From Solirubrobacterales bacterium (lineage in GTDB: Bacteria; Actinomycetota; Thermoleophilia; Solirubrobacterales; 70-9), in NCBI GenBank assembly GCA_025964255.1, contig JAOPZF010000110.1, forward strand, positions 1-40,650: a DNA stretch of 40,650 nucleotides, given 5' to 3'. Both the position numbers and the translations under genes were made by a program. This document shows, one piece after another, positions 1 to 40,650 of this stretch. A model generated the notes under the pieces. That model did no database searches. It was not told the DNA's origin and was given only the letters and a program-made list of their open reading frames with translations. Position 1 is the first letter of the stretch; each line of letters begins with the position of its first letter.

Positions 1-2
1 AC

Positions 3-806
<804 letters not shown>

Positions 807-830
807 TCCTTCCGGATCGCCCGTTCCGGG

Positions 831-851
831 TTGGCCGGACGAACCGGCCGA
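831..851 (+). terminator. Candidate terminator hairpin after ald
   Basis: GGCCGG and CCGGCC pair around an ACGAA loop, with two further outer pairs (one G-T wobble). It lies 25 bases after the ald stop. No clear T-run follows, only ATTGG, so intrinsic termination is plausible but weak. Confidence 0.4.
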
Positions 852-1014
852 ATTGGACCCGGTCTCAGAAGTTGCCGTTTCGATGCCGATACAGATCGGA
901 CACAGGGAGTGGACCTTTTCGATCCGGGCACCGCGGCCATGAGATCGACCCCGGGCAGTCACGGAAGTTTCATCGGCCGCTCCCCATATGGAAGGACATC
1001 AAATTTCGGGACCA

Positions 1015-2952
1015 ATGATGCTGACGCGGCACTCGCGGTTCTTGCCGGGGTGGGGGCGCTTTGCCGCCCTGATGTGTGCCTTCGGATTTGCGTCTCTCGC
1101 CTTTGGCTCAGGGGTCGCTTCGGCAGCCCCCGCGTCGCGCTACGTCGCTGCCCTGACTGGTGCGGACGCCTCCAACAACTGCCTGGAACCCGGCCACCCA
1201 TGCGCGACGATCCAGCACGCGATCGCTGAAGCGAGCGCCGGCGACACCGTCCAGGTCGCTCCCGGGACGTACCCCGAAAACCTGACGATTTCCAAGTCCT
1301 TGACCCTGATCGGCCCGAACGCGGGGATCGATCCGAACCAGGGCCCGCGTGGACCCGAGGCCACCATCGACGGCGGCAACACCGGCGTCGCGGCAGTCAC
1401 GCCGCAGGCCGGAGGTGTCACCGTCGAGGGCTTCACGGTGTCGACGAGCACCCCCGGCGTGGGCGCACCGATCCGCACCGTCGGCGACGACATCGATCGC
1501 CTGACGATCGCCGACGACATCATCGAAGGCGGCGAAGGCGCGATCACGCTCCAGGCCGGCGGCGAAGGGATCGCGATCGAACACAACTCGATCGCCGGCA
1601 TCGGCTACGACATCTACCTCGGCGACGCCGCTTACGCGGACCTGACGATCGCCGGAAATGTCATCGCCGACCCGGTCACCTACTACGGCATCTTCAACAG
1701 CGGGGCCGGGACGATCGCAGGTCTCCAGATGAGCGGCAACGCGATCGAAGCGGCAAGCGACATCGGCGCCGACACTTCGGCAGCTGCCGTCACCGGCAAC
1801 ACGATCGACACCGAATCGCCGGGGGAAGCGGGACTGCAGATCGACCTCCACGAATCCACGGTCTCCGGGAACTCCTTCGAGGGCAACGGGACGACGGGGT
1901 GCCTGCAGCTCTTCGGCAGCCAGTACGGATTGGTGCCCTCGACTGAAGTTAGCGTCACCGAAAACAGCTTTGAGGGCTGCAACCCCTACGCGATCCAGCT
2001 CAGCCCCGAAGTCGAAGCGATCGAAATCAGCGGCAACACGATCTCCGACTCTTACGACGGCATCGACACCCGTGCGCTCAGCAACTGGAACGTCGACGGT
2101 CTCGGCATCGAGATCGCCGGCAACAGCATCACCGGCAGTACCCACATGGGGGTCGACAACACGGTCGAAGGAACGCTCGACGCGAGCGACAACTGGTGGG
2201 GTTGCAACGGCGGCCCTGGAGTGAGCGGTTGCGACACGGTCGGGACCGGCGTCGAAGCTGCCCCCTACGTGGTGTTGACCGGCAGCGCGTCGGCCTCGGA
2301 ACTCGGGTTCGGCGCGAGCGCAGTGGTCATCGCGGCGGCCGATACCGACAGCAACGGGGCCGTCGTCGGAGGCGTTCCCGGGATCGTCACCTTCGGCTCC
2401 CAGCTCGGCACGTTCTCCACTCCGGCGGCGACCCTCGCCAGCGGCGTCGGCTCGACCTTCACGGCGGGCTTCGAAGCAGGCTCGGCCGGGATCACCGTGG
2501 GACTCGACGGCGAGCAGGTACCTGTCCCCTTGACGATCGCCGGCCCGCCGCCCGTTATCTCGACTCCGACGCCGACCCCGGCAACCTCGACGCCGGCCCC
2601 TGCGCCTGCCCCGAGCGAACCGGCGGTCGAATCATCGAGCAAGCCGGTGAGCGTGCAGGGTGGCCAGCCGACGCTGGGAACGATCAGCTGCGGTGAATCT
2701 GCTTGTCAGATCGGCTCGAAGGCGGCCACCGCGAAACTCGGCGGCCAGAAGTTCAACCTCAAAGTGCTCGTGCCGGCGACGATGTCCGCCGGCGGCTCGG
2801 CGAAGGTCAAGGTCGTGCTGCCGAGGTCAGTGAGGAAGGCGCTCGCGAAGGCCGGCACCGGAACGGTCACGGTCACCATCGCCGTCATCGATGCCAACGG
2901 CGTGGAAATTACCCAGACGATCAGGGTCAAGATCAAGCAGCAGAAAAAGTGA
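1015..2952 (+). CDS. Exported right-handed beta-helix (pectin-lyase-like) protein
   Basis: A secreted protein of about 645 residues. The N-terminus has an Arg-containing n-region, a hydrophobic stretch (FAALMCAFGFASLAFG) and an Ala-X-Ala site (VASAAPAS), a good Sec signal peptide. Next comes the typical start of a DUF1565-like beta-helix (CATIQHAIAEASAGDTVQVAPGTYPENLTISKS), then many short repeats with the N-x-I or GNxI rung pattern (GNAIEAA, GNTIDTE, ENSFEGC, GNTISDS, GNSITGS) to about residue 400. A Thr/Pro/Ala-rich linker (about residues 510-540) leads to a small C-terminal beta domain rich in Val and Lys. Such helices bind or cleave polysaccharides, but no catalytic residues can be assigned here. 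Start choice is uncertain: ATG 988, 1015 and 1018 are in frame, and 1015/1018 put the charged residues directly before the signal peptide. Confidence 0.8.
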   Translation: MMLTRHSRFLPGWGRFAALMCAFGFASLAFGSGVASAAPASRYVAALTGADASNNCLEPGHPCATIQHAIAEASAGDTVQVAPGTYPENLTISKSLTLIGPNAGIDPNQGPRGPEATIDGGNTGVAAVTPQAGGVTVEGFTVSTSTPGVGAPIRTVGDDIDRLTIADDIIEGGEGAITLQAGGEGIAIEHNSIAGIGYDIYLGDAAYADLTIAGNVIADPVTYYGIFNSGAGTIAGLQMSGNAIEAASDIGADTSAAAVTGNTIDTESPGEAGLQIDLHESTVSGNSFEGNGTTGCLQLFGSQYGLVPSTEVSVTENSFEGCNPYAIQLSPEVEAIEISGNTISDSYDGIDTRALSNWNVDGLGIEIAGNSITGSTHMGVDNTVEGTLDASDNWWGCNGGPGVSGCDTVGTGVEAAPYVVLTGSASASELGFGASAVVIAAADTDSNGAVVGGVPGIVTFGSQLGTFSTPAATLASGVGSTFTAGFEAGSAGITVGLDGEQVPVPLTIAGPPPVISTPTPTPATSTPAPAPAPSEPAVESSSKPVSVQGGQPTLGTISCGESACQIGSKAATAKLGGQKFNLKVLVPATMSAGGSAKVKVVLPRSVRKALAKAGTGTVTVTIAVIDANGVEITQTIRVKIKQQKK

Positions 2953-2957
2953 TCGCG

Positions 2958-3764
2958 CTAGCCGGCGGCTTCGGCGCGCCGTAGGCCGCCGCGGGACCAG
3001 AGGGCGAAGACGATCGGGAGGGCGATCCCGAGCACGAAGGCGAGCGCGATCACGGTCGGGTCGCCGGAGATGAAGCCGCGGGCGGCCTCGAGCAGCGCGG
3101 TCACCGGGTTGACCGAGGCGACCGCGTGGATCCAGCCGCTGAGCAGGGAGAGCGGCACGTAGACCGGGGCGAGGAAGAGGATCAGGAAGACCGGCAGCTG
3201 CATCAGCGGGCCGGCCTGGATCGAGCGGATTCGCAGCGCCACTCCCGACGCCCAGAGGGTCGCGGTGATGTTGAGCAGGATCGCCAGCGTGAACATGCCG
3301 ATCAGGTCGACCCCGGAGCCGTCGATGTTCATGCCGCCGACGAGGGCGACCGCAGTGAGGACGGCCCAGGTGACAAAGGCGCGGCCCAGCGCGGCGAGCC
3401 CGTAGCCGGCGATGATCCCGCGGCGGTCGGTGGCGGCGAGCAGGTAGCGGCGGCCGAAGCCGGTCTCGAAATCGCGGGCGATCCCGAAGCCGGTGAAGAC
3501 GCCGCCGAAGGCCGCCGACTGCAGCAGCACGAAGCAGTACTGGAAGGCCGTGTAGCCGGTCGGGAAGTCGAAGCCGGGCACGTTGCCGACGGCCGAGAGC
3601 CCGCCGGCGAAGGAGGCGAAGAAGAAGAGCGGGAAGATCAGCGCCGGGATCAGCAGTGCTTTGTTCGTGAGGAAGTTGTGCATGCTGCGCCAGGCCACAG
3701 CGCGGGCGACGGTGCGGAAGCCCGCCGTGGGGCGATGCTCGGTGGTAGGAGGGGCGGGGCTCAC
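2958..3764 (-). CDS. ABC-2 type transporter permease (second permease of the exporter)
   Basis: A membrane permease of 268 residues in the DrrB/ABC-2 family, with about six hydrophobic segments and the C-terminal family block NPVTALLEAARGFISG. The frame stays open further upstream, but a GTG at 3764 overlaps the stop of the preceding permease as GTGA, giving a natural start (VSPAPPTTEHRP) and translational coupling. A longer reading would place about 60 Arg/Pro-rich residues from the shadow of the neighbouring gene in front. It pairs with the permease at 3761-4540 and the ATPase at 4537-5565 to make a heteromeric exporter. Confidence 0.88.
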   Translation of the reverse strand: MSPAPPTTEHRPTAGFRTVARAVAWRSMHNFLTNKALLIPALIFPLFFFASFAGGLSAVGNVPGFDFPTGYTAFQYCFVLLQSAAFGGVFTGFGIARDFETGFGRRYLLAATDRRGIIAGYGLAALGRAFVTWAVLTAVALVGGMNIDGSGVDLIGMFTLAILLNITATLWASGVALRIRSIQAGPLMQLPVFLILFLAPVYVPLSLLSGWIHAVASVNPVTALLEAARGFISGDPTVIALAFVLGIALPIVFALWSRGGLRRAEAAG

Positions 3765-4540
3765 GTGCGCACCAGCCGCGTCTTCAGGGCGCTCGATGCG
3801 CCGAGCATCCCCAGCGCGAACAGGGCGAACGCGATGCCGAAGCCGAGCGCGATCTTGCCCGGCTCCCAGCCTTCGATCAGCAGTGAGCGGAACGCCTGCA
3901 GCAGGTAGGAGACCGGGTTGAGCGTGGCGACGGTGTGGAACCACTGGGTCTGGATCAGGTTCAGCGGCAGCGACATCGAGGAGAGGAAGAGGAAGACGAA
4001 GAAGACCGGGAAGAGGCCCTGGACCGCTTCGCCCGACCCGGTCCGCAGCGCGGCGAAGAGGCCGATCGTGCCGAAGGCGACGGTGACGCAGACCGAAAGG
4101 GCGATGATCACGAAGAAGCCGCCGACCCCGGCGGTCAGTTCGGCGCCGAAGGCGAGGCCGACGATCAGGTAGGCGAGCGCCTGCATCAGTCCCAGCATCA
4201 GTGAGCCGGCGAGCAGGCCGCTGAGCAGCGCCGCGCCGCGCAGCGGGGTCAGCGCCATGCGGTTGAGGAAGCCGGTCTCGATGTCACGGGCGAGGTCGGT
4301 GCCGGAGTTGATCACCGAGAACAGCGCGCCCTGCATGAAGGTGATCGCGAGGGCGAAGGTCAGGTACGAATTGGTCGGGAAGCCGGGCAGGTTGACGACG
4401 CTTTTCAGCCCGCCCGAGTTCACCGCCAGCAGGAACATCGGGAAGATCAGCGAGGGGACGATCTGCGCCGGCTGGCGCAGGGTCCGGATGACCGAGCGGC
4501 GGGCGAGCTGCCCGACCTGGGTGGGGAGGGCGCTGTTCAC
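3761..4540 (-). CDS. ABC-2 type transporter permease (first permease of the exporter)
   Basis: A 259-residue inner-membrane permease of the DrrB/ABC-2 family. A cytoplasmic N-terminal helix (QLARRSVIRTLRQP) is followed by about six membrane segments. The motif DIETGFLNRMALTPLRG between segments two and three and the block LNPVSYLLQAFRSLL near the C-terminus are family hallmarks. The GTG start overlaps the ATPase stop in a GTGA junction, so the two are translationally coupled. Together with the ATPase and second permease it probably exports a hydrophobic compound; the substrate cannot be read from the sequence. Confidence 0.9.
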   Translation of the reverse strand: MNSALPTQVGQLARRSVIRTLRQPAQIVPSLIFPMFLLAVNSGGLKSVVNLPGFPTNSYLTFALAITFMQGALFSVINSGTDLARDIETGFLNRMALTPLRGAALLSGLLAGSLMLGLMQALAYLIVGLAFGAELTAGVGGFFVIIALSVCVTVAFGTIGLFAALRTGSGEAVQGLFPVFFVFLFLSSMSLPLNLIQTQWFHTVATLNPVSYLLQAFRSLLIEGWEPGKIALGFGIAFALFALGMLGASSALKTRLVRT

Positions 4541-5565
4541 GCCGCCTCGGCCGCTTCGGCGCGGGCGTCGTGGGCCTCCTCGGTGACCTCTTCGGCGCCC
4601 TCGAGGCTGTGGCCGGTCTTGGCGAGGAAGACGTCGTCGAGCGAGGGCGCGTGCAGCTGCAGCGTCTCGATCGTGATCCCCTCGGCGTCGAGCGCCCGCA
4701 CCACCTCGGCCAGCTCCGTGTCACCGCCGGCGAGCAGGACCGCGGCGCCTTTGGTGCCGGCGTCGCCGGGCTCGCCGAAGCGGGCGAGGACCGCCGCGGT
4801 GCGCTTGCGCTCGCCCGGGTCGCAGGGGACGACTTCGACCGTCGGCCGGCCGATCTCCGCCTTCAGCTCGGTCGGCGTGCCCTCGGCGACGATGTTGCCG
4901 TGGTCGATGATCCCGACCCGGTTGGCGAGCGCGTCGGCCTCCTCGAGGTACTGGGTGGTGAGGAAGACGGTGACGCCGTCCTCGCGCGCCAGCCGCGCGA
5001 CCTCCTCCCAGAGCGCGGTGCGGCTCTGGATGTCGAGGCCGGTGGTCGGCTCGTCGAGGAAGAGGATCCGCGGCTGATGGGCGAGGGCCAGCGCCAGGTC
5101 GAGCCGCCGTTTCATCCCGCCCGAGTAGCCGCCGACTTTGCGGTCCGCGGCTTTGGTGAGCCCGACGCGCTCGAGCAGTTCGTGGCCGCGCTCTTCGCGT
5201 TCGGCCTTGCCGAGACCGTGCAGCGCCGTCTGCAGCCGCATGTGCTCGTTGCCGGTGAGGAGCGGGTCGAGCGCCGCCTCCTGCAGGGCGGCGCCGATCG
5301 CCGAGCGGACCTTCGGCCCTTCTTTGACGATGTCGAAGCCGGCGACCTTGGCGGTCCCGGCGGTGGGCGGGAGGAGCGTCGTCAGCATCAGCACCGTCGT
5401 CGACTTGCCCGCGCCGTTGGGCCCGAGGAAGCCGTAAATTTCGCCCGGCTCGACCCGCAGGTTGATCCCGTCTACGGCCCGCGGCCCTTTTTTGAACTCG
5501 CGCACGAGGTCGACGGCTTCGATGCCGGCGCTCCCTGCTGTCTCCACTGAGCTAACTGCGGCCAT
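4537..5565 (-). CDS. DrrA-type ABC exporter ATP-binding protein
   Basis: A 342-residue ABC ATPase of the daunorubicin-resistance (DrrA) group. Walker A GPNGAGKST is at residues 48-56, the ABC signature YSGGM at 147-151 and Walker B ILFLDEP at 167-173. The C-terminal extension of roughly 110 residues ends in LHAPSLDDVFLAKTGHSLE, which is the conserved DrrA C-terminal motif. It has a good ribosome binding site (GGAGGG, 3 bases before the ATG). It is the first gene of a three-gene operon and is transcribed divergently from a MarR regulator 65 bases away, which suggests ligand-responsive control of this efflux pump. Confidence 0.93.
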   Translation of the reverse strand: MAAVSSVETAGSAGIEAVDLVREFKKGPRAVDGINLRVEPGEIYGFLGPNGAGKSTTVLMLTTLLPPTAGTAKVAGFDIVKEGPKVRSAIGAALQEAALDPLLTGNEHMRLQTALHGLGKAEREERGHELLERVGLTKAADRKVGGYSGGMKRRLDLALALAHQPRILFLDEPTTGLDIQSRTALWEEVARLAREDGVTVFLTTQYLEEADALANRVGIIDHGNIVAEGTPTELKAEIGRPTVEVVPCDPGERKRTAAVLARFGEPGDAGTKGAAVLLAGGDTELAEVVRALDAEGITIETLQLHAPSLDDVFLAKTGHSLEGAEEVTEEAHDARAEAAEAA

Positions 5566-5594
5566 CGTCCCTCCGGTGCTTGCTTCGCTCGAAA

Positions 5595-5623
5595 GTTGAG
5601 ATCCTCAACATTTGGGCTACCCT
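5595..5623 (+). promoter_or_regulatory. MarR promoter with overlapping palindromic operator
   Basis: A perfect inverted repeat GTTGAG-ATC-CTCAAC lies at 5595-5609. Its left arm contains a -35-like TTGAGA (5596-5601); 16 bases on is a -10-like TACCCT (5618-5623), then 7 bases to the GTG start at 5631. The palindrome therefore covers the -35 region of the regulator and lies in the shared 65-base region with the divergent ABC exporter. Autorepression and control of the exporter by the MarR protein is the likely reading; binding is inferred. Confidence 0.6.
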
Positions 5624-5630
5624 AGCTTCC

Positions 5631-6080
5631 GTGGCCCCCAACGTCAAACCGACTTCGGCCCCCGGCGACTCCCTCGCCGCCGAGGCCTGGGGCCTCCTCA
5701 TCCCCCTCGTCTACCCGCCCCGCTTCATCGAGATCGCCCACAAGGTGGGAGTGACCCCCTCGATCCTCGGCGCCCTCCGCTTCCTCGACCAGCCCCAGCC
5801 GATGGGCCGTATGGCCGAGCTCCTCCACTGCGACCCCTCCAACGTCACCGGCATCGTCGACACCCTCGAAGAGCGCAACCTCGCCAAGCGCAAACCTTCC
5901 GCAGCCGACCGCCGCGTCAAGGTGGTCGAACTCACCGCCGCCGGCAAGAAGCTGCGTGCGCGGGCGAGCGAGGAGATGTACAAGCCCCCGGCCTGGATCG
6001 AGGGCCTCTCAGCGGCGGACCAGCGCAAGCTGCGCGATGTCCTTCAGCGGGCTGGCGCCCCGGGCCCTGTTGAAAAGTAG
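5631..6080 (+). CDS. MarR family transcriptional regulator
   Basis: A winged-helix repressor of 149 residues, normal for MarR. The helix-turn-helix runs through about residues 54-82 (PMGRMAELLHCDPSNVTGIV), followed by the beta-wing with the conserved DRR (93-95) and LTAAGKKL. An upstream in-frame TTG would add 17 residues encoded by the operator region; GTG 5631 is preferred because it sits 7 bases after a TACCCT -10 box with no Shine-Dalgarno, the leaderless arrangement seen repeatedly in this window. It is divergent from a DrrAB-type exporter, its probable target. The ligand is unknown. Confidence 0.88.
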   Translation: MAPNVKPTSAPGDSLAAEAWGLLIPLVYPPRFIEIAHKVGVTPSILGALRFLDQPQPMGRMAELLHCDPSNVTGIVDTLEERNLAKRKPSAADRRVKVVELTAAGKKLRARASEEMYKPPAWIEGLSAADQRKLRDVLQRAGAPGPVEK

Positions 6081-6262
6081 ATCAGGGGCTGCCCGCCCGC
6101 CATTCGCGGACCGCGGCGCAGATTGGGATTGTGCCTCCCGCTATTCGCAGGGGACCACGAGCGCGGACCCTCTTTCTCGGGAGGGCTTTGTACGCCGGAT
6201 TCCTAGCCTGGCCCCGCCGTCGCCTCAGATCAAGTGTTCGCGAGTACGGCTGACTGATCTTC

Positions 6263-6268
6263 TAGGGT
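6263..6268 (+). promoter_or_regulatory. -10 box of the defence-like operon (TAGGGT)
   Basis: TAGGGT stands 9 bases before the methylase ATG, and no Shine-Dalgarno is present, so the operon's first message is probably leaderless. No convincing -35 is visible. The rest of 6081-6262 holds no gene, tRNA or repeat that I can support. Confidence 0.45.
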
Positions 6269-6277
6269 TAGCCGCTT

Positions 6278-8236
6278 ATGGCCCAAGCGCCGCATAGCAT
6301 TCTCCAGAGGATCGATTGGCCTGCGCTCGACCTTGATGTCGCCCGCCAGCAGCGAAATCGCGAGGTTTACGCACCGGCGGTCTCACTCTTCCGTTGGTGG
6401 GCGCGACGTCCCCATGCGCTGATCGGCGAGATTCTCGATGCGGCTGGCGATGCAGACTTACGGGTCTCGGACCCTTTCAGCGGAGGCGGCACGGTCGCCC
6501 TGGAGGCTGTACAGCGCGGTTTGGACATATACGCACAGGACCTCCATCCCTGGGCTGCGACTGGGCTTGCGACCGCTCTTGATCAAGTCGATCCGGAGGC
6601 GCTAGAACAGGGCGGAGAGGCTTGGCTTTCGGGACTCAGCGGACTCCGAAAAGAGCTTTACGGGGCGAACTGCGCGACTCACGGCGATTCGGAGACCTTG
6701 ACTACCTTTTGGGTCCGCAGGGCTCAGTGCCCAGGTTGTGACGGGCACGCGTATCTGTACCCCTATTCGATGGTCACTCGTGCAAGCCGAGCAAAGGGGG
6801 AGACCGACGCGTATTTTGGCTGCGGGGGTTGCGGAGCAATCACCCGATCCGCTATGACCGTGGTCGACCGGCGCTGCTCAAACTGTGGCCATGATCTGCG
6901 AGATCCCGACAAGGCCTGTGTGGCGGGCGGCCGCTTCCATTGTTGTGCGCCCGGCTGTGGTGAAACCTTCCAAGCCTTCGCTGCCAAGTTCACCTGGCAG
7001 CCAGTCCTTGTGCAGCGGCTTTGTGGAGGATTGGCCCATTTCGATCGCCTTAATGACGGCGATCGGGATGCGGCGGTTAAGAATCGTCCTGTGCTTCCGG
7101 CACCACTGGTAGCGAACATTCCGAGCGGGATAGAGACCCGCCGACTGCGGAATGGCGGAATTATCAAGTGGGCGGATCTCTATCCCGCACGCCAGCTCGA
7201 CACCATGCTCACAGCGGCCGCGGCGATCGACGAGATGCAGATCGACCCCGCTGTCGCGAACCGCCTGCGGTTGATTCTGTGCGGGGCCGCAGAGATGGCT
7301 GGATACGCAAGTCGCTGGGACCGCCACTACCCAAAGGCATTCGAGGTGACGGCAAACCACCGATTTAGTCTCACCGGTTTAGCCGCCGAGACGAACCTGC
7401 TCGCTGAGCGTGGTCGCGGAACCTTGGTCCGCCGACTCGGCCATTCGGTCAGAGCGGCACGCTGGGCAAATGAATTCGAAGGACGAAAACCGCTAAGGCT
7501 GAACAGCCGCCGCGGTGACCGACTCAAGCAAGATGAACTCGGGCAACCCACCGTCGTCCAAGGTTCGAGCACCTCTCAGCTCCTTCCCGACAACTCGGTC
7601 GACCTTGTCCTCACTGACCCGCCCTACTTCGACGACATCCAATACGCCGAGCTGGGCGCGTTGTTTTTGGTGTGGGCGCAGGCGACCTCGTTGGTCAGTA
7701 AGAGCATCCGGCTCGACCTACGGTCGGAGGTGGTCCCAAACTCGACGAGGGGGACCGACGCTGCCCGGTACTGCGAACTCTTGACGTCGGTGCTCCGTGA
7801 GACTGCACGAACGCTAAAAACCAACGGACGGGTAATCCTTACCTTCCATAACACTGCGGGACAGGCTTGGTGGGCCTTGGCCCGTGCGCTGGGGCATGCT
7901 GGTTTTTCCGTCTCAGCGCTCGCAGTCGGTCATGCCGAGAACGAGTCGGACCACTCCAAGAGAGGCCGACGGGCGTTCAGTCACGATCTGGTGCTTGAGT
8001 GCCGACGCGGATATAGTGATCCGAAGAAACTGGTTGTTGCGAATAAAGGCACCGGGCCGCAGTCCGAACAGTTGGTCGCCGCTGGGCTTGCGGTGGCGGA
8101 CCTCGCTGCTGAGCTTGCAGGCAAGAAGATCAGCCGAACCCGCAGTTACCGGACTTTTGGCAAGAGCTACCGGCGCCATCTCGGCGAGGGACCTAGCACC
8201 TATATCCGTCTTGGTAAGCCGATCGAAGGGCACTGA
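6278..8236 (+). CDS. DNA methyltransferase with zinc-ribbon insert (DUF1156-like)
   Basis: A 652-residue protein with the two key motifs of amino-group DNA methylases: S-adenosylmethionine-binding DPFSGGGT (65-72) and catalytic DPPY (447-450) in LTDPPYFDDIQYAEL. The DPPY type modifies adenine N6 or cytosine N4. The N-terminal WWARRP (40-45) resembles the DUF1156 group found in phage-defence loci. Between the two motifs is a cysteine-rich insert with four CxxC-like pairs (CPGC from 151, CGGC 182, CSNC 200, CCAPGC 222), most likely two zinc ribbons that could help DNA recognition. It is the first gene of a four-gene operon with 3-base or smaller gaps. The role proposed is to mark self DNA, or to modify DNA as part of an immune complex. 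GC and third-position bias are lower than in flanking genes. Confidence 0.85.
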   Translation: MAQAPHSILQRIDWPALDLDVARQQRNREVYAPAVSLFRWWARRPHALIGEILDAAGDADLRVSDPFSGGGTVALEAVQRGLDIYAQDLHPWAATGLATALDQVDPEALEQGGEAWLSGLSGLRKELYGANCATHGDSETLTTFWVRRAQCPGCDGHAYLYPYSMVTRASRAKGETDAYFGCGGCGAITRSAMTVVDRRCSNCGHDLRDPDKACVAGGRFHCCAPGCGETFQAFAAKFTWQPVLVQRLCGGLAHFDRLNDGDRDAAVKNRPVLPAPLVANIPSGIETRRLRNGGIIKWADLYPARQLDTMLTAAAAIDEMQIDPAVANRLRLILCGAAEMAGYASRWDRHYPKAFEVTANHRFSLTGLAAETNLLAERGRGTLVRRLGHSVRAARWANEFEGRKPLRLNSRRGDRLKQDELGQPTVVQGSSTSQLLPDNSVDLVLTDPPYFDDIQYAELGALFLVWAQATSLVSKSIRLDLRSEVVPNSTRGTDAARYCELLTSVLRETARTLKTNGRVILTFHNTAGQAWWALARALGHAGFSVSALAVGHAENESDHSKRGRRAFSHDLVLECRRGYSDPKKLVVANKGTGPQSEQLVAAGLAVADLAAELAGKKISRTRSYRTFGKSYRRHLGEGPSTYIRLGKPIEGH

Positions 8237-8239
8237 GAG

Positions 8240-9637
8240 ATGGCGATGACTGAGGAAGCCCGGATCGAGTTGATCGGCGAACGGCTTGCTGCCCATGATC
8301 CAACGAAACAGGAATACCTCACCTTGCCGTGGCGCGACGGCAGGGAACGCTTCCCGGTAATTCAGCTAGAGCTTGAGGCGACGGTCCTCAGCCCCTTCAG
8401 TCACCGTATCCGCGCTCAACTCGAGTCCGATCCGAGGGCGGAGATCGTTCGCACCGATCCCTTCTCAGAAGAGGCACAGGACGCAATCGCCGAGATTCTC
8501 CGTGAAACGGGGGAAAACTTCCAAGATCTTAAGCAGAACCTCGCCGACGACGGCCAGTTGCAGTTTGGTGTCGTCACCCGCGCTGGCCTTCTCGTGAACG
8601 CGAATCGCCGTGCCGTCGCCCTTCGGGACATCGGCAGGAGCTATATCGACGTTGCGGTGTTACCGGCCGATACGACGACGGCAGAGATCAACGATCTCGA
8701 GCTGACGCTTCAGATGCAGCGGGATTTCTGGGAGGAATACACCTTCACGAATCGACTCCTCTTCGTTGACGACTTGATCAACGTGCAGAATCGGTCAGGG
8801 GAGGAAGTCGCACGCGCACTCAACCCTGCGATCTCCCGCGATGAGAAATCAGTGCGCCGTGGAGTCGAGAAAGTCGACCAAGACACGCGGGTGTTGGTGA
8901 TGCTGCGTGAGATCCAGGAGCGAGGCGATAACCGCCTACCGCTGACCAGCTTCGATGAGCAGGAGGTCGCCCTCGAGGAGCTTGACACCAAAGTCAACGA
9001 CCTTAGGAAAGAGAATCCGACGGCCGCCAGTGAACTGCTGCAGGTCCGCCTGCTCGGGATCCTCTCCAACGTCCCGTACCGGCGCCTGCGCTATCTCGAC
9101 GGCGAGGTACTTGAGGACTACGTGATTCCGAGCCTAGCCGCAAGCGAGCTCTTCGCCGACGTGGTGCCGGCCCTTGGCTTGATGGAGTCATCGGAGGACG
9201 AGACTCCAGCGGAGCCCGACGGGCTTGACGTACTGGGTGATGCCGACGGTACCGAGGCGGGGTCAGCTGTTCCCGACGACGTCCAGAAAATCAGCGCACT
9301 AGTTGATCTACTCGCCTCAACCTACGAAGACGACCCCGTGGAACTGCCAACGGAGGAAGGCCCGCGCCGGCTAGAACGAGAAGAGGTCTGCAAAGGTCTT
9401 CGAAGTGTTCTGACCGAGGCCGCCGCCGAAATCGAGATCGATCGCCGCCGTGACAGTCGTCTCCTTCGTCCCGCAAACCTTGTCGAAGACGCAGATCGCA
9501 AGCTGCGAGCGGCAACCGACGCTTATGCGGGCGTGAAGGATGACGGCGAGTTCGACTCCGCGACCTTGCGAGACGCACTTGATCGTGTTGGCGTGCGTGT
9601 GGAATCGCTGCAGGCCGAACTCGACGCAACCGCTTAG
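8240..9637 (+). CDS. ParB/Srx-like domain protein of the defence-like operon
   Basis: A 465-residue protein. Residues about 95-160 carry the ParB/sulfiredoxin-like pattern: DDGQ (103-106), then GLLVNANRRAVALRDIG with the double Arg at 123-124, then IDVAVLP. In ParB relatives this fold binds or hydrolyses nucleotides, and the DGQ plus Arg arrangement recalls DndB/DGQHR-type proteins. The rest is helical and charged. Residues about 308-345 form an acidic linker (SSEDETPAEPDGLD) and the C-terminus is probably helical. It starts 3 bases after the methylase stop, and the helicase starts immediately after its own stop, so the three are surely co-expressed. It could regulate the operon, couple methylase to helicase, or be a nuclease. 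The domain call is moderately sure; the function is not known. Confidence 0.68.
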   Translation: MAMTEEARIELIGERLAAHDPTKQEYLTLPWRDGRERFPVIQLELEATVLSPFSHRIRAQLESDPRAEIVRTDPFSEEAQDAIAEILRETGENFQDLKQNLADDGQLQFGVVTRAGLLVNANRRAVALRDIGRSYIDVAVLPADTTTAEINDLELTLQMQRDFWEEYTFTNRLLFVDDLINVQNRSGEEVARALNPAISRDEKSVRRGVEKVDQDTRVLVMLREIQERGDNRLPLTSFDEQEVALEELDTKVNDLRKENPTAASELLQVRLLGILSNVPYRRLRYLDGEVLEDYVIPSLAASELFADVVPALGLMESSEDETPAEPDGLDVLGDADGTEAGSAVPDDVQKISALVDLLASTYEDDPVELPTEEGPRRLEREEVCKGLRSVLTEAAAEIEIDRRRDSRLLRPANLVEDADRKLRAATDAYAGVKDDGEFDSATLRDALDRVGVRVESLQAELDATA

Positions 9638-11518
9638 ATGGCTGGAACGCTCGCGTTCGTTGTTCGCGACTCGGGGAGGGTAATTGAGGCTCGCCGTGAC
9701 GCCGGTGTCTCCAACCGCTTCTGGTCACGCGCGCGTTCAGAGTGGGGCTCGAATGGACGCGAGCCTGCCGTTGCCTTAGAGGTGCCTCTCGAGGATTTTC
9801 TCGACAGAACTGCCTGGCTTCGCGATGCCTGCATTCGCCACGGTGTAGGACTCGAGTGGGACGCGAAGAGCCGCGAGTTGGTAGGTCGTCACCGTGCCGA
9901 AGGGGCAGTCTTGCAGGCCACTCTCGAGAACGGAGTCCAACTCGAGAATGTCAGCCAGCGCTTGAGCGGATCGCGTTTCGCGGGTCGCGAACTCCGCAGC
10001 TTCCAGTGCCGAGACCTCGCCGAGCTCCTCGGCCTCGCAAATGGCGCCAACTTTTCGGTGCCGGGAGCCGGGAAGACGACGGTCCAAATCGGTTGTTATG
10101 AGGCCGAAAGGACGGCTGGCCGAGTTGAGCGGATGCTCGTGGTTGGACCACTTGCGGCGTATGAAGTTTGGCAGGAGGAAGTGGGCCAGTGTCTGTCCCC
10201 GGCTCCGAACATTCACTATCACGACGGCAATCCGATCCCCGCGGACATCGAGATCCTCTTTGTCAACTACCAGCGCTTGATTTTCTCCTATAGCTCCACC
10301 GCGGATTGGGTGGCAGAGGTTCCCACCTTGGTCTGCTTGGACGAGGCTCATCGGATCAAGCGTGGGCGAGGGGGCGAGTGGGGATCGGCCTGTCTTGATC
10401 TCGGCTATCTTGCGTCGCGGCGTGATGTCCTCACTGGCACGCCCGCGCCGCAGAGCCCCCGTGATCTCGGCGTCCTGCTTGATTTTCTCTGGCTCGGTCG
10501 GGGTCACGAGGTCCTTCCAGCCAGCGCCTGGGCGCGACGTCCCGGGTCAGAAGCAGGGCGCGAAGTAGGAAAGGCAATCGCACCTCTTTATGCGAGGACG
10601 ACGAAGAGCGACCTCGGACTTCCCTCGGTCGAGATGAATGTTGTTCCAGTTGAGTTGCAGGGTCTACAGCGAGATATCTACACGGCACTCCGCAGTCGGT
10701 ATGCAGGGACGTTGCGTCTCGATGCACGCGCCCAAGCGAACTTCGCCCGCATGGGAGAAGTTGTCATGTATCTCCTCGAGGCTGCCACCAACCCTGACTT
10801 ACTCACTGCTGGTTCGTCGACCGACGACCCGCCGTATTTCCGTCATCCGCCCCTGGAGATTGCCGCTGACATGACGCTGGCGGATCTACTCGCCGCTTAC
10901 GGCGAGTACGAAACGCCCGCCAAGTTTGTCAAGTTGCTTGAGATCCTCAAGGAGAACCAGGAGCGCGGGCGGAAGACCGTCGTTTGGTCGAACTTCGTTC
11001 GTAACCTTGAGTTGCTGCGTAGCGTACTTTTCGAGGCCTACCATCCAGCAGTGGTCCACGGCGGCATTCCATCCGTCTTCAACAACCCACGTGCCGACCC
11101 CAACCGCGAGGGCGAGCTTGAGCGCTTTCGTAATAACCCTGACTGCTGGGTCCTGCTTGCTAACCCGGCGGCAGTGGGCGAGGGGATCAGCCTCCACCGC
11201 GCATGTCACGAGGCTGTGTACCTCGAGAGAACCTTTAATGCTGGTCAGTACCTACAAAGTCTTGACCGCATCCACCGGCTCGGTCTGCGACCTGACGACG
11301 AGACGCGGGTCACCTTCCTTATCTGTCAAGGGACGATCGATCAAGTCGTTGATGTTCGCGTGAGTGAGAAGGCGGCGCGCTTGGGCGACATGCTGCGCGA
11401 CCCCGATATCGTAACCATGGCGCTGCCCGACGAGGAGGATATTGGGCCGCCTTTCAATAGCGCCGATGTTGCCGACGTCGAGGCGCTCTTCGCTCACTTG
11501 CAGGCCAAGGATGGCTGA
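9638..11518 (+). CDS. SNF2-type helicase/translocase of the defence-like operon
   Basis: A 626-residue superfamily 2 ATPase of the SNF2/RapA type. An N-terminal region of about 115 residues precedes the Q-motif-like FQCRDLAEL (122-130). Motif I is VPGAGKTT (141-148), motif II DEAH (235-238), motif III TGTP (266-269). In the C-terminal RecA lobe, GEGISLH and SLDRIHRLG (541-549) are motifs V and VI of SNF2 proteins. These enzymes translocate along double-stranded DNA rather than unwinding it, which fits a restriction motor. The ATG directly abuts the TAG of the ParB-like gene, and the next gene starts inside this one. No nuclease domain is fused here, so cleavage would have to come from neighbours. 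Confidence 0.88.
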   Translation: MAGTLAFVVRDSGRVIEARRDAGVSNRFWSRARSEWGSNGREPAVALEVPLEDFLDRTAWLRDACIRHGVGLEWDAKSRELVGRHRAEGAVLQATLENGVQLENVSQRLSGSRFAGRELRSFQCRDLAELLGLANGANFSVPGAGKTTVQIGCYEAERTAGRVERMLVVGPLAAYEVWQEEVGQCLSPAPNIHYHDGNPIPADIEILFVNYQRLIFSYSSTADWVAEVPTLVCLDEAHRIKRGRGGEWGSACLDLGYLASRRDVLTGTPAPQSPRDLGVLLDFLWLGRGHEVLPASAWARRPGSEAGREVGKAIAPLYARTTKSDLGLPSVEMNVVPVELQGLQRDIYTALRSRYAGTLRLDARAQANFARMGEVVMYLLEAATNPDLLTAGSSTDDPPYFRHPPLEIAADMTLADLLAAYGEYETPAKFVKLLEILKENQERGRKTVVWSNFVRNLELLRSVLFEAYHPAVVHGGIPSVFNNPRADPNREGELERFRNNPDCWVLLANPAAVGEGISLHRACHEAVYLERTFNAGQYLQSLDRIHRLGLRPDDETRVTFLICQGTIDQVVDVRVSEKAARLGDMLRDPDIVTMALPDEEDIGPPFNSADVADVEALFAHLQAKDG

Positions 11519-12401
11519 CCGATCAATTCCGTCGCGCCATGAGCTGCGGAGTGCTCACCAGGTAGCTCGTACTCTCCAAGCGCCCTTGACGCCGCTCGGC
11601 GACGCCCGGGAGTCATTTCGTCGCTTGCCAAGCAATGGCGTCCTCGGGGGCCCGGACTTCCTCGCTGGCCAACGGGTGTTGGCCGAGCTTGAGTTGATAG
11701 AGCCCTCTGGTCGGAATCTGGCAGTTGACGAGCAGGTTCTGAGAATTGCGGCCATGCAAGATGGCGCTGCGATACGCCTTCTTCTCGAGCTCCTCCTCAT
11801 CCGCCGACCGCCGGGCTGGCTACGCAGCGTTACTGCCACCAAGCGGGTTCGAGAGGCATTAATCCCCGATCGGGAGCGCACTACGGTCGAGGAGGTGATC
11901 TCAGATCCCGATCTTCGCGAACTGATCCTGCTCGAGGCAGGTCGGCGGGTTAACTCGCAACGGCTTGCCGAAGTGGGCGAGATAGGTGAGGAATACATCC
12001 TCGAGCGATCTCGCCGCCAGCTCCACGATCTTGAGAGGCCCGACCTTGCGGCGGCGGTTATCCGAGTCAGCACGATTTCCGATCAACTCGGCTATGACAT
12101 CACCGCTCCTGACCTCGCTGGCGAAGACCGTCGTTTCGAGGTCAAGGCAACTAGGCGAGCAGGTTGGCAGGCCGAGGTCCACATAACTCGGAACGAGTTT
12201 GAACAGGGTGTCCGTGATGCGAGCTGGTGGCTTGTCGTCGTCGAGATCGATGCCGAGGACCAACCAAAGCTCCTCGGGTCCTGCCGCGCCGATTCATTAG
12301 CGGCGATGGTACCCGCCGATCGACATGAGCACAGCAAGTGGATGACTGTCCGTCTTCAGCAGATCGCACCTCTGCTTCAAGAGGGGTTGCCGCCAGCCTG
12401 A
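11511..12401 (+). CDS. DUF3883 (Mrr-like PD-(D/E)XK) domain protein
   Basis: A 296-residue protein. Its C-terminal half matches the DUF3883 pattern: GEIGEEYILE (about 157-166), GYDITAP with D196, then FEVKATR with E210 and K212, then ITRNEFEQG. This D...ExK set is the restriction-endonuclease-like fold. The N-terminal 150 residues are helical and may bind DNA or partners. The start ATG overlaps the helicase stop by 8 bases (ATGGCTGA), so translation is coupled. Its place at the end of a methylase-ParB-SNF2 operon makes it the leading candidate for the cleaving subunit. Its last 25 bases overlap the 3' end of the convergent gene at 12377-13690. Confidence 0.82.
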   Translation: MADRSIPSRHELRSAHQVARTLQAPLTPLGDARESFRRLPSNGVLGGPDFLAGQRVLAELELIEPSGRNLAVDEQVLRIAAMQDGAAIRLLLELLLIRRPPGWLRSVTATKRVREALIPDRERTTVEEVISDPDLRELILLEAGRRVNSQRLAEVGEIGEEYILERSRRQLHDLERPDLAAAVIRVSTISDQLGYDITAPDLAGEDRRFEVKATRRAGWQAEVHITRNEFEQGVRDASWWLVVVEIDAEDQPKLLGSCRADSLAAMVPADRHEHSKWMTVRLQQIAPLLQEGLPPA

Positions 12402-13690
12402 CAGGCGAGAGCAGCCAGAGTCGGCGCACTTGAAATTGGAAGGGAGTCGGAAAGGAGGTAGTCGAGGGCGACGTCGACAAGGTCGCCGTCCGGGTCGGGC
12501 CGCATAAGTGCTCGGAACTCGTCGAGGTCGGGAATCAGCTCGGAATCCGCTTCTAGCCGCAGAAGCCAATCGTCTAGATCCTCCATCAAGCCGCCGATCA
12601 CCGGTGGCTCGAGCGCCATCCCCCACGCAATTCCACCTTCCAAGTTTATGCGCCTCCGCGCCACCTCAAAAAACCGCCGGCAGTCTTCACTGCCCCCAGC
12701 GGCAATGTGAAGCATCCACGTCGCGGTCAGCGCTGAGAACGCGTAGTCGACGTTATCTCTGCCCACCACCAACTCCATTTGTTCAAGAATCCATCTTCGA
12801 GCCCCGGTTACATGATCAAATAGTGCGGCGAGAAGGCCCCAGATCGCAGGCATTAGCGCAAAGACGAAGTTGTCGTATTCCTCGTTTCGTCCGTAGTAGG
12901 GGGCGACCGACCTCATCACACCGTCGCCGGCCTGCCACTCTTCTAGTTGGACAAGACACCGGTTCCCTAGCTCCGGATGTCGGGAGCCAAGCAGTGCAGC
13001 ATGGATTGCCTCAGCGCAGTGAAGTCCCACGTAGGTTCCGTATTGAGCTGGGTCGAGCCGTGTCTCCTCGAGCTCCATTTTGAGAATTCGCAAGAAATGC
13101 TCAATATAGGTTGAGTCTTGTCTGGCGAGGGTGGCATAAGCGCGAAGCCAGGCGGCGGGGAATCCGATTCCCTCTGCGTGGCGCCAGACTCCCTGAAGGT
13201 CGATGTCGCCCCAGATCCCTGCTTTCAGGGTGTTCGCTAGCTCCATCACGTCGAGCCTGTCGCTGACCCGCCGATGTTGTGAAAGAACGTCGCAGAGCGC
13301 CTTTTCGATGGCGTTTGCCTCGGCCATCATGTAGATGCGGTAATTGAAGACGCCGAAGAGCCTTTGTGAAGTCTTCACCCGGCTGCTTTCTCCGGAGCCG
13401 CTAAGCACCAGGTGAAAGTGAAATAGGGGCTTCTCAAAGAGGTCCGTCTCTTGAGAAAAGACCTTGCCGGCATTCTGTGCCATCTGGCCGGAGGCGACCG
13501 ACTCAACCTCGAAGATAAAGAGCGGAAACTGGTCGCTAGTTGAGCGCAGCCACGCGACATCCACGGGCGCTTCGGATTCGCCCGGAGCAGCAACGTTGAA
13601 CTCGTCCTCCGTCGCATATCCAAGAGACGCTCCCAGACTCAACAAGCTTTCTATCCACGCCCTTCCCTCGGGAAGCCTGTGCTCTGCCAC
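12377..13690 (-). CDS. Protein with PD-(D/E)XK-like N-terminus and helical C-terminus
   Basis: A 437-residue protein without a family I can name. Residues about 10-85 look like a restriction-endonuclease-like core: a helix, then APVDVAW (D44), then FPLFIFEVES (E61, E63), then a helix containing QMAQNAGKVFSQ. The usual ExK is ExE here, a variant common in nuclease-like proteins of defence loci. The remaining 350 residues are predicted helical with many Trp and Leu, perhaps helical repeats. The start is GTG 13690, 7 bases after TAAACT (13698-13703) with no Shine-Dalgarno, so leaderless expression is likely. It converges on the methylase-helicase operon and overlaps its last gene tail to tail by 25 bases, and it shares the lower GC, so it probably belongs to the same island. 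Confidence 0.6.
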   Translation of the reverse strand: MAEHRLPEGRAWIESLLSLGASLGYATEDEFNVAAPGESEAPVDVAWLRSTSDQFPLFIFEVESVASGQMAQNAGKVFSQETDLFEKPLFHFHLVLSGSGESSRVKTSQRLFGVFNYRIYMMAEANAIEKALCDVLSQHRRVSDRLDVMELANTLKAGIWGDIDLQGVWRHAEGIGFPAAWLRAYATLARQDSTYIEHFLRILKMELEETRLDPAQYGTYVGLHCAEAIHAALLGSRHPELGNRCLVQLEEWQAGDGVMRSVAPYYGRNEEYDNFVFALMPAIWGLLAALFDHVTGARRWILEQMELVVGRDNVDYAFSALTATWMLHIAAGGSEDCRRFFEVARRRINLEGGIAWGMALEPPVIGGLMEDLDDWLLRLEADSELIPDLDEFRALMRPDPDGDLVDVALDYLLSDSLPISSAPTLAALACQAGGNPS

Positions 13691-13697
13691 TCAGCGA

Positions 13698-13703
13698 AGT
13701 TTA
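13698..13703 (-). promoter_or_regulatory. -10 box (TAAACT) of the convergent island gene
   Basis: On the minus strand TAAACT is followed by 7 bases and the GTG start at 13690, matching the leaderless layout of other genes here. No clear -35 is seen. Confidence 0.4.
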
Positions 13704-13822
13704 CGCGGGGGAGCGGGGGCCTGTCCCTTCTCCAGACAGCTTGAGTCGGTCTCGCGCCTTTCGGATGGTCCGTTGAATCCACCCTTTTTGTCGGGCGATT
13801 GACCTCGGTGTGGGCCCGGGCC

Positions 13823-14122
13823 ATGGGCTCGCGATTACATTTCGTCGAGCGCTCCGACCCCGACTTCGTCGATGTCGCAGAGGATGTGCTCGCGTTCGCC
13901 GTTGACCGCGATCTCCGCCGCTGGCTCGAGATCTGGCCGCCGCCGGAAGGCGCCGAGAACGATGCCGAGGCCGGGCGCCGAAGGATTCGATTGTCGCCCG
14001 GCGACGATCTGCCTGACTGGGAGCAGGTCGAGAGGCATGCAAAAACAGAGCGAGAGTGTCAGCCCGCCGAGTCGATCAGGCGCTCGGCGGCATTGCGGGC
14101 GGCTCGGGCGGCGTCGGGGTAG
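13823..14122 (+). CDS. Hypothetical acidic protein, doubtful gene
   Basis: An open frame of about 100 codons starting MGSRLHFVERSDPDFV, with third positions mostly G or C until about 14030, which argues that at least this part was once coding. It is acidic (LEIWPPPEGAENDAEAG). There is no ribosome binding site or -10 box, and its last 64 bases lie over the TetR remnant on the other strand, where codon bias is lost. It may be a decayed gene at the edge of the island. I recognise no family. Confidence 0.25.
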   Translation: MGSRLHFVERSDPDFVDVAEDVLAFAVDRDLRRWLEIWPPPEGAENDAEAGRRRIRLSPGDDLPDWEQVERHAKTERECQPAESIRRSAALRAARAASG

Positions 14123-14330
14123 CTGCCGAGGTCGGCGGCGACGGTTGCGCCGTCGTAGAGCATCAGATGTTGGGCCGCCAGGAGGGGCGGGTCGGGGGCG
14201 CCTAGGTCGGTGGCTAGTTGTTGGAAGAGGTCCTTGACCCAGGCGCGGTGGCGGCGGCCCACCACTGATGGCGGGGCGCCGTAGCTGAGGGGTGCTCGGC
14301 CGGCCTGGTCGAGGTCGCTCGGTCGCGCCG
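14059..14330 (-). pseudogene. C-terminal remnant of a TetR family regulator
   Basis: The minus-strand frame reads HRAWVKDLFQQLATDLGAPDPPLLAAQHLMLYDGATVAADLG and ends AARAARNAAERLIDSAG. This is the ligand-binding C-terminus of TetR/AcrR regulators (consensus Ga-x-dp-x-LA-x-qL-x-lLydGA). The DNA-binding N-terminus is missing: the homology begins right where another, intact TetR gene ends (14331). The frame is open upstream into that gene, so there is no natural start. A deletion between two tandem TetR genes, or insertion of one into the other, would give this arrangement. Confidence 0.65.
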
Positions 14331-14948
14331 TCAGGGCTTCCGGATCCGGGCGATCAGCTCGTCGAGGAAGCCGCGGGCGAGGTCGACGATCGGGACTGTC
14401 TCGTCGAGTAGCCAGGAGGTTTCGAGGCCGTTGAAGAACGCGATGATGACGTCTGCCTCACGGTTGAAATCGATGTTGGGGCGGAGCTCGCCGTCCTCCT
14501 GGGCCTGTCCCAGCAGGAAGGTGATCGAGAAGCGGAACTGGTTGTGGTTGTCGATCATCCGCGCGCGCAGCGGAGCGGTCGGTGACGTGCTCTCGGCCAG
14601 GAGCATCGTCCATAGCGTCGTGCGCCGGCGGTCTTCGTGCTGGAACTCCATGATCTGAACGAGCTGGCCGATGCCGGCCAGACCGCGGTGTTGGGCGACC
14701 CGCAGACGGACGGCCATGAACTGCCGCTCGTGCTCGTCGAGGACCGCGTGGACGAGCGCTTCCTTGGACTCGAAATGGTGCAGCACGGCGGGGCGCCCTA
14801 TCCCGGCGCGGGCCCCGACGTCGGCGAGCCGGGTGGCGTGGTAGCCCGACTCGGCGAACAGCTCGGCCGCGGCGACGACGAGCGCCTTGCGCCGGGCTTC
14901 CCCGCGGGCGACCCCGGCATCAGTTCGTCCTCGCGGCCGCGCGCTCAC
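14331..14948 (-). CDS. TetR/AcrR family transcriptional regulator
   Basis: A complete 205-residue regulator starting with GTG. The N-terminal helix-turn-helix is clear: ARRKALVVAAAELFAESG, then ATRLADVGARAGIGRPAVLHHFESKEAL at about residues 20-66. The helical C-terminal domain ends FLDELIARIRKP, so the gene is full length. The next plus or minus-strand neighbours do not make an obvious target operon; a large exported protein lies 50 bases upstream on the same strand. The ligand is unknown. Directly downstream lies the remnant of a second TetR gene. Confidence 0.88.
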   Translation of the reverse strand: MSARPRGRTDAGVARGEARRKALVVAAAELFAESGYHATRLADVGARAGIGRPAVLHHFESKEALVHAVLDEHERQFMAVRLRVAQHRGLAGIGQLVQIMEFQHEDRRRTTLWTMLLAESTSPTAPLRARMIDNHNQFRFSITFLLGQAQEDGELRPNIDFNREADVIIAFFNGLETSWLLDETVPIVDLARGFLDELIARIRKP

Positions 14949-15001
14949 CGCCAGAGCGTAGATCCACGGTCGGCGCGCCCGGCACTGCGTTCATCGTTCC
15001 C

Positions 15002-18000
15002 TCACCAGCCGCAGTTGCCCACCTTCTCCTCTTCTTCCGTTTCGATCATCCCCGGGTGCGCGATCGTCCAGTGGGAGTCTTCGAAGAGTTCGGGCGCGGT
15101 GAGCGCCGCACCCTGTCCGGGCGGGCCGAAGATCTTTTCGGCCAGGCCCGAGCTGACCTGCTTGGAGGACTTCTTGGTGAAGCTCCCGTCGAGCATCCCG
15201 TAGGCACCGGAGGCCATGAGCTTGCCCCGTTCGAAGCTGACGAGTGGGAAGAAGACCGAACTGGAAGGCGCGCCCCGCCACGGGTGCCATTCGGTCGGAT
15301 AGACCTTGTTGGTCATGCAGTAGAGCCCTTCCTGGACGCCCGGCTGGGCACCGGGGAACGCGACCAGTTCGAAGGCCGCGGGCAGGATCGCTTTCCACAT
15401 CCACTGGTTGATCCCGAGTTCGATGGCCGAGCTCTGTTGCTGGATTCCGGTGGCGTTGATGCCCCAGGGCCCGGCCGCCCCGGCGGCGGCGGCGGACAGC
15501 TTGCCCCAGTCGGTGACGAGGATCTCTTCGATCGCCCCCAGCCCCGCCGACATCGCGGTCAGCCGGCTCTTCACCTTGCCGCCGATTTCGTCGGCTGCGG
15601 CCTGGATCTGCCAGTCGGGCGAGTATTCGCCGTTTTCCTGCTCGAGTTCGCCGGCGAGGCCGAGCACCGAGGCGATCGCGCCGAGGCCCTCGCCCACCGT
15701 GGGTATGTTCGAGCCCGCGTGCAGGATCGCGCTGGCGAGGCTGAGCTTGCCGGCCGTCGCGTTGCCGCTGCCGCTGCCCGGCGGCAGGGCATCGAGGACT
15801 TCGCCCGCGATCTGCTGCGCGTCGACGGCCGGGCTCTGGCCGCCGAGTGGTTCTTTCAGCGCGCCGACCATCTTCCGTACGTCGGCGACGTCGTCGAGCT
15901 CGGTCTCCAGCTCACTCTGCACGGCTTCGAATTCCGCCTGGGTGAACGAGACGTTTTCGCCGGCGGGGTACTTCTGCCTTTCGAGCTCGTTCTCGGTCGC
16001 GTCGATATCCAGCGAGAGGTCGCAGTAGGAGGAGCGGAAGTCGGGCTCTGCGGGTCGGTAACAGGATCCTTCGCCCGGCGTGAGCCCGAGCGCTTCGGCC
16101 AGGTACTGGATGGCGGCGACCTTTCCTTCGGTGTTGGTCTGCGGCCACGGGACGCCGGGCTGGTAGGTGACCTGGTCGAGTTCGTAGTTCGGCGTCCCGA
16201 TCGCGTCGGCGAGGTCTGGCGAGAGAGCCGATTCCGGGTTGCGGGTGAGCAGGCCGTGTAGGGAGCCATCGCCGCCGTGAGACAGCTCTTCGCTGGTTTC
16301 CGCGACTTCCGGTTCGACGTGTCCGGGCTCGACGACTTGCGGGTTGGCGCCGTTGCCGACGAACGCGTAGCCGCCGCTGCCGTTGAGGCTGAGGAAGGTC
16401 CAAGGGCTGGCGCCCAGCCGCGCGAGCGCCTGCCCGAGAGCCGTCGCCGCGCCGGAGTCGGGCTGGGCGTCGCCGATGCTCTGCACGATCACGGTCTGCA
16501 GTGAGCTGGTCCGGTTCAGCAGCGCCGTCATCGCTTCTTCCTGGGCCTGTCCTTCGCCGGTGGTCGAGATGGTTGAGAAGGCGACCGGCGTGCCCAGTTC
16601 GGGTTCGAGATCGGGACCGAGGACGAGGACCTCGAACCCGCCGACGGCGCCGGACACGCTCGCCGGGTATTCGGTGGTGCCGACCCGGATCGTGTTGGAA
16701 AACGAGGTGCCGGAGGCCTCGGTGTCGAAGGCGAACCGTTCGGGATTGACGAAGCCGAAGTATTCCTTCCCGCCGTCGAGTGAGACGCCGGGTCGCAGCC
16801 AGCCGGCGAGTTCGCCGTAGCGCTGGTTTTCGCTTTCGTTGATGGCGCCGAGGGCGATGCCCTGGTTTTCGGTCCTCGGTCCACGCCTGCCGGGGCCATA
16901 GCTTTCGATCGCCGAGAAACCGGTGCGGGCGTCGACGGGATCCGTGTTGCAGTTGGCGTAGCGGCAGGAGGAGACGACGAGAACGTTCCGGCCGGGAGCG
17001 CTTTCGGCCGCCATCTTCTGGGCGATTTCGATGTGGCTGCCGTTCAGGGCGACGTTTTCGGTGCGGATCAGTTCGAGCGTCCCCGCATCCAGGAGGACGA
17101 ATCTCGCGCCGCCTTCACCGTTGACGGGGAAGGGATAGAACGAGGCGCCGATGCGGATGCCGGCCGTTTCTTCGACTTCGGCCCTGGTGTCGATCGCGAC
17201 GCCGATCGGTTCGAAGTTCGGTTTCACTTCGACGTCGGTGACCGTCGTCGCGCAGCCCGGGACAGCCTGTGGCTGGGGTCCGCCTTCCGGGCTCGCCGCG
17301 TTGCGACTGTCGACGATCGTCAGCGCTCCCTTCGGCAGCTGGTTCAACGGCATCGAGGCGATCGGGCCGCTTCCCGGGTTCACCGCCTGGCCGGACTGGG
17401 TGGAACCGGAGACAGCGCAGTCAGGGGCGCTCGAGCTCGCGCTCGCGGCGGTACCGCGCGTCTTCGCGCCGCTCTCGGTCACGGTCAACGCGACCCGGTA
17501 GTCACCGGGATCGCTCGCGAGCAGCCGTGGGCGACGGCTTTCGGCGCCGCGCAGCGAGACCCGGGAGCCGACCGGAGCGCCGACGACCCGCCAGCGGAAG
17601 CCCAGCTTTCCGCCGTGCGCCGAGCGCGTCTTGCGACCGTCGAGGCGGGCGGCGTGGCTGGCGACGATCCGGCGCGGCTGCCTGATCGCGGGCAGGGGAG
17701 CGTCGCGCCTCACCGTGACCACGTCTCGCACCAGCGCCCTGCCACCGTTCCGGGTGCGGGCCTTGACCGTAATCCGGTTGCGGCCGAAACGGACCCCGTC
17801 GCCGTGGTCGAGGACAATCGCCCGTTGCTGTCCCCGCTCGAGGGGAAGTTCGGATTCGACCCGATGCCCGTCGAGCTGGACCACGGCGCTGCGCAGATCG
17901 CGGCGCGCCTTGACGTGAAGGACGACGGTGCCCCGTGCCTGGTGGACGGTCTTGACCACGATCACGGGCCCGTGGGCAGGCTTCGCCGCCGCCGAGCTGC

Positions 18001-18088
18001 AAGGTGCGGTAGCGGCGCCGAGCCCAAGCATGGCCAAGACCGCCACCAGCAGGATCGACGGTCCAGTCCTCAACACGGTGCTCCTCAT
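15002..18088 (-). CDS. Large exported protein of unknown function, ILEI-like domain
   Basis: A secreted protein of about 1,028 residues. ATG 18088 is chosen because AAGGAG stands 6 bases before it; an in-frame GTG at 18103 would place that site inside the gene. The signal peptide is TGPSILLVAVLAMLGLGAATAP, cleaved near SSAAAKPA. Residues about 30-200 are Arg-rich beta structure, including a PKD-like region (LLASDPGDYRVALTVTESG). In the middle, the segment GFEVLVLGPDLEPELGTPVAFSTIS ... VIVQSIGDAQPDSGAATALGQALARLGA ... YAFVGNG (in pieces) resembles the ILEI/PANDER fold, which is an inference. The C-terminal half has a possible coiled coil around SELETELDDVADVRKM and several Cys, and ends VGNCGW. 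No catalytic motif is seen. It may act at the cell surface. Confidence 0.72.
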   Translation of the reverse strand: MRSTVLRTGPSILLVAVLAMLGLGAATAPCSSAAAKPAHGPVIVVKTVHQARGTVVLHVKARRDLRSAVVQLDGHRVESELPLERGQQRAIVLDHGDGVRFGRNRITVKARTRNGGRALVRDVVTVRRDAPLPAIRQPRRIVASHAARLDGRKTRSAHGGKLGFRWRVVGAPVGSRVSLRGAESRRPRLLASDPGDYRVALTVTESGAKTRGTAASASSSAPDCAVSGSTQSGQAVNPGSGPIASMPLNQLPKGALTIVDSRNAASPEGGPQPQAVPGCATTVTDVEVKPNFEPIGVAIDTRAEVEETAGIRIGASFYPFPVNGEGGARFVLLDAGTLELIRTENVALNGSHIEIAQKMAAESAPGRNVLVVSSCRYANCNTDPVDARTGFSAIESYGPGRRGPRTENQGIALGAINESENQRYGELAGWLRPGVSLDGGKEYFGFVNPERFAFDTEASGTSFSNTIRVGTTEYPASVSGAVGGFEVLVLGPDLEPELGTPVAFSTISTTGEGQAQEEAMTALLNRTSSLQTVIVQSIGDAQPDSGAATALGQALARLGASPWTFLSLNGSGGYAFVGNGANPQVVEPGHVEPEVAETSEELSHGGDGSLHGLLTRNPESALSPDLADAIGTPNYELDQVTYQPGVPWPQTNTEGKVAAIQYLAEALGLTPGEGSCYRPAEPDFRSSYCDLSLDIDATENELERQKYPAGENVSFTQAEFEAVQSELETELDDVADVRKMVGALKEPLGGQSPAVDAQQIAGEVLDALPPGSGSGNATAGKLSLASAILHAGSNIPTVGEGLGAIASVLGLAGELEQENGEYSPDWQIQAAADEIGGKVKSRLTAMSAGLGAIEEILVTDWGKLSAAAAGAAGPWGINATGIQQQSSAIELGINQWMWKAILPAAFELVAFPGAQPGVQEGLYCMTNKVYPTEWHPWRGAPSSSVFFPLVSFERGKLMASGAYGMLDGSFTKKSSKQVSSGLAEKIFGPPGQGAALTAPELFEDSHWTIAHPGMIETEEEEKVGNCGW

Positions 18089-18173
18089 GCGCATCTCCTT
18101 CACTGGATCGGGAGGCTCGGCGATGACCGCGACTCATAGTCAGTCTGATCGACAGCGAGGACATCGGCTCGGA

Positions 18174-18199
18174 GACCGGATGGCTTTAGCGATCCGGTC
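18174..18199 (+). terminator. Hairpin followed by T-run, possible terminator
   Basis: GACCGGAT pairs with ATCCGGTC around a 10-base loop; CGTTTT follows on the plus strand. Read on the plus strand it has intrinsic-terminator form, but no plus-strand gene lies upstream. On the minus strand it sits 78 bases after the stop of the YdeI-like gene without a T-run. Confidence 0.3.
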
Positions 18200-18276
18200 C
18201 GTTTTCAGATTTGACGTCCGCCGGCATGGCGCGAGATCGGACATCCGTCCTTCCTCTCGGGCGCGGTCGCCGTGGT

Positions 18277-18873
18277 CTAGTCGTGCATCCCGAAGCCTTC
18301 CAAGATCCGCGGGGTGGCGCGCTCGATGCGGGCGACGCGGGTCTTGGACTGCTTGGCGCCGTTGAAGTGCAGAAGCCAGCCGCGCCGGCGGCCGGGGGTG
18401 AGGCGCTCCCAGGCGTCGCGTAGGGCGGGGTCGGCGTCGAGCTGGTCGTAGAGCTCATCGGGGTAGGGGCCGTCGTCGTCGGGGGCGCGCTTGGGGACCG
18501 AGAGGCCGGCCTGCTCGACGCGGATCGCGTCCTCGGCGAGCGCGGCGATGGTGCCCTTCGCGGCGGTGACGTCGGCGACGGAGCGGAACTCGAGGCGCAG
18601 CGCGGAGCGGGTGTTCTCACCTTGCTCCCTGAGCGCGCCGTCGGGGTCCTCGAGCAGCGCGCCCTTGAAGAACAGCAGCGCGCACAGGTCCTTGAACGGC
18701 TGGAAGATGACGACGTTCGATCCGCCGTGCGTGTAGCAGGGCTTGCGCCACTTGAAGTCCTCTTCCAGCCCGGCTCCAAGCAGCACCGGCCGCAGGGCCT
18801 CGAACTCGGGCCTCCACGCGCGCATCCCCTCGACGTACTCGGCGACCCGGGGATCCTTCGGCGCCTCGGTCAT
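18277..18873 (-). CDS. YdeI/OmpD-associated family protein
   Basis: A 198-residue protein combining a DUF1801-like N-terminal part (FKWRKPCYTHGGSNVVIFQPFKDLCALLFFKGALL) with the C-terminal YdeI/OmdA region (PDELYDQLDADPALRDAWERLTPGRRRGWLLHF in pieces, then TRVARIERATPRILEG). The family is widespread; in some bacteria it is linked to bacteriocin or cationic-peptide tolerance, but its biochemical role is not settled. GGAGGG lies 6 bases before the ATG. The STAS gene lies only 20 bases upstream on the same strand, so they may share a message. Confidence 0.85.
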   Translation of the reverse strand: MTEAPKDPRVAEYVEGMRAWRPEFEALRPVLLGAGLEEDFKWRKPCYTHGGSNVVIFQPFKDLCALLFFKGALLEDPDGALREQGENTRSALRLEFRSVADVTAAKGTIAALAEDAIRVEQAGLSVPKRAPDDDGPYPDELYDQLDADPALRDAWERLTPGRRRGWLLHFNGAKQSKTRVARIERATPRILEGFGMHD

Positions 18874-18893
18874 GCGTGACCCTCCATCAACAG

Positions 18894-19235
18894 CTATAGG
18901 TCGTACAGGGCGCGCTCGACGCTCTCGTAGACGACGCCGTCCATATCCAGGCCGCTGATCTGGAGGATGCGACGGACGTGCTCGTTCGGGCCGCCGATCA
19001 CCAGACGGCGATCGTTCCGGGCGAAGTCGTCACGCGCGCGGAAGAGGGCGGCCAAGGCGATGGAATCGATCAGCTCGCAGCCTTCCAGCCCGATGACGAC
19101 ACCTTCATCCGCGTCGGTCTCGGCGAGCATCTTCTGGAGGCGGTCGACGTCAGGGAGGCCGAGCTCACCGCTGACTCCGACGACGAGATACCGCCAGGTT
19201 CCAACGTCGCGCCGAGTAGTTTCGAAATCGGTCAA
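18894..19235 (-). CDS. STAS domain protein (anti-sigma factor antagonist-like)
   Basis: A 113-residue single STAS domain. It has the expected order: beta strand YLVVGVSGELGLPDVDRLQ, then VVIGLEGCELIDSIALAALFRARDDF, where the Ser of IDS matches the phosphorylated Ser of SpoIIAA-type antagonists, then RLVIGGPNEHVRRILQISGLD. The start appears to be TTG 19235, with no good Shine-Dalgarno, so the exact N-terminus is uncertain. Such proteins release a sigma factor by binding its anti-sigma kinase. No kinase or sigma gene is adjacent in the window, so its partner is elsewhere. Confidence 0.85.
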   Translation of the reverse strand: MTDFETTRRDVGTWRYLVVGVSGELGLPDVDRLQKMLAETDADEGVVIGLEGCELIDSIALAALFRARDDFARNDRRLVIGGPNEHVRRILQISGLDMDGVVYESVERALYDL

Positions 19236-19329
19236 TGGTCAGGCCGCCCGCCGAGACGGTACCGACGCGGACGGCGGCTCCGCGAAGCTCGGCGGCAGCC
19301 ACCAAGTGAGTTAGGTCGGGAAGGCGCTT

Positions 19330-19836
19330 CTAGCGTCGGCGGACCGTCGCGCCGCCGACGCCTTGGAGCCTTTTGGCGCCGAGGAGGAAGCCCTTGCCGG
19401 ACGCGGTGACGATGCAGCGAACCCCGGCGCCGCGGACGGTGCAGGCGAAGGGGCCGATCGTCACGGTCTTGCCGACCTTGTAGGTGGGGGAGTTCTCTCC
19501 GGCGTTGCCGAGGCCGCAGCGGTTGGAGGTGATCGAGTGGGTGCGGCAGAGGACGACTGCGCCAGAGGCCGTGAGCGTGGCTTTCGCCTGGGTGCGATTG
19601 GAGACGTACTCGCAGAAGGCCGCGGTCGAGCCGGCGTAGCCGTCGTAGATCGCGCAGGAGACGGAGTTGCCGGCGCCGGTGCGGCCGTAGAATTCGGCCT
19701 CGTTCGCGGCCGCCCCCGCGCTCGCCGCGGCGAGGCAGGAGAAGAGGACGGCGGCGATCAGGGCGCCGGCGAAGGTGGCCCGACCGAACTTACGGCGGCC
19801 CTTTGCGGCGAGTCGGGTCCTAGCTGGTCCTGGCAC
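19330..19836 (-). CDS. Small exported cysteine-containing protein (DUF6636-like)
   Basis: A 168-residue secreted protein. A basic n-region is followed by a hydrophobic helix (AGALIAAVLFSCLAAASAGA) and cleavage near AAANEAEF. The mature part has Cys residues in VSCAIYDG, AFCEYV, VLCRTH, NRCGLG, FACTVRG and VRCIVTASGKGFLLG, and the order 'xxC...YKVGKTVTIGPFxC...GVRCxxxxGKGFLLG' resembles the DUF6636 family of exported actinobacterial proteins. The GTG start has AGGAGG 10 bases upstream. Function unknown. Confidence 0.7.
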   Translation of the reverse strand: MPGPARTRLAAKGRRKFGRATFAGALIAAVLFSCLAAASAGAAANEAEFYGRTGAGNSVSCAIYDGYAGSTAAFCEYVSNRTQAKATLTASGAVVLCRTHSITSNRCGLGNAGENSPTYKVGKTVTIGPFACTVRGAGVRCIVTASGKGFLLGAKRLQGVGGATVRRR

Positions 19837-19963
19837 CGGTCACTCCTCCTTGTGCGCTCTGCGGAAGCGTCGATCTTCGCACGGTCGACTTTGGCCGGCG
19901 CGCTCGAGGGGTCTGTGAGAGCGTGATCTGCAAGGTGGTTTATTCGGAAATAAGGAGGATGTG

Positions 19964-20245
19964 ATGGCACTGGCAAGAGTTGTGTCCTTCGACGGGGTGA
20001 GCGCGTCCCGGGTCGAGGAGATGAAGCAGCAGATCGGCGAGGGGCCCCCGGACGACATCCCGGCGAAGGAGATCGTGATGCTCCACGACGCCGAGGCGGA
20101 GAAGTCGGTTGTGATCGTCTTCTTCGACAACGAGGACGACTACGCGCGAGGGGACGCGACGTTGAGCGCGATGCCCGCCGACGAGACTCCCGGGACGCGC
20201 ACGGCGGTCGGCAAGTACGAGGTCGCGGTGCGCCTAACCGTCTGA
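19964..20245 (+). CDS. Small dimeric alpha-beta barrel-like protein
   Basis: A 93-residue protein: MALARVVSFDGVSASRVEEMKQQIG, then MLHDAEAEKSVVIVFFDNEDDYARGDATL and KYEVAVRLTV. The strand-helix-strand layout and length resemble the antibiotic-biosynthesis monooxygenase/dimeric alpha-beta barrel fold, but catalytic residues cannot be assigned. ATG 19964 is chosen over the adjacent GTG 19961 because AGGAGG (19953-19958) is then 5 bases away. It is divergent from the small exported protein. Confidence 0.7.
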   Translation: MALARVVSFDGVSASRVEEMKQQIGEGPPDDIPAKEIVMLHDAEAEKSVVIVFFDNEDDYARGDATLSAMPADETPGTRTAVGKYEVAVRLTV

Positions 20246-20307
20246 CCGCCAACTCTCCAAGGCGCATGCCTGGGCCGATCGGGGCGGCGACCGCTGCACC
20301 CCTGACC

Positions 20308-20470
20308 TCAACCCGCCCGCAGCTTCTTGATCTGTTGCTGGAGGTACAGCTGCTGCTGGGTGCTGGTGGCGAGGTCGGCCCCGGTTTCGTAGGCGTTGAG
20401 GGCCGCAGTGCGGTCGCCAGAGTGCTCGAGGAGGTGGGCGCGGACGGCGTGGAAGCGGCGGCTGCGAGTG
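20308..20470 (-). pseudogene. C-terminal remnant of an ECF sigma factor (ECF42-like)
   Basis: The minus frame reads RFHAVRAHLLEHSGDRTAALN, then AYETGADLATSTQQQLYLQQQIKKLRAG and stop. This matches the C-terminal tetratricopeptide-like extension of ECF42-type sigma factors (consensus RAdLLrrlGR..eA..AY..Al.La.n..Er.fL..Rl.eL). The sigma domains are absent; upstream, the frame runs straight into the TGAGTTCGCA hairpin repeat. The gene was therefore truncated, and the repeat sits at the break. Confidence 0.6.
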
Positions 20471-20507
20471 CGGGGAAGGGCCGGCGGCACCGGCGGGCCT
20501 ACCGCAG

Positions 20508-20552
20508 TGAGTTCGCACTTTCCCGCGCATACCGCGGGTTTCTGCGAACTCA
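20508..20552. repeat. Interspersed 45-base palindromic repeat, copy 1
   Basis: TGAGTTCGCA at the left and its exact complement TGCGAACTCA at the right enclose an inner stem CCCGCG/CGCGGG closed by a CATAC loop. A second copy of identical length and outer arms lies at 35133-35177 with a different but still paired inner stem. Confidence 0.8.
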
Positions 20553-20578
20553 CCGGCGAGGACCTCAAGAAGGCGCGG

Positions 20579-20741
20579 GGTCCGTGACGAAGACCTACGG
20601 AACGTCACACGTTGTCCCGGCTTCTTCACGCGTGGCGATCTGCTGTTCGTCGCTTGTAGCCGTATTGGGGTACAAGCGACGAACGGCACCCGTCGACCCT
20701 CCGCGAAGAGTGCCGGAACGCATGAGAACCGGTGACGTTCC
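20579..20741. repeat. Composite hairpin repeat, copy 1 (one hairpin)
   Basis: The element consists of a left block (20579-20627, beginning GGTCCGTGACGAAGA), 17 bases, one hairpin (20645-20684: GTTCGTCGCTTGTA paired with its perfect complement around a 12-base GC-ended loop), 34 bases, and a right block (20719-20741, beginning CGCATGAGAACC). The left block matches that of copy 2 at 35 of 49 positions without gaps and the right block at 20 of 23. It ends about 70 bases before the LacI stop codon on the opposite strand. It contains no gene. Confidence 0.7.
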
Positions 20742-20808
20742 TCGCGGAACGGTGACGGGAGCGTGGAGTTCCTCACGTCCCTGTGCCGGCCCCTGAACCT
20801 CCAATCAC

Positions 20809-21828
20809 CTACAGGCCCGGATCCGAGCCGAGGGTCGACTCGCGTTCGATCAGCTTGGTCGGGACGATCCGGTGGCGGGGGGAGACCGGGGTGTCCTCGA
20901 TCAGGTCGATCAGCATGCCGACCGCCTCGCGGCCGATCTTCTCCGGGTTCAGGCCGAGCGTGGTGAGGGGGGGCCTGGCCGTCTGGGCGGCGACCGAGTC
21001 GGTGCAGGCGGCGACGCGAAGGTCGTCGGGGACGTGGGCGCCCTTCGCGGTCGCCGCGAGGAGGACGCCGATCGCGAGGCGGTCGAGGGCGGCGTAGATG
21101 GCGTCGGGAGGATCCGGCCGCTCGAGCAGCGCCGAGGCGGCTTCGAAGCCGCCCGTCTCGGTCACGTCGGGGGCGGTGCCGACGATCTCCTCGCAGCCGT
21201 GCTCGGCGCACCACTCGGCGTATCCCGCCCGGACGTCGACGATGTAGGAGGCGAAGGAGCGGGGCGCGACCAGGGCGATCCGGCGGGCGCCGACGCGGCG
21301 GAGGTGGTCGAGGACGCTGCGCACGCCGGCGCGGTGGTCGTTGTCCACCCAGTAGCCGTCCTCGCCGCCGTCGAGCAGGCGCCCGGTGGTGACGATCGGG
21401 ACCCCGCGGGTGCGGAGGAAGGCGACCGAGGCGTCATCGGGGACCGGGTCGACGACGACCGCCCCGTCGGCGGGCATTTTGTGCAGCGCGCCCTCGGCGT
21501 CGGCGGCGGGGGCGATCGCCAGGGCGTAGCCGCGGTCGAGGGCCGCCGTCGTCGCGTAGCGGATCAGGCTGGCGAAGTAGTCGAAGTCACCGAGCTGGAA
21601 GGCCAGGTCCTCGACCTGGGAGACAGCGAGGGCGAGCAGGCCGCTGGAGCCGCCGCCGAGCTTGCGGGCGCTGACGTTGGGGCGGTAGCCGAGCTGCTCG
21701 GCGACTTCGCGGACCCGCTCCCGGGTCGCCTCGGGCAGCCGGCCCTTGCCGCTGAGCGCGTGGGAGACGGTCGTGATCGACACGCCGGCCGCGGCGGCGA
21801 CCTCCTTGATACCGATCGGCTCCTCCAC
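20809..21828 (-). CDS. LacI family transcriptional regulator
   Basis: A repressor of 339 residues. The helix-turn-helix is at residues about 6-27 (GIKEVAAAAGVSITTVSHAL) with the hinge helix GYRPNVSARKLGGG following, then the periplasmic-binding-protein-like ligand domain to the end (VPTKLIERESTLG is the typical LacI C-terminus). The frame also has TTG 21837, but GTG 21828 is preferred: TAGATT (21836-21841) lies 7 bases before it, as in other leaderless genes here. It is divergent from the ureohydrolase operon, and operator-like sites lie in the 140-base gap, one of them over its own -35 (TTTGCA at 21859-21864). It probably represses both itself and the operon until the substrate or a product binds. 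Confidence 0.9.
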   Translation of the reverse strand: MEEPIGIKEVAAAAGVSITTVSHALSGKGRLPEATRERVREVAEQLGYRPNVSARKLGGGSSGLLALAVSQVEDLAFQLGDFDYFASLIRYATTAALDRGYALAIAPAADAEGALHKMPADGAVVVDPVPDDASVAFLRTRGVPIVTTGRLLDGGEDGYWVDNDHRAGVRSVLDHLRRVGARRIALVAPRSFASYIVDVRAGYAEWCAEHGCEEIVGTAPDVTETGGFEAASALLERPDPPDAIYAALDRLAIGVLLAATAKGAHVPDDLRVAACTDSVAAQTARPPLTTLGLNPEKIGREAVGMLIDLIEDTPVSPRHRIVPTKLIERESTLGSDPGL

Positions 21829-21835
21829 AAGGCGC

Positions 21836-21841
21836 AATCTA
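21836..21841 (-). promoter_or_regulatory. -10 box (TAGATT) of the LacI-type gene
   Basis: TAGATT on the minus strand, 7 bases before GTG 21828; TTTGCA 17 bases further upstream is a fair -35. It decides the start of the regulator. Confidence 0.5.
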
Positions 21842-21852
21842 ACGAAAACGCC

Positions 21853-21880
21853 TTGACTTGCAAAAGCGTTTCTGCATAAG
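21853..21880 (+). promoter_or_regulatory. Promoter of the ureohydrolase operon
   Basis: TTGACT (21853-21858) and CATAAG (21875-21880) are 16 bases apart. Operator A fills the spacer, and operator B lies just after the expected start of transcription. Confidence 0.5.
21860..21875. promoter_or_regulatory. LacI-type operator A
   Basis: GCAAAAGCGTTTCTGC is an imperfect palindrome centred on CG, as for LacI-family sites. It lies between the -35 and -10 of the operon promoter and over the -35 of the repressor gene. Confidence 0.6.
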
Positions 21881-21895
21881 CTGGGGCCGGGAATT

Positions 21896-21911
21896 GCAAA
21901 AACGCTTTGGC
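21896..21911. promoter_or_regulatory. LacI-type operator B
   Basis: GCAAAAACGCTTTGGC shares the GCAAAA-CG-TT-GC pattern of operator A, 36 bases centre to centre, which is enough for a repressor on each site. Confidence 0.6.
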
Positions 21912-21968
21912 ATCCTCGGGGGAAAGGGAAAGCGAGGGTGTCGGGGCGAGAGCGAAGGGATCTATGGC

Positions 21969-22937
21969 GTGAACTCGCAACCAGCCGATCGGACGATGTG
22001 GAACAGCCTGTTGCACTCGGGTCTCGCCGGGTCGTTCATGTCCTTCCCCCACGTGCCGGCGAAGGCCGACGCGCTGCGTGAGGCGGGCGCCCGGGCGGCG
22101 ATCTACGGCATCCCGTTCGACTCCACCTCGATCAGCCGCACCGGCGCCAACTACGGGCCGCGCGGCATGCGCGAGGTCTCCTGCCAGTTCCTCACCTACA
22201 ACGCGACCCTCGACTTCGACCTCGCCGACACCCTCGCCCCGGTCGACTGCGGCGACTGCGACCTCGCCCTCGCCAACCCGCAGGTCACCTTCGACCGGGC
22301 GAAGGCCGACCTGCTCGAGATCCTCCGCGCCGGAGCGCTGCCGGTCACTCTCGGCGGCGACCACTCGGTCACGATCCCGGCCGCCTGGGCGGTCACCGAG
22401 CACGTCGAGGATCCGGCGCTGATCCTGATCGACACCCACCTCGACACCGCCCCCGACGTCGGCGGTGAGAAGCTGAACCACTGCTGCCCGATCACCCGCG
22501 CGGTCGAGGCCGGCTTCGACCCCTCCCGCGTCGTGCTGATCGGGATGTCGGGCTGGATGAACCCGCGGACCGAGCTCGCCTACTGCCGCGAACAGGGCAT
22601 CAAGGTGATCTGGCTGGAGGAAATCTGGGAGAAGGGGACCGCCTGGGCGGTCGACCAGGCCCGCGAGATCACCCGCGCCGCGGCCGGCGGCGTCTACCTC
22701 AGCTTCGACGTCGACTCGCTCGACGCCGCCCACGGCGCCGCCACCTGTTGCCCGACGCCGGGTGGGCTGACCAGCCGCGAGGCGATCGAGCTGGTCCGCG
22801 GCGTGTCGGCCGGCGGCCTCGTCGGCGTCGACGTGGTCGAGGTCGCGCCGAGTCTCGAGGCGACGCCCGCGACCAGCTTGATGGGGGTCCGGGTCGCGGT
22901 CGAGGCGATGGCCTTCCACGGCGGGGCGACCCTCTAG
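21969..22937 (+). CDS. Ureohydrolase (agmatinase/guanidinobutyrase-like)
   Basis: A 322-residue enzyme of the arginase/agmatinase family, which hydrolyses a guanidino group to urea and an amine using two manganese (or nickel) ions. Metal-binding motifs are GGDHS (129-133), DTHLD (155-159) and FDVD (246-249); PTPGGLTSRE and EVAPSLE also match. Two positions differ from the usual family text: DAHxD is DTHLD and the SFDxDxxDP block ends DAA. GTG 21969 is chosen because GAAGGGA lies 8 bases before it; the longer frame would read through operator B. It leads the operon, and the next enzyme and transporter suggest catabolism of an imported guanidino compound. Agmatine, guanidinobutyrate or guanidine itself are possible substrates. 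Confidence 0.82.
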   Translation: MNSQPADRTMWNSLLHSGLAGSFMSFPHVPAKADALREAGARAAIYGIPFDSTSISRTGANYGPRGMREVSCQFLTYNATLDFDLADTLAPVDCGDCDLALANPQVTFDRAKADLLEILRAGALPVTLGGDHSVTIPAAWAVTEHVEDPALILIDTHLDTAPDVGGEKLNHCCPITRAVEAGFDPSRVVLIGMSGWMNPRTELAYCREQGIKVIWLEEIWEKGTAWAVDQAREITRAAAGGVYLSFDVDSLDAAHGAATCCPTPGGLTSREAIELVRGVSAGGLVGVDVVEVAPSLEATPATSLMGVRVAVEAMAFHGGATL

Positions 22938-22939
22938 GG

Positions 22940-23737
22940 ATGTTGGCGCTGCTCGTCCAGCCGGAGCCCGGGACGGGCTCGGCCGGCGCCGACGCGCGCC
23001 GCGCCGCGGAGGAGATCCGGGCACGGCCCGATGCGGAGATCGCCGTCTTCCCGGAGCTCTTCCTCGGCGGCTACCGCCTCGAAGAGCCGGAGGCCCTCGC
23101 CTGCGATCCCGCCGGCGAGGAGATCGGGGCGATCGCGGCCGCCTGCCGCGAGGCCCACACCGCGGCCCTGGTCGGCTTCATCGAGCGCGGGCCGCTCGCC
23201 CTCTACGACTCGGTCGCCTGCATCGACGAGGACGGCGAGCTGGTCGTCGTCTATCGCAAGGCGCAGCTGTTCGGCGCCGAGGCGGACGTCTTCCGCGCGG
23301 GGTCCTGGCTCGAGGTGGTCGAGCTCGCCGGCCGTCGGGTCGCGCCGCTGATCTGCTTCGACGTCGAGTTCCCCGAGCTCGCCCGCGCCGCGGCGATGGC
23401 CGGGGCCGACCTGCTGGTGACCTGCGCGGCGAACATGGAGCCGTTCGGGCGCGAACACCGTCTCCACGTCCAGGCGCGGGCGCTGGAGAACCGCGTCCCG
23501 CACCTCTACGTCAACCGCAGCGGCGCCGAATCGGGGTTCCGGTTCGTCGGCGAGAGCTGCGCGGTCGACGCCGACGGCTCCGTCGTCGCCGCGGCGGCCG
23601 ATGGCGAGCAGACCCTGCTGGTCGAGGTCGGCACGGCGGGGGCCGCCGACGCGCGGGTCGATTACCTGAGCTTCGAGCCGACCCGGATGCCGGTCGAAGT
23701 GCGGTCCAAGAGCCACTCCAAAGGAGGAAGCAGATGA
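22940..23737 (+). CDS. Carbon-nitrogen hydrolase (nitrilase superfamily)
   Basis: A 265-residue amidase-like enzyme. The catalytic triad is visible: Glu39 in VFPELFLGGY, Lys107 in YRKAQLF and Cys139 in ICFDVEFPE. The start ATG 22940 comes 2 bases after the ureohydrolase stop, so translation is coupled; the frame is open further upstream but only as a shadow. Known relatives hydrolyse N-carbamoylputrescine, 4-guanidinobutyramide or omega-amides. Beside a ureohydrolase, an amidase for guanidinobutyramide (arginine oxidase pathway) or N-carbamoylputrescine is attractive, but the substrate is inferred from context only. Confidence 0.85.
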   Translation: MLALLVQPEPGTGSAGADARRAAEEIRARPDAEIAVFPELFLGGYRLEEPEALACDPAGEEIGAIAAACREAHTAALVGFIERGPLALYDSVACIDEDGELVVVYRKAQLFGAEADVFRAGSWLEVVELAGRRVAPLICFDVEFPELARAAAMAGADLLVTCAANMEPFGREHRLHVQARALENRVPHLYVNRSGAESGFRFVGESCAVDADGSVVAAAADGEQTLLVEVGTAGAADARVDYLSFEPTRMPVEVRSKSHSKGGSR

Positions 23738-25362
23738 GTGCGGTCGACAGCGGTAAGGCCCCTGCCCCGCCGCAGCTGTTCACCCGGAAAGCGACCGGCC
23801 TGGTGCGCGAGGGGCGCACCGTCGACGCGCTGTTCTACAACGTGATGTGGTCGAGCGTCGCGCTGACGTTCGGCTTCTTCTGGCTCCTCTACTCCTTCTA
23901 CTACAACGGCTCGAACGCGATCCTCGCCTTCCTGATCGCCGCCGCCCTTGGCCTGCCGGGAGCCTTCCTCTACGCGATGCTGGCGCAGATCATGCCGCGG
24001 ACCGGCGGCGACTACGTCTTCAACAGCCGCGCCCTGCACCCGGCGATCGGGTTTGCCGCCAACGCCAGCTATTGCTTCTGGCTGGCCGTCGTCTACGGCG
24101 TCTACACCACCTACTTCGCCAGCTACGGGATCGGCGCCTTCGCCCACATGATGGCCGGCTACACCGGCTCCAGCGGCTGGCTCTCCTTCGGCGAATGGTT
24201 CTCCACCGACGCGGGGCTCTTCATCACCGGCACCGTCGCCGTGCTGGCCTCGGCGGCGATCTTCGTCGTCGGTGGCGTGCGCCTCTTCTTCAAGCTGCAG
24301 GTCGGCGCCTTCGTCCTCTACATGGTCGGCGCCTTCCTCTTACCGGCCCTGGTCGGGCTGTTCGGCTCGGAAGGCGGCTTCATCTCCAACTTCAACGAAT
24401 ACGGCGCGAACCTCGGCGTCCCGCACGCCTTCCAGGCGATGCAGCACTCGGCAGGCGAAGCCGGTTACGCGCAGTCGGGCTTCAACTTCACCGCGACCCT
24501 GAAATCGGTCTCCGCCTTCTGGTTCATCTTCGGCTTCATCTACTCGAGCAACTACTTCGCCGGCGAGATCAGGCTGAAGAAACGCACGCACATGCTCTCG
24601 ATCCCGGGCGCGGTGGCGGTCGCCGTGGTGGTGCTGCTGATCCTCACCCCGCTCTACACGCACGTGGTCGGCTACGGGACCAACGGGGCCCTCGGCTTCG
24701 CCGAACCGAGCGCCTACGGCTTCAGCGAAGCGCCCGCCTATCCGGAGCTGATGGCGATCGCCTCGGGCAGCCCGGTGTGGGGGACGATCATCCTGCTCGG
24801 GTTCAGCGTCGGACTGCTGATCTGGCTGCCGCAGACGATGATCCTGGTCAGCCGCAGCATGTTCTCCTGGTCCTTCGACCGGATCATGCCTCAGAAACTT
24901 TCCTACGTCGAGCCGCGTTCGCACTCGCCGGTCGTGGCGATCGCGATCGTCAGCCTCCTGGCGATCGCCAGCACCGCGATCTACGCGTTCACCGAATGGT
25001 TCACCACGCTTTCGGTGCTGCTCGGCCTCTCGACCACGCTGCTCTTCACCGCGCTGTCGGGCGTAGTCCTGCCGTTCACCCAGAAGGCGATGGTGGAGAG
25101 CTCGCCCTACAACCGGCGCGTCCTCGGCATCCCGCTGATCTCGTTGGTCGGTGGCCTCGCCTTCCTCGGCTTCTCCGGGGCGATCGCGATCCTCCTCTGG
25201 GATCCGGGGTCGGGCGCCAGCCTCGCCGACAACCCGGGCAAGCTGGAGATGGCGGTCGCCGTCTACATCGTCGGCCTCGCGGTGTATTTCATCTCCCGCG
25301 CGATCCGGCGCTCGCAGGGCATCGACATCGAGCTCGCCCACGCCGAACTGCCGCCGGAGTGA
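23734..25362 (+). CDS. APC superfamily amino acid/polyamine transporter
   Basis: A 542-residue permease with about 12 hydrophobic segments. The first segments have the APC signature region (VALTFGFFWLL, then LGLPGAFLYAMLAQIMPRTGGDYVFNSR). A large loop precedes FGFIYSSNYFAGEIR. It starts at an ATGA overlap with the hydrolase stop and has a strong AAAGGAGG about 8 bases upstream. It is the only transporter of the operon and so probably imports the substrate of the two hydrolases. It is longer than a typical 450-residue APC protein because of extended loops and tail. Confidence 0.88.
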   Translation: MSAVDSGKAPAPPQLFTRKATGLVREGRTVDALFYNVMWSSVALTFGFFWLLYSFYYNGSNAILAFLIAAALGLPGAFLYAMLAQIMPRTGGDYVFNSRALHPAIGFAANASYCFWLAVVYGVYTTYFASYGIGAFAHMMAGYTGSSGWLSFGEWFSTDAGLFITGTVAVLASAAIFVVGGVRLFFKLQVGAFVLYMVGAFLLPALVGLFGSEGGFISNFNEYGANLGVPHAFQAMQHSAGEAGYAQSGFNFTATLKSVSAFWFIFGFIYSSNYFAGEIRLKKRTHMLSIPGAVAVAVVVLLILTPLYTHVVGYGTNGALGFAEPSAYGFSEAPAYPELMAIASGSPVWGTIILLGFSVGLLIWLPQTMILVSRSMFSWSFDRIMPQKLSYVEPRSHSPVVAIAIVSLLAIASTAIYAFTEWFTTLSVLLGLSTTLLFTALSGVVLPFTQKAMVESSPYNRRVLGIPLISLVGGLAFLGFSGAIAILLWDPGSGASLADNPGKLEMAVAVYIVGLAVYFISRAIRRSQGIDIELAHAELPPE

Positions 25363-25364
25363 GG

Positions 25365-26342
25365 ATGGGGCTCTTCGGCAAGAAGAACGGTGGTGAGCGG
25401 CTGCGTCTCTATTACGCCTCCGACATCCACGGCACCGAGGTGCTCTGGCGCAAGTTTCTGCGTGCGCCGGAGGTCTATAAGGCCAAGGTGCTGGTGATGG
25501 GCGGCGACCTGACCGGCAAGGCCGTGATCCCGATAGTCGAGGACGGTGGGAAGGCGTACTCCGCGACCATGTTCGGCCAACGGGTGGAGGTCCACGGTGA
25601 GGAAGAGATCGCGAAACTCGAAGAACAGGTGCGAGCGAATGGGATGTACCCGCACCTGATGACCCGCGAGGAGATCGACCGGGTCGCCGCCCTGACCGAG
25701 GAGGAACGCGAGGTCTGGTTCGAGGAGGTGATGCTGAAGACGTTCGGCGAATGGCTGGCGCTGGCGCGGGAGCGGCTCGGCGACTCCGAGGTGCGCTGCT
25801 TCGTGATGCCCGGCAACGACGACCCACAAGGGGTCGACGGCGCGATCGAGGCGGCGACGCGGATCGAGGGGTGCGACGACCGCGTGGTCGATTTCGAGGG
25901 CTACACGATGCTCTCGCTCGGCTACTCCAACCCGACCCCGTTCGCCTCGCCGCGGGAGCTGCCGGAGGACGAGCTGACGCGGCGGATCGACGCGATGGCG
26001 GCGCAGGTGGACGACATGGCCCGTTGTGTGTTCAACCTCCACGTGCCGCCGTACGACTCGGGCCTGGACACGGCGCCGGAACTCGACGACGATCTCACCG
26101 TGGTCACCGTTGCCGGCCAGCCGAGCATGGCACCGTGCGGATCGCGCGCCGTGCGCGAGGCGATCGAGCGCCACCAGCCGCTCCTGTCGCTGCACGGCCA
26201 CGTCCACGAGTCGCGCGGGGCGACCCACATCGGCCGCACCCTCTGCATCAACCCGGGCAGCGATTACCACACGGGTCGTATCTCCGGATGCCTGGTCCAC
26301 CTACAGGGCGAGGCAGCGAACTACCAGTTCGTGGTGGGCTGA
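25365..26342 (+). CDS. Metallophosphoesterase (calcineurin-like)
   Basis: A 325-residue enzyme with all five metal motifs: SDIHG (DxH), GGDL, GNDD, FNLHVPP and LHGHVHES (GHxH). There is an insert of about 60 charged residues between the second and third motifs (GEEEIAKLEEQVRANG...), possibly a helical lid. It begins 2 bases after the transporter stop with GGAGTGAGG just before the ATG, so it is in the same operon. A phosphoesterase has no obvious step in guanidine or polyamine breakdown; it could act on a cyclic nucleotide or a phosphorylated intermediate. Confidence 0.85.
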   Translation: MGLFGKKNGGERLRLYYASDIHGTEVLWRKFLRAPEVYKAKVLVMGGDLTGKAVIPIVEDGGKAYSATMFGQRVEVHGEEEIAKLEEQVRANGMYPHLMTREEIDRVAALTEEEREVWFEEVMLKTFGEWLALARERLGDSEVRCFVMPGNDDPQGVDGAIEAATRIEGCDDRVVDFEGYTMLSLGYSNPTPFASPRELPEDELTRRIDAMAAQVDDMARCVFNLHVPPYDSGLDTAPELDDDLTVVTVAGQPSMAPCGSRAVREAIERHQPLLSLHGHVHESRGATHIGRTLCINPGSDYHTGRISGCLVHLQGEAANYQFVVG

Positions 26343-26344
26343 GC

Positions 26345-27121
26345 GTGGCGTCCGAGGCGACGACGGAGGCCGACCTGGTCAAGGAGGCGGGCCGTCTGCT
26401 CGCGGCGGTCGCGGCGGCCGAGGTGCCGGCGCGGCTGATCGGCGGGATGGCGATCCGGTTGCTGCTCGGGGCGAGGCTCGATCCGATCTTCGAGCGGGAG
26501 ATCCTCGACCTCGACTTCGTCTGCGCCTCCGGCGCGGGCGGCCGCCTGGGGGAGGTCCTGACCCGGGCCGGATACCAGGGCGACGAACAGTTCAACGCCC
26601 TCAACGGTGCCCGGCGCCTGCTCTTCTGGGACCCCCAGCGGGGCCGTCAGATCGACGTCTTCGTCGGCCGCTTCGAGATGTGCCACGAGTTGCCGCTGGC
26701 CGAGCGGCTGGAGGTGCGCGCCGTCACTCTGCCGGCCGCCGAGCTGTTGATGACGAAGCTCCAGATCGTCGAGCTGAACCGCAAGGATCAGCGCGACGCG
26801 TTCGCGCTGCTCGACGGCGCCGAGGTAACGGGCGCCGACCGCGCGGAGGACGGCGCCGACGCGATCAACGCCGCCGGGATCGCCTCGCTGACCGCCCAGG
26901 ACTGGGGCCTGCAGCGGACCTTCGAGCTGAACCTCGAGTGCCTGCGCGGCGGGGTCGGGGAGCTGGAGCTGCCGGACCCGCGCCGGGAGGCGATCGCCGC
27001 CCGGATCGAGCGCCTGTTGGCGGCGATGGAGGAGGCCCCGAAGTCCCGCCGCTGGAAGATGCGCGCCCGGATCGGCGAGCGCAAGCAGTGGTACGAGGAG
27101 CCCGAAGAGGTACGGCGCTAG
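26345..27121 (+). CDS. Nucleotidyltransferase-like protein
   Basis: A 258-residue protein. The N-terminal half has the minimal nucleotidyltransferase pattern used by AbiEii/MNT-like proteins: RLIGGMAIRLLLG, then LDLDFVCASG (D-x-D), then QIDVFVGRFEM. TMTKLQIVELNRKDQRDAFAL-like text follows (LLMTKLQIVELNRKDQRDAF), typical of the helix after the catalytic domain. GTG 26345 starts 2 bases after the phosphoesterase stop, making it the last gene of the operon. No antitoxin-like partner precedes it, so a stand-alone enzymatic role is more likely than a toxin. Confidence 0.7.
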   Translation: MASEATTEADLVKEAGRLLAAVAAAEVPARLIGGMAIRLLLGARLDPIFEREILDLDFVCASGAGGRLGEVLTRAGYQGDEQFNALNGARRLLFWDPQRGRQIDVFVGRFEMCHELPLAERLEVRAVTLPAAELLMTKLQIVELNRKDQRDAFALLDGAEVTGADRAEDGADAINAAGIASLTAQDWGLQRTFELNLECLRGGVGELELPDPRREAIAARIERLLAAMEEAPKSRRWKMRARIGERKQWYEEPEEVRR

Positions 27122-27159
27122 CCGCGGCGCCCGGCTTTCCGCGCGAGTAGGCCGGGGGC

Positions 27160-28380
27160 TTACGGGCGCGAGTCGAGCAACTGCTCGGCGGCGCGCCCGC
27201 CGCTGCGCAGGGCGCCCTCCATCAGGCCGTGCCAGGCGCCCGCGGTGTGCTCGCCGGCGAAGAAGAGCGGGCCGATCGGCCGCTGCAGGTCGTCGTCGCG
27301 GATCGGGGAGGCGAGCGAGCGGGCCGAGTAGGAACCCCGCACCCAGGGATCCTCGTCCCAGTTGGAGAGGAGGGCGGCGGCGGGGTCGGCATCGAGGTCC
27401 AGGTCGGTTCGCAGAGACAGCGTGGCGGCGACCCAGCGCTCCGGCTGCTCGCTGCCCCCGAGCGCCTCGATCGCCGCCCGCGTCCCGGCGTAGCTGACGA
27501 GGAAAGGGGCCGGCTCGCCGTCGGCGCCGAGCTGGGTGTAAGTCCAGAAGTGGCCCGCGATCGACATCACGGCGCTCGGCGGCGCCGGGGTGAGGAGACG
27601 GATGAAGAGCTTCGAGTTCTGGCCGTAGGTGACGGCGCGCAGGGCCGATGCCGTGGCTCCCTCGAGCGGCGGGTCGAACTCGATCTCGCCGAGCGGAGCC
27701 GTCGGGATCGCGATCACGGCGGCGTCGGCGTCGAGCTCGGCGTCGTCGGTGCCGATGCTGATGCCGGCGTCCGACCAGCGGATCCGGCGCACGGGTGAGG
27801 AGAGGTGCAGGATGTCGCCGAGCTCGTCCGCCAGGGCATCGGCCAGCCGCATGTTGCCGCCCGCGAGCGTCCAGTTCGCGAAGTCGCCGAAGGTCGAGGC
27901 GGACTCCTCCACCACCGAGGCGTCGAGGTCGTCGACCGGGTGGCCGTTGGAGATCGCCACCCGGGTGCGGAGCAGCGCCGCCTGTCGCGGCGCGAGCTCG
28001 AGCGCCGCGATCGCCTCGCCGACACTCGCCGCGCCGGCCGGCGGTCCCCGGCGGATCCGCTCGAACGCCGCCTCGAGGTCGGAGTCGGAGACCGCCTCCT
28101 CGCCGATCGCGGTCCGCCGCCCATACGGCGTCCCCTTCAGGACCAGTGGGATGCCGAAGCGGGTCGCGAGGGACTGCATCACCTCGTAGTCGGGAAGGAT
28201 GAACTCGGCGCCTCGCTCGACCACGGCGCCGTCGCCGAACGGCACCGACCAGACCCTGCCACCGACCCGATCGCGTGCCTCGAGCACCGTCACCTCGGCG
28301 CCGCGGGCGCGCAGCGCGTCCGCCGCCGCCAGCCCCGCGAAGCCGGCGCCGACCACCACCACACGCTTTCCACCACCCAT
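27160..28380 (-). CDS. FAD-dependent flavin monoamine oxidase family protein
   Basis: A 406-residue oxidoreductase. The FAD-binding dinucleotide motif is at the N-terminus (VVVVGAGFAGLAAADAL, then LEARDRVGGRVWS), and the C-terminus has the amine-oxidase block IGPLFFAGEHTAGAWHGLMEGALRSG in pieces. It would oxidise an amine to an imine/aldehyde with hydrogen peroxide as by-product. ATG 28380 is chosen because the -10-like TAGTCT (28388-28393) is 7 bases upstream and the longer start would overlap the histidine kinase. Its closeness to a ureohydrolase operon, whose product is an amine, may be meaningful, but the genes converge rather than sharing a promoter. Confidence 0.87.
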   Translation of the reverse strand: MGGGKRVVVVGAGFAGLAAADALRARGAEVTVLEARDRVGGRVWSVPFGDGAVVERGAEFILPDYEVMQSLATRFGIPLVLKGTPYGRRTAIGEEAVSDSDLEAAFERIRRGPPAGAASVGEAIAALELAPRQAALLRTRVAISNGHPVDDLDASVVEESASTFGDFANWTLAGGNMRLADALADELGDILHLSSPVRRIRWSDAGISIGTDDAELDADAAVIAIPTAPLGEIEFDPPLEGATASALRAVTYGQNSKLFIRLLTPAPPSAVMSIAGHFWTYTQLGADGEPAPFLVSYAGTRAAIEALGGSEQPERWVAATLSLRTDLDLDADPAAALLSNWDEDPWVRGSYSARSLASPIRDDDLQRPIGPLFFAGEHTAGAWHGLMEGALRSGGRAAEQLLDSRP

Positions 28381-28396
28381 CGGGGCAAGACTAGGG

Positions 28397-29554
28397 TCAG
28401 GCGGCCCGGCGGGCAACCGGGGACGCGGCGGGGAGTTCCACCGTCACCCGCAGGCCGCCGTCGGCGCGGGGGATCAGGGTGAGGTTCCCATCGTGGGCCT
28501 GGGCGATGGACTTGACGATCGCCAGGCCCAGGCCGACGCCGGAGCGGTCGGTGTGGGTGCGTCCGTCCCCGCGGAGGAACGGCTCGGTGAGGGTGGAGAG
28601 TGACTCTTGGGTGAGGTGCCCGCCGGTGTTCTCGACGGTGAGCTCGACGCTGTCGGGCTGAACGGTGGTGGTGACCCAGACGGTGCCGCCGTCAGGGAGG
28701 TTGTGGACGATCGCATTGTGGATCAGGTTCGTCGCCAGCTGGAGCAGGAGGGGTTGGGAGCCGGTGGCGTGCGTTGCGTCGCCGGAGGTCTCGATCGTGA
28801 CTGTGTGCTTTTCCGCGAGGGGGAGGAGGGTCTCGGCGGCTTCTTCGACGATCAGTGAGAGGTCGAATTCTTCTCGATGGAAGGAACGTTGGTCGGCACG
28901 ACTGAGGAGTAGGAGGGCCTCGGTGAGGTCGATCGCTCTCGTGTTGACCGCGTGGAGGCGGTCGATCAGCTCGCCGTCGCCGCTGTGGTCGGGATCGCTG
29001 CGGGCCACGTCGAGGAGGGCCTGCGTCGTCGCCAACGGGGTGCGCAACTCGTGCGAGGCGTTGGCGGCGAATCGTTGCTGTTCGGCGACGTGCGCCTCGA
29101 GTCGCCCGAGGAGTCCGTCGATCGTGTCGGCCAGGTCCTTCAGCTCGTCGCGCGGGCCCGGTAGGTCGAGGCGCTCGCTCAGGTTGCGCTCGGAGATCTG
29201 CCGGGTCGTCGCGGTCATCTCCCTGAGGGGGCGGAGGACGCGGCCCGCGACCAGGTAGCCGAAGGCGATCGAGATGACGGTCATGATCGCCAGCACGATC
29301 ACCGAACGGAAGAGGCCCTGGTGGAGAGCGTCGGTGTTGCGTTCGATCGACGACGAGTACGCGCGTTCGGCCATCTCGCGTACGTGGACGCTCGGCCTGG
29401 ACCGGGCGGCGGGCAGGACGACCAGGTTGGAACCCGAGGCGCGGCGGAAGAGGACGTAGGCGATCGCCAGCAACACCGTCCCCGAGACGAGGAAGAGGCC
29501 GCCGTAGAGCGCCGTCAGGCGGAGTCGGATCGTGGGCGCGGGGAGGCGGGGCAT
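28397..29554 (-). CDS. Sensor histidine kinase
   Basis: A 385-residue membrane kinase. Transmembrane segments at about 13-35 and 83-104 enclose a short extracytoplasmic loop, followed by HAMP (about 105-157), the phosphoacceptor His168 in ASHELRTPL, and the ATPase domain with NLIHNAIVHN (N box), VENTG (G1, replacing DNG) and SGVGLGLAIVKSI (G2). Start ATG 29554 is 2 bases after the stop of the response regulator, so the pair is one operon. The small sensor loop suggests sensing of a membrane or envelope signal. The amine oxidase gene follows with its own putative promoter. Confidence 0.93.
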   Translation of the reverse strand: MPRLPAPTIRLRLTALYGGLFLVSGTVLLAIAYVLFRRASGSNLVVLPAARSRPSVHVREMAERAYSSSIERNTDALHQGLFRSVIVLAIMTVISIAFGYLVAGRVLRPLREMTATTRQISERNLSERLDLPGPRDELKDLADTIDGLLGRLEAHVAEQQRFAANASHELRTPLATTQALLDVARSDPDHSGDGELIDRLHAVNTRAIDLTEALLLLSRADQRSFHREEFDLSLIVEEAAETLLPLAEKHTVTIETSGDATHATGSQPLLLQLATNLIHNAIVHNLPDGGTVWVTTTVQPDSVELTVENTGGHLTQESLSTLTEPFLRGDGRTHTDRSGVGLGLAIVKSIAQAHDGNLTLIPRADGGLRVTVELPAASPVARRAA

Positions 29555-29556
29555 CG

Positions 29557-30225
29557 TCAGTCCGCCGGGGCTTCGATGCGGTAGCCGACGCCGGGGACGG
29601 TGCCGATGACCGCGGGCTCGCCGAGGCGCTTCCGCAGTCCCGAGACGGTGATGCGGACCGCGTTGGTGAACGGGTCGGCGTTCTCGTCCCAGGCCCGCTC
29701 GAGCAGCTCCTCGGCGCTGACCACTCCGCCTTCGGCGCCGACCAGCACCTCGAGCACGGCGAACTGCTTGCGGGTGAGGGCGACGTAGCGGCCGTCGCGG
29801 AAGACCTCGCGCCGGAACGGGTCGAGGCGCAGGCCGGCGATCTCCCGCACCGGCGGCCGGTTGTGGGCGCGGCGGCGGTCGAGCGCGCGGAGGCGCAGCG
29901 CCAGCTCCTGCAGCTCGAAGGGCTTGGTCAGGTAGTCGTCGGCGCCGAGCTCGAACCCCGAGGCCTTGTCGTCGAGCCGGTCGGCGGCGGTGAGCATGAG
30001 GATCGGCATGCCGCTGCCGGAGGCGACGATGCGGCGGGCGATCTCGTCGCCGGAGGGGCCGGGGATGTCGCGGTCGAGGACGGCGATGTCGTAGGCGTTG
30101 ACGCTCAGCAATCCGAGCGCGGTGTCGCCGTCGCCGGCGATGTCGGCGGCGATCGCTTCGAGGCGGAGACCATCGCGAATGGCCTCCGCCAGATACGGCT
30201 CGTCCTCGACGATCAGCACGCGCAT
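29557..30225 (-). CDS. OmpR/PhoB-type response regulator
   Basis: A 222-residue regulator. The receiver has EDE at 7-9, phosphoacceptor Asp51 in VLDRDIPG, Thr79 and Lys101 in LTKPFEL. The winged-helix output domain follows (FAVLEVLVGAEGGVVSAEELLERAW, ending VRITVSGLRKRLGEP...GVGYRIE). VLDRDIPG is typical of the CutR-like group. GGGAGG is 9 bases before the ATG; a longer open frame upstream is a shadow. It is cotranscribed with the histidine kinase, and divergent from a D-Ala-D-Ala carboxypeptidase 88 bases away, a possible target. Confidence 0.93.
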   Translation of the reverse strand: MRVLIVEDEPYLAEAIRDGLRLEAIAADIAGDGDTALGLLSVNAYDIAVLDRDIPGPSGDEIARRIVASGSGMPILMLTAADRLDDKASGFELGADDYLTKPFELQELALRLRALDRRRAHNRPPVREIAGLRLDPFRREVFRDGRYVALTRKQFAVLEVLVGAEGGVVSAEELLERAWDENADPFTNAVRITVSGLRKRLGEPAVIGTVPGVGYRIEAPAD

Positions 30226-30312
30226 GCTCTTGATCCTCCCTGGCCGAGCATATTGTCGGCGTATCGAAAAGCCCTTACGTGGGGGCAACGCCAGGGCGCG
30301 CAGGGTGGGGGC

Positions 30313-31275
30313 GTGGCCTATGGCGAACCGGCACCGAGAGCGACCTACCGCGTCCATCGCACGCGTCGCGGCCGTCCACGGCTGCTCGGCGCGATCGTCG
30401 TCCTCGCCCTTGTCGCTACGCCGTTCGCGGTCGCCCACCACTTACTGAGCGGCTCGGGCGCGGCGCCCCTCGGCAAGGTGCGCTTGCCCCACGGCGCCGG
30501 CGGCGTGGCCTCGTCAACGGGCGAATGGCCGTCGCAGGGACAGGCGGCGATCGTGATCGGCAACGGCCGGCCGGAGGTGAGCCCGGACGAGGAGCCGGCC
30601 CCGATCGCCAGCCTGGCGAAGGTGATGACCGCCTACCTGACGCTCGAGCGCTACCCGCTGAGCGGGGCGGGCGGCGGGTTCACGATGACCGTCACCGCGG
30701 CCCAGGCGCAGGCTGTCGCCGAGGAAGCCGATGAGGGACAGTCGGTCGTCGCGGTCGAGGCGGGCGAGCGGCTGACCGAGCGCCGGCTGCTCGAGGCGTT
30801 GCTGATCCCCTCCGGCAACAACATCGCCCGCATGCTGGCGGCGCAGGTGGCCGGGAGCGAAGGCGCCTTCGTCGACGCGATGAACGAAGCAGCCGGCGCG
30901 CTCGGGATGGACGCGACGACCTACACCGACCCCAGCGGCTTCGACCCGGGCACGGTCTCGACCGCCGCCGACCAGCTGCGCGTCTTCCGGCGCGCGATGC
31001 ACTTCGCCGCCTTCCGTCACATCGTCTCGATGGGCAGCGTCACCCTGCCGGTCGCCGGCACGCTCACCAACTTCAACCCGCTGCTCGATGAGGGCTACGC
31101 CGGCAAGACCGGATCGGACTCGGCGGCGGGCGGGTGTCTCGCGTTCTTCACCCCGGTGACGGTCGGCGGGCAGCGAGCGACCGCGGTCGGCGTGGTGATG
31201 GGGCAGGGGGAGGGCAGCGACACGTCGGCGCTCCTCGCCGCCGCCGGCGAAGCGGCCGAGCGGCTGACGCCTTGA
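30313..31275 (+). CDS. D-alanyl-D-alanine carboxypeptidase family protein
   Basis: A penicillin-binding-like serine peptidase of about 320 residues that trims peptidoglycan stem peptides. Active-site motifs are SLAK (100-103), SGN (167-169) and KTG (265-267) in GYAGKTGSD. An N-terminal basic stretch (HRTRRGRPRL) and one hydrophobic segment (LLGAIVVLALVATPFAVA) place it outside the membrane. The start is uncertain: the frame is open well upstream, and GTG 30313 is chosen as the first start giving an ordinary signal-anchor. It is divergent from the two-component system. Confidence 0.87.
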   Translation: MAYGEPAPRATYRVHRTRRGRPRLLGAIVVLALVATPFAVAHHLLSGSGAAPLGKVRLPHGAGGVASSTGEWPSQGQAAIVIGNGRPEVSPDEEPAPIASLAKVMTAYLTLERYPLSGAGGGFTMTVTAAQAQAVAEEADEGQSVVAVEAGERLTERRLLEALLIPSGNNIARMLAAQVAGSEGAFVDAMNEAAGALGMDATTYTDPSGFDPGTVSTAADQLRVFRRAMHFAAFRHIVSMGSVTLPVAGTLTNFNPLLDEGYAGKTGSDSAAGGCLAFFTPVTVGGQRATAVGVVMGQGEGSDTSALLAAAGEAAERLTP

Positions 31276-31312
31276 TGGTGATTTCGTCGAGATCGTCTTC
31301 TACGATGACGCC

Positions 31313-31864
31313 ATGCTGATCGTCTCGATGGGCGTCTCGGTCGACGGGTTCATCAAGGACCGCGACGGCGGGTTCGACTGGGCTCCTCCCGACGAGGAGC
31401 AGTTCCGCTTCCACATCGATCAGGTGCGCGAGCTCGGCGCCTGTCTGCTGGGCCGCAACCTCTACGAATCGATGGTGGTCTGGGAGACGGACCCGGCGAT
31501 GCGCGCCGAGAAGGACCAGGCCGAGTTCGCCGATGTCTGGTCGGCGATCCCGAAGGTCGTCTTCAGCCACGCCCTCGAGACGGTCGAGGGCAACGCCCGG
31601 CTCGCCACGGGCACCTTGGCGGAGGAGGTCGCCACCGCGCTCGCAGCCAACGAGAAGGACGTCGAGATCGGCGGCGCCGGCCTCGCCGGGCAGGCGGTCG
31701 AACTGGGCCTGGTCGACGAGTTCCGCATCTTCCGCTACCCGGTCATCGTCGGCGGCGGCACCCCGCTCATCCCCCCGGTCCCCGACCAGATCGACCTGGA
31801 GCTGATCGACACCAAAACCTTCAACTCACGCGTGATCTTCGAGCGCTACGGCCGCGCCGCATAA
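31313..31864 (+). CDS. Dihydrofolate reductase family protein (RibD C-terminal-like)
   Basis: A 183-residue protein. MLIVSMGVSVDGFIKDRDGGFDW and LGRNLYESM fit the N-terminal part of the DHFR/RibD-C fold, and EIGGAGLAGQAVELGLVDEFRIFRYPVIVGGGTPLI (in pieces) is its conserved second half. These proteins bind NADPH; most are of unknown substrate. TACGAT 6 bases before the ATG and no Shine-Dalgarno suggest a leaderless message. Its 3' end overlaps the DedA pseudogene on the other strand by 44 bases. Confidence 0.88.
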   Translation: MLIVSMGVSVDGFIKDRDGGFDWAPPDEEQFRFHIDQVRELGACLLGRNLYESMVVWETDPAMRAEKDQAEFADVWSAIPKVVFSHALETVEGNARLATGTLAEEVATALAANEKDVEIGGAGLAGQAVELGLVDEFRIFRYPVIVGGGTPLIPPVPDQIDLELIDTKTFNSRVIFERYGRAA

Positions 31865-32378
31865 CGATGAAGAGCGCGGCCGAGGCCGCGACGCCGAGGG
31901 CCGCGATCGTCACCCATCTGCCGACGTCGTCGTAGGCCGAGATGAGGGACGGGCCGACGAAAAACGCGCCGAGCCCGATGGTCAGCGTCCACATCGGCCC
32001 GAGAGGGCGCTACCGGCGATGAAGGGCCGGGCCGGGAGCTCGTTGATGCCCGCCAGCCAGCCGGGGCCGAAGTAGGAGGCGAGGAACGCGCGGCGCTGGA
32101 CGAGGCCCTCGCTGCGAAGGAGGAGGCGGGTGCGGCAGGCGAGCATCGGCCCGGGCCAGAGGAGCAGGCGACGGCCGCCGGTCCGTCCGAGCCAGTAGGC
32201 GGCGAGGCTGCCGGCAAATGTGCCGAGGAACGCGATCACAAGTATCGGCGCGATCCCGTCCTCACCGCGCGGCGGCGAACGTCCCGGCACTGACAAGCGC
32301 CGCCTCACCCGGCCCCGAGACCGCGATCCAGGTCGCCACCACCGCGGCAAAGAGGCTGATGTAGGCAAGCAGGCTCAT
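31821..32378 (-). pseudogene. DedA/SNARE-associated membrane protein, two frameshifts
   Basis: Three frames join into one DedA-like protein. From ATG 32378: MSLLAYISLFAAVVATWIAV then SGPGEAALVSAGTFAAAR, which hits TGA. One base later, the next frame reads GEDGIAPILVIAFLGTFAGS then LAAYWLGRTGGRRLL and FGPGWLAGINELPARPFIAGSAL. A second shift near 31999 leads to MWTLTIGLGAFFVGPSLISAYDD to a stop at 31821. The GE, YWLGR and G-x-LPARPFIAG elements are family hallmarks. Two independent shifts indicate a decayed gene, unless the assembly is in error. Confidence 0.7.
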
Positions 32379-32427
32379 CTCTTGATTGTGCCTACCTTCC
32401 GACCCCGGCTCGGTAGCATCTGATCCC

Positions 32428-32646
32428 ATGGCTACGCGCACCGACAGCCCGCTTCTTGCCCCCGGCAACGACGCCGAGTGGGCGAAGATCAACGAGGAAG
32501 AGGCGTGCCAGGAAGCGGAATTCGCCGCCTCGATGTCGATGGACGAGCGCGTCACCCTCGGCCAGCAGCTCTCCCAGCAAGCGGTCTCCGTCCTCGTCTC
32601 CTCGGTCAAGGCCGGCCATGCCCCGAGACGAGCTCTCTGGTCCTGA
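32428..32646 (+). CDS. Small hypothetical protein
   Basis: A 72-residue, acidic, helical protein (NDAEWAKINEEEACQEAEF, then SMSMDERVTLGQQLSQQAVSVL). TAGCAT lies 8 bases before the ATG, in leaderless fashion. The pattern 'MDERVTLGQQLS' recalls short antitoxin-like or nucleotidyltransferase-partner proteins, but this is weak. A 35-codon frame overlaps its end. Confidence 0.5.
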   Translation: MATRTDSPLLAPGNDAEWAKINEEEACQEAEFAASMSMDERVTLGQQLSQQAVSVLVSSVKAGHAPRRALWS

Positions 32647-32725
32647 TCTCGACGGGGTAATCGCCGACGCAAACGCGGTCGGTGAGCTGCCGATCGACCC
32701 GATCCCGGGGCTCGACGCCGTCTGA
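32618..32725 (+). CDS. Very small ORF overlapping the preceding gene
   Basis: Thirty-five codons from ATG 32618 (MPRDELSGPDLDGVIADANA...), starting inside the end of the upstream gene in another frame. It could be the frameshifted C-terminus of that gene rather than a gene of its own. There is no ribosome binding site. Confidence 0.2.
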   Translation: MPRDELSGPDLDGVIADANAVGELPIDPIPGLDAV

Positions 32726-32734
32726 CTCCGGACC

Positions 32735-33376
32735 TCAGCGGATGATCGGGCCGCTGTCGGGCTCGGGGGCGTCCTCGAAGGAGCCGGTGACGGGGGCGCC
32801 GTTGGGGACGTAGGTGAGGAGCTGGACGCCGGTGGCGGTCGTCGATGCCTGGTCGAGGCGGTATTTGGTGGGAGGGACGGGGCCTTCGAAGAGGCGGGCG
32901 CCGGAGCGGAGGGCGACGGGGAAGACCAGGAGGTGGTGGCGGTCGATCAGGCCCGCGGCTAGGAGGGACTGGGTGAGGATGATGCTGCCGTGGATCTGCA
33001 GCTCGCGCCCGGGTTGGCGCTTCAGCTCGGCGATCGCCTCGATCGGGTCGCCCTCGATCAGGGAGGCGCCGGGCCAGGAGAGGTCGGTCAGGGTGGTGGA
33101 GACGACGTGCTTCGGGAGGCTGTTGAGGGCCGCGCCGATCGGGTTCGCCGGGTCGGCGTGGGGCCAGTAGGCGGCGAAGATCTCGTAGGTCTTGCGGCCG
33201 AGGAGGAAGGCGTCGGCGCGTTCGAAGTTCTCGCGCACGGACTTCGCCCCGTCGTCTTCGAAGTAGGGCATCACCCAGCCGCCCAGGTCGAAGCCGCCAC
33301 TGGTGTCCTCCTCAGGCCCACCCGGCCCCTGGGTCACTCCATCGAGGCTGATCATCGTCGTCGCGGTCAGTTCCAT
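32735..33376 (-). CDS. Dihydrofolate reductase family protein
   Basis: A 213-residue protein with MISLDGVTQGPGG, LLGRKTYEIFAAYWP, LQIHGSIILTQSLLAAGLIDRHHLLVFPVALRSGARLF (in pieces), the standard layout of the RibD-C/DHFR-like family. ATG 33376 has GAAGGAG about 6 bases upstream. It is of a different subgroup from the family member at 31313, so it is not a recent duplicate. Its substrate is unknown. Confidence 0.88.
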   Translation of the reverse strand: MELTATTMISLDGVTQGPGGPEEDTSGGFDLGGWVMPYFEDDGAKSVRENFERADAFLLGRKTYEIFAAYWPHADPANPIGAALNSLPKHVVSTTLTDLSWPGASLIEGDPIEAIAELKRQPGRELQIHGSIILTQSLLAAGLIDRHHLLVFPVALRSGARLFEGPVPPTKYRLDQASTTATGVQLLTYVPNGAPVTGSFEDAPEPDSGPIIR

Positions 33377-33574
33377 CGTCTTCTCCTTCGTCGATTCGCT
33401 TACACCAAGACGACGAACGGCGACGGAACTAATCGACACGGCGATTCCGAGTGTGGAACTAGGCGTCGTCGACCGAGATCAGGCCGTGCTTGGCGGCGAA
33501 CAGGCCGGCCATCGCGCCCGCGCCGGCAGGCGCAGGCCGCGACCTCGCGATCGGTGAGGGTGCCGTCGCTGTCG

Positions 33575-34114
33575 TTACGGCGCAGCGGCGCGCTCGGCCC
33601 AGGCGGTGCGGGAGGGCTCGTAGACGGCGTGATCTCCGAGGGGCGTCGGGACCGTGTCGACGTGGACCGCGCCGAGCAGCTCCTCGACGGCGGCGCGGGT
33701 GCGGGCGTTGTCGACACCGATGCGCAGCTGGACGGTCTCGTAGGCGGTGAAGGCGTGGTCGAAGAGGAGGCCCTTGACCTCCGTGTAGTCCTCGCTCCCC
33801 CAGTAGGGCCGGGCGAGGAAGGTGTGGTCGACGAGGATGCTGTTCCCGTCCTCGTGGGCCTCCTCGAAGCGGGAGCTGCCGATGACCTCGCCGTCCGTGT
33901 TGGTGACCACCCGCCCGCCGCCCGAGGCGAGCGCGTCGGCGAAGTACCCCTTGACCTTCTCCGGGGTCGCGCGATCGGCCTCCGGATGCTCCGCCCAGAT
34001 CAGCGGATCGCCCGCGACCGCGACGAACGCGTCGTGGTCGGAGGCCGCCAGGGGACGGAGTCGAACTTCGATCCTTCGAGGGTCGGCTGGCGGTCGAAGC
34101 TCACGCGGCGACAC
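33575..34114 (-). CDS. GNAT family N-acetyltransferase (RimJ/RimL-like)
   Basis: A 179-residue acetyltransferase. VRLRPLAASDHDAFVAVAGDPLIWAEHPEAD is the N-terminal strand and helices, VIGSSRFEE with VDHTFLARPYWGSEDYTEVKGLLFDHAF carries the acetyl-CoA-binding core, and VQLRIGVDNARTRAAVEELLGA follows the RimJ pattern (N-x-R/S). The start is probably GTG 34114, with GGAG too close to be a normal site, so the N-terminus is provisional. Acceptor unknown. It is divergent from the quinone oxidoreductase. Confidence 0.85.
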   Translation of the reverse strand: MSPRELRPPADPRRIEVRLRPLAASDHDAFVAVAGDPLIWAEHPEADRATPEKVKGYFADALASGGGRVVTNTDGEVIGSSRFEEAHEDGNSILVDHTFLARPYWGSEDYTEVKGLLFDHAFTAYETVQLRIGVDNARTRAAVEELLGAVHVDTVPTPLGDHAVYEPSRTAWAERAAAP

Positions 34115-34156
34115 TCCATGCCGCGGCGGCGATTCAAGCCGGCATGCCGAGATGTC

Positions 34157-34162
34157 TAGGTT
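34157..34162 (+). promoter_or_regulatory. -10 box (TAGGTT) of the quinone oxidoreductase gene
   Basis: TAGGTT stands 8 bases before ATG 34171; TTCAAG (34133-34138), 18 bases further upstream, is a fair -35. No Shine-Dalgarno is present, which decides for ATG 34171 over an upstream in-frame start. Confidence 0.45.
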
Positions 34163-34170
34163 TCCGACAC

Positions 34171-35115
34171 ATGACGATCGCGCGCGCAGTCCTTGCTCCC
34201 ATGTACGGCGGACCGGAGGTGCTCGAGGTCCGCGAGGTCGAGGTTGCGGACCCCGGAGCCGGAGAGGTGACGATCGAGGTGCGGGCCGCCGGGCTCAACC
34301 CGGTCGACTTCAAACTCTTCAGCGGTGCCCGCGGCGGCGACCCCGACGCCTTGCCGCTGCCGGTCGGTCTCGAGGTCGCCGGGGTGCTGACCGCGATCGG
34401 GCCCGACACGGAGATCGCCTCGGGTGGCGGGGAGGTCGGTGACGAGATCCTCGCCTTCCGCGTCTCCGGCGGCTGCAGCTCGGCGCTCACGGTCCCCGCC
34501 GCCGACGTCTTCGCCAAGCCCGCAACGCTCGACTTCCCCGAAGCGGCCAACCTGCTGCTCGTCGGCGGGACGGCCGCGGACATGTTGCGCATCGTGCCCG
34601 CGCGGGAGGGGACGACGATGGTCATCCACGGGACCTCCGGAGCCGTCGGCGTCAGCCTCCTCCAGCAGTTGGCCCCGCTCGGCGTCCGCGCGATCGGCAC
34701 CGCCTCGGAGGCGAACTTCGACGAGGTGCGGCGCTTCGGTGGCGAGCCGGTCACCTACGGCGACGGCCTCGAGGGGCGCCTCCGCGACCTCGCGCCGGAG
34801 GGATTCGACGCCGCCTACGACTGCGTCGGCACCGACGAGGCGGTCGACGTCTCACTCGCCCTTGTCGACCGCTCGCGCCTGGTCACGATCGCGGCCGCCG
34901 GCCGCGCCGGCGAGGAGGGCTTCGAGGTGGTCGGCGCCGCGCGACCGGATTCCGCCGCCTTCCGCGACTCGAACCGCGCCGCACTCGTCGACCTGGCCGC
35001 CCGCGGCGAGCTCGTCGTCCCGGTCGCCCGCACCTTCCCGCTGGACGAAGCAGCCGCCGCCCTCACCCTCCTGGCCGGCGAACACCCCGGCGGCAAGCTC
35101 GCCCTGATTCCCTAG
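34171..35115 (+). CDS. Zinc-less quinone oxidoreductase (MDR family)
   Basis: A 314-residue medium-chain reductase. VEIRAAGLNPVDFKLFSG-like text (VRAAGLNPVDFKLFSG) and GLEVAGVLTAIGPD form the catalytic domain, with no zinc-binding cysteine pattern. The NADPH site is GTSGAVG (154-160). C-terminal LDEAAAALTLLAGEHPGGKLAL is typical. ATG 34171 is 8 bases after TAGGTT. It would reduce quinones or enals with NADPH. The 45-base repeat begins 17 bases after its stop. Confidence 0.9.
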   Translation: MTIARAVLAPMYGGPEVLEVREVEVADPGAGEVTIEVRAAGLNPVDFKLFSGARGGDPDALPLPVGLEVAGVLTAIGPDTEIASGGGEVGDEILAFRVSGGCSSALTVPAADVFAKPATLDFPEAANLLLVGGTAADMLRIVPAREGTTMVIHGTSGAVGVSLLQQLAPLGVRAIGTASEANFDEVRRFGGEPVTYGDGLEGRLRDLAPEGFDAAYDCVGTDEAVDVSLALVDRSRLVTIAAAGRAGEEGFEVVGAARPDSAAFRDSNRAALVDLAARGELVVPVARTFPLDEAAAALTLLAGEHPGGKLALIP

Positions 35116-35132
35116 TAGGCGGCACCCCCGAC

Positions 35133-35177
35133 TGAGTTCGCACTTTCGGCCGCATACGGCCCATTTCTGCGAACTCA
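35133..35177. repeat. Interspersed 45-base palindromic repeat, copy 2
   Basis: It has the same outer arms (TGAGTTCGCA / TGCGAACTCA) and length as copy 1, the same CATAC loop region, but the inner stem is GGCCG/CGGCC. Pairing is kept while sequence changes. It could also end transcription of the quinone oxidoreductase. Confidence 0.8.
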
Positions 35178-35261
35178 TCCGGGGGCTCGTGGCCCGAGGC
35201 GGCTGGCACCAGGCAGATCCGCGGCCGGATCGGGCTGGCGCCACGGAGGCAAAGGAACGCT

Positions 35262-35309
35262 GCCCTCTCGGTGGCGGCCCTGGCAGGCTGAGGCCGCCAC
35301 CGAGAGGGC
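35262..35309. repeat. 18-bp perfect-stem hairpin
   Basis: GCCCTCTCGGTGGCGGCC pairs with its exact complement around a 12-base loop. It lies between the 45-base repeat and the composite repeat in a stretch without a gene. No T-run follows. Confidence 0.65.
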
Positions 35310-35449
35310 CGGGTGTGTGTGAGGAGTACAAGAGGCGCGGGTTTCGCCACGAAAGACGCCCCGGTTGGCCTTGGGAGGTCAGTGGTCCGTCACGAAGAGC
35401 CGGAGAAGTTCACGGTCCGTCCCGACTTCTTCGGGCGACCCACTCGTCG

Positions 35450-35488
35450 CTGGACACTTTTCGTTGCCATAGGACGAAAAGCGTCCAG
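35450..35488. repeat. Array hairpin 1
   Basis: Thirty-nine bases: CTGGACACTTTTCGT and ACGAAAAGCGTCCAG with one A-C mismatch, loop TGCCATAGG. Confidence 0.75.
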
Positions 35489-35499
35489 TGAACGGACGG

Positions 35500-35538
35500 C
35501 TGAAGGGTTTTGGTTGCCATAGGACCAAAAACCTTCAG
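35500..35538. repeat. Array hairpin 2
   Basis: Thirty-nine bases: CTGAAGGGTTTTGGT and ACCAAAAACCTTCAG with one G-A mismatch, loop TGCCATAGG, identical to hairpin 1. Confidence 0.75.
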
Positions 35539-35546
35539 CGACGACT

Positions 35547-35589
35547 GCCTGAACACTTTTTGTCCCAGGGGAACTAAAAGTGTTCAGGC
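35547..35589. repeat. Array hairpin 3
   Basis: A 14-bp uninterrupted stem (GCCTGAACACTTTT), a T-T mismatch, then two more pairs; loop CCCAGGGGA. The 39-base core (35549-35587) aligns with hairpins 1 and 2. Confidence 0.75.
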
Positions 35590-35753
35590 GTCACCGCGAC
35601 CCCCGGATCCGGGCCTCGGGCGCATGAAGACCTGTGACGTTCCCGTACCTCTCTCGGGCGAATCCGTGACGAACGTGCCGAACCCTTGACCTTCCCCGCG
35701 AAAGACGCCCGGGACTAACTCGGACGGGCGGAGTGGACGGCCGCTGCGGACGT

Positions 35754-37073
35754 CTAGCGCGCCGGGCCGGTCGGGACTGTGCCGCGGACCAGGGCGGCGG
35801 CCTCGCGGCCGATCTCGCTCCAGGCGTAGCGGCCGTCGACCTCTTCTCGGGCGTGGCGGCCGCGTAGTTTGCGCTCGGCGGGGTCCTCGATCGCTTCGAG
35901 GATCGCGGCGGCGAGGGCCTCGGGGTCGTCGGGTTCGACCAGCCGGCCGGTCCAGCCGTCGTCGACGATCGTCGAGGGGCCGCCGCGATCGACGGCGATG
36001 ACCGGCAGGCCGCAGGCCATCGCCTCGATCAGGACCTGGCCGAACTGCTCGGCGACGGAGGCGTGGACGAGGGCGTCGGCGGCATTCAGCAGGTCGGGAA
36101 GTTCCTCGTGGGAGTGCCAGCCGGCGAGGTGGACGTCGCGGGCGCCGAGGCGTTCGATCGCCGCCGCCGGATGCTCGCCCTCCCACTCACCGGGGTGCCC
36201 GCCGACGAGGATCAGGGACGCCGGCTCGGTGGTCCGGGCGCGGGCCATCGTGAACGCCTCGATCAGGACGGGCAGTCGCTTGACGGCGGTGAAGCGGCCG
36301 ACGTAGACGAAGACAGTGCCGCTGGGCGCCACGCCGATGGCCTCCTGCCAGACCGCGTCGCGGTCGACCGGGCGCGGGGCGAAGATCGGGTCGAAGCCGT
36401 TCGGCAGGACCGAGAAGCGCTCGGTCGGGAGGTCGAGCAGCGCGGCCGCCCGGGCGACCCCCTTCTCGTCGCCGACCACCAGTCGCTCGCAGTCCGCCGC
36501 CCAGCGGCCGAGGCGCTCCGACCACGCCGCGGCGCGGCTCGGGTCGGCGGCCGCTCCCGCCTCGATCGCCTCGAGCATCAGCAACTCGGTGCCGTGGATG
36601 TGGCCGATGATCGGCACGCCGGGAAGGGCGCGCGCCGCCGCCTCGTCAAGTGGGGTCAGGTGGTGGAGGTAGAGCCGGTCGACGCCGCCCGCCGCGGCGC
36701 GCTCGAGCTCACGCGCCCAGGCGTCCACCTGCAGCTCGAGGCGGCGGTCGTCGAGCGAGGTCAGCACCGGGTCGACGGCGTCCTCGCGGTTCTCGAAAGA
36801 GCCGTGCATCGGCGCCGTGCCGGCCGGTCCGACGAAGTCGACCGGCCGTCCCGAGGCCAGCGCCGGGGTGAAGTCGACCGCCCGCACGTCGAGCCCCTTG
36901 TAGAAGTCGTTGGCGTCGGCGGCGGGGCCGAGGTCGGTCCGCGAGCCCGAGACCAGCGTCACCTCGGTCCCCTGCGTCTCCAACTCCCGAGCAAGCGCCC
37001 GCGCCACGTGGGCCGATCCGCCGCGAGGGTAGAAGTAAGTACCCATCAGCAGCTTTTCGACTTTGTCAAACAT
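35754..37073 (-). CDS. Glycosyltransferase family 4-like protein
   Basis: A 439-residue GT-B glycosyltransferase. The acceptor domain opens with MGTYFYPRGGSAHVARALARELETQG, and the donor domain has VFVYVGRFTAVKRLPVLIEAF and the nucleotide-sugar site HASVAEQFGQVLIEAMACGLPVIAVDRGGPSTIV (in pieces), with the conserved E-x7-E. It would transfer a sugar to a cell-surface or secondary metabolite acceptor. Start ATG 37073 is 8 bases after TACGGT on the minus strand; an internal ATG at 37046 also fits the fold's start. No other glycan genes adjoin, so the product is unknown. Confidence 0.88.
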   Translation of the reverse strand: MFDKVEKLLMGTYFYPRGGSAHVARALARELETQGTEVTLVSGSRTDLGPAADANDFYKGLDVRAVDFTPALASGRPVDFVGPAGTAPMHGSFENREDAVDPVLTSLDDRRLELQVDAWARELERAAAGGVDRLYLHHLTPLDEAAARALPGVPIIGHIHGTELLMLEAIEAGAAADPSRAAAWSERLGRWAADCERLVVGDEKGVARAAALLDLPTERFSVLPNGFDPIFAPRPVDRDAVWQEAIGVAPSGTVFVYVGRFTAVKRLPVLIEAFTMARARTTEPASLILVGGHPGEWEGEHPAAAIERLGARDVHLAGWHSHEELPDLLNAADALVHASVAEQFGQVLIEAMACGLPVIAVDRGGPSTIVDDGWTGRLVEPDDPEALAAAILEAIEDPAERKLRGRHAREEVDGRYAWSEIGREAAALVRGTVPTGPAR

Positions 37074-37130
37074 CCACCCCCACCGTAGCGATGCGGTGAA
37101 GGAAACGTGAACGCGGCGACCCTGGTCCGC

Positions 37131-37183
37131 CCGTCCAGCTGTTCCTTATGACCGGTATCCCGGCATAAGGAACAGCTGGACGG
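37131..37183. repeat. 20-bp perfect-stem hairpin
   Basis: CCGTCCAGCTGTTCCTTATG pairs completely with 37164-37183 around a 13-base loop that itself can form CCGG/CCGG. It lies 5 bases after the stop of the NAGPA-domain gene (minus strand) and about 60 bases upstream of the glycosyltransferase start. It may end transcription of the former; no T-run is present. Confidence 0.7.
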
Positions 37184-37188
37184 ATCGG

Positions 37189-37968
37189 TCAGCGGGGGGA
37201 GATGCGGAGGGCGGTGGCGATCTCGCGGCCGCCGCGCAGTTCGAGGCCGTGCTCCTCGCGGGGGGTGTTCACCAGCTTGCCGTCGACGACCAGCGAGGCA
37301 GAGCCGCCGCCGTCGAGGTTCATCGCGTCCTCGCAGCCGAGCGCCGCCATCGTCTCGGCGAGCTCCCTCATCGTCATCCCCGCGTCATCGTCGGCGCGGC
37401 CGTCGCAGACGACCGCGACAAGGTCACGTCCCGCAAGGCCGAGCGCCGCCCGCGGGTAGCGACCCTCGCTGATGTCGGAGTCGAACTGGCGGGAGCCGGC
37501 CGAGAAGCCCTCGGCGTCGACGCCGGGATGGACCGCCAGCTGCCCTTCGCGGACCAGCATCGGCCCCGCCTGCAGGAGATCGCCGCGCGGCGCTCCCTCG
37601 ACCTCCTCGCGGGCCAGCAGCGCGACGGCCCCCGCATCGACGTGGACGCAGGCCCGGCAGCGGTGCCAGGGCGAGTCGAAAGGTTCGCTGGGCAGCGCCT
37701 CGCCGCCGACCCAGACGTCGCCGAGCGCCGGGCCGCCGGGCCGCATGTAGAAGCCGCCGACGATCGCGTGCTCCGCGCCCGCCGCCGCGGCCCACTCGAC
37801 CAGCGTCCCCGGGGGATCGAGGGCGACGACCGAGACGGCAAAGGCGTCGCGATCGAAGCGCGCCACGTGGACGGTGGTGAGGGCACCGTCGGGTAGCGCG
37901 CGGCGGTCGCGGATCAGCCGCGGCGGGGCGGCATCGAGGCGGGGTTGAGTGAGGGTCGAGACGGACAT
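37189..37968 (-). CDS. Phosphodiester glycosidase (NAGPA) domain protein
   Basis: A 259-residue protein without a signal peptide. The NAGPA domain is shown by AIVGGFYMRPGGPALGDVWV, then AALGLAGRDLVAVVCDGR, then GMTMRELAETMAALGCEDAMNLDGGGSASLVVDG (in pieces), where NLDGGGS is the family core. The family cleaves phosphodiesters to terminal sugars in some members. A Cys-rich stretch (WHRCRACVHV) lies in the middle. GAGAAGG is about 10 bases before ATG 37968. It is divergent from the DsbA-like gene. Confidence 0.87.
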   Translation of the reverse strand: MSVSTLTQPRLDAAPPRLIRDRRALPDGALTTVHVARFDRDAFAVSVVALDPPGTLVEWAAAAGAEHAIVGGFYMRPGGPALGDVWVGGEALPSEPFDSPWHRCRACVHVDAGAVALLAREEVEGAPRGDLLQAGPMLVREGQLAVHPGVDAEGFSAGSRQFDSDISEGRYPRAALGLAGRDLVAVVCDGRADDDAGMTMRELAETMAALGCEDAMNLDGGGSASLVVDGKLVNTPREEHGLELRGGREIATALRISPR

Positions 37969-38063
37969 CGTCGGTTGCCTTCTCGGGAATGGAATCGCAC
38001 CTGGGGGACGGAGTTGTTGCCGGGTTGGGAACTGGGCCGATCCGTCCAGGTAGTTTGCGCGGC

Positions 38064-38882
38064 GTGGTGCTCGCGATCAGCCTCTTCACCGACCCGGCCT
38101 GTCCGTTCGCGTTCTCGGCCGAGCCCCGGCGGCTGCGGTTGCGCTGGCACTACGGCGAGGGCCTCGAGTGGACGACGCGGATGATCGTCCTCACCCGTGA
38201 ACCAGGCGAGGCCGAGGGGCTGGCGCAGGGCGCGCCGGGCCTGCAGCGCAAGTTCGGGATGCCGATCGATCCGGCGCCCTATCCGCGGCCGTCGTCCTCG
38301 GAACCGGCGTGCCGGGCGGTGGTCGCGGCGCGCCTGAACGCGCCGGAGCGTCAGGAGTTGTTGCTGCGGGCGCTGCGGGTGCGGAGGATGGCGGGCGGCT
38401 TGATCGACGATCCGATGCTGATCGAGGCCGCCGCCGACGACGCCGGAATCGACTCCGGCGAGATGGCGGTATGGGTGGCGAGCGAGGAGACCGGCGCGGC
38501 GCTCGAGGCCGACGTCGCCGCGGCCCGCTCGCCCGCACCGGCCGCCCGCGCCCTCGACCACAAGCTCGGCGGCCCGCGTGAGGAGCGCCGTTACACGGCG
38601 CCGACCTACGAGTTCGGCGACGCCTCCGGCGGCATGATCGTCGTCCCCGGCTTCACCCCGATCGAGGCCTACGAAGTCGCGGTCGCGAACCTGGCGCCTG
38701 AGCTGGAGCGCCGGCCTGCTCCGGATGACGTCGGCGAGCTGCTCGATTGGGCGCCCTATCCGCTGGCGACGGTCGAGGTGATGGCAATCACCGGGCTCCG
38801 CGAGGCCGACGCCCGCGCCGCCCTCGCCCGGGCCGGCGAGCCGATCCCGTCAGGGGCTGACTTCTACTGGCGCCCGGCCTAG
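38064..38882 (+). CDS. DsbA family (FrnE-like) protein
   Basis: A 272-residue thioredoxin-fold protein. The redox site region is FTDPACPFAFSAEP, a CP-type motif in which only one cysteine is kept (C-P-F-A instead of CxxC), as in many cytoplasmic FrnE-like members. The helical insert and C-terminal cis-Pro region (GGMIVVPGFTPIEAYEVA) follow. GTG 38064 is chosen because TAGTTT (38051-38056) lies 7 bases before it and no Shine-Dalgarno is present; an upstream in-frame start would add about 25 uncharacteristic residues. Role: disulfide exchange or glutathione-linked chemistry, unproven. Confidence 0.8.
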   Translation: MVLAISLFTDPACPFAFSAEPRRLRLRWHYGEGLEWTTRMIVLTREPGEAEGLAQGAPGLQRKFGMPIDPAPYPRPSSSEPACRAVVAARLNAPERQELLLRALRVRRMAGGLIDDPMLIEAAADDAGIDSGEMAVWVASEETGAALEADVAAARSPAPAARALDHKLGGPREERRYTAPTYEFGDASGGMIVVPGFTPIEAYEVAVANLAPELERRPAPDDVGELLDWAPYPLATVEVMAITGLREADARAALARAGEPIPSGADFYWRPA

Positions 38883-38891
38883 GATCAGGTC

Positions 38892-39161
<270 letters not shown>

Positions 39162-39175
39162 GACGTCTCCCGGGG

Positions 39176-39202
39176 CCGGGGCCAGGCGCCGGTCGGCCCC
39201 GG
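39176..39202 (+). terminator. GC-rich hairpin after the DUF2277 gene
   Basis: CCGGGGCC and GGCCCCGG pair around an 11-base loop, 14 bases after the stop. GGTTCG follows, so it may be a weak intrinsic terminator. The rest of 39203-39397 shows no gene. Confidence 0.45.
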
Positions 39203-39397
39203 TTCGCATCGTTCGTCCGTTCCGCTCACGTAGGTCCCGGCGGCGGCCGATACAGCCGATACACCGGAACAGACTTTTCGACTCAGGCACCCCCTTCGCG
39301 AGATGGGTCCGCAGGGTCGTGGGACTCCGTCGGAGTTCGTCGCGACCACCCGAAGTTGAGCGTTGTCTGGGATGTTCCAACATCAGGAAGGACTTTC

Positions 39398-40552
39398 ATG
39401 TCCAACCCCCTCGACTTCACTCGAGGACGCGTCGCCTTGATCGGCATCGCGCTCTGCTTCGTCTTCACGGCGATCATGGTTGCGATCCCGATCGCCGCCA
39501 ACGCCGCCCCGGTCGGCCTCGCCACCGCCCAGCCCTTCGTCGTCCTCGGCGGCGCCGGCGTCACCAACTCCGGCTCGTCCGTCCTCAACGGCGACCTCGG
39601 CGTCACGCCGGGCACCTCGCTCAGCGGCTTCGGCGCTCCCGCCGTCGTCAACGGCGCGACCCATGCCAACGACGCTGTCGCCGCCCAGGCGCAAGCGGAC
39701 CTGACGACGGCCTACAACGTCGCCGCCGGCCAGCCGATCGCCCCCGGCAACGAACTTACCGGCGTCGACCTCGGCGGCCTGACCCTTTCCCCGGGCGCCT
39801 ACGGATACAGCACCTCGGCGCAGCTCACCGGCCAGCTCACCCTCGACGCCCACGGCGATCCCAACGCGCAGTTCGTCTTCGTGATCGGCAGCACGCTGAC
39901 CACCGCCTCGGCGAGCTCGGTCGTCCTCACCAACGGCGCCTCGCCCTGCAACGTCTTCTGGAAAATCGGCAGCTCGGCGACCTTCGGCAGCGGCACTGCC
40001 TTCGAGGGCAACGTGATGGCTCTGACCTCGATCTCGTTGAACAGCGGCGTCACGGTTCTCGGCCGCGCCCTCGCCCGCAACGGCGAAGTGACCCTGATCA
40101 ACGACGTGCTGACCCTGCCCGGCTGCGCGACCGAAACCTCGACCACCCCGACCGAAACGGTGACCTCGACCAGCGCCGGGACGACCACCACGTCGACCGT
40201 CGCCAACGGAGGCGCCGGCACCAAAAAGAAGCCGAAGGGGAAGTCGACGAAGCCGTCGGCGGCGAAGACCGGCGGTAGCGCGACACTCGTACGCGGCAAG
40301 AACACCGCCTCGGGCGTCAGCGCCAGCGTCCAAGGAAGGCGGATCAACACCGTCACCTTCACCGACAACGGCGTCCGCGTCGGTGCCGGGGGCTCGCGAA
40401 CGGTGCACGTCGCGATGACGCCGGGAGTCCACCGGGTCGTCGCCCACGTCACCTTCAACGGCGGGACGAAATCGAAGACGCTCGCCTTCAGCTTCCGCGT
40501 GCCGACTCCCGTGCTGCACCCGAAGTTCGGACCCTCGCAGTTCACCGGATGA
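39398..40552 (+). CDS. Exported DUF3494 (ice-binding-like) protein
   Basis: A 384-residue secreted protein. The signal peptide is GRVALIGIALCFVFTAIMVA ending near ANAAPVG. Residues about 25-235 are the DUF3494 beta-helical domain: FVVLGGAGVTNSGSSVLNGDLGV, then ELTGVDLGGLTLSPGAYGYS, FVFVIGSTLTTASASSVVL and NVFWKIGSSATFGSGTAFEGN. A Thr/Ser linker and a Lys-rich stretch (TKKKPKGKSTKPS) lead to a C-terminal beta domain (VHVAMTPGVHRVVAHVTFNGG). Known members include ice-binding and adhesin-like proteins; ice binding cannot be claimed here. GGAAGGA is 6 bases before the ATG. The next gene overlaps its stop (ATGA). Confidence 0.87.
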   Translation: MSNPLDFTRGRVALIGIALCFVFTAIMVAIPIAANAAPVGLATAQPFVVLGGAGVTNSGSSVLNGDLGVTPGTSLSGFGAPAVVNGATHANDAVAAQAQADLTTAYNVAAGQPIAPGNELTGVDLGGLTLSPGAYGYSTSAQLTGQLTLDAHGDPNAQFVFVIGSTLTTASASSVVLTNGASPCNVFWKIGSSATFGSGTAFEGNVMALTSISLNSGVTVLGRALARNGEVTLINDVLTLPGCATETSTTPTETVTSTSAGTTTTSTVANGGAGTKKKPKGKSTKPSAAKTGGSATLVRGKNTASGVSASVQGRRINTVTFTDNGVRVGAGGSRTVHVAMTPGVHRVVAHVTFNGGTKSKTLAFSFRVPTPVLHPKFGPSQFTG

Positions 40553-40650
40553 CCGATAGCCGGATCCGGTCCCGACCCCGCGGCTTCCGCCTCGGGGTCG
40601 TGGCCGGCCTGGCGGTGCTGGCCCTCGGCGGTGCCGGCGTCGCCCGCGCC
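40549..40650 (+). CDS. Exported protein, N-terminus only
   Basis: The first 34 codons of a gene cut by the window end. ATG overlaps the DUF3494 stop as ATGA, so it is translationally coupled. A basic start (MTDSRIRSRPRGFR) and a hydrophobic helix (LGVVAGLAVLALGGAG) form a signal peptide or anchor. A sortase or another surface protein would fit the position, but this cannot be told from what is visible. Confidence 0.6.
   Translation, partial: MTDSRIRSRPRGFRLGVVAGLAVLALGGAGVARA

Follow-up and report, generated by a model that had tools for sequence, protein, structure and literature searches.

A ParB-like protein, an SNF2 motor and a NOV_C nuclease recur with DNA methylases in a candidate ATP-dependent restriction-modification system

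What kind of system, if any, is encoded by a compact run of genes for a DNA methylase, a ParB-like protein, an SNF2 motor and a nuclease? The question arises from a 40,650-nucleotide stretch of a Solirubrobacterales bacterium (assembly GCA_025964255.1, contig JAOPZF010000110.1), referred to here in its full length as the window, for which the original prediction was a complete five-gene defence system fitting none of BREX, DISARM, Dnd or type I. An ORF check of the contig located all five reading frames within 6278-13690 (Table 1), and their coordinates bear out the predicted gaps of 3, 0 and -8 bases and the 25-base convergent overlap. The -8 overlap with the SNF2 gene results when the nuclease is started at the ATG at 11511; the first in-frame start is a TTG at 11442. 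The four plus-strand genes are tightly packed across 6278-12401, and the G+C content is 59-63% over 6001-14000, whereas the remaining 1-kb steps have 65-74%. Direct repeats of at least 16 bases flanking the island, sought over 5400-14600, came to one 29-base pair, which lies inside genes. On balance, we favour the view that the four plus-strand genes form an ATP-dependent restriction-modification (R-M) system of unnamed architecture; that they serve a defence role of the R-M type is highly likely.

Table 1. Positions of the five genes in the window
Feature	Position	Strand	Remarks
DNA methylase (MT8), 652 aa, DPPY N6/N4 type, CxxC pairs, DUF1156-like	6278..8236	+	
ParB-like protein, 465 aa, predicted nucleotide-gated DNA clamp	8240..9637	+	
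SNF2-family DNA translocase, 626 aa	9638..11518	+	
NOV_C/DUF3883 nuclease of PD-(D/E)xK type	11511..12401 (from ATG)	+	Pfam and invariant residues
Convergent gene G5, 437 aa, D...FEVES	12377..13690	-	doubtful, perhaps an optional part

The expected sequence motifs (DPPY, DGQ, NANRR, GAGKT, DEAH, HRLG and ExK) were all recovered in the translations or alignments. The methylase matches Pfam N6_N4_Mtase (E 1.2e-6), and its catalytic motif is intact: DPPY (residue 447) and F-x-GGG, together with RWWARR, are kept in all 17 members of the MT8 family. Of the four CxxC pairs that had been proposed we count three strict ones, at 151, 182 and 200, the first and last being conserved throughout the same 17 members. 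The motor matches SNF2-rel_dom (2.2e-13) and Helicase_C (1.3e-7) in Pfam, better than it does ResIII (0.0024, below cut-off); it is 46-56% identical to its 16 relatives of the MT8 group, and its GAGKT, DEAH and HRLG motifs are invariant across seven aligned sequences, the window's among them. The fourth protein matches Pfam NOV_C (1.9e-9). Its nuclease motif is intact within the same operon, the Glu, the Asp of GYDI and the ExK being invariant in 71/71 aligned rows, which represent 69 distinct sequences. The ParB-like protein, which carries the DGQ and NANRR motifs, has no match in Pfam at E values up to 1, nor any in PADLOC. Its AF2 model (pLDDT 91.4) points to a ParB-type fold: the 28 best Foldseek matches are chains of ParB, KorB, Noc, pNOB8 ParB and PadC, with a best E of 1.7e-4 and TM-scores by query length that are low (0.14-0.27).

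Does this arrangement recur? A single ParB-like sequence used as query against genome contigs gave no confirmed relatives, and an SNF2 alignment was used for the second search. The resulting survey covers the best 80 of 476 SNF2 relatives and is therefore skewed to close kin; the family profiles were made from the same loci that were counted, so that the counts are not blind. A ParB-like gene adjoins SNF2 at 78 of the 80 loci, the exceptions being L066 and L067, and by longest-ORF gene models 58 of these 78 gaps fall within -8 to +6, with 17 longer overlaps and three longer gaps. NOV is present at 57 loci, at 55 of them together with the ParB-SNF2 pair. It is missing from 23, including the MT8 loci L021 and L034, some of them cut by contig ends, and hence it cannot be the sole nuclease everywhere. 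A methylase occurs at 74/80 loci, compared with 3/47 loci of unrelated viral SNF2 genes, a control drawn from viral contigs and thus from another kind of DNA. Methylases of the MT8 family were found at 16 loci of the survey, in three phyla, always within 189 bases of the ParB-SNF2-NOV triad, and MT8 distances correlate with those of ParB, SNF2 and NOV (r 0.84, 0.89 and 0.90; as high in 0 of 2000 permutations). In a separate survey of 396 genomes, our own included, with the ParB profile, all five strong matches were followed by SNF2 and three weak ones were not; one strong match (G001) has the order methylase-ParB-SNF2-NOV, as in the window. The only ParB-like genes near a more remote SNF2 relative, L016 of Bradyrhizobium, score weakly (31-59 bits). 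The four plus-strand genes recur, arranged alike, in other genera and phyla, as the check set by the original prediction required, and for that reason the arrangement goes beyond chance. The MT8 family itself is not exclusive to the system, because none of the four loci examined among 120 methylase-matched plasmid records (one from Rubrobacter, 40% identical over its full length, and three about 25% identical) carries ParB and SNF2 of the window's family.

In keeping with the original prediction, the operon corresponds to no whole system in the libraries scanned: for the window proteins, PADLOC 2.0.0 and NCBIfam 20 yielded partial matches only. BREX, DISARM, Dnd, type I and type III were each considered as its name and set aside because their defining genes were unmatched: for the five proteins there was no listed match to PglZ or BrxC, to an HsdS-like subunit, or to DndC/D or Ssp sulfur-chemistry genes, none to DrmB or DrmC, and none above cut-off to type III Mod/Res. 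Type II cassettes with a C5 methylase, Vsr and NaeI, GIY-YIG or DUF4928 likewise combine methylase and restriction functions, and some enclose relatives of the ParB-SNF2-NOV module; the window differs in its additional ParB-SNF2-NOV module and its DUF1156-like methylase, and no NaeI, GIY-YIG or DUF4928 enzyme was found in it. In PADLOC the motor is matched best by ZorD of Zorya (5.3e-14), an SNF2 helicase that carries an Mrr-like nuclease domain. However, the window's nuclease is a separate NOV_C protein, a methylase is present, and neither ZorA nor ZorB is among the PADLOC matches listed for the five proteins. As described in the abstract, CglI is an ATP-dependent restriction enzyme composed of an endonuclease and a DEAD-family ATPase, which restricts with NTP hydrolysis and proposed translocation (PMC5737866). 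It shares with the window a helicase-like ATPase and a nuclease as separate subunits, a likeness at the level of description, and the abstract does not mention a ParB-like subunit. R-M operons with MORC ATPases contain an SWI2/SNF2 helicase and nucleases, with a MORC-type ATPase and, in the text consulted, no mention of ParB, whereas the window has a ParB-like protein (PMC2292703). The ParB-SNF2-NOV triad was not described in the literature searched.

We infer the biochemical steps, their order and any activity against phages or plasmids from the families to which the parts belong. The methylase would mark host target sites. Unmarked sites would be recognised by a separate reader gene in many relatives, and in the compact form of the window probably by the methylase itself; the latter is a guess, because the window has neither a separate reader gene nor a catalogued restriction enzyme. 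The ParB-like protein would then act as a nucleotide-gated clamp that closes on DNA and links recognition to SNF2, which would travel along DNA, and the NOV_C nuclease would cut. That NOV_C is the cutter and SNF2 the motor is probable; the coupling role of the clamp, by analogy, is possible but somewhat doubtful.

The part of the original prediction that extends the island to a fifth, convergent gene stands less well than that concerning the four plus-strand genes. G5 could supply the window with a reader or restriction enzyme of its own, and it does have a restriction-enzyme-like D...FEVES motif, though one without the Lys, besides its overlap with the nuclease gene. A homologue lies beside the triad at L075, yet the 295 further genomes searched yielded none; if G5 occurs in <1% of genomes, a post hoc hand estimate puts the probability of finding such a neighbour among 80 loci by chance at ~0.004 or less. 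Against this, L075 is the only one of the 80 loci with a G5 homologue, and the host's second copy sits among metabolic genes, with R-M genes at 0/6 neighbours scanned and outside any R-M context seen, so we rejected G5 as a fifth core gene. Among the ORFs listed around the G001 operon, none of G5 size is convergent to NOV. G5 matched no family in four libraries scanned and was not found in viral contigs or plasmids; its AF2 model (pLDDT 40.5) was unusable and was kept out of the fold search. We therefore regard a five-gene system as unlikely.

The ParB-SNF2-NOV module rides with several unrelated methylase/restriction-enzyme cassettes. The proposal of a complete system is upheld as regards a conserved defence-type operon and is incomplete in treating it as one closed system. 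Partners include C5 methylase cassettes with NaeI, GIY-YIG, DUF4928 or UP enzymes, and Eco57I-like, BglII-like and type III cassettes. Among the Bacillota forms, type III Mod-Res, which had no match above cut-off in the window proteins, precede ParB-SNF2 in one gene run on one Lactococcus and one Enterococcus plasmid, and in Priestia a PLD domain lies within the SNF2 protein. Partner class tracks the SNF2 phylogeny, with 12 changes versus 58.4 when shuffled; the tree omits L067, whose SNF2 frame is broken, and L101, whose SNF2 is the same as that of L100, has SH-aLRT support only and joins long branches at the Bacillota and MT19 rows. These partners might mean that the triad is an accessory that processes DNA precut by a cognate Type II enzyme, in which case the window would need an enzyme such as G5. 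In favour, a NaeI, GIY-YIG or DUF4928 protein occurs at 32 of 48 C5-type loci (15, 11 and 6, respectively), and NOV is absent from 13/15 NaeI loci versus 10/65 others (Fisher p 2.8e-7). However, once relatedness is allowed for on the tree, the loss of NOV through NaeI gain has a consistent direction and is non-significant (median p 0.125). No restriction enzyme family was matched among the window's scanned proteins or, with family profiles, around the G001 operon, and at 10 of 12 C10-bearing loci of the window type, some on contigs that end early, no active-looking C10 copy was seen. An accessory role is thus quite unlikely, and we return to an R-M system in its own right.

In three lineages the module adjoins a restriction-enzyme-like protein with lost or changed catalytic residues. 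PD...ExK is absent from all 12 C10 copies that adjoin ParB, while both C10 paralogues found nearby retain it. In five distinct BglII-like copies, Gln stands where BstYI has a Glu that we take to be catalytic. At the acidic position, all 28 UP copies lying upstream of ParB carry Gln (27) or Arg (1), as against Glu, Asp and Val in three UP paralogues linked to methylases. QxK is found in active Mrr-type nucleases, and the UP copies may therefore be active; moreover, one of the methylase-linked UP proteins lacks the acid too. At L068 and L032, DUF4928 copies next to NOV look degenerate; they were left uncounted because catalytic residues could not be assigned to that family. Profile comparison showed no relation that would make the wHTH-like S7 gene a NaeI-derived reader, and that between C10 and G5 (probability 9%, E 0.0037) was insufficient. 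Tentatively, a degenerate Type II enzyme copy, or the window's methylase, might serve solely as a sequence reader that loads the ParB-like clamp, though we hold this to be rather doubtful. The loaded clamp would recruit the SNF2 motor along with a nuclease used in common, NOV_C or PLD, and the destroyer module would be re-aimed in evolution through the exchange of methylase and reader. Such reader-clamp-motor restriction would, with similar reserve, be a kind not described in the literature searched. If true, a single clamp-motor-nuclease module would have joined six or more kinds of DNA-marking cassette, and the ability of ATP-dependent restriction to change its target sequence by part swapping would be explained; ParB-like proteins and apparently inactive restriction enzymes at R-M loci would also gain a possible role. 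It raises the question of whether ParB-type clamp loading drives DNA destruction in immunity, and the ParB-like family, having no PADLOC or Pfam match, is an addition for defence-system finders.

A BREX- or DISARM-like action, in which replication is blocked or unmarked invader DNA is trapped with no cutting, would accord with the SNF2 motor and with the local matches of the methylase to PglX (PADLOC, residues 423-575 only) and to the DUF1156 model NF042963 (5.2e-18; 64.6 bits, the cut-off being 1000). The motor's DrmD (1.2e-5) and DrmA (9e-4) matches are weak and partial, and a PLD gene and a weak DrmE_C match (2.3e-4, below cut-off) are found close to the nearest full-length relative of the methylase. 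Nevertheless, the core partners of these anti-phage clusters are unmatched in the window, DrmA being a weak helicase match only, and the nuclease residues are preserved in every distinct sequence compared; this reading is very unlikely. Least likely of all is a type IV-like modification-dependent or plasmid-conflict system whose ParB-like protein opposes the partition of competing plasmids, which the ParB fold and the loci on plasmids and viral contigs would suit, but the tight link to and co-inheritance with methylases accord better with a mark that protects than with one that is targeted. For the R-M system that we favour, carriage on such DNA fits mobile cargo: relatives of the module occur on plasmids (12 examined, five of these via the ParB search; 90 records match SNF2), and six IMG/VR contigs carry loci (L097-L102), two of them alike.

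The four plus-strand genes of the window, encoding an MT8-class (DUF1156-like) methylase, a ParB-like protein, an SNF2 motor, and a NOV_C (DUF3883) protein, make up, in our moderately confident prediction, an ATP-dependent restriction-modification system. The methylase would mark the DNA, an unmarked site would be recognized, the ParB-like clamp would act as coupler, SNF2 would move, and NOV_C would cut. All five ORFs of the island, with their spacings and motifs, are as first described, except that only three strict CxxC pairs, not four, are present in the methylase. Pfam matches were N6_N4_Mtase, SNF2, and NOV_C; up to E = 1, none was found for the ParB-like protein or for G5, the fifth, convergent gene. 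The island is lower in G+C than its surroundings, and the flanking genes scanned are an ordinary set (an ABC-2 permease, MarR and TetR regulators). The host assembly comprises 4.0 Mb in 277 contigs (completeness 90.9%, contamination 6.5%).

The original reading that the set fits none of the names BREX, DISARM, Dnd, and type I held in profile searches; PADLOC, NCBIfam, and PHROGs matched the methylase and SNF2 regions only in part. In the same scans, the NOV_C protein matched candidate families (PDC-S36 at 3.5e-16), and the ParB-like protein gave only a weak match to phrog_12047 'ParB-like' (0.046) and one to MecI (0.13). DUF3883 is a restriction-endonuclease-type domain according to PMC3710099. 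The Glu, Asp, and ExK residues of NOV_C are kept in all 71 aligned rows (69 distinct). An AF2 model of the ParB-like protein built from 49 sequences has a pLDDT of 91.4, and its top Foldseek matches in the PDB are ParB, KorB, and Noc (best E 1.7e-4), several of the best being CDP- or CTP-analogue-bound structures. The TM-scores are low, which we attribute to alignment of only part of the chain. The fold matches support a clamp-like coupler, though they are no proof that the protein uses CTP. No description of a ParB-SNF2-DUF3883 module was found in a search of PMC papers, a set with few subscription articles, so one may exist elsewhere.

An SNF2 alignment scanned against a genome collection (84,980 species per its description) matched 476 relatives, and the top-scoring 80 were retained. 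Counted with profiles built from those same 80 loci, the ParB-like gene adjoins SNF2 in 78; NOV_C occurs in 57, NOV_C together with ParB-like in 55, Vsr in 43, and a methylase in 74 (C5 alone 47, MT8 alone 15, MT11 11, C5 with MT8 1). The same profiles at 47 unrelated viral SNF2 loci found a methylase in three and neither ParB nor NOV_C in any. In the host's phylum, 8 of 396 genomes, its own included, match the ParB-like family, and SNF2 follows in all five with E ≤ 5.1e-11 and in none of the three weak matches. One of the five (G001) has the window's order of methylase, ParB, SNF2, and NOV_C, its methylase matching the MT8 profile at 1.9e-34 and DUF1156 weakly. From these counts, the module is rare but widespread.

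ParB-like relatives also lie on five plasmid records from five genera, followed in each by SNF2 and then NOV_C; an IS481 transposase interrupts the Mesorhizobium run, and the Streptomyces NOV_C is an ORF absent from the gene table. Among the plasmid records matching SNF2, seven further loci were examined, one each from Paracoccus to Bradyrhizobium (table). IMG/VR contigs L098-L102 carry the module and a BglII-like protein; their adenine-type methylase resembles that of Paracoccus at 91-97% (76% in L098).

Loci, coordinates, and gene content of the features discussed
Locus	Position (strand)	Content
Window	6278-12401 (+)	Four-gene operon
Window	7122-7191	Inverted repeat (25-base, 88%, 20-base loop) within methylase gene
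Window	11442; 11511	TTG from which the nuclease ORF is open; ATG, the likelier start
Window	12377-13690 (-)	G5
Window	15002-18103 (-)	1033-aa ORF, no Pfam match at E 0.001
Host, L152	8404-9759	Second G5 copy, 33% identical, between AMP-binding enzyme and GGDEF-EAL gene
L068; L032	10725-11771; 10695-11591	Degenerate-looking DUF4928 copies convergent on NOV_C, in G5's position
Rubrobacter tropicus plasmid, L009	9995-21168	MT8-type methylase (40% to window's), weak DrmE_C match, helicase, PLD protein; perhaps DISARM-like
Paracoccus plasmid		Methylase, BglII-like protein, ParB, SNF2, NOV_C in order
Lactococcus, L015; Enterococcus, L155 (plasmids)	1486-9500; 1486-9431	Type III Mod, Res, then directly ParB-like, SNF2; apparently a four-gene type III form
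Lactiplantibacillus plasmid		ParB-SNF2, methylase 4.7 kb away
Exiguobacterium, Priestia plasmids		ParB-like, SNF2, C5 methylase close by
Priestia, L157	6858-9413	SNF2 with N-terminal PLD-like domain (residues 38-194)
Bradyrhizobium plasmid, L016	4229-9359	Three consecutive weak ParB-like genes (59, 34, 31 bits), then more distant SNF2 relative
G012, L167	3765-14385	ParB-SNF2 adjoining GmrSD, ResIII/T5orf172 protein, Eco57I-type methylase match; perhaps another partner class

The MT8 methylase is common to 16 of the best 80 loci (Actinomycetota 12, Acidobacteriota 2, Pseudomonadota 2), being 31-37% identical to the window's and always within 189 bases of the ParB-SNF2-NOV_C triad. Methylase distances show correlations of 0.84 with ParB, 0.89 with SNF2, and 0.90 with NOV_C distances, values reached in none of 2000 permutations. 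The MT8 rows cluster together on the SNF2 tree with the window inside (support 90, not starred), the MT11, MT19, and type III rows form a single group each, and partner labels require 12 changes versus 58.4 when shuffled. Methylase type and motor lineage have therefore been co-inherited, with only a few exchanges. MT8-type methylases also occur outside the module: all four plasmid loci examined from the methylase search lack it.

Companion enzymes identified by Pfam include NaeI, GIY-YIG, DUF4928, and Eco57I-like proteins, with a BglII-like one just below the cut-off (25.2 versus 26 bits, E 1.6e-5). The restriction-enzyme-like family C10 lies directly upstream of ParB in 12 of the 16 MT8 loci; all 12 copies lack the PD...ExK residues, which both nearby paralogues (L018, L022) keep. 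UP, a second such family (PADLOC Type II restriction enzyme match, 2.8e-19), precedes ParB in loci of the C5 clade, with Gln at the acidic position in 27 of 28 copies and Arg in one. The 28 include three that automatic labelling classed as 'other' owing to over-long ParB ORFs, although they directly precede ParB. At the same position, the three methylase-linked paralogues carry Glu, Asp, and Val. The BglII-like protein (six contigs, five distinct sequences) places Gln opposite the BstYI Glu, although the alignment is weak (E 0.07). These altered catalytic residues suggest that the C10, UP, and BglII-like copies may be restriction enzymes demoted to readers, but enzymes of the Mrr type can be active with QxK. 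The C10 profile found nothing in the window at E 20 (HMMER filters on), nor was any reader-type gene found there. Among the best 80 loci, NOV_C is absent from 13 of 15 with NaeI versus 10 of 65 others; after tree correction no pair runs in the opposite direction, with too few differing pairs for significance. This is weak evidence that an active enzyme such as NaeI could stand in for NOV_C.

Of the five-gene island initially proposed, the four-gene order recurs in G001. G5 was found only in the host among 296 genomes searched. Dehydrogenase, AMP-binding, and GGDEF-EAL genes surround its second host copy. A G5 homologue does adjoin the triad at one related locus (L075), and G5 may accordingly be an optional part of the system.
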